Positions 1 to 64,000 of a stretch of DNA of 64,000 nt are shown here, in pieces; within the stretch, counting starts at the first letter, position 1, and each line of letters opens with the position of its first letter. The position numbers and the translations under genes were made by a program. This DNA is from Arthrinium phaeospermum (lineage: Eukaryota; Ascomycota; Sordariomycetes; Amphisphaeriales; Apiosporaceae). The stretch covers positions 2,108,001 through 2,172,000 of the forward strand of contig QYRS01000002.1 in the NCBI GenBank assembly GCA_006503535.1, read 5' to 3'. The notes under the pieces are model-generated. The model saw only the letters and a program-made list of their open reading frames with translations. It was not told where the DNA came from and did not search any database.

Positions 1-1322
1 GAGACCATGGAGATGCCCTCTGCAGGCCGCCGCTTCATAGCCGCAATATCGGACCGGGATGTCGCGTACGCCACCGCGGCACGGATGCTCCGCGAGTTGA
101 TCTGGTCTGTTATCGCTGTGCGGATCGCCGCGGCGGTTTTGGCTAGAAGAGTCATCGTTGCGATACTTACTTCGAATTGCTTCTTCTGTTGACGGTAATC
201 GGCTGGGACATTTGAGAGCGCCGCCATGGACACTAGCTCATGGATTGGGGCCGAGACGGCGGCTCGTCCGAAGGCAGCGCCAAGGTAGCCTGGGGACAGC
301 GGCGGCTCGCAGCGGGCGCGGAGGTTGACGGGGATCGAGATCGTTGACGAGGTCGCGTTATCGTGGGATGATGTTGACGGCGGAGGTCCTTCGGCCACTA
401 CCACGGCGCTCCATAGCAGGGCCGTCAGGACGTCGCCGGTGGAAACCCAGGGCACGTCGGCAGCAACTGACGGAAGTCGGTCCGTGGCGAGGGACTTAAG
501 CTCCTTCAGCGAGTTTGGGGAGAAGCGGAAGATGGCCGTCGCGAAGACCGGCCGAGGCGGTGCGGTGGCAGGCTTCGAGACCGGTGCCCCATCCTGGAAG
601 AACAAGATAGACGGGATGGTTTTTGGCGTTTCCGACTCCGCCACCCCGAGACCCAATTCTCGTACCGCGGTTCGATTGAGCATAGCTGCAGTCACAAGTC
701 CGTCCTTCAGCTCGGTCGGGGCAACACCGCCACCACCATCCCGCACCCGACGGCAATTCGCAGCCCATATCCTGAGCAAGGCGCCGAATCCCGTAATGTC
801 CGTCGTGGAATGGTGTACCGCAACCCCCAAAACGAAGCCTCCCTCCACCAGGCTCAGCCGCGCCCGGAACACGGGCTTTTCGTCCATGCCATTCGCCCCG
901 GATCTTGCACCCACCGCCATCTCCGGCGAAAACCCGCCGCGGCCCAGCACATCAGGCGGGAACCCCCGGTCTCTCAGCGCGGCGTAACTGTACTCTCGCG
1001 AAACATCCCGGACGTCGAGGAGGCTGTCGACCGATTGGTCCGGCGCCGACAGGCCCACCGCGCCGTGCGGGCGCGCCAAGCTTACGACGCGGGACAGCAG
1101 GTATGGGACCTGGGCGGCGGTGGCTGCGAGGCCGTCTGGCAGTGTCCAAACGATATCGCTCCTGCTGGAGACGCTCTGGCCGGCGGCAGGCGATGGTGTC
1201 GTTGGCAAGATAGGAAAACATAGCATCTGGCGGATGTAGGTGCGTGGCATGAGCCAATCGAGTGGGGAGAGCGGGCTCGGTGCCGGCGACGCGGAGTCAT
1301 CGTCCGTCACGGTACCCGCCAT
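1..1322 (-). CDS. BAHD-type acyltransferase (trichothecene 3-O-acetyltransferase-like), 3' end cut by window edge
   Basis: An uninterrupted reading frame runs from the ATG at 1322 to the left edge (about 440 codons, no stop reached). The N-terminus has the PLSPLDWLMPRTYIRQ signature typical of fungal trichothecene 3-O-acetyltransferase-like proteins of the PF02458 transferase family. The catalytic HHxxxD motif is present as VHHSTTD at residues 169-175, followed by ITGFG. These enzymes move an acyl group from acyl-CoA to a hydroxyl of a small molecule. No intron is needed. The C-terminal DFGWG-type motif would lie outside the window and cannot be checked. The substrate cannot be read from the sequence. 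The gene is far from the metabolite cluster on the right, so no link is claimed. Confidence 0.85.
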   Translation of the reverse strand, partial: MAGTVTDDDSASPAPSPLSPLDWLMPRTYIRQMLCFPILPTTPSPAAGQSVSSRSDIVWTLPDGLAATAAQVPYLLSRVVSLARPHGAVGLSAPDQSVDSLLDVRDVSREYSYAALRDRGFPPDVLGRGGFSPEMAVGARSGANGMDEKPVFRARLSLVEGGFVLGVAVHHSTTDITGFGALLRIWAANCRRVRDGGGGVAPTELKDGLVTAAMLNRTAVRELGLGVAESETPKTIPSILFFQDGAPVSKPATAPPRPVFATAIFRFSPNSLKELKSLATDRLPSVAADVPWVSTGDVLTALLWSAVVVAEGPPPSTSSHDNATSSTISIPVNLRARCEPPLSPGYLGAAFGRAAVSAPIHELVSMAALSNVPADYRQQKKQFEVSIATMTLLAKTAAAIRTAITDQINSRSIRAAVAYATSRSDIAAMKRRPAEGISMV

Positions 1323-1869
1323 GACAACCAGCCCAGCAACAATCTCGAGTTTGGCCCGAATAGATAGTTAACGAAATGGAAGAAGTAGTTCAACTATTGG
1401 CCCCAAAAGTGCTTGGGAATCAGTTCAAGACACCCGCTTACTAAGCCACCGGTCAATCAGAAACATCACCATCGCCATTTCCTGGCGATCGGTCGACATG
1501 GAACAGATGCACCAAGACGAGGACCCAGTAGGTCAAAATGTAAGCCAAATAGTGACTGAGCGCATTTGATATCTTTGAAAACTCCAACTAAACACTGGAA
1601 TTGGGTATGTGAAAACTGCCACGCTTTGCCTGTCCTAACCTGAACGCCGTTGCGAATGCATATACCCTTTGCTGTATACCGAACAAAACCAGGGAAAAGC
1701 AAAATATACGTATACGCTAATAAAGTGATAACCGCCTGGGGTTTGGGTCCCTTGGGATCTCGCTCGACACGAATTGCCTCCTGCCCTTACAGTGACCGGA
1801 TCCTAGGCTGTCAAAATCGCCTGGTCTCAACCAAGCCTATGGGTACATGACAGGATCGAAAACCAGATC
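1323..1869. other. Intergenic, 547 bp
   Basis: Lies between the 5' end of the acyltransferase and the 3' end of the U-box gene, so it should hold the acyltransferase promoter. No convincing coding exon or RNA gene seen. Confidence 0.6.
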
Positions 1870-2802
1870 CTAATAGTCCGCCGCCCACCCGTTCTGTTCG
1901 AGGAACTCCGCGCAGGCCTTGCGCAGCGCCAGGTTGGGCCGCAGGTCCGAGGGGCGCATGGGCTCGCGCGTCAGCGGGTCGGTCTGCGGGTCGGTCTGCT
2001 GCAGGCGCAGGTGCTCCATGATGGAGGCGCGCTCGTAGCTCTGGCCCGACATGGTCACGACGGGGTCGACCATGAAGCCGAATGTGATGTCGTCGATGGC
2101 CCACTCGGGGACTTCGCGCCGCTTCTCCTCGTTGGTGCGTGCCGCCTCGAACACTTTTGTGAGCTGCTCCATCTTGGCGTCCCACTCCTCGGCCACCTGG
2201 CGCCGATCCCCGTCGGTCGCGCTGGCATCGGCGGCGGCATTGTCAGGCGAGGTCATCGTCTCCAGGGCGTCTGCCTTCTCGCGCCGCATGATCGCCAGCA
2301 CGTCCTCCTCGAGCTCCTTGTACTCGCGCTTGCGCTTCTTCTCGGCATCGTCCCAGCGGTCCTTCTTGCAGCGCAGGACCAGCGTCGTGACCTGGGCGAG
2401 GGACTTGTCGTTGGTAGCGGCGCAGATCTCGCGGGCGCAGTCCGCATGTGCGACGGCGTCGTCGTAGGCGCGGAGCTCGAGGTAGGCCTGAGCGAGGTAG
2501 TAGTGGGCCTTCATGCTCTCGCCGTTGAGCTTGAGGCAGGCTTGGCAGTCGGCGATGGCCGAGTCCCAGAGGCTGAGCTTGAGCCGGGCCATGGCTCGGT
2601 TTGTGTACAAGGCTGGGTTCGCGTCGTCGGAAATGATGCTATCGCGCCAAGAATTGCAGGTTAGACCCGGGCGCAGGACTGTAGACGACGAGAGAACTCA
2701 CGCTTTGGAATATAGACTGTCTGCACCGACAAAGTCGCCATTTTGGAAGCGTTTGTTACCATCTGCCTTTAGCAGGCCGGCTTTGACAGTGTCGCGAGCC
2801 AT
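1870..2802 (-). CDS. CHIP-like E3 ubiquitin ligase (TPR plus U-box)
   Basis: Two exons, 2702-2802 and 1870-2638, with a 63 bp intron (GTGAGT...TAG) give about 289 aa, close to the roughly 300 aa of animal CHIP/STUB1. The first two thirds are TPR-like helices (GNKRFQNGDFVGADSLYSK, ALYTNRAMARLKL, AHYYLAQAYLELRAYDDAVAHA). A charged coiled linker follows, then a C-terminal U-box beginning around IDDITFGFMVDPVVTMSGQSY. CHIP couples Hsp70/Hsp90 clients, held by the TPRs, to ubiquitin transfer by the U-box, which is zinc-free. The start at 2802 is chosen because splicing extends the TPR array upstream of the long exon. The role as a chaperone-linked ligase is family knowledge, not shown here. Confidence 0.9.
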
Positions 2803-3728
2803 GGCTACGGTGGGTTTGTAGCTGTGATGCGTGTGTTGGCGGGGTAGTCAGTGGTGTGGTATCAGTAAGATGTATGTAGAGGCTACTTGAAAGCACAGGA
2901 GCAAGTGTTTCACCAGCGTTAATGGGTGGGAGGCGGATGCAATTGAATGACGTGCTGGCTTGGGTTGGGTAGAAGAAGAACAAAGAGACCAAAAGTCAAG
3001 TGAATGGTGAATGCCCTCAGCCCCTTCGTTCAACGCCCGACCAGCAGGTTGGTAATGGATGGACAGACTGTCGTCTTTGATTGCTCCTTCCATTTGTCAG
3101 ATTGCAGGCCCGGAAAGTTCGAGAAACAGGGGTCCAGCTGCCAAAGTGGATAAACAGAGACACGCGAGCGAACCCCTTCGAGATCGGCATCGGCTGCTGC
3201 CGAGACCCGCCGGCGTAGTTCGTCCCCGAGACATGCCAGGACACCAGCAACCAGTCCTCTGGCACTCCCCAGCCAGGTAAATAATTCTCAATGGCAATCG
3301 TTCAATTCCACTTTGGTGTTCTCATAATCCATCGTGGGGCTGGTTTCCAAACGGACCATCGGTTCATGCATCAAAGCGCTGCGATCGGTGATAGCTTCAT
3401 CTCTTGATTGTATCGCGCCTGATGATGTATTTGAACAAGCTAAAAGCCCGGCAGTTCGCATTACACCGGTTGCTATCGTGAAAGCCCCCATTGACGAGCA
3501 AACGAAACAAGATACCAGAAACATTTGACTTTGAGGCCTGCCAGATCTCGAACTTTCATGACCCCGCCTCTGGCACATGCTGAGAACCTCGCCAGCCTGA
3601 TCATGTAGACAGCGTCTAGGACCCAGCGCCATTCCGATCGTTATGTTATTATATCAATCGGCATGGTCTCAAAGGCTGAGTGTCTGATGCGTCGCTTTTT
3701 TTCTATTGTGTCTTTTATTTGTTCATGA
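2803..3728. other. Intergenic, 926 bp, divergent promoter region
   Basis: Separates the divergently transcribed U-box and RBR ligase genes. Short open frames here overlap on both strands and look random. Confidence 0.6.
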
Positions 3729-5237
3729 ATGGCAATCACTATGGCAGTCATCGAACGACCCACGACGCCACTTGTTGGTATTGACGACGAGAGTCTGGCC
3801 TTGATCCTTGAGCTCCAGCGCCAAGATGGAGAACATTTGGGAAGCGTGGCAATAGGCAAGAAATGCGAGGGTAGCCCGCCGAGTGATTTAGAGGCAGCAC
3901 TCAAGCTCTACTTGGAAGAAGTGGCCCAAGCGACCGTCTTCGCCTTTGATCGCCGAGTTGCGAGAAGTATTCAGACTGCTGTGCGGGAGGATGCGAACAC
4001 CTTGCAACATTTGGTGGCCGAAGAACATATGGCAACACAGGATCACCACCTGTCACTCGAACTCTCTCGAGGAGGCTCTGGCCAGTCTACAGCAACACCG
4101 GAAGCATCTGCTGACATAATCAAGTCTTCAGAGGATGAAGACATGGAACTCATCGAGAAGATGGCATATCTCTACGTCACTGGCGAACACGACGACACAG
4201 AAGATATATACAGTGTATCCGACGACGATACCTCAACAGTTGATCCAGGACCCGAGAGCTCAGCGTGGGCAGCGTCTCGTCCGCAACGGACTCGACTCTG
4301 TGTTGCTTGTGGTGACCGACGACACTTCGCGGATGTCTCACGGGCGCCCTGCCGACATGAATATTGCCGAGATTGCCTCCGACGGCTCTTCGAGGATGCA
4401 ATGCGTGACGAAACTCTGTTTCCCCCGAGGCGTTGCCAAAAGCCTTTGCCGCTAAGCAATAACATACTGCTTCTCCCACAGAGTGTCGTCGAGACATTCC
4501 GAAAGAAAGCCGTTGAGTTTTCCACACCGAACCGCACATATTGTCACCGCAAGAGTTGTTTTGCTTTCGTACCTCCGGGAAAATGTGCAAATGGGGTAGC
4601 TCGCTGTGGTGACTGTGATGCAGAGACATGTACCAATTGCAAAGGTGCAAGCCACGGTGGGGATTGCCCTCACGATGAACAACTCCAACAAGTTATTGCC
4701 ATGGCACGCCAAGAAGGCTGGCAGCGTTGTCAAAACTGCTGGAGCATGGTAGAACTACGCACTGGTTGCTATCACATGACGTGAGTACCGCAATACCTGC
4801 ATGTGTGATTTCTGGGCTTCTCCTGCTTCAGTCGCCTATCTGGAGGTCGTGGCATATGGCTGATCATTTATAGTTGCCGCTGCGGTGCTCAATTCTGCTA
4901 TGTCTGTGGCACAGCCTGGAAACACTGCAGTTGCGAACAATGGGACGAACATCGACTCTACGAACGTGCGGCTCAGATCGACGCCAGAAACAATGCTGAC
5001 CTGTTGCCGGAGGGAGTGCCTGCTCCTCTCAAGGTTGACGCAATGATGCGCAATGGGCGAATCAATAGGCTCATGCAAAATCTCCGTGAAAACCACGAGT
5101 GCGACCATCGACGCTGGGCTAGCCGGCGAGGGCCCCGGGAATGCGAGGAGTGCGGAGACGAGATGCCAATTTTCATCTACGAGTGCCGCCAGTGTAACAT
5201 TTTCGCCTGTCGCCGGTGTCGGTATAATCGGCTGTAG
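3729..5237 (+). CDS. RBR-type (RING-IBR-RING) E3 ubiquitin ligase
   Basis: Exons 3729-4780 and 4874-5237, intron GTGAGT...TATAG (93 bp), give 471 aa. An acidic, low-complexity N-terminus precedes RING1 (from CVACGDRRHFADVS, about residue 191). An IBR follows (YCHRKSCFAFVPPG ... CGDCDAETCTNC), then RING2 (CQNCWSMVELRTGCYHMT joined by splicing to CRCGAQFCYVC). The junction restores the canonical GCxHMTCRCGxxFCYVC string, which fixes the splice sites. The likely catalytic cysteine is C347 (TGCYHM), the position that accepts ubiquitin as a thioester in RBR enzymes. A cysteine-rich tail (CEECGDEMPIFIYEC, CRQCNIFACRRC) follows and may be a further zinc-binding module. The substrate is unknown. Fungi carry many lineage-specific RBR copies of this kind. 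Confidence 0.88.
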
Positions 5238-6033
5238 TCAGTCCCTGTCCTGGTATCCTGCGTTGTCACATGGAGATCAGAGCTTCATCGTGTCTTTCGT
5301 AATGTTTGCAATTGTCTAGGTTCTGGCAATATGTTCTGTATTCCTTATACACGTCGCATTTCGCCCACTTGACTGAGCAATCTTTCAATCCCGTGTGCTG
5401 AGTTTAAGTGTACCAGTCGCCTGTCAGGATATTGTACCATGGCTCTTACTGTATCCTCGGGCGCATAAGACGGCCCATGCCCAATTTGCCCCTTTTCATC
5501 AAAAACACCAAGTAGATCCACCAGTCGATCTTGACTAAGCAGGCGATTAAATGATCGACGAGATCTCAACACTGGTCTGAAGCACGTGATAGCATCATTA
5601 GATAATCGTCAATTACGTGATTCTATGTCCGTATCCCTCAAGGAACGCCGTTTCGCTGCTATGTATCCAGACCGCACGCAAAGCCATGATGAGAAGCCAC
5701 CGAGAAGTCCCCCCAATATTTTGTTGTACACCATGGGTCTGACCACCCGTCCGTTCGCCCGCGCCTGGAGAAGTCCAAGTCTATACGTAGACCAAGAGAG
5801 AAAAGCCGGGAAAGAGAAGTTCTTCACGAATCCTTATTTCGTTTGAACCCCCCTCCTCCTTCCCGTATACCCAACACACTGTTTTGATCATGTGCTCCTT
5901 TCTTTTCGTTTCGTGACGGTCATTATATACTTGTACAACACTATTTCCAGTTCGTGTCCTTGTGTGATCGGCCTCTATATATGCTATCGTAGTGAAAAAC
6001 GCAAAGTATATATGTACTCAAATCCAAGGACTT
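5238..6033. other. Intergenic, 796 bp, convergent 3' region
   Basis: Lies between the 3' ends of the RBR and NIPA genes. A minus-strand open stretch at 5345-5572 (about 75 codons) has protein-like composition. It has no ATG at its start, no recognisable family and no clear splice partner, so it is not called a gene. Confidence 0.5.
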
Positions 6034-8402
6034 CTATCGGTAGGAGTTGGGATTTCTCCCACCTCCCCCTGGCGGTGTCCGGGGTCGGGGAGGCGGTCTG
6101 GACCCAGGCCCACTCGAATTGGTACGGCTGTGATCCCATTTCCGCCGGCTGGCCGCGTCGTAATCGATTTCCCGGTCGGAATCGCTATGGTTATTGTGGC
6201 GAGGCGGGCTGCTGCTCGTGATACCGCGCCCGTAGCGCTCGGCCCGCTTATCGTCGAGATAGGACTCCGGGTCCTCGTCGGTCTCTTCCTCGTACGACTC
6301 GTCATCGAAGCGCGGGAGCGACGGCTGCGAGTCCGAGTCACCCTTGACCAGGCCTGCCCGCTCCTCCTCGGTCGCGTTCTTCACCTGCGGGTTCGAGTAC
6401 CCCCGGGACCCCATCCCGGACCGGCTCGGCGGCTTGTGGTGGCTCGGCGGACGCTCTTGGGGGCGTGGGAGTTCCTGCGATCCATCAGCTTGATGCCGAC
6501 GGAAAACATTTTGGAACGAGAATTGCCGACGAGCTGATTGGCTATCCCTATGCGGCGGCGGCGTCGGGGGCACGAATGCGCCAGCATCGTCCCCAGCGAA
6601 GTGGATATGCTGGCCCGTGCTGCTGGCCGACGCGATGCTCGCCGCACTGCGGGCAAGAGCCCCAGCACCGCCGTATTCGGTTCTCTGATTGCGTAGCGTG
6701 TCCGGTAAGCCGTATACGTGTTCGCGTGTGCTGCCGTAAGGACTGTTCTCGCCACCCAACTTATGACTCGGCACGGTAATGTCGGTTAGCTGTACGGGTT
6801 GCATCGGACTCTGGTGTAGTCTCTTTGAAGGGTTTTCGGCGTCATAGTCTGGATGTCCTGGGAGAATGATGCTGCGCCCTCGGCCGCGTATGGTACCGGC
6901 GATGCTAGATAGGAAACTTGGTGAAGCCTGCCGCCGTCGTTCTTCCTCCTCCATTTCCTCCGCTGTCGGCATGAAGGACATACCCAGAGGCAAATGCGGT
7001 GTTCTCGGCGGAGCAGGGAAGGGCTCTCGCTGTTGGTGTGGGGTAAACGGGTTCGGCGACGCAGTGCGCCGACTCATCTGACTATTGATAGTAGTTCGTC
7101 TCCTGCGCAAGCCATCCCATTCGTATTCTGGCCCAGCTTCGCTCACCGTCTCCAACCTCTCCCTTTCTTTTTCTTCGTGTAGGCGTTTCAACTCCTCAGC
7201 CTCCATCTTGAGGCGGGCGCCGGAAAACCTTCGCACAATCGCAGCCGCACCACGGATCGCGTCTGCCTTGGGCTCTGTCTCGGACTGTTCCTGCTCGGCA
7301 ATGGTGTGGATCTGATCCAAGTCGCCTTTGAACACGGCAGTATCGGGTACATCTTTGGCCGACTTGGAGAGCTGCAACAACACGACTCCCGAGCAGATGG
7401 TGAGAAAACCCATGACGACCGTGGCGATGGATGACGCCGTGCCCTTGAATCCCTGGAACAACACGGCGGAGGTGATGATGGTCGTGCTGGTGAAGTAGAC
7501 GTAGTAAGTGGGTGTCACCATGGCGGCATTGTATAAGTTCAATGCTTTCTGTTGGCAGGTTAGCAAATCCAAATGTTCTTCTTGAGGGCTCCGAAGGACC
7601 TTACATTAAGGAATATGATTTCGGTCAGCAAGGTGCCGATAACGAAAACAAACAGCACGTATAAGAACCAATGCTTGAACTGGCTGCCGGAGGTTCCCTG
7701 TACCTGGGCGACAATCGCGGCGCCCAGACCCTGTGTCGCAACGACACTCAGTCCTCCGACCCAGCTGCAAATCGAAATGTAGACAAGCATGTTCTTCTTG
7801 CCCCATCTCGGGCCCGCCACGAAAGCGGTAATGGCCGAACCCACGAGGATCACACCGGCGTAGCTGAGAAACCCGGGAGCAATGACATAATGCTGCATCT
7901 CCTGGATATTGGCGACGGAAGATTCCTCTGGGGCGTTCATAACAATGACCACCGAGCCAACAATGCAGAGAAAGCAGGCGACCTTGCCCACCATGCTCAA
8001 CCGCTCCTTCAGGAAAATGGCGGACAACACCGTGGTAATTACCACGGACAGGGCGCCCAGGGGGGTGACGAGGATCGCATCGGTGAAGGCGTAGGCGACG
8101 AAGTTGCAGATCTCGCCTATGATCATCAAAATCATGCCCGCCCACCAATGGAAGTTCTTGAGGTAGCCATATCCCTCGCCCGCGGCCTCCTCGTACTTCT
8201 CGTTTGCCTTGAGCAGCCCTACCTTTTTCAACACGAAGGAGCATCCGATGAACAGGCCGGACGCGATGGCCAGGCATATACCAATGACCTTGTATACGGG
8301 AGGTCGGGTCGCCTTCTCCGGGTCTCCAGCAGCTCCATCCGTCTCGTTCGCGCGGGCGTAGATGTTGTGGGCGACCTCGAGGACCTGCGCTGCGCGGTCC
8401 AT
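6034..8402 (-). CDS. NIPA-family magnesium transporter-like membrane protein with long cytosolic tail
   Basis: Exons 7605-8402 and 6034-7548 with a 56 bp intron (GTAAGG, GCTAAC branch site, CAACAG) give about 770 aa. The first roughly 340 residues carry eight or nine hydrophobic helices. They include the NIPA/DUF803 strings YKVIGICLAIASGLFIGCSF, TPLGALSVVITTVLSAIFL, and, across the junction, EIIFLN then KALNLYNAAMVTPTYYV. The remaining 430 residues are charged, Ser/Pro/Arg-rich and probably disordered (repeated RR, RTP and PPR patches, an EEETDEDPESY acidic run). NIPA proteins move Mg2+ and other divalent cations across plasma or endosomal membranes. Long basic/acidic tails are usual in the filamentous fungal members. 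Transport specificity is inferred from the family only. Confidence 0.88.
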
Positions 8403-11400
8403 GCTGGGCGACGTGGGGCGAACTGGTCGCCGCCAGTCAAGTGGTGTCGGGGACCGGCTGCGGTCACGCCCTTTATGGCTGGCCCTGGGAGTGCTCGTTT
8501 ATCGATGTGTAACGTTCGTGGAAACGGTGGTTTCGGCGGATAGGAGACAAGGTTGAAAACGGCGCCGTGGGAGCGCAACCGGCCGAAACTATCCTTCTTA
8601 GTCAAGGAGGATGACGGTTTGGTGACCAAAATTAGGAGCCAACGGCAATGGTAATAGTCGTAATCTCCCGCTGCAAAATGGTGCCCTGTGGCAGTTATAA
8701 TAGACAAAAATAAGAACCAAAAAGCTCGAAAAGCGGGTGGCTGTTATGATCTGATCGTAGGCCGGGATAATCGAGGTTCAAGTTCGGATGGAGTCTCGTG
8801 TATGGAACTGGCTTCTGCGGTCGTCCAAAAAGTTGGTGGTCCGGTGTTTCGTACTGCTACGAAGCCTTGCTGATTGATCCGCAAGATGCTGCTGTATTGG
8901 ATATGCAACTCTGTTCGCAGAAGAAGAAAAAAAGCAAGAATGTCGAGACGAGGTGCGTGAAGGGAAGGGGGTTGTTGCGACCACCTCTTGAGACGGTTAC
9001 TGTGGGAGCTCCTGCCGAAAGTGTACGTAAGAGCGCGTGAGGTGCGTAGTAGCAGTAGGGGCGGATTGGGTGAGGGTGTAGGGGGAGTGGAGGACCACAA
9101 GTCTCCCCAGCGACGCATCCAGTTTCGAACAAGCGCGGGGCAAAGGAGGCCAGGGGGGCTCTTGATTCCCCTTGTCACTTGTTGGTTAATTCGAGATTAA
9201 AACGGGCTGCAGGTCAAAGAATAATGGACGGGACTTCTTTGAGTGCAACTGCAGCGGAGAAAAACACACAAAAACAAACCCCATTCGCTTTCAGGAGTGG
9301 AAGCCGACGATCGAGGAAGAGACAAAGCGGGAAGGAAATGCGCCTGCAGACACGACCAGACGGACGGATACCTTATGTCATACATCAATCGAAATGCAAT
9401 ACCTAAAAACCACTGCTCCTTGCGTACGCAACCTCTAGTCGCGGAATCAGCAGGTTCTGGACCGACGGCCATCGTGGTGGGTGTAGGCTAGTCTGCGTCG
9501 TCGTCCGGGCAGCCAACCACCGAGTGCTGGTGTCGTATGGGATCCTGGCATCTGGGACCATCCAAGCTACTGCAGGCTAGGGGGGCACAAGCTCAAGGAC
9601 TCCAGGGGCAGTGCAAGCCTAGCACGCGGGGTGGAGCGGCTGCGAAAGGGCAGCTAGCAGGTAGCCTGTTCCTTAGCTGTTGGACAAAGAGTTTCTTTTG
9701 GGATCTCTAGCCCAAGCACCAAGGCACAAGGACATCGATAAGAGTTTGGCAAGGCCATTTTCCCTCGCATTCCCGTCCCATGTTCCACTACTCTGGGTCC
9801 CCCCAATTTCGACGACATTCAATTCTTGAGGCAGATGTCCATATTTGATCGCCCTCTCGATTTGACGGGCTTTCATGCAACGGTGTCTTGTTCTGCTGCT
9901 TGTATGTAGGTAGTAGGAGAGCAGGTAAACAAAAGATCAATAGGGCCTCGGAGCTCCAATCGGTACATGCCATATGCACATGGGTATCGACCCAAGCGGC
10001 GGATCGGTGTTTACAGACAGCCCGACGAAGAAAAAAAGAAGAAGGAAGAAGGAAGGAAGAAAAAATTAAAACAGCAACAACCACCGGTTCGCCGAGTGAA
10101 ACAACACGTTGAATCTCGTCACCGTTGATCGGACAATGACATTGTACGGATGTCTTGAAAACATCCCTGATCCCAAATTCCTCATATGCGCCTGTACATA
10201 ATCTACATACTGTGCATATCAGCCGGGTCAGCATGGAAGTTAACACTCACATTTCGGACGTTCGTCTTCTTTTTCATATCCTTCTCTCATTCTCTTTGGA
10301 TGCGTCGCTTGAAATCACGAAATACACTATCCAAGCTTGGCATCGTGGAAATCGACGTGACGTTCAAGCATCGATGTCAAATCTTTTTGTGGAATGTCTG
10401 GGGAGCCGATCTTTGTGCATTTGCGGTCACTGGCTGCAACCCACCCCTGGGCGATTGGTTGCCAGTAGTGATGTCAACCCACAGCGGCAGCCAGTGATTG
10501 CATGCCACAGAGTCGCATTGCCGTTCGCTTGGTAGGAGAAAAGAAGCCATCGCCGGTTCCGATCTAGTACCATCCATCATCGACACAAAACAGATTCGGT
10601 ATCTGGCGACTTATGTAGTGTCCACTGCCCGACATATTCGATCCGTTCAGGCTAGACGACAGGAGATTACATGTGTGCAATTACCAGTCAAGGTGACGTC
10701 AATATCCATCTACAATGATTTGCGGACCAGCACCGCAATAGTTCTATCCACGGTTCCGCTCAGTCACAAAGACAATTGGCAAGAATTGCATATCCCTCTT
10801 TTCCCCTCTGCTTCTTTGGGTACGAATGCGAAGACATGAACGAGCCCATGGCATAATCCGCTGCATGTGCGTCGTGTAACTCCAGATCTGCGCCAGGTTG
10901 ATTGGCTTGGAGGGGCTTTTCGCTTTCGGACGTGGCTTAGGCGCTTGCGAGTCTATGCAGGACAAGCACAAAACGTTAACCGCCCGATGTAGATAGATAG
11001 TATCTTTGCCCGGCCAGTTCGCACCCCGGCCCTGGCTGTTGGTTCTAAAAGTTGACCAACTGCTTTGCCGTAGAAGCCCACATTGAAAAGAGAGAGAGAG
11101 AAAGAAAAGTCTGCCTGATACGAAACGTCGGCCCCCCATGGACAATTAACCGAATACGGGACAAGGTAAAGGTGGGTGCCACGGAGCCGGAGGCTAAGCA
11201 AATTGCTGTCCGCCACAAGCCAACAGGATGTGAGATACATATTCATTTGTTCTTTTTCCTCCGGGAGGGACGAGCACATGCCGTCCGACTGTAGTCCGAG
11301 AAAGCTCGACTGAACGTGTCAAGGGCACGGTCATCGCACGAAGGAACCAGAGAACATTCTATTCTCGAACGACTCGTGGCACTTGTTGCGCAGTTGCTTG

Positions 11401-11928
11401 GTGTTTTCCCCTCCGAATTTAAGGTTAAACGGACTTGCCCTATCTCATCCTTCTGTGGTAGAACAGCTGTTTCTTTACATGGGCCAATTTTCAGATACTG
11501 GATATCGCCGCCACGCCTGTTTGTACGGACGACGTCCACGACTCATTTGTAATGGTGCCGGCGCCAGCTCAGCGATCCGGAGAGGGAGCCCAGGAGACCG
11601 ACCTCCGGCTCCAGATTTCCTTATCGGTGCGCAATGTTCGATCCGTGAACATCCGCTAAGCTCCTTTCTACGCGGGAAATCGGCGCATGCATGCCCATTC
11701 TCTGAAATTACATAATCCCCTGAACCTCGTCCAGGGCTAATCAATTGCTATCTTGGTCCATTTTAACTGCCCCCAATACACCGGAGTTTAATCATGAACT
11801 ACACCAAGCCACCCTTTTGATCGCTTGGGACGGGCATCGCGATTGACAATGCCGCTGCGGGCCTGGGCTTCTTTCGTAGCATAAAGCATCGACATACACC
11901 TACCAGGCCGTAGCGCCGGTTTGGCGCA
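8403..11928. other. Gene-poor interval, 3.5 kb
   Basis: No convincing coding exon was found on either strand. Open frames are short, overlap each other and match no family I know. The left part should contain the NIPA promoter and 5' UTR, and the right end the HET gene promoter. Purine-rich simple sequence occurs at 10027-10065 and a GA repeat near 11089-11109. No tRNA, transposase or long repeat was recognised. Confidence 0.5.
10027..10065 (+). repeat. Purine-only GAA/GGAA tract
   Basis: Thirty-nine consecutive purines made of irregular GAA and GGAA units. It is simple sequence inside the gene-poor interval, with no evident function. Confidence 0.8.
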
Positions 11929-13590
11929 ATGGGTGGGTGCCGGTTATTAACCCAGCTACCGCCCGCATATACGCCCTTGGACGTACAACAGGAGCAGATA
12001 CGTCTTCTCCACCTCTTACCGGGCTCATGGGAAGACCCCGTCTCTTGCACGACGTCGACTGTCTGCATCAGTGACGGTCCGGTTTTCGAATCGCTGTCTT
12101 ACTCATGGGGAGACCCCTCCGTGACCAGGATCGTCTTGCTCAACGGGCATGCGATCGCCGTGACAGTCAACCTCTACGCCGCCTTGCGGCGCTTGCGGTA
12201 CTGCCAATCCATCCGCTGCCTCTGGGCGGATGCTCTATGTATCAATCAGGCCGATCTGGAGGAGAAATCGCGTCAGGTCTCGCTGATGGGCAAGGTCTAC
12301 TCTGCTGCATCGAAGGGGCTCTTGTGGCTCGGCGAACACTCTGAGCTATTCTCCGACATGGAAGTAGCAGATCGGGGCTTGTTGGAGAATACAATCCCTG
12401 AAAAGAACACCGTAGAAGCCTTCGACTGGCTGCATCGGTTGGCAGGCGATGCGGATTCACAGAGTATCAGCCATGTTGGTGACGAGCTAACGAGGAGGCC
12501 TGCGACACCCAGTTGTGTAAGCTCCCTGAAGATGCTTTTGTCACTTTCATGGTGGAACCGAATGTGGACGTTGCAGGAAGCGGTTTTGCCACGCGATGTG
12601 AGCTTCGTATGTGGCTCATCGGAGATCACGTTGGCAGCCATGGACAGAGCGCAGGAACACTACTACGAATATCGAGCCACGATACCTCAACAGGAGCCAA
12701 GGTACGGTCCTGTCAACGCTGTCATGGACTGCCTGAGCTTATGGGTTATCGCAATCGCGCAGCTCCGAGAGGTCGGAGATGATCGTGACATCGTCCATGC
12801 CCTGTTTTTGTGCAAAGCTCGCCAGGCCACCGATCCACGAGACAAGATTTATGCGGTGCTTGGGCTGTTCCCGTCGGTTGCTCGATACATGGATATTGAC
12901 TACAGCAAAGGTAGCGCCGAAGTGTCAACCGAGCTGCTGCTGTGTCTGATCACGCTGCATGGCGACCTCAAGGCGTTGGCATGTGCGGCCGACACTCCAG
13001 AGGATCTGTCGCTGCCGTCATGGGTTCCCAACTGGTGCTACATGCTGGAGTCTAACATGCCTGGTGGAGAGGTAGGCCTTATCGACCAGTACGATGAGAG
13101 CTTCGCGGCCAGAAACACGCCAGCCCAAGTCCGCACGCCCTGTCGTGGGGTACTTGCTATCCTCGGCTTACAAATCGACAGGGTCGTAGCTTTGCGACCC
13201 ATACACGCAACATCGTCACACACGCTTTCTAAAGTTCTTGCAGAATCCTTCCGGGGCTGGATTGACAGCTTGCCTATCAGCTCCTCACAAGATACAAACA
13301 CATACCTTGGTATAATTGAGCATATGATTGACAGGATGCGCAGTTTGGACAATCGGGATGCCTCGCTTATCATCACGAGTCGGGGACTCATTGGCTATGC
13401 CTGCCACAATGTACAGGTCAATGATACTGTTCACGTCCTTTTCGGGGGGAATCTCCCCTTTATCTTACGCGCATCCCACTGCCCTGGCGGTCAGTATAAC
13501 ACGCTTGTATGTCACTGCTATATGTACGGCATCATGAATGGAGAGGCTTTGGATTGGGACCTCAAACCGCAATGGACCTTTTTGGTTTAG
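11929..13590 (+). CDS. HET-domain protein (heterokaryon incompatibility type)
   Basis: Single exon, 553 aa, from the ATG at 11929. The N-terminal third has the HET (PF06985) hallmarks in order: IRLLHLLPG, FESLSYSWGD, a middle block around RCLWADALCINQADLEEKSRQVSLMGKVYS, and TLQEAVLPRDVSFVCG. The C-terminus has no recognised domain, though ATDPRDKIYAVLGLF matches the conserved linker region of this family. HET domains mediate allorecognition and programmed cell death in filamentous ascomycetes. Most genomic copies have no assigned partner. The gene stands alone, next to the gene-poor interval and before a long T tract, which fits the variable neighbourhoods HET genes tend to occupy. No NACHT or repeat domain is fused to it. 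Confidence 0.9.
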   Translation: MGGCRLLTQLPPAYTPLDVQQEQIRLLHLLPGSWEDPVSCTTSTVCISDGPVFESLSYSWGDPSVTRIVLLNGHAIAVTVNLYAALRRLRYCQSIRCLWADALCINQADLEEKSRQVSLMGKVYSAASKGLLWLGEHSELFSDMEVADRGLLENTIPEKNTVEAFDWLHRLAGDADSQSISHVGDELTRRPATPSCVSSLKMLLSLSWWNRMWTLQEAVLPRDVSFVCGSSEITLAAMDRAQEHYYEYRATIPQQEPRYGPVNAVMDCLSLWVIAIAQLREVGDDRDIVHALFLCKARQATDPRDKIYAVLGLFPSVARYMDIDYSKGSAEVSTELLLCLITLHGDLKALACAADTPEDLSLPSWVPNWCYMLESNMPGGEVGLIDQYDESFAARNTPAQVRTPCRGVLAILGLQIDRVVALRPIHATSSHTLSKVLAESFRGWIDSLPISSSQDTNTYLGIIEHMIDRMRSLDNRDASLIITSRGLIGYACHNVQVNDTVHVLFGGNLPFILRASHCPGGQYNTLVCHCYMYGIMNGEALDWDLKPQWTFLV

Positions 13591-14040
13591 CGTATATATT
13601 GGCGAACACTGGGAACGCGATAGAGAGCCACGGGTGGGAGAAGTAGTAAAGCCACAAGACATTTCTCATAGGAAGTGGTTTTTTTTTTTTTTTTTTCTTT
13701 TTTTTTTTTTTTTTGGCTATTTCTCTCCTGACAATAACACAACAAATGACAGAAGTGAGAATCATATTCTCTGTAAGACATATTGCTTAAGTTCATTCAT
13801 CATTACCACGGGTATGAAAGCAGCCGCGCATCCAATATTATGGTGACTGTCTATATATTTGTAATGTTAATCCGCCCGGTTTCCTCGGTGTTGCTCAACC
13901 GTGCTCCCTTGAACTCCTGGCCAGATCTTGAAATAACACGAAACGCTCACTTCTGAAAGAAAACAAATAGCAAACATGATATATACAACAAGATTAAACA
14001 TTCGCTAGCAATCATACGCTCTTTTCGTGTGTCATAACCA
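13591..14040. other. Intergenic, 450 bp, convergent 3' region
   Basis: Lies between the 3' ends of the HET and Bcs1-like genes. Apart from the T tract nothing is seen. Confidence 0.6.
13679..13714 (+). repeat. Homopolymer T tract (18 T, one C, 17 T)
   Basis: An almost pure run of 36 pyrimidines, 88 bp after the HET stop codon. Read on the minus strand it is a poly(A) stretch, but no retroelement sequence is recognisable upstream of it. It may be plain slippage-prone simple sequence. Confidence 0.85.
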
Positions 14041-16102
14041 TCATGATGCAGCTTGCTCTTCCTTCTCTCCTTCATCTGTCGTCTCCGGCGTGGGGTTTGA
14101 TGCGTCTTTCTCTTCTTCCTCTTCTTGCTCTCCGTCTTCCGTCGTTTCTGGCGTAGGGCTGTTGGATGAGCTGATGTCGTCCTCCTGGTCCCTCCGCTTC
14201 GGCCACTTCTCCTCGCGCATCTGCCACATCCAGCTACTGAACCTCTCCACGGCCTCGACGGGGCAGTCGAGGTGCACCTGGAAAAAGCCCTGCAGCTCCG
14301 AGCCCGTGATACTGTTCTCGGGCACCATCTCCGCGAACTCGGCCGCCAGCGCGGTGATGGTGGTGGCCTTGCACCTCTCGCACCGGCAGACCTCGCCCTG
14401 GTCCTCCTCTTCATCGGAGCTCGATTCTGTCTTCTCGGATAACCGCTTGTATCCGTCTTTCACGGCCTGGCTGGAAGATATGATGGATGTAGATCTGCTG
14501 GCCTGGCTCTTCTTGTGGCTCTTGATCGGCCGGAACATGCGCACGAACATCTCCTCGGAGCTCTTGCGCGAAATGTAGCCGATGTAAATCTTCTTGTCGA
14601 TGCGTCCCGGGCGGACCAGCGCCTCGTCCAGCTCATCGGGGAAGTTGGTCGTCATGAGGACGATGCGGCCCTCCTGCGACCCGACGCCGTCGAGGACGTT
14701 GAGCAGCCCCGAGAGCGTGCACTCGGACTCCTTGCGCTTGATTTTGATCTCCTTTTTGCCGTCGACCTTCTTGGCCTTCTTCTTCTTTTCCTTTTCGTTC
14801 TCGTCTCCCGAATCGTTCTCGCGGTCAATGCCCGCGGCGTCAATGTCCTCCATGAGCACGATGCACCGCGACGGCAGATCCTGAAACAGCTGCTCCAAGT
14901 CGTCATCGTTGATGTGCGCCAGCTGTAGCACGTACAGGGTGAGGCCGTAACGCCCCGCCAACACTGATGCCAGTGTCGACTTACCCGTGCCGGGAGGGCC
15001 GTGCAGGAGATATCCACGCTGGTAGGGAATGTTGCGTTGGTGATACCGCCGCCGTGTAGCGGGGCTCAGATACTTCTCAATGTCGGCCACTGTTGGTTCG
15101 TGTTAACGGAGAGTTTATTCCATACAAGTCTGTTCTCAGAGGCGGTCGGTGGCTCTGGCGTCTATTGGACGGACGGGTTTGAGAAGAAATGGCATAACAC
15201 TTACAAAGATCCTTCTTGATGGCGCTGTCAAGGTGGATGGTAGAAAGCGGGCGCGCAGGAGACTTTGACTTGAAACGCCAATACCGGTAACCATCATGAC
15301 CATGAATGCGCATCTGAGGCTTCTTCTTGAGGCCGGCCTTGGCCTGCTCGCGGCACATCTCGAGAAAATCAACGACGGGCTGGCTGGACTGGCTGACGCA
15401 GGTGATGGTCAGATTGGTCGGCCTGCTGTACAGGCTGGATCCGTCAATGTCGTCATCGTCGTCATCGCTGTCGTCGTCGTTGCTGCCCTTCTTGCCCCGC
15501 GTGATGGTGAAGAAGCGGCCTTTGTGGAAGAACCAGGTCCGGTGGAACTGCGGCACGCACTCGATAGGCCGGTCGGCCTGCTGGTGGTTCTTTTTCGCTA
15601 CTACGCCACCGGCCGCTGACGAGCCTGAATCCGAAGAACCCTCCCCAAACTCCTCATCCTCCTCGTCCTCTTCCGCGACAATGGGAACGATGGGACCCAT
15701 GCCAGTGTCGTCTTCGTCCTCGTCCTTGTCCACGACCTCACGGAAGAGGTACGACTGGTTATACCTCCGCGGCAGGACAACCCGATCCACCCACTCGGAC
15801 ACGAACGTGCTCATCTCGTTACTGCTAGGAATGACGACGCGTATGGTGGCGTAGTCTCGCAAAGAGTCTACGACGGTGCCGGTGGACCCCCGCAGCCACT
15901 GCAGGGCCCCGATGGCAAAGGCCGTTAATGTGAAGATGGCGCTTGTTTGTGTGACGTCCAGTTTCCCCGCCCACTGGCCGAGGAGGGCCTGTAAGATGCC
16001 CATGGGAGTGGCCTCCTCCAGAGGAGGCAGGCTGGATGTGATGTTCTCCATGACGGAGGTGATGTGTGGTGTGATGCTCCCCTGGTGTCGTAGATAATCC
16101 AC
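14041..16102 (-). CDS. Bcs1-like AAA ATPase
   Basis: Exons 15205-16102 and 14041-15089, intron of 115 bp (GTAAGT...CAACAG), give 648 aa. The N-terminus has one hydrophobic segment (AIFTLTAFAIGALQWL, about residues 53-70) and a BCS1_N-type region. The AAA module follows: Walker A GPPGTGKST at 330-338, Walker B CIVLMEDIDAAG, sensor region IVLMTTNFPDELDEALVRPGRID. The junction rebuilds KKDLLADIEKYLSPATRRR, the canonical Bcs1 lead-in. Acidic Asp/Glu runs and a Lys-rich insert between Walker B and the sensor are low-complexity additions. Classical Bcs1 is a mitochondrial inner-membrane ATPase that inserts the Rieske protein. This longer, acidic paralogue belongs to the expanded fungal Bcs1-like set and its own substrate is unknown. 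Confidence 0.9.
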
Positions 16103-17369
16103 GGTGGAGGGTTCGTCTTGTCTTGTCTTCTCTGTTGTTGTTGCGTAGGATCTTGCGAAGAAGGTCGATCGCGTGTTAAGATGAGACGAAGCGAGCTGAG
16201 ATGAGAGTGAAATCTCTGGATCTGTTTGTCTTTTTGTTTCTGGGTTGAGGCAAGCATAGTGAGGGGAAGGCCGTATATCTTATAGCAATGCCTGACAATC
16301 CGGGGAGGTTTGCTACAGGGCAATCTGATTGGCTTCCAACCAAGCCACGGCCCTAAAGCCGGGAGTGACGCATCGGAGCAGATCAACTGGGATTTTAGTT
16401 TGACGCTGGTTCGGCCTACTGTCCCATTAGGAGGCTTGGAATCCATCCTGGGCTAGCACCAACTCCCAAACACACCAGAATCAATTCCTCAGCTACTACT
16501 ATTCCTGCGCTAATCGTGTATGCCTGGAATGAGGGTTCAATACCATGGGCTGTGGGTTCTCGGGTTCCAGGCAGACTCATACGGTCGGAGTTGGCGAACG
16601 TGCTTGGTGCAGTAACGATCCGGGAATGAGGCAACCTGGAGCCTGTTGCCTGCAGCTTTTGCGGGGCAGCGCGGGAACCAGGGCCCAGCCAGCACCTGCT
16701 AAGGCCTATCATTGGCCTAAATCCGTACTTTTCAGCGTTCTACCACAGGCCCCGTCAAAATTGGGCTGCACTGCCAACTTAAAACGATGAACAACTATGA
16801 GTCAGGCCTCTCAGGCCAATTCTGAGCCAGGCTATGCATGTGTGTGTCGTGTACGGCACAGGGGAACTCAGCTCTCTTCTACCAAAGGTCCCTCTGGACT
16901 GGGAGACTGGATGCAATTGCTGCAAGCCCCTGGTATGTAGTTGCGTTGTCCATGCAGAACAACTCGTCATACCGCACGCATCCTTGGCTCAGCTGCTCAG
17001 GCCCAATTGTCCATACAGAGCCCTGTGCAACCCCGGAGGTGCATTTGAGGCTCACCTTCCCAGGGCTCTCACATAAGCATGCACTGCATGCATGCAGTTG
17101 CAGCAGTGAGGCGACAGGCGAGGTCTTCTTTCCTTCTTCTCCTTCTTCTCTTTTCCCACCCACGTAATGCTTTTTGCGTGTGTTGACTTATGGGTATCGT
17201 ATTGTGACTATTGCGAGCCCCGACTTGTCAGCAATAATCCTGACTTGACCCCTACACGCTGTCTTATTTTCAGGTAGCGATCGTGCATTTCAACCTTGGG
17301 TGGCGGCACACTTAGCTTCACGGAACAGTGACTCAACGCCGGCGAACCAGCAAAACCAACATTCTCATC
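16103..17369. other. Intergenic, 1.27 kb, divergent promoters
   Basis: Lies between the Bcs1-like and CorA-like start codons. A pyrimidine-only stretch at 17124-17157 lies 210 bp before the CorA-like ATG and looks like the CT-rich tract common in fungal core promoters. No coding exon seen. Confidence 0.55.
17124..17157 (+). promoter_or_regulatory. CT-rich promoter tract
   Basis: Thirty-four consecutive pyrimidines upstream of the CorA-like gene. CT-rich stretches often precede transcription start sites in filamentous fungi. Assignment is by position and composition only. Confidence 0.35.
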
Positions 17370-19186
17370 ATGCTTTCGGCAGCTGCACCATTGCCCAATC
17401 CCCTGAAAACAGTCAGATCATGGGAGCTGGGAAACCAGGAACCCCAGGTGGACCAGCTTCATCCTAATGATGGCCGCAAGAACGTGTCTCACAACGTCAC
17501 TGTTTTCGATGTTATTTATTCAATGGATGGCAAGGATGGCGAATCTCGACAAGAAGCTCATGTATTCTCCCATGCCGCAGATTTTACACGTTTCCTAAAG
17601 AGCAATCAAGTTAGTAGTACACTCAATCAACAATACCGAAGCAAGACTAAGTATCTATCGTAGTACGATCATGCCGAATACATTTCAAGTCGCCTCATGT
17701 ATGTCTAAATGAACGCACCAATTGACCTGCAGCAACACGGTCGTTAGCTCACCAAATATGCGAAACCTAAGACATGCGCGAAATGCACCTTGGGCTTTGT
17801 CATGCATTCAGGGACACAGCGGCCGCAATTACAGTAATATAGAGTCGTGGATGAACCAGTCCCGCGTCTCTCAACCCACCATGCCCGGCGAAAGGGTTTG
17901 GGAAGTCTCAAGATACGACAATGGATTAGACCTTAGGTACGGGTTTGATTATTTCACCTCACACACATCCCAGGGGGGAACAACATGTCCCCAGTCTCGC
18001 GCCGAACTGCACAGCAGCCAGTTCAGTGAAGACAAGCAGGATAAATCCTCTACGGTATGTCTATGCCGAATCGGCGTCATATGCGTGGCAAGACGGCCGT
18101 CGGGGTATACTATGGGCCGAGAAGAAGATCCAATAGTTACTGCGATGCTGTTCCAAGATACAGGGAATGGACATTGCGACGATCACTGGAACCTCCCTAC
18201 GACGGTGGACTGGCGACAAGAAGGGCCTCTAGACCCTTTCAAATGGGGTGTCAGGTTCCTGGAACATGTCATATACTGTACACTGAGACACGTGGCATTG
18301 GAATGGGTTAAGCTCATTCAGAACTCGGAGATGCACGTAGCTTGTCTGGTAAGCCGCAATGTACCCGTCCGGACCTCTTTACCTCACTATGGACCTTGCC
18401 TGACGTCTTAATGACTGCCCCGATAGGAAGAGAATATATACCAAAACCCGGAGGATGAAACTTGGGGAGATCAACTTTGGCGTTGCTCCAGAGGCTGGAA
18501 CGCGTTCACGCGGCTGATGTCCCTACATGTCCGGATGGTCTCATACCTAGAAGGCCGCGCCGCGGAGTTCTTGGAGGAACTCTGGGAGGATGCCGCTAAG
18601 CGCCAGATGGGTACATCAACACCCGACGGGAACGCTGTACACGTCGTGCCACTTCTGGACAATGGACGCGTGCTCTTTAGTCTGCCGAAGAGCCTCGCAG
18701 CGTCGCAGACCGAGTTGAAGACTGCGTTGATACAGCCGACGGCTAACATGCTCGACATGGTAGGCTTAGTCATTCAGTCAATATGGCCTACTCTTCACTG
18801 GGGACGAGAAGTGCTGACCTGACTTTCCTTTTCTCATGATTAGGTGTACAAGCGCGTTGCCATTCGGGACGCCCGAAACTCACTGGCGTTGAACCAGAGT
18901 CTATGGCGTCTGAGCTGGATTACTTTCCTCTTCTTGCCTCTGACGTTCATCACGGGCGTCTTTGGGATGAATGTGGATATCTTCGCGGACAACCCGTCTA
19001 TCAAATGGTGGTTCGCAGCCGCTATTCCGTTGGTAAGTCGCCCATCTAGATGGTACCCTCCTGTCCACTAGATAACGTATGCTTATGATTCAACGACAGA
19101 TGGTCCTTGTTCTTCTAGGGTGGTACTTGTCCCGGCGCTACGTTTCCGATGGTCACCAACGGAAGAAGATGGAGTACATGGTATGA
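17370..19186 (+). CDS. CorA-like divalent cation transporter
   Basis: Five exons (17370-17650, 17733-18348, 18427-18759, 18844-19032, 19100-19186) give 501 aa. The last exons are secure. MLDM joins VYKRVAIRDARNSLALNQ, followed by the first membrane helix and the GMN signature (TGVFGMNVD, GMN at 451-453). The junction after AAAIPL opens the second helix MVLVLLGWYL and a basic tail ending KKMEYMV. The two C-terminal helices with GMN between them define the CorA/ZntB superfamily of Mg2+/Zn2+ channels. The N-terminal 300 residues are the less conserved cytosolic domain. The first intron (GTATCT donor at 17651) is the weakest choice. Exon 2 could also contain a further intron starting at the GTATGT near 18055. 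Confidence 0.82.
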
Positions 19187-19594
19187 GACGATGACTTTGA
19201 GAGAGGAGGATTGTAACCTGACGCGACCCTTGCTGCCAACCTCAAGTTTTCGAAAAACCCCCAAGATATACAAGAAGGATTGTACTATGTATCCGGAACG
19301 AGCCAGTATAGCGTTGGAATACCTAGTATATTTATAATAGATGCAATGCTGACATCTTGTAAGGAAATAGGGATAGGGTAGAAGTGAGGCAATGGATGTT
19401 GTGGGCCCTGATATGACGGCAGTATAACCATAGTCTTGAGTTAGAGTTCATGTATGAGAGATGGTGCATATGAAAGACATTATTTGTGCAGTCTATGCAT
19501 CCATGGTCCTGAGCAATGGTATGATTTGGACACCTCCGCAATCAACTAAATGAGTGATAGGATAGAGTCGGGCAATCACATAGCGGATGTTCAA
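19187..19594. other. Intergenic, 408 bp, convergent 3' region
   Basis: Lies between the 3' ends of the CorA-like and chitin-binding genes. AT-rich, and nothing coding seen. Confidence 0.6.
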
Positions 19595-20209
19595 TCAGCA
19601 TTTACCCCATCCAGGTTGACAGCCCCTACAATGCTCCTCGGTAGAGCCACTGGTGTAATAAGATCAGTTCAGGTGTATTATCTTCGCATGAGGAGGCAAG
19701 CAAAACTCACCACCATCCATACGACGAGCAGCAGTTTCCCTCGAGGCAGTGATATGGACCGGCACTGCCAGGTCCGCAGCTCCCATCGGGACTCAGAAGG
19801 CCACAAGTCCCATATTCAGGGATGCACCCAGCTCCGCAATACTCGGCCGTGACGCCACTGTATGATATGTAAGCTTACCCATCGATTTGCAAAAGAAAGC
19901 CCCACTGTCCCAGGTGGTAAGTGGAGGGAGGTTGGAGTCAACGTACCACCAGCCCCATTTCGAGCAGCAATAGCCATCCAGACAGGCGTAGCCTCCAGTA
20001 CTGTTGGAGCCACAGGTGCCGTCCGGCGTGGCCGGGTAGCGTGGGACAAGGTTGCGGAAAGTGAGGCTCTGGTCTACTAACGTGCCGTTGCTGACGTTGT
20101 AGACTCCCTTGGCCAGGAGATCATGGGTGGGCAGCGCGTATGTAGGACTTGCCGTTAGCAACAGGGTAGATAGGGGCAGGACGAAGCCAGCGGGGCTGAA
20201 CAGCTGCAT
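19595..20209 (-). CDS. Secreted protein with two hevein-type chitin-binding domains
   Basis: Exons 19947-20209, 19711-19857 and 19595-19649 give 154 aa. The N-terminus is a signal peptide (MQLFSPAGFVLPLSTLLLT, likely cleaved after TYA). Two cysteine-rich hevein (ChtBD1, PF00187) modules follow. The first runs from DGTCGSNSTGG through YCCSKWGWCGVTAEYCGAGC. The second runs from DGSCGPGSAGP through NCCSSYGWCGSTEEHCRGC. Each intron falls at the same place, splitting the TGT codon of the GWC motif, so the domains arose by exon-containing duplication. There is no catalytic domain. Small secreted double-hevein proteins bind chitin and can shield fungal walls from host or competitor chitinases. That role is inferred from the architecture only. 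Confidence 0.85.
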
Positions 20210-21520
20210 TGTTGGAATTGTTGGCAATGTTCCAAGAAATCTTGGGTGTTAATATTATGTATTCAAATTTGTATATCCCGACGATAATGATATCAGACGA
20301 AGAATCCAAACTAGACACATACCACAGCATACATACTGCTTTTATCACAAGGCCTTGAGACCAGAGGCAGACTGGAACAGATCCAAGAGACTCCCGCCGT
20401 ACGAGTATTGTGGTGTGCTGAAAGATGCTCACGAGACATCTGAATATTTCCCTTTGGTGTGTACAGAACAGGTGACAATAGCTATAATGAGCATAGTATC
20501 TTGAGCCAACCCAATCAGCGAGTCGCGGGGAGTGAATAAGCACTTGACAGTAGCGACTTGAACTTGTGACTTCGCGCCAATAAGAGGTTTGATTGCAACG
20601 TTACACCACATATTCTACTACCTACCTGCATCAAGGTTCAGTTGCTTCGAATGGCAGGTTCAGGCAGGTGACAGGATACCTCGGGGATTCCCGCACTGCT
20701 ATTAGTGGACGCGGAGCCACCTATGACATCTCTTTAATAGCCACTTAAGGGGTTTTTCCAAGACCCCAAACTGTCATTGGACTTTTTATAGGATGTCAAG
20801 TCAGCGGTATCATGCTGCGAGTCGCCCAAGCCAAGGAAACTGGGGATATAGTCAAGAGCGGGGGAGATATGGCATCTTTAGACTGGTTGGTGCAAGAGTC
20901 TTGGATCACTAGCTACAATCGCTCTGGTGTGTTTGACCTGTAATCATTGATTTTATAGCCAATTCACAGTTTGCTTCGGTACCCCTTTTTTGACCCCTTT
21001 TCTATGAGTCGAGAACAATAGCACCGCCCTATACGGCGTACACATGGTATGAAACTCTAAATACTAAAACACTGCAGTAACAAGATGATAGTAGATTTCT
21101 CAAGGACGTCTCGCTTTTATAGTCACTGATTGCTAGGTGTCTTGTTTGGTCTTAATGTCCCTCCCAATTGCTGGCTGTCACTGAAGGGCTCGACTTCCTT
21201 GCCGAAATGGATCCGATAGGGGCGTCCCGACTTTGGCGTGAGTCATCATGGGTTATGCAGTGGTGCAACCTCATTTACTTGCGGGCGTAAGTATATGTAA
21301 TTATATAAGACGATTTTGATAGTATCTTTGTATTCCACCTCGCCACGAAGCTCTTGAGCACATATTAGTACAGCGGTAGTATTCTGGGCTTCAGACCTGG
21401 AGACCGGGGTTTGAGTCCTCGAAGTGTCACCATTGGCGTCTTTTTCTTTTGCCCTTCGATCCTCTTTTGTTGCATCTGACTCGTGATGCAATATCACTCA
21501 AGTACACACAAGAAATGGAC
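20210..21520. other. Intergenic, 1.3 kb
   Basis: AT-rich stretch upstream of the hevein-protein gene and downstream of the lactonase-like gene. Apart from the tRNA-like sequence listed separately, no gene is recognised. Confidence 0.5.
21359..21432 (+). pseudogene. tRNA-like sequence, anticodon TCA, degenerate acceptor stem
   Basis: The sequence folds as a cloverleaf: D stem GTAC/GTAT, anticodon stem CTGGG/CCTGG with seven-base loop CTTCAGA (anticodon TCA at 21391-21393), four-base variable region, T stem CGGGG/CCTCG with loop TTTGAGT. An A-box match (TAGTACAGCGG) and a near B-box (GGTTTGAGTCC) are present. The acceptor stem pairs at only five of seven positions, and CCA is encoded at 21430-21432. 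TCA would read UGA. Most likely this is a decayed tRNA or tRNA-derived fragment, possibly changed by C-to-T mutation, rather than a working suppressor. Confidence 0.4.
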
Positions 21521-22847
21521 CTACCAGTCCCGAGCCAGTTTCTCGCGAACATTCTTCACATGCCAAACACCCCCCTTCCCCACAATCCACAGCTCATGTT
21601 CCCCAAACACCAGATTCACCGGATCCTTGCCCCCGCCCCCGACCCGGATCGAGCCCAAAATCCACCCAGACTCCGGGTCCACGACGTCGACGACCTCGCC
21701 GCCGGCGCCGAAGATCCAGCCGCCGCGGCTGGCGCGGACGCCGTCGTAGAAGTAGTGCATCGCCCGGGTGAGCAGCCGGCGGTTCGTGAGCAGCGGCAGC
21801 CTGTTCCCCGTCGCCTTCGAGGTGGCAAAGTCGAACGCCCAAAGGTCGCGGGGGCCCTGCTCCCACCGCCGCGAGGGCCGCACCTGGGACGCGCCCGTGT
21901 CGGCCACGTAGAGCGAGCTGCCGTCCGGCGACACGGCGATGCCGTTCGTGTTGCCGTTGGGCAGCATCATTAGGGCCTTGGTGCGGAGGGTGGTGCCGTT
22001 GACGAAGTAGACGGTGGGGGGAGTAGGCTGACCGTACGGATGCAGCTCTCGGCCCTGTTGAGATTTGAAACGCGGTTAGCAACCACAGTCACGCTGGATG
22101 AGGGACCGGCACTTACCCAGCCTGAAAGAGAGTCCGTCAAGTAATAGTTTCCTTCGCGGTCCAGATCAAGGTCGTTAAAACTGATAAACGGCTGCTCGTC
22201 GTGGTTGTTCAGAATCGTTGTCCGCTCCCACGTCGAAGGGTCGATGGTGGCCAAGTAGCCGGTCTCGTGAGGGCCTCCGTCCGTCACGACGTGGAGCTTG
22301 CCCTTGCTGTATACGCAACCGTGCACATTCCAAGTGGGCGGGTTGGTCCTCACGGTGGTCAGATTGTTGGTTTTGAGATCCAGCAAGTACTGGTGGTCGT
22401 AGCCCGGGCTGCCCCACGCTACAAAGAACAGCTGGGACGTTTCCGGGATGTAGCAAGGGGCTTCGTGAATCTGGAAGGGCAGGATTTGAAGCTGCTCTAC
22501 CGTCGCGTCGGGCCCTATTATGTCAAAGAAACGAGGATCGTAAGCCACGAAGCTCGTCTGGTTGATGTGCTCGTTGCTGCAGCGAGCCGTGTTAGTAAAT
22601 CCGCTGTTTTCAGTGGGTTCTATGAGCGAACTCACATGGCGGCGACGCGGCTGTCGGAGACCTCTGCTGCGGATGGTGCATCAAAGCCGGAGCGATTGAA
22701 CTCCCCGGGTATTACTGCGAGGAGGGGGTTCTCATTGGAGACCCACGCCCATCGGCTGGCGTTGAAGCCCGTGGGGATCGCATCGAGTTGGCTTTGGGCG
22801 ACAGCCAGCCCGACCAGACCGAGCTGCGCGACCTTGCTGGCGATCAT
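21521..22847 (-). CDS. Secreted SMP-30/gluconolactonase-like beta-propeller protein
   Basis: Exons 22636-22847, 22117-22576 and 21521-22054 give 401 aa. An N-terminal signal peptide (MIASKVAQLGLVGLAVAQSQ) is followed by a propeller of the SMP-30/lactonase family (PF08450). Recognisable strings are NDLDLDREGNYYLTDSLSGW, LPNGNTNGIAVSPDGSSLYV, ADTGA and GGWIFGAGGEVVDVVDPES. The Asn and Asp of the NGIAxSPDG and YVADTG motifs are the usual divalent-metal ligands. All three junctions are in phase, and the middle one restores GW-GRELHPYG. Family members hydrolyse sugar lactones or other esters. The natural substrate of these secreted fungal forms is generally unknown. It is transcribed divergently from the CVNH gene. 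Confidence 0.87.
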
Positions 22848-23780
22848 GATTTCGAAATCAGTTGATTAGCAGCAAACAGCAGCGTGAGTTGGATGGGAGA
22901 TTTGACCTCGGGTGGGATATGCGACAATATTTATATACCACAACATCGGACCGACACCGACGGGACTCCATTACCAACACGCAAGATCGCGGGCGATTGC
23001 CGACGCTTCCCAGGCCGATGATGGCTCTGCATAGCGACGGTGATGGGGTTGGATGGGGCCGCAGGACGTACGCCAAGGGGCTTGCATCCGGACGCTAATC
23101 CGTGCTGACTCGAGATCGTTACGTTGAGAATATAGACTGTGGTTTGTGGCACTCATTCGCGGTCCACGATACATAAATTGGTTGAATCTGACTATTATAT
23201 ACGTGTTGGAACAGCCCAGATCGGGAACACATAAGGTTAAGAAGAGTGACAGTTGGCCGTTGTGCGCAGCATGTCAGGCACAAGACAGACATTACTCAAA
23301 TCCGTCTACTGTAGCATGGCAGGCGTCGGGGGATCCACAGTGCCAAGATGCAATACTCTAATTAAAGGCTTGGTATGGCCGGCTTGGTATCTCCCACCTA
23401 GGAAAGGGTTGCGCCAATCAGGAGACAGTTGTAATCCGGGGTTGAAGTAACGGTGTAGCGTCAGGGGCCCTTTCATGATGGACAGCACAAGCTGACAATG
23501 TTCGCATCCTGCCCGCTGTTTTGCACCAGTCGAAAGCTAGTGTGCGTATGTGCCTGCGCCCAACAGTGGAGGATTAGCTCACCGTAGGTGGCGTAGCTGC
23601 TGCGCCCCACTGTACCCGACTTCACCACTTCACATGTTCAGCTGCTCTTCCAGGCTGCCACCTCTGTAAACCGCAAACTCAGGACAAACAACTTGCTTTC
23701 GGCTGCCTCAATTGATTTCTACCTCTTAGCGGATTGAACCGTTTTCTAGGCGCCTATTACCATCTTTCTGACCCGACATC
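22848..23780. other. Intergenic, 0.93 kb, divergent promoters
   Basis: Lies between the lactonase-like and CVNH start codons. No coding exon or RNA gene recognised. Confidence 0.6.
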
Positions 23781-25100
23781 ATGGTTATTAAACCGCTTTA
23801 TGAGCCCGACATGGCTCCCCCGTACCCATCTGACTCGTCACCACAAGGCCGCCAGGACCCCGAGCCCTACGTCTCGCCCCTACCCCGGATTCCCACGAAC
23901 CCCCCAGGCGGCTCCCCTCCGGCTCGTCCCATGTCTTCCGACTCGCCATCTGAGGGCCGGCCTGCTGGCTATCCCTACTCGCCGGACCAGCTGTCCTACC
24001 CCTCCTATGTGCGAGGCCACTCCTATCAACAGCCGGCCCCGGTCCCCGTCCCGTCCCCTTACCTCTATACGGGCCAGCCAAGCCCTAGCTATGCCACGCC
24101 GCAGCCGTATTCCCAGCAGTACCCCCAGCAGCCAACGTACGCCGAGGCCCCGGCGACCCAACCATCTTATCCCCCGCAGCCTCCGTACTCGCCTCAGTCC
24201 CCGCAGCCTCCATACCCCTCTTTACAGCCGTCGGCTTTCGAGGCGCCAGCTCAGCCGCAGTATGCGAACCCCCCGGTGCCCCAGCCATCCTATTCCCCAC
24301 AACCACCTGGGTCTCCGCAGCCTCCTTACCCCTCCTCACAACCGGCCGCTTTTGAGGCACCTGCTCAGCCGCAGTATGCAAGCCCCCCGGCGCCACCACC
24401 GTACAGCAGCAGCGCCTTTGGGGATGATTACCCCGGGGATGTGAAGAAAGAGTACCCTTCGGTGGACCCGGTGACGGGAGCCGCCATGCCTCCGGGCACC
24501 GATGAGGAGCGCGGCCTGATGGGAGCAGTGCTGGGCGGTGCAGCCGGCGCCTACGCCGGCCACAAGGCGAACCACGGTGTGCTCGGCGCTCTGGGCGGCG
24601 CCTATGCCGGCCACAAGCTCGAAGACGCCTGGAAGGACCACCGGAACAGCCGGCCCAGCTCCAGCAGCAGCCAGCAGCACCAGCCAATCATGGCACCGCC
24701 TCAGCCCCAGTACGCCGAGGCACCCGCACCACTCGCGCCCGCCCCCGTGCCCTCGCCCCAGCCCGAACCGCCCCGGTTCGGCAACTTCTCCCACAGTTCG
24801 GCGAGGATCAGCCTCGACCGCGATTACGACCTGATCGCCGAGTGCCGCACGCTCAGCGGCCAGCAGAAGCTGACGTCCATCTCTCTCAACCAGTTGCTGA
24901 GGAATTCGGACGGGCATTTCCAGTGGGTCGGCGGTGCCGATACGGGCAACTTTGGCGCAACCGCCCGCAACGTGCGGCTGGTTGACGACGGCCGATTCCT
25001 CGAGGCGGAGCTCCGCGCTATGGATGGTTCTTGGCGATGGGACAGGGTTCACCTGGATGAGAAGATCATGAACATTGATGGGGATTTGCAGGTGGTTTGA
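23781..25100 (+). CDS. CVNH (cyanovirin-N homology) protein with Pro/Tyr-rich N-terminus and glycine-zipper segment
   Basis: Single exon, 439 aa. Residues 1-215 are rich in Pro, Tyr, Gln and Ser and contain an internal duplication: two copies of a roughly 36-residue unit that includes PPYPS-QP-AFEAPAQPQYA (about 143-163 and 181-202). Residues 244-279 form a Gly/Ala zipper (LMGAVLGGAAGAYAGHK and VLGALGGAYAGHK). A second linker leads to a C-terminal CVNH lectin domain at about 333-437 (ARISLDRDYDLIAECRT, SISLNQLLRNSDGHFQW, DGRFLEAELRAMDGSW). CVNH domains bind high-mannose glycans in characterised members. The zipper resembles membrane- or self-associating glycine-zipper segments. There is no signal peptide, so a cytosolic or membrane-surface location is likely. 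Function is unknown. Confidence 0.9.
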   Translation: MVIKPLYEPDMAPPYPSDSSPQGRQDPEPYVSPLPRIPTNPPGGSPPARPMSSDSPSEGRPAGYPYSPDQLSYPSYVRGHSYQQPAPVPVPSPYLYTGQPSPSYATPQPYSQQYPQQPTYAEAPATQPSYPPQPPYSPQSPQPPYPSLQPSAFEAPAQPQYANPPVPQPSYSPQPPGSPQPPYPSSQPAAFEAPAQPQYASPPAPPPYSSSAFGDDYPGDVKKEYPSVDPVTGAAMPPGTDEERGLMGAVLGGAAGAYAGHKANHGVLGALGGAYAGHKLEDAWKDHRNSRPSSSSSQQHQPIMAPPQPQYAEAPAPLAPAPVPSPQPEPPRFGNFSHSSARISLDRDYDLIAECRTLSGQQKLTSISLNQLLRNSDGHFQWVGGADTGNFGATARNVRLVDDGRFLEAELRAMDGSWRWDRVHLDEKIMNIDGDLQVV

Positions 25101-25920
25101 GATGGGGTTCTTTTGGACTCTTCTGCCGGAGTCAAAATATAGAACAAAATTCATCGATATCCAAGTTAAGCCTCGATGAGTCTACTATATTCGCACCCAT
25201 TGTCCTCCATTGCGTTTTAAGCTGCTACCAAGCGAGGTATGAACCCGAAAAAAGCCCGGGCTAGTATCTGATAAGAATGAGGAGAAACCCAGTTCATCCC
25301 GGAACATAAACCCTTTCCCGCAACCTAGCCGGATGGTTACAGTCCCGTAGTAGGCTCTAGTTTCGACTGTAGCACTATCTGCTGGCCAAGACCTTCGAAA
25401 ACATTTTCGAGTAGCTGGAAATTCAATCAGAACACTAAGGGGGTATCTTTCGAGTTATGAGGCAATTAAAGGAGTTAGCGGTTTTATACCATTTTGAATT
25501 TAGTATAGAAATCCAAGTCCCACCTTTTTGACCAGCTATGCAAAAGCAATTTTCACCAGGCAACAGCCTAACTGCCAATTTGCCGCCGATAGATATGCGT
25601 TTCCACTGCCAGGGACATGACCAAGTGGTTATGCAACTCGAGTGTCAAACACAAATCCGACTCGGAACAAGTACAAAATACATTACAACCGCCTCGCTAT
25701 GTACCATTCAACCTCTTATTGTCCGCCGGTCACGGTGCGCGGTGACTGTGTGATTGGTATGAGCAGGATGTTGTGAAGTCTGCCTATTCTCAGGGGGAAA
25801 GCCCACAGGTCGTAAGGCAGTTGACCATTGAATAAAACCTGTAATACCCAGACTCTTCTGCCCCTCACGCCCACGCCCATTTTCCCAACTGTTTATCGGG
25901 CTTTTTGGACATTTATATCC
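25101..25920. other. Intergenic, 0.82 kb, convergent 3' region
   Basis: Lies between the 3' ends of the CVNH and nitronate monooxygenase genes. Nothing coding recognised. Confidence 0.6.
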
Positions 25921-27247
25921 CTACAGATTGCCTTTCAGCTTCGCGATGACAGCCAAAGCCTCGGCACGGACGTCTTGAACAACTTCGCCGGCAGGTTTCG
26001 ACGAGCGGACCAAGCCGACTCCCGCGCCCCTGAATCAGTATTGTTAGGCATTCGGCATTGGCATATTGGTGGAGTCCCAAGCGATGTGGTGGAAATCAAC
26101 TTACGCAAATGCAATCATCCGTGTCTCGTCGCCCTCGGTCACGGCCTTCTTGAAAGATTCGTGTACTTGCTCGATGGGTATGCCGTGCTCTATATCTTGA
26201 AGGCCCGAGTGCATAATAGTTCTGCCCGCATAGAGCTTCGACCACGTGGGATAGCCCATGATGGCATCATTCACTGGTGACCTGATCACGTTCAATCTTT
26301 TGCTTGACCAGGGGAGTAATGCGGATGGATCGAATGGGCAAACGTACCTTACTGTTGTCGCGCCACCATCACTAGTCTTAAGGATAGCGCTTCGAACAAA
26401 TGGGTTAGAATCGGCCTCGGGGCAGGCCATGAACTGTTCATCATCACAGTCTTGTAAGTAAAACGGCACAAATCTGGTCACACCGATTACGGGGAGGACA
26501 GAATGGACTTACCCGAGTGCCCATGGCGACCGCATCCGCCCCCAGCGCCAACGCCGCCGCCACCCCCCTCCCATCCACAATCCCCCCCGCCGCCACCACG
26601 CCCACCTCCCTGTCCCGGAACTCGTTCTCACCACGCAGCGCATCCACAATCTCCGGCACCAGCGCCACGACGCTCGCCGCCGCCGCGAACTGGTGGCCCC
26701 CCGCGTCGCTCCCCTGCGCCACCACGACGTCGGCCCCGGCCCGGACGACCTGCCGCGCTGCCTCGACCGTGCCGACCTGCACGAAGACCTTCATACCCCA
26801 CCCCGCCCCCGCCTCGCGGAACAGCGCGATGAGCGCCCCGTACTCCGCCGGATCCGAGCCGAAGAGCCAGACGAAGGCGGGACGGTGCCGGCGCAGGATC
26901 GGCAGCGTGTTGGCGCGGTACGCCTCGGGCGTGGCGAGGAGCGTCAAGAAGCCGACGCCGACCTGGAGCGGGGGCGCATCATCACCCGCCGTCTCGCTCG
27001 CGCCGCTCTTGGTACTAGCGCCATCGTGGAGTAGTATCTGGCTGGCCATCGTGAGCTGCTCGTCCAGGGCAGCCAAGTGCGGCGACGCCGCGGTCGGGTC
27101 CATGCCCGCGGGGACCATGCCGAGCCCGCCGGCCTTGGTCACCGCGGCGGCGAGCGCCCCGTTGGCGACGGTGAACATCGGGGCGCTGATGATCAAGGGG
27201 CGCGCCGTGGCGGGGAACCACTTGTGAAGGGGGTTCTCGGTGGCCAT
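25921..27247 (-). CDS. Nitronate monooxygenase (2-nitropropane dioxygenase family)
   Basis: Exons 26513-27247, 26348-26433, 26105-26296 and 25921-26029 give 373 aa, the usual length. The TIM-barrel FMN enzyme starts with PLIISAPMFTVANGALAAAV and VTKAGGLGMVPAG. It carries the QGSDAGGHQF motif with the probable catalytic base H185, the phosphate-binding string VVAAGGIVDGRGVAAALALG, then GADAVAMGTR spliced to FMACPEADSNPFV. Later exons give NVIRSPVNDAIMGYP and end GAGVGLVRSSKPAGEVVQDV. These flavoenzymes oxidise alkyl nitronates such as propionate 3-nitronate to aldehydes and nitrite without metal. The start at 27247 is the first in-frame ATG. The gene precedes the Syp1-like gene in tandem with no evident functional link. 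Confidence 0.92.
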
Positions 27248-27819
27248 GATTGATTGACTCGGCAGACACGGTCGCGATATATCCCAATGTGCTAGCAAGT
27301 TGCCACGGCGGTGTCTGGATTACGAAAACTGGAAAAGTACAGGGTGAAGGCTGACGATTCGCCTTCGACCCCGCAACTGTTCACTGGCTGCAAATCATTT
27401 TACCTGGGCGGCTGACTGCAATCTGACTGCAGTCGGCAAATCGTAAATGCATACGTACAAAAAGCCACCTGTGGCCACCAATGGAATACTCGGCGGGTGG
27501 AGAAGCAGCTTTGCTTTGATTGCACAAGATGGTCAGACGTAGCGAGCGGATCGACGCAATGAGATTCTGAGACTCCCGGCATGGATGCAATTCCCTATAC
27601 TACGTACGCTGAGTTCTCCCTCGTCGATGGATGGACATAGAAAACAATTAGACAAAAGAACAAGAAAAAGACAAATATAGATCGTCATGCGATCTCTCTC
27701 CAGCATGCTCATGGGTATGTACAACTCCTCCTCTCCTTTTATGTTTTTTGCAAGAAGCCAACCCATGAAAATCGTAGTGACACACGTCACGATTGAAAAC
27801 CTCCAATGCAGGACCTGAC
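27248..27819. other. Intergenic, 572 bp
   Basis: Contains the nitronate monooxygenase promoter and the Syp1-like 3' end. No gene recognised. Confidence 0.6.
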
Positions 27820-30806
27820 TTATTGTCCCAGCGACTCATACTTGCCACTGACAAGCTTCCGCACTGCCGGGACGTCATGCCACTGCTCCTCCGAGGTCGA
27901 AGTCGACTCGCCCACATCCGCGAACGGATCGTCGTCCGTCAGCTCCACCTCCTTGCCCTTGCTCTCCTCCAGCCTGGACACGGTGATATCCGCGATATCT
28001 TGTGGCAAGCTTGCTTTGGAGATGAACTCCCATCGGGCTTCAACCGTACCCGCCTGAGGCTCGATACCGCCCTCGCCAACAATGCGGGCAATCACCTTTT
28101 GCCAGTCCTGGGACGCGCTCAGTGTGACATCACCGAGCCGCCAATACACCAAGTGCTTGTCCTTCAAGTGTGTACCCTGAGGCTTCGTTTGGGCACCAGA
28201 GGCTTTACCATCGTAAGTAGCATATATGACTACGTTGTGGAGCGTAACTGCGTCGTTGGACTTGAACTTGAATGCTGGGTTGAGCTTGTACTGGAGAAGC
28301 AATCCAAGTTTATCGCCTTGGGGCTTCCAGGCTTGGCTGACAATCAATGGCACGTGATCAAGGGGAGGGTTCGCCTCTTCCACGTGTAGGCGGTAAGAAA
28401 AGCCAACAGTAGGTTGGCTGGGCCGGAGATGGGAAAGATCAAGCGTGAAGTGATCCGGTTGGTCGGGCGCCGTGTTCGTAACAAAGATGCGATTCGGCCC
28501 AATCGATTCCAGGGCAGGGAAGTTGTTTATCCGAATAGTTTCATGGGCTGTTTTGGTCAGTCTCGCACACACTCAGGCTAGGTTTAACAGATATACTTAC
28601 AAGGTGCGTTCGCCGAGTCTTCCGGGTTGTACGAGAATGCGATCTCTCCGCTGATCTTGGCAGACTTGATGTTACCACGTTCAAATGTTGCCGATACAGT
28701 TTCCATGAATGAAGAGCACAGGCCAGGCTCGTGCAGATCGGGGTGCTTGAAATGAGCGTGGTTGCCCAAGGAGTTCGAGGACCGGATGGATTGCGTGTCC
28801 GATGTTCCGGTAACACTGGGTTCCGACACCATCGTAGAGGTCGTGGGGGGCTTCGAGAAGGCAGATGGGAGGCTTGGCGTAGGCGGGAATGGGTTGCTTG
28901 ACGAGGGTCCCTCAGAAACGGGCGCGGGCACGTAAATAGTGTTCCTCACATCCCTGCGGCCACGGATGGTACCTGTCTTGCGGGCCGGCGTTCCTAGGGC
29001 CGAGAGGGAATTCGTGAACTTGGAAAGAGCAGCCTGCCGCTCCTCTGGATCCTCCTCTGCCACAGGCTCTTTCTGAATATTCAGCTTGAAAGCTGGCTCA
29101 GTCTCATCACCGGCTGCCTCCCTTTCGGCTTCGGATATCGGGTCGTGTCGCGTCGGTGGTATGGTGAACCCTTCTGCATCCTTCTGGGCCTCCTGCTGGC
29201 CTGGCGGCGGGCCAGGAGGGGGCAAGACATCGCCCACATCCATGGCAGCGCCTGCGTTTGTGCCATTCATATGGGATGGTTCCAGCTGACCGGACGTTCT
29301 CTCATTTGCAGCATCGCCGCCCACGCCATTCGCGCCCTCGTGGCTGGTTTTCCCGTTCGTCTCCGGCGGCTTGGTGGACTCTTCAATCATATCGGGGCGC
29401 TCTATGAGGGAAGAGAGCCTATTATGGGACTCATTCAGATTGCTCGAAGATGCCCTTGGCGAGGGGCCGTGGGCGCTTTTCGAGGTCCTTGAGAACGGTC
29501 CCTTGGGAGGGGAGAGTTGTCCGAACCCGCCGTGGACACTCTGCCGCCGCCTACCCAGCATAGTACCAATGCGACTGCGGAGCTTGTTCTCGCTACCTTT
29601 ATCTTCCTTGGGGCCCGAATGAACACTTCTGGAATCTTCGGGTGTTTGAGGGACCGGCGGCATGGGCGGTGGTACAGGGGACGAAGAAGGGGCATCACCA
29701 GCACCAGTACCAGTACCAGCACCACCAACACTACCAGTAGCACCAATAGTGGACGCCTGTCGCGACGTAGTCATTCGCTTTTCCAACTTCGGCCGGCCGG
29801 CCGTGGTCTTTGTGACAAATGCTTGGATCTCGTTGGTTGTATTGAAGTCCAGTAGGCTATTGAGGACCGATTCGGCTTCGGATTGTTGCTGCTGTGCCTG
29901 CTCTCCCTCGTAAGTGCCGTATTGGGTCAGGACATCGCGCAGCTGGTTCAGACGCGTCTCGTCTAGGGCCTGCAGTGATTCGAAGATGAAAGGAGCTTGC
30001 GACTCCCACTGATTGGTCGCGGATTCGAGTCTGGATGCAGCCTGATCCATCTTGGCGGCGCTCGTCTTGCCGGCTTTCTTAGCAACCGACTCGGACTTCT
30101 TTTGCGCCTCGTCGAGCTCTTTTGCCATGTTCTGCAAATTGCCCTGAATTGTCGACATGTTTTGCATCTCCTTCTTCGCGTGGAAGTTTCGCAGGGGCAC
30201 CTCGACGTCCTTTTCGATTTTGGCCGCGAGTAGGTGATGTGACATGGCGATCGCTTCGGTCGAGAGTATGATTTTGTCCCATTGTATTTGAAATGTGCTA
30301 AATCAACATGTCAGCCGAAGACACTTTTGCGCCGCAAGTCATGGGCAGACGTACCCGAGTTCGGACTGCGCGTTGGGGACCCTGAATTGGGTGAGTTTTC
30401 TCATAGCTTGAACATATTGCTCCTCGACCTTGCGACGTTCCTGTAGGGGGTAATCGTTCAGCGTTTCGTCTCTTATGTAGCAGCAGATGGCGCCGGAAGC
30501 AGCGGCGGATGCGGCCGTACCTGTAACCAGTCGGCAATCTCGATGTTGACTTTGGATATGCGCTTTACTCGGTCGTTGAGGGCCTGGACGGCCTGGGTGG
30601 GCTGGAGGTTCTCCTGTGGTCATGGTGGTGACGGCCGGTCAGCAAATTTGTTTGCGGCAGTTTGCTGCTGCAGCACGACAGGATGGTTCTGGGCCGGATC
30701 GTTGTAATGACCCGGTCGCGACAAACTGACGGCTACGCAAAACTGGACGAAGCAATGCGCGACTTACCAGCATAGCCGGGTACTCTACTCTCATGGAATC
30801 ATCCAT
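27820..30806 (-). CDS. SYP1: Syp1/FCHo-like endocytic adaptor (F-BAR plus muniscin mu-homology domain)
   Basis: Exons 30768-30806, 30521-30613, 30355-30440, 28601-30297 and 27820-28547 give 880 aa, like yeast Syp1 (870 aa). The first four exons encode the F-BAR start: MRVEYPAMLENLQPTQAVQA, LNDRVKRISKVNIEIADWLQ, ERRKVEEQYVQAMRKL, FRVPNAQSELG, then the helical part through DVLTQYGTYEGEQAQQQQSE. A long Ser/Pro-rich linker contains a Gly/Thr run coded by a CCAGTA-type simple repeat near 29700. The C-terminal 280 residues form the muniscin mu-homology domain (KLNPAFKFKSNDAVTLHNV, AGTVEARWEFISKASLPQ). Muniscins bend membrane and recruit cargo at early clathrin-coated sites. In yeast Syp1 also acts at the bud neck. 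Microexon sizes of 39, 93 and 86 nt are all in phase. Confidence 0.93.
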
Positions 30807-31937
30807 TGCGACGATAGCTGGAGCTCAGCGGGACGCTCATGTAAACACCAGATGGGCTACGTAGCAGAGGGTGCAGAGGAAGGCATAGAGATGCGCAGCT
30901 GGGAAGATGCAGCGGGAAACGAAGTTGGAAAAGCGAGATGCGATGGCTGTTTCATGGATCAAAGAGGTGTCGGGTTGCCGTTGTCACATCCCAGCCTTGA
31001 ATTGACAACAAGTGTGACGCTGCTCTCCTCGGCGACGATGGAAATAGATGGAGCTGGCATCCCCCCGGGCCGCTGTGCCCACTTTTGCCTGGTTCCTCCA
31101 GGGTGCAGGGGCTAACCTATTATTGGATTGCAATTGAACATGCGATTGAATGGGCCAGAAATGGGCACCTGACGCGGCACTCAGCGAAATCTAATCTACT
31201 TTTTTAGTGGTGACGCCAATGCTGACAATTAATTTGAACCCTTTCCTTCTCGCTGTCTGTTCCTGTGTAACCCCAATTGATCCCCCATAGCAAATCTGAT
31301 CCAGTTGGTCAGAGACATCCGTTTGATTGAACGCCCTCACTTCCCTTCTCGAGCTGCTGTCTTGGTGGTGAAGGCACTTATGTACACCACTGGATCGAAA
31401 AAAGCTTAGGCGCCCCCCCAATCTGTAATGCGCTGCTCCAAATGAAGCAAGGATGGAGCCGAGGCTGACGTCGAAACTGCACCACCGCCTTTAGTGTGGG
31501 TTCTTTAGGGCGCCCAATTCATGCAGCAGACGAGCAAACATTGATCGATTTCATCGGCTGAAACCCGAACGAACTTGCGGTCACAACCTGAGGAACCCTC
31601 TCCGTCGTGACCTCGTGAGACATAACGGATGCAACAGGTGTGGAACGTATTTTTCTGGAGTCGAGTGACGCACAGCAAACAGGGTGCAGCTTGTGCATGC
31701 TTCCAATGTTTCTATTATTACAGTAGCAGCAGTGGAAGGTACATTACTTAATTCCTTCTGTCGTCTGATGTTAAAACGGGCGGGTACCTTGACTGAGCAT
31801 TGTTGTTGGCCAACTCTGCCAAACCCCAGAAACTTAGAATTATCAGTAGCGGATGGTGGAATTGACGCCCAATGGAAAGGAGATAAGGTATTTGACCCGT
31901 CACCCATCGACCAACCTGGGAAATTGAAATCTTGGCC
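30807..31937. other. Intergenic, 1.1 kb, divergent promoters
   Basis: Lies between the start codons of the Syp1-like and kinase genes. Short open frames only, and no RNA gene recognised. Confidence 0.55.
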
Positions 31938-33362
31938 ATGTCGTCGTCCGAGCACGACTGGCGCAGTGCCGTGTCTTCGTTGGATCGCTATGAGAACATT
32001 CAGAAGCTGTAAGCCTTGATCCTAAAAGACTAGCCAAGCATGGCATCATGCCGCAGGAGAGAGCTCACCCACCCCGCACCGTAGAAAAGCCGCGATTGAG
32101 GCATCAGACCCTGCAAATGCATCGGCTCAGAAGGAAGCCTTCTCGAAGGAAAACGAAGCCTATAAATCCTCGTCCTCGCTTGTAAGTAGATTGAGGGCGT
32201 GCCGCCAGAATCTTGACCGTTTGGACCCTTGGCTTTTTCGAGACCAGGTGTTACTAGAGTCACGTTTCAATAGACTAATTCCAAACAGGAGGAGTACAAT
32301 GCAGTCTGCTCTGCCCCTTCGGATCAGCAGCAGCCTCCAGCTTCACCTCCATTTCATCCAAACTTGGGCGACAAGCAAGATGACGATGCCCCATCGTCGC
32401 CGGGCATTACCATCGGATCGTACCATGATTGCCACCATGTGGCAGGCGGCGTGACGGCCGAGGTGTACAGGGCACAGGCCCGAGCGCTCAAGGTAATCAC
32501 CGAGACGAGAGACATCGCGCCGCACGACCCTTTCCGCGAGGCCAAGATCCTCGCGACGCTGAGCAGCGGCAGCAGCAAGACGTCTCACACCATCCCGCTG
32601 CTCGAGACTTTCCGAGACCAGGAGCAGCGGTTCGTGCTGGTCTTCCCCTACATGCCGCTGACGCTCGAGTCGCTGCTGGCCCGCCGCGAACCCGTGACCC
32701 GAGCGCAGACGCGGCGGATCTTTGGGGACCTATTTGGCACCCTCCAGGATCTGCACGCGCAGGGCATCATCCACCGCGACATCAAGCCCTCCGCCGTCCT
32801 GCTCGAGTCGCCCGAAGGGCCCGCGTACCTGTCCGACTTCGGCACCGCCTGGCACCCGGAGCTGTCCCTCGTCACGGAACCGGCCGACGGCAAGATCCTA
32901 GACATCGGCACGGGACCCTACCGGGCGCCCGAGGTGCTCTTCGGCGACAAGTCCTACGGGCCCCCGGTCGACATGTGGGGTGCGGGCGCCATGCTGGCCG
33001 AGTGCTGCCGCCACCCGCCGCGTTCCCTGTTCGAGTCCCGCGCCGCGCACGAGGACGGCAACCAGCTCGGCCTCATTCTCAGCATCTTCCAGACCATGGG
33101 CAGCCCGACGCGCGAGTCCTGGCCCGAGGCCGCGCACTTCAGGACGCCCCCGTTCGAGATGTACCGCGCCTTTGATGTCCGCGAGTGGTCAGAGATCCTG
33201 CCCGACGTCGAGCCTCCATGGCGCGATCTGGTCTCCGCGCTGGTCAAGTACGACAGTAGCAGAGCCAGTGCCTCGGACGTAAGTTTTACCCCGGTAACTG
33301 ACCCGGTTGATGACTAACCAGGATTACAGGCCTTGGGATTTCTCAGCTCAAAGTGCACTTGA
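31938..33362 (+). CDS. Csk1/CAK-like protein kinase
   Basis: Exons 31938-32008, 32085-32181, 32289-33278 and 33330-33362 give 396 aa. The kinase core has the lysine in RALKVI (K124), the catalytic loop HRDIKPSAVLL (D220), the DFG of YLSDFGTAWHP (D239) and the APE of GPYRAPEVLF. The glycine loop is poor (HHVAGGVTAEVY), as in the CDK-activating kinases Csk1/Cak1. The N-terminus MSSSEHDWRSAVSSLDRYENI, reached only through two upstream introns, resembles fungal Csk1-type proteins, as I recall them. Such kinases phosphorylate the T-loop of CDKs. The first acceptor (CCGTAG at 32084) was chosen because it keeps the frame. The last exon adds only ALGFLSSKCT. The Csk1 assignment is less certain than the kinase call. 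Confidence 0.8.
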
Positions 33363-34329
33363 TTAGGGCGAGGTCGTGCTGTTCTTTCTCCAATGCATCT
33401 ATTGGCCACCTACTCAACTGGGCTTAACTAATTTACACGTCACGCCCGATCTCTACTTGGGCTAACGGTTGTAACTTCACTCTATCCCTGGCTTATCTCA
33501 CGTGTAGGTGGGCCTGCAAAAACTTGCGCATTGTGGCCCAAGGGCCTGCGATATTGTTATGGCGTCGAGAACGACAAGCCCCACTAGTGCTAGACGGGCA
33601 GCGGTACAACTGCAGTAGAATCAGATAGAGTAATATCAAGACGTCGACGTTCATACGAGTATCTAGTCCCAGGATGGTCATTGGTGATGGGATGATTTGG
33701 CTGCAAGCTCCAATGGGATACTTCGTAACGGCCTACAGCTATGGTGTATTTCAGGCGCACAAAAGTGGTGAAGCTGTTTAGAAGAAGAGTTCCCCAGATT
33801 ATTGTTAAGCCCCTTTATTTGTTTGAAAAGGATGTGCTCGCGAGAAGTGGTATTGATCTGGAAACGTCAAGCTGTTTGATTGTAGCCAGTTGCCAAGGGT
33901 CGAATGCTCACTGTGCTGTTTTACTGTCAAGTTTCTTGATTGGGCCTCCGGTTTATCAATGGATCATTGAGTAGGTATGTTCATTAAGGTTTTGCTTTCA
34001 TAGGTTACTGTGCAATCCACCCGTATTTCATTTCTCATATCACATACCTACCTACGTCTGATATATCTCCGTTGCCATACGATTATTGAGCATCTCAGCT
34101 TATATAACTCTCAACAGAAGCATTACCCAATCCCTTCCCCGCTCCTTTTGTTCCCAACTCTCTCAATTGTCGCTACCAGTCTTTTTTGCGCAAGAAGGAA
34201 TCCCAAGCCAACTTGATCACAATCTATCCGGTTACGATTGACTCGGCATATCATCGCCAATTCACCACCAGTCCTAGATCTATTCTGACAATTACAACAC
34301 CCATCTTCAACACCAGACTAAGCACCGAA
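33363..34329. other. Intergenic, 0.97 kb
   Basis: AT-rich spacer between the kinase and the DEDDh-fold gene, which should include the promoter of the latter. No coding exon recognised. Confidence 0.55.
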
Positions 34330-35262
34330 ATGGATATCCAGCCTCCTCCGAACGTCAAGGCGTCCGATTGGCCAGTCAAAGAGCATTCACGTATCGGAGA
34401 ATCGAAATATTCCAAACCTACCATATCCAAGCAGTTTATCCGAAACAAGGTGTGGAGCAGTGCTTTACTGATGAAGTATGCCGACGACTGCGCCTTCGTC
34501 GGGTTCGATACTGAGGGACCAGATGGCGAGGAGCCCACGCAAATCGGACTTGCCTATCTACCCAGTCTGCCCACGAATGGATGTGACCCCCCGTTGCGAG
34601 GTGCTATCAGGAAGCTGAAGAACAAGCTTGAAGGCTGTGAAATGACATGCATCAGCATAAAGAACACTTCGCGCGATCCGCAACTCCACCCTAGAGCGCA
34701 TTGCAAGTATGCCACGAATGTCATCGTAGACGCGTCTGAAGTAAAGATGCAGCTTGTGGACTTGCTGTTCGAGTGGAAGATGAAGAACAAGAAGAAGTTT
34801 ATGGTCCTAGTCGGCTTCCAGCTGGGTAAGGACATGTACACGTTGCTGTCCCAGTGGCCCGTAGTGCTGAACTTCCTAGATGGATGGATCGATACTCAAG
34901 ACCTAGCCTTGGAAAAGATTGTCATCCGAAGGATATGGCCTGATAGGAATTTGAGTTGCACGCCCGGGCTTAAGAGGTATATAAATGGCCTGGGCGTCCA
35001 TAACGAGAATGGCTGCACCGTACACAACGCCGCGATCGACGCCATGATGGCCCTGGTGCTTATGCTGATCGTTTGGAAGGCGTGTCTCGAGGAAACAACG
35101 CCATACTTCTACTTCGACCCTTCTCCTAAAGGGAAACGGAAAGGACTGACCAGAAGTGAAAAGCGAGTGCAAAATCGTGGGGGAAGACTGACTGGTTCGA
35201 CTTTGGAGTCTGAACACGTGGATGAGTACGATTATGGGTGCCTGTTTGAAAGCACCCAGTAG
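34330..35262 (+). CDS. Gfd2/YDR514C-like DEDDh nuclease-fold protein
   Basis: Single exon, 310 aa from the first ATG of the frame. A ribonuclease H-like DEDDh exonuclease core is visible: motif I FVGFDTEGPDGEEPTQIGLA (D and E of DTEG), motif II around WIDTQDLAL, and motif III HNAAIDAMMALVLML with the H and D of the DEDDh set. This matches the fungal Gfd2/YDR514C-like group, which is widespread in filamentous ascomycetes and mostly uncharacterised. The C-terminus is basic (KGKRKGLTRSEKRVQNRGGR). DEDDh enzymes act 3' to 5' on RNA or DNA. Activity here is not proven, but the acidic residues appear retained. Confidence 0.75.
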   Translation: MDIQPPPNVKASDWPVKEHSRIGESKYSKPTISKQFIRNKVWSSALLMKYADDCAFVGFDTEGPDGEEPTQIGLAYLPSLPTNGCDPPLRGAIRKLKNKLEGCEMTCISIKNTSRDPQLHPRAHCKYATNVIVDASEVKMQLVDLLFEWKMKNKKKFMVLVGFQLGKDMYTLLSQWPVVLNFLDGWIDTQDLALEKIVIRRIWPDRNLSCTPGLKRYINGLGVHNENGCTVHNAAIDAMMALVLMLIVWKACLEETTPYFYFDPSPKGKRKGLTRSEKRVQNRGGRLTGSTLESEHVDEYDYGCLFESTQ

Positions 35263-38200
35263 ATGCTGCCAGTGACTCAATGACGACCTGTTTCGAGTAC
35301 ATGGCCTCAGTCCCCGTCTCTCCTCGGATCTGTGAGGAAAAAACATGGATGGAGCTGAGCTGGTCCCTTCGCGACAAACATATTATCCAAGAGATGCGCA
35401 GGATCGGCCGATGTTATCGAGGACCGTTCGTAGGCAACGTTCGTATGAACGTAGGCACCTACGCACTACGGTTGTGCAAACTGGAGTGTTTGCTTCCTGC
35501 ACGTGGGATCATCCAGAGCCCCACGAATAATCGGGGCATGCGCATCGCGCCTTCCTTCCCCCCTTACACATAGCAATCATCCTGGCCAAGCCACCTCTGC
35601 CACATTTGCCGCCTTTGTCACCAAAAGGCTACTACTACCACCACTAATCATGCCAGAGCTACAAAAGCTATCTTACCGTCGTTTCTTGCCAACAACTCAA
35701 AGGGGTTCTGGTGTAGTGGTAGCACACTCGACTTGCCACGTCGGGCGAGAGAGGGCCGGGTTCGAATCCCGGGGACTCCAACTCAAACTATTCTTTTGCC
35801 AAACTTTTGCCATTTTTTACTACCTTGCTCTCCTGGATCAAGAATGGGCAGACTTGGTTTCGTGTTTTGGTAAATAATGAAGGAATTCGCTATCTTGTTT
35901 GGACGCTGCCCCGTTTCGGAACGATGCTACCAGCCCGTCTGCTAAGCAAACAGTGACCAAGGAATTGCTTTATCTGATGGCTATTGTCTTCAGTACGGGG
36001 CCAAATTGTTCCAATTTGAATCATGCTGCCTGGTACAACAATTGCTGACAATACTGCATCTCATGTCAATCTACATCCCTCCACCCTTTGGTATACATCT
36101 TTCTCCGTCTGCTCCTCGATACATGTACGTAATGAGATACGAATTAAAGGCAAACGCCCAGATTGAACCCTACCACCAATCGCAAGACCTGCTTAGATGG
36201 GCCGCCGTGGAATTTGTCAGCGACATGCACAGAATCCTGCAAGCCTAACATGGCTGTGCGGTAGCACGCAATCATCCGCGTTCTAGGCTTCTACTCACCA
36301 AAACAGACAAACGCCGGCCATTTTCGATCGATGCATGTTTGTCACGATAGCATTCCGTCTTTTACTGGCGTTGGTGCTCGAGTGTCTCCGCATTCAACAC
36401 TCCAATAGGAAAGGAGGCTTCGAATACATATTGGCTGTTGATTTTGAGCGCCTCGCATGATTGGTGCAGCGGTTCATTCCCAGGTACAGTAAATCCATCG
36501 AAACACATACAGGTCTCACAGAAGATGGCAAAAGTAGACTGTATATCTTGAACAATGCCTAGGCACAATTACCAGCCTACCATAATCTTCGTCGTTGCCG
36601 TGCAAACACGTCAAGTCGGTCTGGGCTTCGCGTGCATATATCCAGTGAGCATTGCATGATGTTATATTCAGCGATATGGGAAGCCAAGGAATATGTCGTG
36701 GGAACATCATAACTTATCAAAATTGGGCACCTTATTACGGAGAATGGTAGCTTGCAGATATTCAATGATCTCAATCGATACATGGCCTCAAAATGCTACC
36801 GTGGTATATTATCATGATGATATCAACTCTTGCGCATATACCACTGTAGAAATAGGGGGTCAAATGGCAATTGGTTGAGAAAATTCTATTTCGGGAAGAA
36901 ACCAATCTCCTTGACAATTCAACTTCAACTCGATGCCAACATGTAGTCTTGTTAGAATAGCCGGTGAGGACCATTGTGCTGCATTTAAGATCAATACAAC
37001 CCCGTGCCCGTCATCTCAGGGGCAGTCGCCTCCTAACTCAAACCCAATACATCACCATGTTTCTCCTCTATAGAAATAAGCACTGCCCCCTACAGCAGTA
37101 TCCTTGAAGAATGAGGTGAAGAAATGATAGACAATCTCAAAAGTACGGCCCCAAGCCTCCGTTGCCACTGGGTAGCTGGTCGTCGAAGGTCCGAAATTGC
37201 TAACTTGGTGCCAGGGAGTTCTGCAACATCGTTCCCTCAAAAGAACCGTCCCTGCCGAAGCGGCATGAGCCGGCCTCCCGGTGGATAGGGGATGCAGTCG
37301 ATGTTGTGGCTCCTCATGTGGCGCGTATTATTGTGGCTGCCCCGGCACCAATATTTGAAGGCGTCGTAGCCGTATTGCTGTTCCTGGGCCGACATGTCAA
37401 GACTGCTAACGGTTTTCTCAGTTGAGGACAGCTGAGAATACCACCGTCTTTGACTCATGTCTATCGCTTGGGTCCTTGATGTGTCGTCATGCCATCGGGA
37501 GTGGCGCTGTGCGTCGTATTTGGAGACTCGAGGGGCAAATGCTGATGGTGAAGCTGCCCTCGTCCGATGCTCTTGACAAGTGCACAGGGCTGCGGTCCGC
37601 TGAGATGCATCCGCGGAGCCTAATGCGACATCATACCGATAGGAATCCACGCCCAAGTTGTTACAGCCTACAGCGCAAAAGGGATCGATTGCTCGCGCAC
37701 AAAGTGTCAACACGTAGGAGGCGAAAAAAGAAAACACCGATCCTGGTTTTAAATCATCAGACGGGCAATGTGGCACGTCGGCCAAGAAGAAGATCTCCTT
37801 TCTCAGCTGAACTTCAGTCTGAGCAAAAGCTAGTTACGCTACTTGACAGGTGCGATCTGGCTTACCCATGTGATGTTACATCGATAAAGTGCGCAGGGGA
37901 GCCTCAACGTCCCAAACTGGAATTGTCTTTCCAAAGGCCTCAACTCCGGATTGGTAGACCGAATTGTAGGAAGAACAAGCGGACGAACCCGGGGTCGATA
38001 TATTTAGATGTCATACAGTATCGACGCAGATGTGTGCGGTCCGTCGTTGTCCTTGGCCAGTAACCATTCACAGGTACGCACGTCGCACTTTCCGAACCGT
38101 TTTGCATGCAAACCAGTCCATACCTCAGATGAACTCTAAACCGTGTGATTAAGCTCCAACGGGCTTGAACTTCTAACGTTACATGAAACCTTCCTTTATG

Positions 38201-38490
38201 GCATTGGGACTCAGGGTTCGCATGGCTTGGTCCCGAATCAAGTTTCGCCGCTCATAACTGACCATTCCCCGGTTTGTGTGCCCGACCAGGCCCGTATGGA
38301 TAGACAATGCACAAAATTCTCGCACCAACCTTGATACGCAGATCCCTTTGGCGGTTTGGCAATCGCATAGTTCAGAATGACGCCGTTGGATATTGACGAG
38401 CACACAGGCGAGCAGTGTTATGAAGTTTTTGTGTTCATTCCAAGTGCACTTTCTTTGACACTGCTGGAAAGACAATCCTAGCGGCGTACA
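35263..38490. other. Gene-poor interval, 3.2 kb, with one tRNA gene
   Basis: Apart from the tRNA at 35702-35780 no gene is recognised. The stretch 36300-37000 is AT-rich. Open frames at 37237-37785 (minus) and 37422-38063 (plus) overlap, have no known domain and are not called. The right end should contain the promoter of the NRPS-like gene and probably marks the left border of the metabolite cluster. Confidence 0.5.
35702..35780 (+). tRNA. tRNA-Gly (GCC), with unusually long variable region
   Basis: The seven-pair acceptor stem GGGGTTC/GGACTCC, D arm with exact A box TGGTGTAGTGG, anticodon stem TCGAC/GTCGG with loop TTGCCAC (anticodon GCC at 35735-35737), T stem CCGGG/CCCGG with loop TTCGAAT, exact B box GGTTCGAATCC and discriminator A are all present. 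A T-rich terminator follows near 35790. About 10-11 bases separate the anticodon and T stems instead of the usual four or five, making the gene 79 nt rather than about 72. The other arms are intact. Confidence 0.75.
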
Positions 38491-41400
38491 ATGACGGAGC
38501 TGACATTGTGGTATCCAGAGATACACCCCGTGTTCCAGCGCGAGAATGCCTCTTGCTTTCGTCTGGCGCATACGAGACCCGATGAGCTGGCAGAAGTCAT
38601 CCCGGAATACGTCCTCTTCTCGTATTACCGGACATCGAACCCGCGAGATGAGTTGGTTGACATATCGGCGCGCGGTTTCGCCAATTCGATCAACAGGGCC
38701 GGCTGGTACCTCTTCGAAACGCTGGGGGAGCCGGAGAACTTCGAGTCGGTGGGCTACTACGGCCCAAGTAAGGGCGACGCGGCCACGGATATGCTGAAAG
38801 CACCACAGCTGACGGTTTTCAGATGATTTGCGATATCTAATATTGATGTTGGCGGCGATCAAGGTCGGATACAAAGTATGCATCGCCATCTTCTCTCTTT
38901 CTCTCTCTCTTCCTCAGTCTCTCGCGCAGGAGGTTGAAACGTCCCCTTGTTTAATATCTAGCGATAGATGGTATACACGTCACCTCGGAACAATCTGGAA
39001 GGGCACTTGAACGTGCTGGAAAAGAGCGAATGCGGCGTCTTCCTGGTCGCTAGCGCCGTGTCGGCCCAGGCGCAGCCCATTCTGGCCAAACGGCCGATGC
39101 GAACGCTCACCGCCCCGGAGCTTGAATGGTTCCTGGCGGAGTCATTCGTCGAGCCGTACCCGTACACGAAGACCTTCGAGGAGGCGCGACATGACCCGTG
39201 CGTCGTTCTACACACGACGGGTTCGACGGGTCTCCCCAAGCCCGTGGTCTGGAAGAACGCCATGCTGAGCACCTATGAAGCCTGGCGCACCATCCCGGCC
39301 GTCGACGGGTTTGTGCCCCCGCCCGAAATCTACCAGACGGCGCGGCGCGTCTACACATCGCTGCCCATGTTCCACACCAGCGGGCTCAACGCCGCCCTGA
39401 TCTGGACCCTCTCCTTGGGGGTCACCCTGGTTTTCGGCGCGGCCCATGTGATCCCCAACGCGGACTATGTGGACGAAATCCACCGATATGCCGACGTAGA
39501 AGGGTCGATGAGCGCGCCGTCAGTGTACGAAGATCTATGCGCCCAGCCAAAGATGCTGGTCCATATGAGGCATCTCCATTATGTCGTGTCGAGCGGGGCT
39601 CCTCTATCGCGAGCTGCCGGGAATCAGATTTCCAAGTACTCTCGTGTCATCAGTAACATCGGCGCCACGGAGACGGCCTGCTTGCCCCGTCTCTGCCCCT
39701 CGATGGCGGATTGGCAGTACTTTTACTGGCACCCCACCCATTCCGGCATCCAGATGCGCGAGCACGTCGAAGGCTTGCACGAGCTCATCATCGTGCGGGA
39801 CCGCAACCTTGAGCCGTTTCAGGGGGTGTTCTACGCATACCCGGAGCTGGAAGAGTGGCCGATGAACGATTTATACGACCGCCATCCGACCAAGCCATTC
39901 CTATGGCGGTACCGGGGTCGGAAAGACCACGTCATCGTGTTCAGCAATGGCGAGAAGGTGGTGCCCGTGCTCATGGAAGCCGCGCTGACGAGCAGCCCAA
40001 TGGTGAAAGCGGCCATGGTCGTGGGCCATAGACGATTTCAGCCGCTGGCTCTGCTGGAGCTGTCCGACAGTCAAGGCCCGCCGGAAGACGAGACGGAGCG
40101 GCACACCCTGATCCAAGAACTTGGTCACTTCATTGACGAGGCCAATGCGTACGCGCCGGCACATGCCCAGCTCGACCACCACCACATCCTCTTCGCAGAC
40201 CCTGCCCGGCCGATCCACTCTCTTGGCCAAGGGAAGATTCAACGACAACTAACCTACAATCTTTACAAAGATGACATTATTGCCGCCTACACTGCGATTG
40301 AGCAAAGAGCTGTCTCCAACCATCACATTTTCACCTCTGTTGGTGAATCTATTGATTGGCTCCGGAGACAGCTGATTGAGGTTGCAGGAAAGGAGGTAGA
40401 GGCAGACGACGACCTTTTCAAGGCTGGGGTCGACTCTCTGCATGTAATGAAGTTGGCGCGCGAGATAGGGGGCATATCGCCCTCCGCCATCTACCGACAT
40501 CCTACTCTCCGCCTTCTTGCATCTTTCTTGGTCGGCAACGAGTCAGACGAAGGCGCTCGCCCCGACTCCACAGACACGCTAGATAAAATGGCGTCCCTGT
40601 TACGGTTATACACGGCTGCCCTGCCTCGACAAGTGCGGAAAGAGACCAGGATGACTGGTGATGGCACCAAGCCTGCTCGAGAGGTGAACATGCGCATCGT
40701 GCTGACGGGTAGCACTGGCTCGCTGGGCTCGTACCTTCTCGACGCCCTATACCACAGTCCCCAGGTGGCGGGCATCGTGTGCCTGAATCGCGGAGCCGAC
40801 AGCGCCGACCGCCAACGCAGCGCTTCAGCAGGTCGAGGTCTGACGTCCGACTGGGACGAGAGCCGTGTCATGTTCCTGGAAGCCGACCTGTCCGCGCCTC
40901 TGCTGGGGCTCTACCCGGCCGTGTACCAGCGGCTGCAGACCGAGACGACACACGTGATCCATAACCAGTGGCCCGTTAACTTTCACTGGCCCGTTGCGTG
41001 CTTTGAGCCGCACATCCGCGGCGTACGCAACCTGGCGGACCTGTGCCTCGTTACGAGACATGACGCCCTCCTATTCTTCGTTTCCAGCGTCTCGGCGGTC
41101 GCGGCGTGGTCGGAGCCAGACCCGGTACCGGAGGCCCCTGTCCGGAACATGGCCGCGGCCACTATGGGGTACGGTCAGGCCAAGTTGGTATCGGAACAGA
41201 TCCTCGAGCGGGCGGTCGCATATTCCGGTCTCCGGGCGGCAACCTGTCGTATTGGGGCGGTGGCCGGGCCGGTAGAGAGGCCCGAAGGCCTCTGGAATCG
41301 ACACGAGTACATACCAGCGGTACGTACATGTCCTCATTTCTTCCAATGCTGCTGGAATAAAGAAGCAAGCTGACAATACAATAATTAGCTGATCAACTCA

Positions 41401-41883
41401 TCTGTATACCTCGGCCTCCTGCCCAAAGAGTTCCCGGGACGCGACTGTGTCGATTGGCTGCCCGTCGACAAGGTCGCCCCTATCCTTCTCGAGATCCTCG
41501 ACTCCCTCGAGAACTCCCCGGGCCCGGCCGACGCGCCGTTGCCCGTGTATCACGTGTCGAACCCCAACACCACGTCGTGGGCCGCGCTGGTCGAGTACGT
41601 GCGCAGCCAAGTCGCTCTGCCCAAGGTGGCCTTTGCCACGTGGCTGAAGCACCTCGAGGAAAGCAGCCGCGAGTTTCTGCAGGATGTGGACAAGAACCCG
41701 GCGATCAAGCTGACGGACTTTTACGAGAGGATATCCGAGGGGAACAGCCAGGTGCAGCTGGAGACCTCGAGGGCCGAGAGCGCGAGCGAGACGCTTCGGT
41801 CGACCGGGGCGGTCAACGCGGACTGGGTGGGGCGTTGGATGAGGCAATGGGGGCTGACTAAGATGGACTTGGTTATGAGATGA
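38491..41883 (+). CDS. NRPS-like carboxylic acid reductase (A-T-R)
   Basis: Exons 38491-38767, 38823-38875, 38968-41319 and 41389-41883 give 1058 aa. Junctions rebuild GPNDLRYLILMLAAIKVGYK and then SPRNNLEGH, the standard N-terminal adenylation pattern. The A domain (about 30-500) has core motif A3 LHTTGSTGLPKP (residue 192 on) and NIGATE. The carrier domain has FKAGVDSLHVMKL with phosphopantetheine serine S600. The terminal thioester reductase starts with IVLTGSTGSLGSYLL (NADPH loop near 690). There is no condensation domain. Such enzymes activate an aryl or other acid, load it on the carrier and release it as an aldehyde. In Aspergillus terreus a similar protein reduces the product of a methylating NR-PKS. 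Here it sits in a cluster with such a PKS, so the PKS acid is its likely substrate (inference). Confidence 0.92.
38889..38915 (+). repeat. CT simple repeat inside intron 2 of the NRPS-like gene
   Basis: Twenty-seven consecutive pyrimidines, mostly CT units, within the 92 bp intron. It contributes a pyrimidine-rich stretch ahead of the 3' splice site region. Confidence 0.7.
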
Positions 41884-42147
41884 TGACCGGATACTCGGTG
41901 GATTGCGGGTTCAGGGCAAGAAACATTCGCTGGGCATCTTGCTGTCTTTACCGATCTAATGCTGTTTTAAGATACTTATGATTGTGTTGCCAGGCGTGTA
42001 GTGAGTTTGATGATAATGTAATATTGTACTATATAGGCGCTGAGAGGAGGCCTACATCATGATCGTTTCTGCTGTGCCTCTTGACCAACCGATAATACAC
42101 AGTACAACGAACCTGGTAAATGCAGAGTCATTCTATATTGCGAACCC

Positions 42148-43499
42148 CTAGACGGAAAGGAAGACACCATCCCCGATATATCCAGGGTCCCCATGCCTAG
42201 TAGTCAGCGCGGGCGGGCAATTCAACGATGGCACACCGTCGCACATCCACGAGCGCTGCCTCTTGCTAAAAGTCACCTCCGGGTTGTACCGCGGGCAGTG
42301 CAGGCTCCACACGAGGTGGCCCGAGATGCTGTGCTTGATGGCCACGAGGTACCTCCGAAGATCCGCGGACAGGGACGGGTCCGCCTCGTGGGCGCCGACC
42401 GTGTCCAGGTACCTGGCCACGTGGCTCTGGATGAGCCGGCGGCAGATCCGCTTCGCCTCGCCGAGGCGGATGCGGTGCTCCTGCATCAGCACCCAGATGG
42501 AGTTGACGACGTGGTCCCGGCCCTGCGCCTCGGCGGCCGCGACCTCCTTCGGCCACGACCACAGGTCGTTCTGCAGGCCGACGGCGGTCCAGGCCGGCGC
42601 GACCAGGGACTGGCAGCGCCCGAGCTCGTGGGCGGGGATGCGGAGGGCCATGCCGAAGGTTACTACGCCGTACCAGTACCTATGTAAGGTAGACTCGGGT
42701 CAGTCAGGGGTCGGTCATGTCCATGTCCATGCCAACAATCTGGTTCAGGGGGCTGGGCTGTGTGGAAGGGACTTTCTCACATCTCGCCGACGTCCTTGAT
42801 GCGGTAGGGGATGTACTCGGCCATGCTCGTGAACCGCACCCCGTGCTCCCGCGCCGAGCCGACCTCGAGGAAGCGCGCCCAGGCCTTCATGGTCGTCTTG
42901 GCGCAGTCCGGGTCGATGGACAGCATCTCGCTGAAGATGAGGGACTGGATGCGCTTCTTCCCGGCGGCCTTCTCGTGGGCCGGCTGGGGGGTGGCGGATC
43001 CGGGCCGTTGTTGCGCGGCCTCTAGGAATCCGTTCATGATCTCGTTGTTCTCGGCTTGCCCCTAGAATAAGTTGGCATCAGCTATTTTCGAACCCCCTGG
43101 GAACTGATGGAAAAGGGGTAAAATGCATGCACTTACCACGTCACATCCCATGCACTCGACCATGTCTGAATTCCATCAATAAGCAATCCCTTAGAAGACA
43201 TGGTGGCATAGTGTGAACATACCGTCATACATGAAGGCAAACTCGTTGGCATAGGCCACGACTTCCATCCGCTCGGGCATGCACTCGGGCATCACGACAG
43301 AGACGAAGCTGTAGTCGGGCCCCAGGCTGCCGCGATACCCCTTGCAGGGCCCGACGAGCCGGGCCCAGTCCTGATGGGCCCGGATGGCCCCGCGATCTTC
43401 GAGCTCCGTAAACCGACTCCGGCGCACGTCGATGCCGCCACTCAGGCCCTCCGTGTCGTAGGTAGAAGGGTCCACGACTTCAGAATATCGGCATTCCAT
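42148..43499 (-). CDS. Stand-alone class I terpene cyclase, related to the cyclase half of fungal bifunctional (PT-TC) synthases
   Basis: Exons 43223-43499, 43137-43165, 42781-43061 and 42148-42679 give 372 aa. The start [19 protein letters not shown] and [18 protein letters not shown] match the N-terminal cyclase domain of fusicoccadiene/ophiobolin-type chimeric synthases. Splicing a 29 nt microexon creates the Asp-rich motif FMYDDMVE (D92, D93, E96). The NSE motif is NDLWSWPKE (N233, S237, E241). Both bind the Mg2+ cluster that ionises the prenyl diphosphate. The protein ends 130 residues after the NSE motif, and no isoprenyl diphosphate synthase domain follows in any frame. It therefore depends on GPP, FPP, GGPP or GFPP made elsewhere. 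Chain-length preference cannot be read from the sequence. Transcribed convergently with the NRPS-like gene, 264 bp apart. Confidence 0.88.
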
Positions 43500-44920
43500 A
43501 TTTCATCGAGGTATCGTCGGCAATAAGGGTCAGTATCCGGGAATACTGTTAGAAATTATAGAAACCCCTTAGAGTCTTAGACTCTTGGCTGGCTCAACGG
43601 CTATTTGGGTCCAGTAAGACGGGGGGTCATTGATACCTAGTTGTAGCCGTGGCATCCATCAATTGGCTCTGAGGCCATCCGCTGCGCGCCATGTTCCGTC
43701 TCGCTCGCACGGCAGCGGCACACGCGGAATGGATGTTGCGACTTTGTATTACGTATTGATGGCATCTGCCGCCGTAGAAACGCCCATGACTAGGATGTCG
43801 GTGCCATCGATCTCCTCGCCTCGGGCCAAAGAAGCCGATAATACCGGGCTTGTACCGGGCGTCCGTATGATATTTCCAAGATTCGTGATAAAGCTTGTCT
43901 TCAGAAGATCTGATGAACTGGCCCAGAAAAGCGTGGATGGGAAGGTACGTCGTTGGTTTGCATCTTTGGGGCTGCAATGAGGCGACAGGAACTTTCCGGG
44001 GCCGTTTGCGTGTGTCAGCCTAGCTGGACCAGAACCATGTGCGTGGGTCTGAGGGTAACTCTGGCTCCCCGAATGTTCGAGACCCCCGGATCGACGACAA
44101 TGACCAGGTCGGCAGTCTGTCGCGGATAATGTCGACTCCCCCGCGGCCCCGCCCCTCTTGAACGTCGCCAGTTCTGCAGGCTGCGGCAGTCCGATCTCCA
44201 GGGTAGCATGTCACCGTGACCCTTGAACTAGTGGTCAAACGAAACAGATCGCCCCAGAAGCGCTCAACCTCGAAGTCTCGTTTACGAATACAATCCCCAG
44301 ACGCGCGAGAAGCGGTACCTGCTGCTGCCTTAATCGGCCGTCCGCCTGGACTTTGACTCGCTCACGGCTCACCGCCCGCTGGAAAGTTCAGATGGCGCAT
44401 GAAAGAAACAGAGACGAGTCAGGGGGGTGAAAAGGCTTGACTTTGGTCAAGCTTTCCTGGGGTATTGACAACGGCCGCACTAGAGCGCCCGAGCTTGCAG
44501 GCTAAGCATGTTCGAATGAACGGTCCCGCAGATGGGCTGCCTGGGCAGTCAATTCAGCTTAACTGGAACAAGGCAGTAAACGGGCCCCGCCTGGCAGAAA
44601 GAAACCTTGGCAGATGGTGATTAGAGTCACTCCGCCGTGGATCGGGACGAAATCAGGCATGTTCGCAATCGGGAGTTGGCAGATGTTTACGAGCACTTCA
44701 AGCTGAGCCAAATGTTTTGAATGAGAAGCGAAACGTGAAAGTTTATTTCACATACCATACGTTGGTGATGATTTGGGCACATGACTACCCCTGAATCTGA
44801 CAGCCTCCCCCTTATTGGAAGCTGAACTGCGATACTGTATTATTCTCATATAGGAGGACCGTAGAAGCTATATATCAAACAAAGTCATAAAACATTCATA
44901 GACCAATAATTGTTTCCATT
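43500..44920. other. Intergenic, 1.4 kb, containing a monooxygenase relic
   Basis: Lies between the terpene cyclase promoter and the 3' end of the multicopper oxidase. Apart from the flavin monooxygenase remnant near 43.8 kb, nothing is recognised. Confidence 0.55.
43750..43960 (-). pseudogene. Frameshifted fragment resembling a flavin-containing monooxygenase
   Basis: One minus-strand frame reads KLYHESWKYHTDARYK, like the HSWxY segment before the NADP-binding loop of FMO-type enzymes. A neighbouring frame shifted by one base continues EEIDGTDILVMGVSTAADAI, like the second Rossmann motif (VLVVGxSxSAADI). A stop follows soon after, and no FAD-binding N-terminus is visible upstream. The two motifs in family order but different frames suggest decay of a former cluster oxygenase. 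The match is short and made by eye. Confidence 0.35.
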
Positions 44921-47155
44921 CTAGTCCAGCGGTCCGTAGCGCGCCGGCATGTCAAACTCCACATGAGGCATGTCCTTGAGCTCCTGCGGGACCGGCGGCA
45001 TGACCTCCATGCCTTCCAGTAGAATGACTTGTTGTCCGCTCTGTGGGTTGCATGATATCGTTAGGAGATCACGTCATATGCCTTTAGTGAAACAAGATGG
45101 TGCTGCCGACTTACCGCGAAATGATGAATCATGTGACAGTGCAGCATACTGACGGCCGGGAACGTGATGCAATAGCGAATGACGACAAACCTGCCCTCGC
45201 CCGCGTAGAGCGTGAACCCATCGCGGTACGGCGGGTTCTCCAAGTTAAAGTACCCAGCCACTCCCTCGCCCCCCTTCTCGAGCGCCTCGTCGACGCTCTT
45301 CCAGGGGAACCCCCCTCGCCCCTGGCCGATGACCCAGACCTTGTGGTTATGCTTGTGAAACGGGTGGTTGGAGTCGACCTCGGCGCCGTTCTCGACGACG
45401 AGGTCGACGACGGACCCGTTGCGGAGGAAGCCGCGCGCGTCGCCCCACGACGTCTCGCCGCGCGACGCCTCGTTCCACAGGATGGGCGGCACGTTTTGGC
45501 GGAAGAACTCGTGCGGGGCCGCGTTCAGGACCCAGGTCGAGGGGCCCGTCTTGTTGACGAGGAACTTGAGGGTGAAGTCGGCCCTTGGGGGCGGCGGGCG
45601 GAGAGGAAAAGGGGCGAGCTTGGATTCGTCCATGACTTTGCTGGACGGGTCGATGACGCTGCCGTTGAGGTGTAGCCATGGTTTGGTGCTGGGGACGGTT
45701 CTGTTCGGTGTCGTTGATAGATACTGTTGCAACCTTGTCAGTCTAGAAGGCATCTTGTCACCTGTCGGTGGTTTCGCACCTTGGTAGTCGGGTACCGGAG
45801 AATGCCCGCTCCTTGGATCACCTGCTCGACGCGTAGCGAATGTAGTCGGATAGCATAATCGCCAGCCGGCTTGTCGAGGTGGACCAGAACACTTTCCCAC
45901 TATCAGCAAATAGCTCCGCCACCAAGTTCGCAGCCCTGTAATAGGGGAGAGTACCTCGTCCGTTCGCCCAGGTTGATATGTGTCCGAACCACCTTCTGCG
46001 GAAGGACAAACTCGCCATCAGAACCCACGACCCAGAACTCGTGCTCGTCGATGCTGATGGCCAGGGCGTGGTGGGCCCCCGAGTTGATGAAGTTGATGTA
46101 CAGCCACCCCTCGCCCGGCGCGGCTTGCACCACCTCGAGCTCCGGGTGGGTCTCGGTGCAGTACTCGGGGTTGGCGTACTGATGGCCGGGAATCCGATAC
46201 TCGCAGCCGCGCTCGTTCCGGCCCGGCCCACCGGCCTCCTCGATGTCCTGGGCCGACTCGCATCGGGTCCCGCCCCTCCCGTTGAGGGTGAGACTGTTGG
46301 CGCAGACGGGGATGTAGCCGGTGTCGCGGAAGCGGATCAGATACATGTCCATCGGCTGGTCGTTCCAGTCCGCAATGATGATGTGGCGCGGGTTCTTCTC
46401 CGCCGCGCGCATGGCTTGTAGATCTGGCTCGTGATTGGAAATGAGTTCGTAGGGTCTGGGACGCCAGTCTGCGGGTATGATCCATAAGGGGCCGCGTTGT
46501 CCCTACTCTGAATGTCAGCCTTGCTTGATTCAACCGTAGTTTCTTCTACGAGGTCTGCCGGAGCCAAGAGAGGAACACCAACGTCTGAGAACGCGGGCCC
46601 GAAATGCCCGTGGTAGAAGTAGCTCCCATATTGGCCCGTAGGCGTCATCCGATAGGTGTATGTGCCCCTCGGCGCGGTTGTCCACTGCCAGTGGTCAGTT
46701 GGATATATTATGAAGAGTATGGTACACGGCTTGGGAATCAAACCTGAGTGACCCCGGGTACGCCGTCGTTCCAAGGCTCGTCAATCTGATATATGCCGTG
46801 CCTGCACTTTCACTTAGAGCCTGGGTGGGTTGGCGATGCGCGCAAGGGAGGTGAGGGTTCTAAATACCAGTGGATTGTCGTCTCGATGGCCATGTGGTTC
46901 TCGACAACAACCTCCAGAGTTTCATCCTCGTTGACCGTGAGAAGAGGCCCTGGCGTGTCGTTGTTGATCAAGAACGTTGGACGACCGTGACCATCTGTCT
47001 GGAAGGTTAGTAGAATGAGAGACGATTGTGGGGGATTGGGTAGGCCTACCCTGCTTGTCCCATTCGTACGTCAGGTTGAGGTGATATCGCCGGACCCCTT
47101 GGCCCAGCACCAACCACGCAAAAGGTGACGCCAGATGTAGCCTTTCGAACCTCAT
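44921..47155 (-). CDS. Multicopper oxidase (laccase family) with all four copper motifs
   Basis: Eight exons (47050-47155, 46868-46994, 46744-46801, 46583-46684, 45955-46502, 45780-45891, 45115-45723, 44921-45040) give 593 aa. The copper motifs are intact: TIHWHG (H77, H79), YHGHF (H122, H124), HPFHKHNH (from H471) and LHCHMIHHFA (H546, C547, H548, H552). The residue ten after the T1 cysteine is Gln, not the usual Leu, Met or Phe. Such enzymes oxidise phenols by one electron and reduce O2 to water. In fungal clusters they often couple aromatic polyketides. Intron 4 has a weak donor (GTTGGT), supported by restoring FSD-GQRGPLWIIPADW. The N-terminus MRFERLHLASPFAWLVLG is only a weak signal peptide, and an upstream exon is possible. 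Confidence 0.87.
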
Positions 47156-47833
47156 CGTGCCGATTAACAAGTGCTATCACAAGTTCCAGGCGGATGGACG
47201 TTGACTTTGGAGGCCTTCAAGTTGTTTCTAGCATATCCATTGATAGCAGCTGTACCAGACATACAAAACCCAGATGTGCCACTTCATCCACCTTGCAAAA
47301 CTCACGTGATGCGACTGAGTAGGGGGTGCCATGGTCCGTAGGTATCATGGAGTATTCTAGATCCCGACGGAGCCAGCAATAGTGGGAAAGATGCCACTCT
47401 CCCCTGTCCAAGGGGCCGGATCGCACCAAGTCGCAATGACGAAGGATGTAAAGCTAGAGGGAAGGTTACGTGCGTGTAGTCTGTCCGGAACAGGTGATGC
47501 TAATGCAGTTGATCCGAGAACGCGCGTAGATCGTAGCAGGTTAGTGGTGAGAGGGGGTGACAATGGGGGATTGCGCCTGAATCGCCCCCCTTCCCCGGAC
47601 CTCGTAGGTTCAGACGACCGAACCATCTCCGGCGGGGGAACGGGACCTGGACCCGTCGTCCCAGCTCCTGATATCTCCTTTGCAGATTGAGACCATCTGG
47701 GCTCGGGAGACCATTCTGTTTTCGGACGTATCACGGTGGCGAGTCATCACACCAATGAATAATGAGCGAGAGTATGTAGGCTCCTAATTGAACCTCTCGC
47801 TACTGTCACGTCTTTCTGCGTCCTTGGCTGCTC
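47156..47833. promoter_or_regulatory. Shared divergent promoter of the two multicopper oxidase-like genes
   Basis: 678 bp between the opposed start codons of the intact oxidase and the copper-less homologue. It must carry both promoters, so co-regulation is likely. No specific operator was identified by eye. An unplaced N-terminal exon of the minus-strand gene could lie here. Confidence 0.5.
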
Positions 47834-50171
47834 ATGAAGAATAATTTCACTATGTCGTTGCCTATCAAATACGAGAGCAGCGTGGAGCGATTGCTAAGTC
47901 CCACCTACCCGCGATCGTCTCTTGTAGTTTCCAACAGTCGCCGGCCTCGTTGGCTGATTCCTGCGCTCATCAGCAGCCTCTGGATCTTGACTATATGCGT
48001 TACTAACCACTGGCGGATCGGATCTGGGGTGAGGTTCAACTTGCGACACAGTGCTACCAACGGACCGAAGGCCGACCAGGTGGTTCGGCGGTACAACGTG
48101 ACGGTGGGGGCCCGCTGGATGAATCTAGGTCAGTCTTTTTCAAGCAATACTAGGATGAAGGTGCACATGGACGATGCTAACCAATTGGGAGTAGATGGAG
48201 GGTTTTGGCGAGGGATACTTGTTTGCAATGGGGAGACGCCATGTCCGACACTGTATGCTGAGGAAGGAGATGTGGTGGAGTTGAACGTCCACAACGATCT
48301 GTTCTCCCAGGTCTCGATTCACTGGTCAGGCATGGACCACCGAAGGTAAGATGCGGGCGGCATTTCGACTGTAATACTTGGGCTGAAGTTTTTGAATCAT
48401 TCGGTAGATTTGGATTCTGGAATGACGGCACGGGCGGCTTGAACCAGGTTCGGGATCGATACCCCTTGGAATTGACCTTGCATTCTAACAGTATGACAGT
48501 ACGGACTATTTCAGCGCGGGAACTTCACGTCTCGGTACGACACCACCGGCCGCTGGGGCCTGAACTGGTATGCAGACCACACGGGCGTCGGAATCATCGA
48601 CGGCGCCCATGGGGTGGCCTACATTGCCCCGTCCCCCTCTCGCCCGAGGCCGTACCACCGCATCACCTCTTCCCCCACGGAGCTGGCATTGATCCACGAG
48701 GCGGAGCGCAACATCCAACACATGCTGGTCTGGAACTACTATCGGCGCGATGTCGGTTGGCGGATCCTCGAGCTCAAGGGCGAGGGCACCAACCTCAACT
48801 GCTACGACGCCATCCTCGTCAACTCCAAAGGGCGCCGTCACTGCCGGCACCCCGACTATCCCACGCTGAACGGCCTCAAACTCGATGAGTCCGGGTGCGC
48901 CATCGAAGCTGGGAATGATGGCGTTCCATGCAGCCCGACAGATGCCGACTACGAGGTGCATATTTCATAATCGGTGGCTTTCCTTCCAGTTGGAAACTTT
49001 AAGCTGACCCTTGCGTAGGTCATTGAAACTCACGGCCGACCGTGGATTATGCTGAACGTCTTGAACATTGGCTTCGAGCACGCCGTCAGATTTAGCATCG
49101 ACAATCACAAGATGTGGATTATCGCCAACGACGGCGGGTTCGTTGAGCCCCAGCTCGTCGACGTTCTTTACATCAGCAACGGAGTCCGCTACACCATTCT
49201 AGTGCAGCTGGATCAAGAGGGCGCTGATTACGCCATGCGCTTGGTGTCCACCAGCACGAAGCAGAACCTCCAGGGATTTTCTATCTTGAGATACCCAGTC
49301 CGTCCCGCTCCGTGTCTCTTACCCTCTAAACCATGGGTATGTGTAAGCGTGCTGACAAGACCCAGGCCTTGCGCTACCCCCTCCATGGGGCTCCCATGAC
49401 CATCCCCCCAACTCGGGGCGGACTGGCACCCTGCGTGTACCCCGACGGCTCCATACATGCTTCCTGCAATACCACCTCAGTAGGTTCGCTCAGCCCATAC
49501 CCCCCATCAGCCCCTCCGCCATCCAACAAGACGCTGCACTTCGAGATCGGGTCGGTGCCGTCCAAGTACGAAAAGCACATCACGGAGTGGTACCTCAACA
49601 AGAAGCCGTACCAGCTGTACCGCGCCCAGATGGCGCCCCACCTCTTCCGCAAGAACGTGACGGACGTCGAGGACCCCGTCGTCGGCGACCTGCCCTGGGG
49701 CACCACCGTCGACGTCGTCGTGCAGAACACGGCCAACGACACGATGCCCCTCTACAAGCACGGCGACCCCATGTACCTGCTGGGCGCGCAGGCGAACGCC
49801 GCGTGGGAATGGGACACGGTCGAGGGCGCCCTCGCAGCCGGCGTCCGACTCAACGTGGAGACGCCGGCCCGGCAGCTGGTCCACGACGTGCCCCCGCTGG
49901 GCTGGGCGGTGCTACGCTGGCGGATCCGGGTGCGCGGGGCCACCATGATGCACTCGAACAAGTTCAAGTACTACGGGGTAAGTTCCTTCAATGCTGGCAC
50001 GCCCCCTTACCTACAGGAGTACCTAATCCTGACCACTTGATTATCTAGATGGGCATGGCTGCGCCTTTGCTCGAAGGCATGGACTCGAGCATGCGCGACG
50101 AGGTGCCCGATCACGCCAAGATGCTCCCCCACGTCGAGTTTACGCCGACGAATGACGGGGTGTTTGGATAA
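47834..50171 (+). CDS. Membrane-anchored multicopper oxidase homologue lacking copper ligands (pseudo-laccase)
   Basis: Seven exons (47834-48128, 48195-48345, 48408-48447, 48500-48955, 49019-49297, 49366-49977, 50049-50171) give 651 aa with no stop or frameshift. One transmembrane helix lies near the N-terminus (WLIPALISSLWILTICV, about 40-57). The cupredoxin folds are recognisable (VNIGF-type strands, LNWYADHTG, ILVQLDQEGADYAMRL, GMAAPLLEGMD). Every copper motif is altered: HWHG is HWSG (141-144), HSH is ADH (187-189), HPxHxH is MPLYKH (534-539), and HCH is HSN (603-605). Introns 1 and the last one, and the one after GGLNQ, sit at the same positions and phases as in the neighbouring oxidase. 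It is therefore a duplicated, probably non-catalytic partner. Intron 5 has a weak GTCCGT donor. Confidence 0.85.
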
Positions 50172-51476
50172 AGGGGCATAAGCCGTCATAGCAGATTGGC
50201 TTCTAGCCTTACAACTTGAATTTTCATATGTTCTCTAGTTTTGTCTAGGTAGATATCGATAGGAATGCACCTCTTATCCATCCATGGCCCTTCAACTTTC
50301 CATCTGGCTTGAGCATAATCTACTTCTCATCGTGCTGGGAACTTGGGAGACGACTGCCGCGATCGAGAAACCCTCCACTACTAACATGTGATAATCTGCT
50401 GGGTCTAGAATCGAAGGATTGATCGATTCCTCCCGCTCCTGCGTCCGCACCTCGGGATTTGCCGCCGTCCCATAAGTTTGCAATGGTAAAATCACGCCAG
50501 AGAAGTACAGTAGCTGAGATTAGGTTTTCACCGTCTAATTCCCAGCCGCGCGAATGATAGTCCGGATATTGCCTGTTCTGGAAGTTATCTAGTCGAGGGA
50601 CAGTGCCAAGCTTTTACCGGTCCGCCTCCACATGTGGACGAACGAAAGGCTATTTCAGCATGGAGTCATGGACAAGGCGACATCAGCACACTTTTGTCGA
50701 TGTCCATAAACCCAACTCGGGTCCCGTAGAGAAACACACGTCAGCGGATATTGCCATCAACGACCCATTACGAACAAGGGCAAAGCAGCCTACGCCCATG
50801 GAAATAAAGGATATACCGTACTCGTTTTGCAGCTTCACATGCCACGCCTTCCTGCAGATCAAGGGGGAAAGCGAATCTCCGCGGACACTTAGTCAGATTA
50901 AGCATACCAAAACTTACCATATGAAAGCCAGGCGCCTCGAAATGCTTCAAGCCTAGGCCTTCTAGACCTTGAAAGAACGTGGGAACAACGTGTAAAGGTG
51001 CGGCGAACCACCCAGTCGGAATTCTCCGACTTGTTACGTCACACGCCACGTGGCAACCCTACCCGGATGGGATCAAACTTGTCAAATGCATTCCATTACA
51101 CTGACTGGGTAAGTTTAACTATGCTAGCTCCAGCAAGCCTATCTGTCAAGGGGAGTTAAAGATTAAACAGCGGGGTCGATCACCACATGGGCCTGGGCCT
51201 TCAGCCCCATCGAAGCTCCCGGTTGATAGACGGCGAGGGAAATGACTGTGGTATGCATTCACTGCTTGTGCTGTCTAGTGACTGAACGGTTGATGATCAA
51301 ATCAGGGGTAATTTGCCCCTGCCCTGGCGTCGCTTCGCCATAAGTTACCCCTTTTCGTCACATCATGGAATAATAACTTGTGCGATGCCGCGCTTGGCCG
51401 CCTGTCACTAGGAAATGTAAACCGACCCGAGTATGGATAAACCCAATGAAATGCATACGTCGTGACAATTCCCCGT
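50172..51476. other. Intergenic, 1.3 kb, convergent 3' region
   Basis: Lies between the 3' ends of the pseudo-laccase and the alpha/beta hydrolase. A short plus-strand open frame at 50603-50956 has no recognisable family, and no gene is called. Confidence 0.55.
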
Positions 51477-52537
51477 CTACAGCCGCGGCTCCGCGTAGTT
51501 GTCCGGGTCGCAGTCGAGGAACTCGTTGACCCGCGCCGCGCAGGACTCGGCATACTGCCAGACCGACGCGTGCCCGGCGCGCGGCCAGACGACGAGCTGG
51601 CAGTCGGGCAGCGCGTGCAGCAGCTCGTAGCTGCGGGGCGTGGGCACCACGTAGTCGTCGTCGCCCGTCATGACCAGCGCCGGCATGCCGAGCTCGTGCA
51701 GCCGGTAGAACGAGTGCAGGTGCTTGTCCTTGGGCGCGCACCAGTGCTTGATGGCGCGCAGCTGCACCATGAAGCCCTCGACGTCCTGGAAGGTCGGGAG
51801 GCGCCCCTCGGAGGCGTGCTCGTTGTACTCGCTCTCGCGCAGGCGCCGGAAGTAGGCGTCGGCGGCCGCGACGCCCTGCGCGTCGTTGCGGAAGAAGACG
51901 AGGGTGTAGGCGCGCTGCCAGTCTTCCTCGCTCGCGCTCTTCTGCAGCGTCAGGAACCGGTCCAGGTCTGGGTCGGTACGGGGCCAGAAGTGGTCCCCGG
52001 GGGTAGGGCCCGAGGGGTCGGCGCCGATGAGGACCAGACGCCTCACTCGCTCCGGCTTCGCGAGGGTCGCCATCTGGGATGCCATGCTCCCCATTGAGAA
52101 CCCCAGGAGATCTATGACGTCGAGGTTTAGGGCATCTAGGAACTCATTGAGGTCATCACCCATATCCTTTACTGTAGACAGTAATTAGTTTCGCACTGGT
52201 GTCCAGTATTTACCGGTAGGCTGAATCAACCTACTATCAGATGGAATGCGCTGTGTGGTGCCGCTGCTCTGCCCGACCGCAGGGGGGTCGAACATGATGA
52301 CGGGACGCTTCAGCGCCAGGGGGCGTACGAACACAGGGTCCCAATACCCCATAGAGGCCCGTACCTTCGCTCATTTCACTGGTCAGAATGATCAGTGTAG
52401 GATTCAACTTCTCAGCAGACACTCACATGCATGTGCATCACAAGCGGTATGCCTTCCGCGGGTCCAAGTCTTCTGTAGGCGTACGTTATGTCATTCTTAG
52501 CCTCGATCTTCTGAACCGGGATGTAAGTGGGAATCAT
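51477..52537 (-). CDS. Alpha/beta-hydrolase
   Basis: Exons 52427-52537, 52214-52364 and 51477-52171 give 318 aa. The fold is clear: N-terminal strands YAYRRLGPAEGIPLVMHMH, YWDPVFVRPLALKRPVIMFD, nucleophile elbow DLLGFSMGSMASQ (S113), acid MTGDDDYVVPTPRSY and histidine WPRAGHASVWQ. The catalytic triad is therefore complete. Related fungal proteins are annotated as hydrolases or non-haem peroxidase-like proteins. Specific reactions cannot be told from the sequence. It shares a 546 bp divergent promoter with the PKS, so it is probably co-expressed. It may act on a pathway intermediate or help unload the synthase, although the PKS has its own hydrolase domain. Confidence 0.85.
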
Positions 52538-53083
52538 GGTGCCCGTGTTTGAGCTTTTCCTTTTCTTCTTCAGAACAAGTAACGTATTGAAGACTCGTTA
52601 TTCATGCCCCAAAAGACCATCGGTGTGGTCTCTGATGTGCTACTCAGCATACGCAGCGCAAGTGGAAAGTTGAGAATTCCCGCCAAATACCGTGCTTTCA
52701 GAAGTAGGCGTGACTACTCGGTACCACACCAGGTAAGTAAGTAGCCTTAGAGCCCCTAAATGGCGGGGTAAAGTAGGGCATTGGCCAACGGTTTGGAGCA
52801 CTTGCAGCTCCTGAAGTTTAATTCAGTGGTAAGCCTTAGGGCCTTCTGTAGGCCATAGACCGCCTAGGACGCCTGGGATTCGGCTTGGAGAACGTGCTGA
52901 ATCACGTTTTCGACTCCCAAGGACTAGTCCCTAAGATCTGTATGGAGTCGTGGGATGTATATAAGTCTGCCCAGACAATATACTGGGACCATAGAGGTGT
53001 TAATGGGTACTGCAGGATATTTCTGCAGAGCATCAGCGACAAACAGCTGCATTTGTTCGAACCCCACACTGCTTCTCGAAACC
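52538..53083. promoter_or_regulatory. Divergent promoter of alpha/beta-hydrolase and NR-PKS
   Basis: 546 bp between opposed start codons. An open frame extends upstream of the PKS ATG to 52955, but conserved SAT sequence begins only after the ATG at 53084. No specific regulator site recognised. Confidence 0.5.
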
Positions 53084-56000
53084 ATGGCCAATTCGAACCC
53101 ATCGTTATTTGTCTTCGGGCCCCAGACCCGTCCTTCCCCAGATGATCTCGCTGAATTGCGCCAGGAACTATTACACAACCCCCTACTTGCGAAGGTGTGT
53201 CTGGGGGCTCTAAACTTACCCAAATTCTGGAAGAAATTGGTCCTCTTCGACTCTGAATTGAACCAAACGTTGGCAGGGTCGCATATCCACGAGTTTGTGG
53301 AATGGTTAACATCAAGTCGAGAGACCCCCTTCTCTGCTCCGCAATGTCCAATCACGCTCACTTTCTTGCTCAACTTCTTGATCCAAATCAATCAGTACCT
53401 GCGTTTCTTGCGCTCCATAGATAGTGATGGAGCGCCTGATACACAATCATTGATGCTCGGGAGACTGCAGCACGGTGGCGTTCATGGGTTCTGTGTTGGT
53501 TTTCTTTGCGCCGTCACGGTGGCCATGTCTAGATCAGAAGAGAAAATTGGAGAGAACGCTGCTCGTGCACTTTACTTGGCATTAGCTATCGGTGTTTACG
53601 TTGAAATGGACGCCGGTATTGAACCAACCACTTGCATCTCGGCTAGATGGAGACATAACCAAGCCAATGCGCTTGACAAAGCGTTGGCAATTCTCAAGGC
53701 TTATCCAGAGGTAAAACCCTCCTGTTCTAGTCGAGTTGATGCTTGGTATTGTACTAATCAAGCATGCAGGCCTATATCGCGGGCATTACGGATGAGACCT
53801 CCATGACCATCACCATTCCGGATGCATATCTCGCGGGCTTAGTCCCTGTGCTTGAGGGCCATGGGTTCTCCGTCCGAGAAATCCCAGTTGACGGTCGATT
53901 TCACAGCACTGTTTACACTTCCGTGACTGAGCGACTCGTCGGCTTCTTTGCAGAATCTACTAAACAACGGTTCCCAGGCCCCGAGCAATTGCAGGTCCCC
54001 GTACGCTCAGCCACGGATGGCAAAGTGATCTGTCGAGGCGACTTGGTCAGACACGCTTTGGAGAACACCTTGCTCAAGCAAGTGAATTGGTACCAGACCA
54101 TCACGCTGGCAATGGCAGATGTCCCGCAGACACAGAAATGCATCGCGCTTGCGGGCTTGTCCAACCACTTCCCACTCTCTTTGGTGAGGAACCCAGACAT
54201 ACAACTTCATTTCATACGGGATTTGGGGGAGACTAGCATGGAGATCAACGACAATCTCAGCAGCACTACCGGCCCCGAGCCCACGCCCGAAAGCACCAAC
54301 GGCGGCAACGGCACTGAGGGATCCTGGGTCATTGCTTCCGATGAAGAGGACTTGAGCGGGGACGAGTCCTCGAACGACGGTCTGCCGCCTGACTTTCCAC
54401 CTCATTCGGTCGCGGTCGTGGGCATGGCCGGGAGGTTCCCTGGTGCCAACTCCGTCGAAGAGCTCTGGACTCTTCTCTCGACCGGGATTTCATCCGTACA
54501 GAGGGCGCCCGATAGAATCGGATTGGACTACCTCTCCGGAGATTACGCCCAGAAGAAGTGGTGGGGCAACTTCATCGACGACCCCGACACCTTCGATCAT
54601 AAGCTCTTCAAGAAGTCGCCACGGGAGGCCCTGGCCTGCGATCCCCAGCAGAGAAAGCTGCTCGAGGTGGTGTATGAAGCGCTCGAATCATCCGGATACT
54701 TCGGTGCTCAGACGTGTCAAGCTTCCGAGTCGGCCGATTATGGCTGCTACATCGGGGCCACCCAGAACAACTACGTCAACAACGTCAGCACACAGCCCCC
54801 GTCGGCCTATGCTACCATCGGGACGGGCAGGTCCTTCATCTCGGGCGCCGTCAGCCACTATTTCGGCTTCACCGGTCCCGCTCTGACGGTCGACACGGCA
54901 TGCTCGTCTTCGCTCGTCGCCATCCATACCGCCTGCCAAGCCATCCTGGCCGGCGACTGCTCCGCCGCCGTTGCGGGAGGCACCAACATCATCACGAGCC
55001 CCCACGACTACCGCGACCTCCAGGCCGCCGGCTTCCTCAGCCCGACGGGCCAGTGCAAGCCCTTCGATACGGGCGCCGATGGCTACTGCCGCGGCGAGGC
55101 CGTGGCGGTCGTGGTGCTCAAGTCGCTGGCCGCGGCCATACAGGACGGCGACCACATCCTCGGCGTCGTCACCGGCTCGGCCGTCAACCAGAACGCCAAC
55201 GAGGCCCACATCACCGTGCCCCACTCCGGGTCGCAGACCAAGCTGTACCGCCACGTCATGAGCATGGCCCAGGTCGTGCCGGGGGACGTGACCTTCGTGG
55301 AGGCCCATGGGACGGGCACCACGGTGGGGGATCCCATCGAGGTCCGCAGCCTGCGCGATGCATTTGGTGGGGCTTCGCGGAGGGACTCGACGCTGTACTT
55401 CTCGTCTATCAAGGGCAACATGGGCCATGCCGAGTCGGCCGCGGGAGTCGCGGGGTTGATCAAGGTTCTGCTCATGTTGAAGCATGGGCAGATCCCCCCG
55501 CAGGCCAGCCACCAGTCTCTCAACCCGACCATTCCGGCGCTGGAGCCAGACCGTATGGGCATCCCGCGCCAATTGACCTCTTGGCAGTCACCACGGCTGG
55601 TGGCTTGCGTCAATAGCTATGGCGCCGCTGGTAGCAACTCGGCCGTAATGACCTGCGGACCACCGTCAAATCCCAGTCTCCGTCCCTCCATACAGGCTGT
55701 TGGCGCCGGACTGCCTTCCAAGCTGCCCTTGATCATATCTGCGGCCACCAAAAGCAGCCTTGCGCGGTATTGCCAGAAGTTACTCGATTGGCTGCAACAG
55801 GGGCAGGGGCAGTCGCCTGGGCTGCCCGACATCCAAATCGCCGACGTGCTGTTCCACTTGGCCAATAGAGCGAATCGGTCACTGGAGCACCGCCTCTTGG
55901 CATCCGTGTCCGACATCAGAGACCTGAAGACGAAGCTCGCAATTGCCACACGAGAGGACAGCCCTGCCTTCGCCTCCGCACCACCGCCCAAGCCCCTCGT

Positions 56001-59000
56001 GCTAGTCTTCGGCGGCCAAGAGAGCCAATTCGTCGGGCTGTCAAAGGCCGTACACGCCGGATCGGACATCCTCCGGCGCCATCTTGACGACTGCCAGAAG
56101 CTGCTTGTCCAACTTGGCTTCGAGGGCATATACCCCGCCATTTTCCAGCAGACCCCCATCGCCGACATCGTCACGTTGCACGCCGCCCTTTTCTCCATCC
56201 AATACGCCTCGGCCAAGGCGTGGATGGACTGCGGCCTGAGCGTGAGCGCCGTCGTCGGCCACAGCTTCGGCCAGCTGACTGCTCTCTGCATCTCGGGCGT
56301 GCTGTCGCTGTCGGACGCGATCCGGCTCGTGACTGGCAGGGCGGCGTTGATCAACACGCACTGGGGGGCTGAACCTGGATCCATGCTGTCCATCCAAGCG
56401 GAGCGCCACAAAGTCCAAGGGTTGCTGGAAATACTGAACCGGGGCCAAGACCGGACGGACCACGCAGAGGTTGCCTGTTTCAACGGCCCCAAAAGCCACG
56501 TCGTCGTCGGCTCATCCCAGTCGATTGACCGGTTGGAAGCACTCGTTGCCGAGGAGGGTCCACGCGATGGTGTGCGTGCGAAGCGGTTGGCCGTTACCCA
56601 CGGGTTTCATTCGCTCTTCACGGAAGCGCTACTGCCTCAACTGGAGGATCTTGCGAGCGAGCTGGAGTGGAAGAGCCCCACCATCCCCCTCGAGCTCTGC
56701 GAAGAAACCCCTAGCGACCACGAGCTTGACCATCATCATGTAGCAAGACACACGCGCGGTCCAGTCTGCTTCCAGTCAGCGATTGAGAGACTAGAGACCA
56801 GATACTCAGAGTGTGTTTGGCTCGAGGCAGGACGAGGCTCGTCAGTCATGCAGCTTGTAAGAGGGTGCCTGAAGTCACCGGAGCGCCACTCGTTGTTCTC
56901 TCCACAGCTAGCAACGGGCCCTGCCTTGGACTCACTGGTAGACATCACCGTGAAGTTGTGGAAAGAAGGACAGAGGGCCCAGTATTGGCAATTCCACCCA
57001 AACCAGCGCCTGCACTATCGTGATCTCAGTCTGCCCCCGTACCAATTCCAGAAGACGCGACACTGGTTACCATACGTGGTACCAAAGGTGCATGACGACA
57101 CGGCTGCAGTTGACCAGCCCGACCAGCCGACGTGCCACGAGCTGCTATCACTTGTCAAAGGTGACAAGCTCGGGGAGGCGGTCTTCCGGATCTCCCCCAA
57201 AAGCGAGCGTTTCAAGGTCCTGGTTGCCAGCCACGTCATGGCCGACCGCGCCGCTATGCCCGCCTCGCTGTACGTCGAAGTGGTTGCCCGGGCTGCACTG
57301 TTACTCCAAGAAGACCTACCAGCAACCACTTGGGTACCGACAGTTGAACAACTTGAAATGAAGTCTCCAATTGGGATCGACCCAGAGTCAGAAATCACCC
57401 TAACAATGCAACTTCTTGAGGGCCCATCCCCGCTGTGGATCTTCACGATCCTACTTGCCAGCCCCAGTTGTATCAAACCTCAAGAAACGACAATTGGCGT
57501 AGTACATCTGAGCAAGCGCGCAGATCGCCACACAGCCCAAGCCTTCAAGCGATTCGAGACGCTGATCGGCCCCACACGATGGGAGCGCATCCTGCAGCAT
57601 CCGGATGCTGAGAGGATGCAGGGAAAGCACATCTACCGCGCCTTCAGCCAGATTGTGCAGTACTCCGACCTCTTCAAGGGCATCAAGGCCATATCCTGCC
57701 TCGGCCGCGAAGCCGCCGGCGAAGTCCGCATCTTGCCCGACGCCGACACCGACGCCGCCGCACCGGACCAGCGTCTCGTCGACACGCCCATGGTCGACAG
57801 CTTCATGCAGTTCGCCGGGTTTCTGAGTAACTACTTTAACGACGCCTCATCCCCGGGGAACCTGTTCGTGTGCCATCACATTGAGCTCCTCGAGTTCGGG
57901 CCCGGCTTCTCCCCCGACGCCGGGCGGTGGTTTGTCTTTGCCAGCATGACCGACAGTTCCGAGGAGGGAACCTCAGTCGACGTGTATGTGTTTGAGGCTG
58001 AGAGTAAGAGACTCGTGCTCACGGCTCTTGGAATGGACTTTTCGAGGATCACATGCTCTACGCTCACCCGGATCCTCGACGGCGCTGGGGGTGTTGAAAG
58101 GTCCAAGACCAAGACAGGGCTTGAAGAGGCCAAAGCCACAGTCGAGGCAACAAGGGGAGAGCCTGTTTCAACTCCCAACGATATCTCGAGTTGTCACAAG
58201 CCAAAGGAGGCCACTAGCACCAAGCGCCCTGAGATCTTTCAGATCATCGCCAACATCGCTGATGTCGGCCTTGAGGAGATATCGGGAGACGGAACTCTCC
58301 CCGACATTGGTATCGACTCCTTGGGCGTTACGGAGATGATCAGCGACATCAGCTCCATCTTGCACGTGGATCTCGACCTATCCACAATGCTCGTCTTGTC
58401 TGACATAGACGCCCTGGTTGCTCATATAGACGAGCGATTGGGACTGCACGAACTGCCGAGCGCAGTTGACACTCCAGTTTGCAGAGATACCGCCGAGTCT
58501 CAAGGGAGTACCAGCGAAGCGTCCGTGGCGCCGCTGCGACCCGCTCATGAGAAGCCCAACGGGCGTCTGTCGCGTATTGACGAGGTCGGTACGGAGCCTA
58601 GCAGCTTGACGGGCCCAGCGATCCACTCGGCATATGACGCTTTCGACGCGGTGCGGCTGAGCTACGACGACCTTGGTACCGCTGCCTCGGCTCTGGACTA
58701 CTGGAGTGACATCTACCGAGACGACGTCCGTCTGATGCTGGCATACATCACCGAGGCATTTGCCAAGCTGGCCTGCGACTTGAGGACGTTGAAACCTGGC
58801 GCAGTCGTACCACCCCTGGAAAATGTCCTGCCGCGACACCAACAGCTCATACGCCAATTACACCTCTTTCTGGTAGACGAAGGGGTCATGGTTGCGTCTC
58901 CCGGGGCTGGGAGCGGGTTCAGGAGATCGGATGCCGTGATTGACGAGACGCCTGCCGAGCTTGTCTACCAGCAGATCATCCCCAAGCACCCCCAAAACGC

Positions 59001-61072
59001 CACCGTCCGCGACCTGATCCGCGCGGTGGGTTCGCAACTGGCCGAGTGTCTCGCCGGCCAGGCGGACGGCCTCCAGATCGTCTTCGGCAACAAGACCAAC
59101 AAGAAGACCCTGGAGGACCTGTACGAGAACTGGCCCATGCTGGTCGCCGCCACCAAGCTCCTGGGCAACTTCCTGAACGAGGCCTTCGCCGCGAAGGGGG
59201 ACGGGACGAAGCCCTTCCGCATCCTGGAGATCGGCGCCGGCACCGGCGGCACCACGCGCTACATCGTCGACTTCCTGCAGAAGCACGGCATCCCGTTCGA
59301 GTACCACTTCACCGACCTGTCGGGCTCGCTCGTGCAAAAGGCCAAGCGGGCCTTCAAGAGCCTCGTCCCCGACGGCGCCATGACCTTCGGCCTGCTCGAC
59401 ATCGAGCAGGCGCCGCCCGCCGAGTTCCTCGAGAGGTTCCCCGTCGTCGTCTCCACCAACTGCATTCACGCCACGCGGGACCTCGCCCGCAGCCTGGCCA
59501 ACGTGCGCAAGATGGTCCGCCCCGACGGCGCGGTGGCGCTCATCGAGATGACCCGGACCATGTACATCTTCGACATCATCGTCGGGCTCCTGGAGGGGTG
59601 GTGGCTGTTTGAGGATGGCCGGTCGCACGCCCTGGCGGACGAGGGGCGCTGGACCAGGGCTATGCATGAGGCGGGGTTCAAGGAGGTTCTCTTCTCCGAC
59701 GGAGACTCGGACGAGGCCAAGACGGTGCGCGTTATAGGGGGGTTTCCCCAGAGCGCACCGGCACCAGAAGCCGGGCCTGTGACAGCCAAGCGCGTTGCTA
59801 CCAAGACGCCCGGCTTCGCCGTGCAAGAGGTCATCTACAAGACGATCGGTGGCCAGTATATCTATGCCGATGTTTACTGCCCCGAAGACGCCGACCCGAA
59901 GAGGAAGATGCCGATTGGTGAGTCGACGGCGCCCAAGCCTTCCGGAAAGCCCGCCCACCGTATTACTTATTGACTTTTCCCACGGCCAGCCCTCATGATC
60001 CACGGCGGCAGCCACATCCTCTTCTCCCGCAAAGACATTCGGCCCCCGCAGACGCGCATCATGCTCGAGATGGGCCTCCTGCCCGTCAGTCTGGACCACC
60101 GGCTCTGCCCCGAGGTGGCCCTGGCCGACGGGCCCATGGTCGACGTCTGCGACGCCCTCGAGTGGGCTCGGACGGAGCTACCTAACCTCCCCTTGAAGAA
60201 TCCCCGCATCCGGCCCGACCCCGACCGGGTCGTGGTGGTCGGCTGGTCGTCGGGAGGGCAGCTGGCCTTGTCTACGGGCTGGACGGCACCCGAGAGGGGG
60301 ATCAAGCCGCCCGAAGCCATCTTGGCCTTCTACAGCCCGACGGACTATGAAGACGACTGTGAGTGGTTACTTGTGTATTACAAATGGTCGCCGGCGTCTT
60401 AAGCTAACAGCATAACTCATAGGGTGGCAGTCGCCGATCCAACCCATTGGAGCCAAGGACTGGGGACCGGAGTATGACGTGTTGGAAGCTGTTCAGGATG
60501 AACCGGTACGTTGTTATGTGTTTTATATTTAGGATCTCCTATTACATGTCGATATTTTCTAATCGTTTCTTCCCCAGATCACCAACTACAGCGTCGTCAG
60601 CGCCTGGGCCCCGCTCTCGGACCCACGGATCCGCACCGACCCCCGCTGCCGCATCGTCCTGCACATGAACTGGAAATCCCAGACCCTGCCCGTCATCCTG
60701 CGCGGCCTCCCCAGCCGCGCCCGGGCCAACAGAGGCGAGCGCGTCGCTGGTATCGAGGGCGAGGAAGAGGTGGACTGGAACGCGTTGCCGCAGCCGTCGG
60801 CCGAGGAGATCCGGCGCTGCAGCCCGCTGGCCCAGGTCCGGGCCGGGAAGTACGCGACGCCGACCTTTATGATCCACGGCACCGCGGACGACCTGATCCC
60901 CTACACGCAGTCGGTTCGCACCGTCGAGGCGATGCGGGGGCGCGGGGTCGAGGCGCGGCTGGTGGTGGTGCCGGGTGCGCCGCACGTTTGCGACATGAGC
61001 AACGACCCCGAGTCGGCGGGGTGGAGGGCGGTGTTGGAGGCCTATGAGTGGCTGGGGGCGTACGTCAGATAA
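53084..61072 (+). CDS. Methylating non-reducing polyketide synthase (SAT-KS-AT-PT-ACP-CMeT-hydrolase)
   Basis: Exons 53084-53710, 53770-59917, 59990-60358, 60423-60505 and 60578-61072 give 2573 aa. Domains in order are as follows. SAT has GFCVG (C137). KS starts [12 protein letters not shown] (421) with DTACSSS (C587). AT has GHSFG (S1041). The product template domain has VASHVMADR (H1364) and MVDSFMQF (D1552). There is one ACP with GIDSLG (S1726). The C-methyltransferase has [12 protein letters not shown] (2027-2038). The C-terminal alpha/beta hydrolase has IHGGS, GWSSG (S2345), GTADDLIP and APHVCD. No reductive domains exist. This layout matches fungal synthases of C-methylated orsellinic acids such as 5-methyl- or 3,5-dimethylorsellinic acid, released by the hydrolase domain. 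The exact product is inference. Nearby NRPS-like reductase and O-methyltransferase fit tailoring of such an acid. Confidence 0.95.
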
Positions 61073-62255
61073 GGAGGGGATTGGTTATCGTGGTTCTTGG
61101 GTGTATGGTTTTGCGTAATGGCTGGAGCTGATTTAACTATCGACGATCACTTGTACAGATAGAGACGTACTGGTTGTCTCTCGTGAGAAATACTGCATCT
61201 TGGCTCCGTAGTTACCTTTCTCCGGGCCAAGCACCTCATTGTTCGAATCGAGTCAATTGGATATCAAGATTGTAACGTTGGCGGGCGAATCAGGTCGACG
61301 TGTTGGTGTGAGGTGAAAAAGGGGTAAGGATCAGCGCTGTAGATAAGCCTGTCATATGCTTGGCGCGTAAGCGGCGTGGTGTTTCCCATGCTCGGCGCCG
61401 TTGACCGGCTTTTCTAGAAGCTGTCAGAGTCCCAATCTGTGGATGTGGCTTTCCCTGTGCGTGGCTCTTGTCGTACGCCGGGCCGCACGGGTCAGCCGGG
61501 TGGGATGCATATCAGCCAGCAACCCTTGCTAGAATCCTACATAAAACGTAACCCACCCACGCCAAGATGGAGCACGCCCACGTCACTCTCGTTTGTCACG
61601 TTTTTTGCGTGGGATTGATTTGTTTCGGAAAATTATCACCACATGGACACTCGTAATACAAGAAGTGTTGGTTCAAGTAACATACCAACAAGTTGGCGAA
61701 ACCAAGCAAAGACATATGTGTACTCAACTCTTTCGGAGTCGTTTTTATGACCTTACTGGCCTAACAGAGCCAGTACAAGACTACCTCGCACTAGATAGTG
61801 AGTTCCACATAGTCTGTTGAAAGATACCCTGTAGTGGGTTGCTTCATGCATAATACCTTGGTAGTCATCATTCCTGTGTTACGCTCGGTATGATGACTGC
61901 CAATCCCAGCGACGTCTTTTGACACGCAACCTCTTCTTGATTACTTCCTCTTGGGACGACATGGAGGTCTAGCTTGACAAGGTAGAACCGCGAATGACGA
62001 TGCCCAGACGCTCTCTATCCTGTTATGGTTTGGTAGTATAGGGGTGGGGTGGATGAGGGTTGTATTGGCAGGAGAAACATTCCAGCCATGACTTGGACTC
62101 TTATGGGTAGTTCGATGTAGCTGTGAAATGAAGGTCTATAAATTATGTCGAAATGCCCACTTGAATTTCTAAATGGACTCATTAATCACTCATAAACCCC
62201 ATCCCAGCCCATTAAATACAGACGTCTCATTTTTGCAAGTATTCATCCACATACG
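61073..62255. other. Intergenic, 1.2 kb
   Basis: Lies between the PKS stop and the O-methyltransferase start, and includes the latter's promoter. No further exon or RNA gene recognised. Confidence 0.55.
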
Positions 62256-63771
62256 ATGGAGACTGAGCTCGAAGCCATCCTCAGCACTGTAGTGCAGAAG
62301 ACTACAGCACTTACCGCTCGACTGAAGACCGAAGGCGTGGTCCAGCCCACATTCGACGCCGCCGGATCCGAAGCGTACAAGGGCGAGAGCACTTCGCTCC
62401 GTCAGACACGGTACGAGCTAGCCGGAGCCGCCAGGGACCTCCTGAGACTAGCCCAAGGCCCGGAAGACGAGATATTGCAGCTGGCCCTATGCGTACGTGT
62501 TCCCAAAGATGAACATCCGGTGTTCGTGGGCATGCTTTATGTAACTAATGCTAATGTCCTCCATAATGTAGTCAGCAGACACGGCAAACCTGGCCACGGT
62601 TTTGCGCTTCGAGGTGGCCACCAGCATTCCCCTTGAGGGCTCCATTGGGGCCGAGGCCCTGGCTGAGAAAGTCGGCCTACCTCTGGCCGTGCTTTTGCGC
62701 ATTCTCCGCTACGCCATCGGCAACGGCCTCTTCATCGAGCCCGCGCCGGGGGTCTTCGCCCACAGCGCCGCGTCGGCCTGTCTGGCCCAGAGTCAAGACC
62801 TGAGCGCATTGGGCCGTATGACCACCGGCTGGGGCGCCAAGAACATGCTAAGCATCCCCGAGTGGCTCAAGCAGCAGCAGCAGCGAGGTGATGCGGGTCC
62901 GCAGGCGCCTTTCAATGTGGCGTTCCCGGAGTACGAGAACGTTTTTGAGCAGATGGACAGGGATCCAGAGGTCGCCAAGGACTATCACGCTTACATGACG
63001 GGGCGGGCGGGTCTTTACCGATATTCCCACGCTAACCTGGCCGGGGCCTGGGACTGGTCAACAGTGGGCGCCAAGACGGTTGTTGATGTAAGTGCTTAAG
63101 GCCCAAGATGTCAGACCTCAATTTATCCGAGTGTCTTTCGTGTCACTAATCCGGGGTATTCAAACACAACCAGGTCGGTGGCTCGGCCGGACACTCTTGT
63201 CTAGCTCTAGCAGATGCCTGTCCGGAAGCCAAGTTCATCGTCCAAGACGTGAACACCGTCGCGCTGGAGCAGGGGCGACAAGCGATGCAGTCACTACCGC
63301 CTGCGATTACCGAAAGAGTGACGTTCGAGCAGTACGACTTCTTCACGCCCCAGAAGACCGTCGGCGACATCTACATCTTCCGTCACATCCTCCACGACTG
63401 GAACGACGAGAACTCGGTCCAGATCGTCAAGAGTCTGGTGCCCGCTCTCAGAAGCGGAGACACCGTGCTTGTCTGCGAGGGGATCATGCCCGAGCCCCCG
63501 GCCAAGAAGGCTAACACGTGGGACCAGAAGCAGTTCTTGTGAGTAGTTCCTTCTGCTTTTTCTAATTCATGAATTTAACTTAGATCTGACACGAAACGTG
63601 TTCAGGTTTGAAGATATGGCCATGATGTGTTCTCACAATGCACGCGAGCGGACGGTCGGGCATTTTGTTGGGCTGTTCAAGGAGGCCGACAGTAGATTCG
63701 AGTACATGCGCACGACGGGAGGCCAGAATGGGACCTTTCTTTCGGTTGTTGAGTTTAGGTTCAAAGATTGA
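62256..63771 (+). CDS. SAM-dependent O-methyltransferase (plant/fungal small-molecule type)
   Basis: Exons 62256-62492, 62572-63087, 63174-63538 and 63606-63771 give 427 aa. An N-terminal helical, winged-helix dimerisation region (GAEALAEKVGLPLAVLLRI, LRYAIGNGLFIEPAPGVF) precedes the Rossmann methyltransferase of family PF00891. The SAM loop VVDVGGSAGHS is restored at the second junction (251-259). The catalytic segment is FRHILHDWNDE, with H325 as the likely general base. The end is QNGTFLSVVEFRFKD. These enzymes methylate phenolic hydroxyls. Its place just after the PKS suggests it acts on the aromatic product, in line with the cluster model. Similarity to sterigmatocystin-type and other fungal O-methyltransferases does not fix the position methylated. 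Confidence 0.92.
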
Positions 63772-64000
63772 TAGATGAAGGGTCTAGAGCTTCGGCAGAT
63801 CAGCTGTTAACTATTGAGTACCAACCGAGCATAAGTACATACCCTTGGCATTGAAAACCACCCAGCAGAGGCGGATTTGTTTCACACCAACTCCCATTGG
63901 TGGGCTCCCACTGCCTGATCCCGTGACATGTGCGGCTGAGCCCAACCCCGGTTTCCAACCTCACTGTTCGATCTACCCCTCTTTCCCACTGACAACCCCG

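What the first reader, a model, noticed from the sequence alone, without database searches (positions are those of the whole stretch)
44921..50171. Divergent pair: an intact multicopper oxidase and a copper-less, membrane-anchored homologue
The plus-strand gene keeps the cupredoxin framework and an open 651-codon reading frame over seven exons. Key histidines or the cysteine are replaced in all four copper motifs (HWSG, ADH, MPLYKH, HSN). The minus-strand neighbour keeps all of them. At least three introns lie at identical positions and phases in the two genes, so they come from one duplication. An intact frame despite total loss of the metal site argues for selection on a non-catalytic role: scaffold, substrate-binding or stereo-directing partner of the active oxidase. 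In viriditoxin biosynthesis a catalytically dead hydrolase-fold protein guides laccase coupling. A dead laccase doing so would be a different solution.
Basis: partly seen in the sequence, partly recalled or inferred. Interest (0 to 1): 0.87.

Follow-up and report, generated by a model that had tools for sequence, protein, structure and literature searches.

The report
Dead laccase paired with live twin
In many fungi a copper oxidase comes with a twin, probably anchored in a membrane, that has lost most of its copper site yet is strongly preserved, which suggests the disabled twin helps the live enzyme do its chemistry.

Summary
The minus-strand gene encodes a laccase-type multicopper oxidase with all 11 copper ligands. 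The plus-strand gene encodes a paralogue (33% identity) with an open frame of 651 codons that has lost seven. Both gene models are supported by orthologues. Three introns coincide in position and phase.

The pair is not a local oddity. I found 70 further disabled homologues (90% clusters, some fragments) in at least nine orders of Sordariomycetes and Dothideomycetes. None has the type-1 cysteine. In the trees the disabled and active proteins form two single clades with mirrored subclades. This is an old, conserved non-laccase, not a decaying gene.

One correction: the metal site is not wholly lost. Four histidines stay nearly invariant, and three are exactly the ligands of one type-3 copper. 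A former type-2 histidine has become an invariant tyrosine. Known non-catalytic relatives (insect MCORP, plant SKU5) keep the type-2 pair instead.

By hydropathy the disabled protein has an N-terminal membrane anchor. The window pair lies in a gene cluster with a polyketide synthase, a carboxylate reductase and a terpene synthase.

Best reading: a membrane-tethered partner of the soluble oxidase. No biochemistry, dN/dS or structure model was available.

The parts
47834..50171 (+). Disabled (pseudo) multicopper oxidase gene, 7 exons: 47834-48128, 48195-48345, 48408-48447, 48500-48955, 49019-49297, 49366-49977, 50049-50171; 651 aa (probably starts at 47852, 645 aa)
   Evidence: spliced model; junctions in orthologues; three Pfam Cu-oxidase domains
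44921..47155 (-). Active laccase-type multicopper oxidase gene, 8 exons: 47155-47050, 46994-46868, 46801-46744, 46684-46583, 46502-45955, 45891-45780, 45723-45115, 45040-44921; 593 aa
   Evidence: spliced model; junctions in orthologues; Pfam; all 11 copper ligands
47156..47833 (.). 678-bp shared intergenic region between the two divergent start codons
   Evidence: coordinates of the two models
47951..48007 (+). Predicted membrane anchor of the disabled protein (aa 40-58)
   Evidence: hydropathy only; family-wide count
48320..48322 (+). Retained His141 (type-2 ligand position, HWSG)
   Evidence: 54 of 55 rows with a letter
48578..48580 (+). Retained His189 (type-3 alpha ligand position), preceded by Asp/Glu in 63 of 63 rows with a letter
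   Evidence: 63 of 63 rows with a letter
49753..49761 (+). Tyr537-Lys538-His539: invariant Tyr at the lost type-2 His; retained His539 (type-3 alpha ligand position)
   Evidence: Tyr 71 of 71, Lys 71 of 71, His 70 of 71
49951..49953 (+). Retained His603 (type-3 alpha ligand position); the type-1 Cys beside it is Ser604
   Evidence: His 69 of 70; Cys in 0 of 70 rows with a letter
51540..52537 (-). alpha/beta-hydrolase gene (region matched), 71-87% identical to the hydrolase part of a Colletotrichum salicis gene model that runs on into the active oxidase
   Evidence: Pfam; tblastn
53084..61069 (+). Non-reducing polyketide synthase, SAT-KS-AT-PT/DH-ACP-CMeT-thioesterase-like (ends approximate and set by eye, unspliced)
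   Evidence: Pfam on separate reading frames
38968..41370 (+). NRPS-like carboxylate reductase (A-T-R), main exon; true ends not set
   Evidence: Pfam
42151..43502 (-). Class I terpene synthase; Pfam match only in 42151-42699, upstream exons and the DDxxE across an intron read by eye
   Evidence: Pfam; reading frames
63150..63539 (+). O-methyltransferase exon; true ends not set
   Evidence: Pfam

Best explanation
The plus-strand gene encodes a conserved, membrane-anchored pseudo-oxidase that works as the non-catalytic (as a laccase) partner of the divergently transcribed soluble multicopper oxidase. An N-terminal anchor holds its three-cupredoxin domain on the luminal or outer face of a membrane. 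It docks the active enzyme, a close relative with a signal-peptide-like start, and/or holds the phenolic substrate or its radical, so that oxidation happens at one place and with one outcome. In this fungus the pair would act on the polyketide-derived, probably aldehyde-bearing phenol of its gene cluster. Shown: loss of the four-copper machinery in every homologue found, deep conservation, single origin in the trees, co-occurrence with the active paralogue. Inferred from hydropathy: the anchor. Inferred only: physical contact, substrate holding, identity of the substrate.
For: All 71 disabled rows have Tyr at a type-2 His, and none of the 70 with a letter there has the type-1 Cys. Disabled clade 28 rows (100/100), active clade 29 rows (99/98), subclades mirrored, distance correlation 0.96 over 12 pairs: the window and 11 of the 14 contig-matched pairs. 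14 of 70 disabled clusters share their longest contig with an active cluster; consecutive locus tags in Neoarthrinium (JN550_004657/004658) and Fusarium nematophilum (ACJZ2D_011542/011543), one 55.8-kb contig in Coniella. A hydrophobic 19-residue segment starts at or after residue 12 in 40 of 44 full-length disabled rows versus 1 of 46 active rows. 137 of 571 columns at least 95% conserved. Between the window and Apiospora hydei the disabled copy changed no faster than the active one (0.13 versus 0.21).
Against: No interaction, localisation or product data. The mirrored trees are also what plain shared species history would give. Most of the 14 shared contigs are large, which shows one chromosome and not adjacency. 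In Diaporthe batatas the two genes are on one contig but 370 locus numbers apart (KVR01_007721, KVR01_008091). Over deeper splits the disabled copy evolves about 1.5 times faster. At least eight genera have an active-family hit and no disabled one in my word-limited searches. Near-invariance of four former ligands is more than a pure scaffold needs.
Confidence: 0.55

Rival explanations
1. A neo-functionalised metalloprotein: the complete type-3 alpha triad (His189, His539, His603) with His141 and Tyr537 forms a mononuclear metal site that binds copper or another metal and either catalyses its own step or serves metal sensing or delivery to the active twin.
For: The triad and His141 are kept at 63/63, 70/71, 69/70 and 54/55; Tyr537 is 71/71. 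The kept positions rank among the 9-14% least variable of 597 columns; the six lost positions other than Tyr537 rank at 24-75%. The triad equals the ligands of one copper: Cu2 in Trametes laccase numbering, T3-alpha in Fet3p numbering. An acid beside His189 is kept 63/63 and a new His580 69/69.
Against: If four of eleven ligands were kept at random, a full one-copper triad would be among them in 24 of 330 cases, this one in 8 of 330, so the pattern alone is modest. No structure model was available to test geometry. Insect MCORP kept two His yet bound little copper, and SufI kept two and bound no metal. One Cercospora row (P0189) has Thr for His603.
Confidence: 0.3
2. A general membrane or cell-wall scaffold of the secretory pathway, like the scaffold role proposed for SufI, whose linkage to the active oxidase reflects only a tandem duplication and not a shared function.
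For: Known pseudo-oxidases with this fold act without oxidase activity, and the insect one is membrane-bound, consistent with its signal anchor.
Against: The pair is kept in two classes with mirrored subclades, and the window pair sits inside a secondary-metabolite cluster. A fused gene model places the active gene next to a close relative of the window's hydrolase in Colletotrichum salicis.
Confidence: 0.12
3. A decaying pseudogene that happens to be still open.
For: Loss of catalytic residues is how such decay begins.
Against: The same losses and the same retentions occur in 71 rows over at least nine orders; 137 of 571 columns are at least 95% conserved.
Confidence: 0.02

Closest known systems
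Insect MCORP (multicopper oxidase-related protein), PMC4203857
   Same: Conserved pseudo-oxidase, type-1 Cys lost, N-terminal signal anchor, membrane-bound, no oxidase activity found (passages read)
   Different: MCORP keeps the two type-2 His and misses all of His-Cys-His; this family keeps the type-3 alpha triad (including the first His of His-Cys-His) and one type-2 His, and turns the other into Tyr. The passages read mention no paired active paralogue or biosynthetic cluster
Plant SKU5 (as described in PMC4203857)
   Same: Ascorbate-oxidase-like protein without type-1 and type-3 ligands
   Different: Keeps the type-2 pair; role in directional root growth; no gene pairing mentioned in the passages read
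E. coli SufI/FtsP, PMC2661564
   Same: Multicopper-oxidase fold, only two ligands kept, proposed scaffold
   Different: Soluble periplasmic, no metal seen in the structure, access to the site blocked (passages read)
VdtB/VdtD of viriditoxin biosynthesis, PMC6600887
   Same: A multicopper oxidase in a polyketide cluster with a predicted catalytically inactive auxiliary protein that affects the outcome (passages read)
   Different: VdtD is a hydrolase-fold protein, not a paralogue of the oxidase; here the dead partner is a relative of the oxidase itself. Stereo-control here is untested
Fungal pigment oxidases of the TilA/Abr2 type
   Same: Sources name several active members so, and such rows served as outgroup
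   Different: The window's active protein is only about 28-38% identical to the more distant listed rows (P0138-P0179); axial position of type-1 copper is Gln in 63 of 64 active rows with a letter against Met in 9 of 9 outgroup rows

Membership tests
Multicopper oxidase (active gene) | 10 His and 1 Cys in four motifs | tested here: met
   all 11 in the window protein; all 11 in 50 of 72 active-family rows, 18 have gaps, 4 differ in a letter
Multicopper oxidase (active gene) | Oxidase activity with bound copper | not testable with these tools
   no biochemistry
Multicopper oxidase (disabled gene) | Three cupredoxin domains | tested here: met
   PF07732, PF00394, PF07731; each matched by 30 of the 30 members scanned (30 of 70 homologues chosen for A1)
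Multicopper oxidase (disabled gene) | Type-1 copper ligands (His, Cys, His) | tested here: not met
   all three replaced in the window protein; Cys in 0 of 70 rows with a letter, first His in 0 of 71, second in 2 of 70
Multicopper oxidase (disabled gene) | Complete trinuclear site | tested here: not met
   type-3 beta ligands lost, one type-2 His is Tyr; type-3 alpha ligands kept
MCORP/SKU5-type pseudo-oxidase | Type-1 ligands lost | tested here: met
MCORP/SKU5-type pseudo-oxidase | All three residues of His-Cys-His missing (MCORP) | tested here: not met
   first His kept in 69 of 70 rows
MCORP/SKU5-type pseudo-oxidase | Type-2 His pair kept | tested here: not met
   one kept, the other Tyr in 71 of 71; comparison
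MCORP/SKU5-type pseudo-oxidase | Membrane attachment | tested here: inconclusive
   hydropathy only: 40 of 44 rows
Fungal auxiliary protein of the VdtD type | Dead serine-hydrolase fold | tested here: not met
   cupredoxin domains instead
Fungal auxiliary protein of the VdtD type | Changes stereochemistry of coupling | not testable with these tools
   needs deletion or reconstitution

The most novel reading that the evidence does not exclude
A fungal oxidase lineage split its duplicated enzyme into a soluble four-copper oxidase and a membrane-bound sister rebuilt around one former type-3 copper site (three His, a fourth His and a new Tyr). The sister is a mononuclear metalloprotein that receives and steers, or further converts, the radical made by its twin: a two-protein phenol-coupling machine whose guide is itself a remodelled laccase.
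Probability: 0.22. Interest if true: 0.88.

Novelty: new variant of a known kind. Interest (0 to 1): 0.72.

Why it matters
How fungi control laccase-made radicals is largely open: the viriditoxin paper of 2019 states that it was still not understood how laccase reactions give stereoselective biaryls in fungi (PMC6600887, passages read). A conserved pair of a live oxidase and its disabled twin gives a ready two-gene test in many species. It also offers a natural experiment in which a four-copper protein was cut back in a defined and repeated pattern, which could show what one type-3 site can do alone.

Tried and rejected
Splice variants that would restore a copper motif in the plus-strand gene: by eye the one GT inside HW|SG, joined to the next acceptor, gives a stop. 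Pseudogene: rejected on conservation. A second disabled copy in this genome: no close one found; matches outside the pair were 27-34% identical and I did not check their motifs. Literature on a fungal pseudo-laccase: searches and 58 of the held open-access library showed none in their listings (one search listed 20 of 33); subscription journals and preprints are not held. Gene identifiers of the Fusarium and Cercospora homologues gave no paper. Zinnimidine biosynthesis (passages) has a similar core (non-reducing synthase, A-T-R protein, O-methyltransferase), but the text holds no laccase or multicopper term, so the product here stays unknown. Curvularia oligomeric laccases (passages) showed one subunit mass of about 63 kDa and no dead partner was mentioned. 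Passages of PMC3200161, PMC11836134 and PMC9808054 added nothing decisive. dN/dS could not be run: no other fungal DNA was available. Synteny in other species could only be judged from locus tags, contig lengths and fused gene models. Rows left out: P0065 and P0066 and P0123 matched the disabled query but carry active-type ligands and were not counted as disabled.
Full report
What is there. The window lies in a 48.4-Mb genome of 19 contigs; its two proteins are closest to those of Apiospora. I built spliced models of both genes and checked their exon junctions against orthologues. The minus-strand gene (47155-44921) encodes 593 aa with every copper ligand of a laccase. The plus-strand gene (47834-50171) encodes 651 aa with the same three Cu-oxidase domains but with Ser, Ala, Met, Tyr, Ser, Asn and Tyr at seven of the eleven ligand positions. 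An independent profile alignment pairs the same columns. They share 33% identity over 562 aligned residues, and three introns coincide exactly, which 1 of 200,000 random placements reached.

It is a family. Searches with the disabled protein returned 66 hits and 59 hits (profile). Leaving out three with active-type ligands (P0065, P0066, P0123) they give 70 distinct disabled relatives, P0001-P0064 and P0186-P0191, each a 90% cluster, some of them fragments. The search with the active protein returned 639 hits, which include ordinary laccase-like oxidases; 120 were listed. Named disabled members fall into at least nine orders of two classes: Amphisphaeriales, Glomerellales, Diaporthales, Magnaporthales, Hypocreales, Xylariales, Mycosphaerellales, Myriangiales, Botryosphaeriales (12 of 18 genera looked up). 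In a 68-row tree the disabled clade (28 rows, 100/100) and the active clade (29 rows, 99/98) are each single, and each splits into three matching subclades. Rooted on the TilA/Abr2-like rows they are sisters; an earlier quick tree gave 96 for disabled plus active. Both trees warn of long branches meeting, so the order of the three groups is less sure than each group's unity. Ramularia (Dothideomycetes) groups with the Apiospora/Colletotrichum subclade in both halves, and Zymoseptoria P0018 does so in the disabled half, so the two genes seem to share an odd history.

Pairing. For 14 of 70 disabled clusters the longest contig is that of one of 70 active-family clusters. Most of these contigs are large. 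Two pairs have consecutive locus tags and one lies on a 55.8-kb contig. One pair, in Diaporthe batatas, lies 370 locus numbers apart. By source names, 17 of 18 disabled genera also appear in the active list; the exception is Neopestalotiopsis, with Pestalotiopsis in the active list (my reading). Xylaria, Trypethelium, Bathelium, Botryosphaeria, Lasiodiplodia, Teratosphaeria, Didymosphaeria and Macrophomina appear only in the active list; the search finds only relatives sharing exact words, so absence is weak evidence.

What is lost and what is kept. Published assignments (Trametes laccase; Fet3p) give type 1: His, Cys, His; type 2: two His; each type-3 copper: three His. In the 71 disabled rows (window included) the type-1 ligands are replaced (Cys 0 of 70; first His 0 of 71; second His kept in 2 of 70). 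The three type-3 beta ligands are His in none of the rows with a letter. One type-2 His is Tyr in 71 of 71. The type-3 alpha triad stands at 63/63, 70/71 and 69/70, and the other type-2 His at 54/55 (gaps set aside). The exceptions are P0013 (a partial model), P0189 (Cercospora) and P0057 (Fusarium). The kept columns rank within the 9-14% least variable of 597. By random choice a complete one-copper triad among four kept ligands has a chance of 24 in 330. So the triad is suggestive, its near-invariance over long time more so. A further acid (63/63), Lys606 (67/70) and His580 (69/69) mark the family. In the active family 50 of 72 rows have all 11 ligands, 18 have gaps there and 4 differ in a letter (P0074, P0076, P0101, P0126).

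Location. By hydropathy alone, 41 of 44 full-length disabled rows have a hydrophobic 19-residue segment near the N-terminus, 40 of them starting at residue 12 or later. Of 46 active rows 21 have such a segment and 1 starts that late; the window's active protein scores 0.74, below the cut-off of 1.4, and the other Apiospora rows do too. I read this as anchor versus signal peptide; no dedicated predictor was on hand, and the signal peptide of the Apiospora active protein is weak by this measure.

Neighbourhood. Between about 38.9 and 63.6 kb lie an A-T-R carboxylate reductase, a class I terpene synthase, the pair, an alpha/beta hydrolase, a non-reducing polyketide synthase with a methylating domain and an O-methyltransferase (Pfam on unspliced reading frames). 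A Colletotrichum salicis gene model fuses a 71-87% identical hydrolase to the active oxidase, so hydrolase and oxidase seem to be neighbours there too. The zinnimidine and cichorine clusters share the core of synthase, A-T-R protein and O-methyltransferase (passages). A methylated phenolic aldehyde, perhaps joined to a terpene, is my guess for the substrate.

How it probably works. The conserved loss of the type-1 site and of half the trinuclear site makes ordinary laccase turnover very unlikely. The disabled twin changes about 1.5 times as fast as the active one over deep splits (median) and no faster between the window and Apiospora hydei (0.13 versus 0.21). That, the anchor and the pairing point to a tethered partner. 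Whether it guides stereochemistry, as VdtD is thought to do for VdtB, holds the enzyme at a membrane, or uses the remaining site for metal is undecided.

Against known kinds. Pseudo-oxidases of this fold exist: insect MCORP, plant SKU5, bacterial SufI. This family differs by keeping other ligands and by travelling with an active paralogue. I therefore call it a new variant of a known kind. Five searches of the open-access library showed no description of it in their listings.

Limits.

Noticed in passing
window 44921-47155 (-): The active oxidase has Gln at the axial position of the type-1 copper; Gln in 63 of 64 active-family rows with a letter there, Met in 9 of 9 outgroup rows. An axial Gln suggests a low redox potential (recalled from stellacyanin, no call).
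   Followed up: partly
window 42151-43502 (-): Class I terpene synthase with DDxxE split by an intron (by eye) and NDLWSWPKE, inside the polyketide cluster: a possible meroterpenoid pathway.
   Followed up: partly
window 51540-52537 (-): alpha/beta hydrolase with an intact GFSMG motif; a close relative is fused to the active oxidase in a Colletotrichum salicis gene model.
   Followed up: partly
P0039 (Neopestalotiopsis): Gene model of 969 aa continues from the disabled oxidase into a sequence that by eye looks like a zinc-cluster transcription factor, perhaps a neighbouring cluster regulator.
   Followed up: no
P0187: Labelled Neofusicoccum parvum by the source, but its locus name holds BOTSDO, which suggests Botryosphaeria dothidea.
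   Followed up: no
window 23772-25097 (+): Protein with a cyanovirin-N domain; a glycine-zipper model scores just under its cut-off.
   Followed up: no
window 3-1367 (-): Acyltransferase resembling trichothecene 3-O-acetyltransferase in its N-terminal domain, at the window edge.
   Followed up: no
window 11914-13587 (+): HET-domain protein; a long frame in L025 at 3-1865 beyond the right edge resembles one too (by eye).
   Followed up: no
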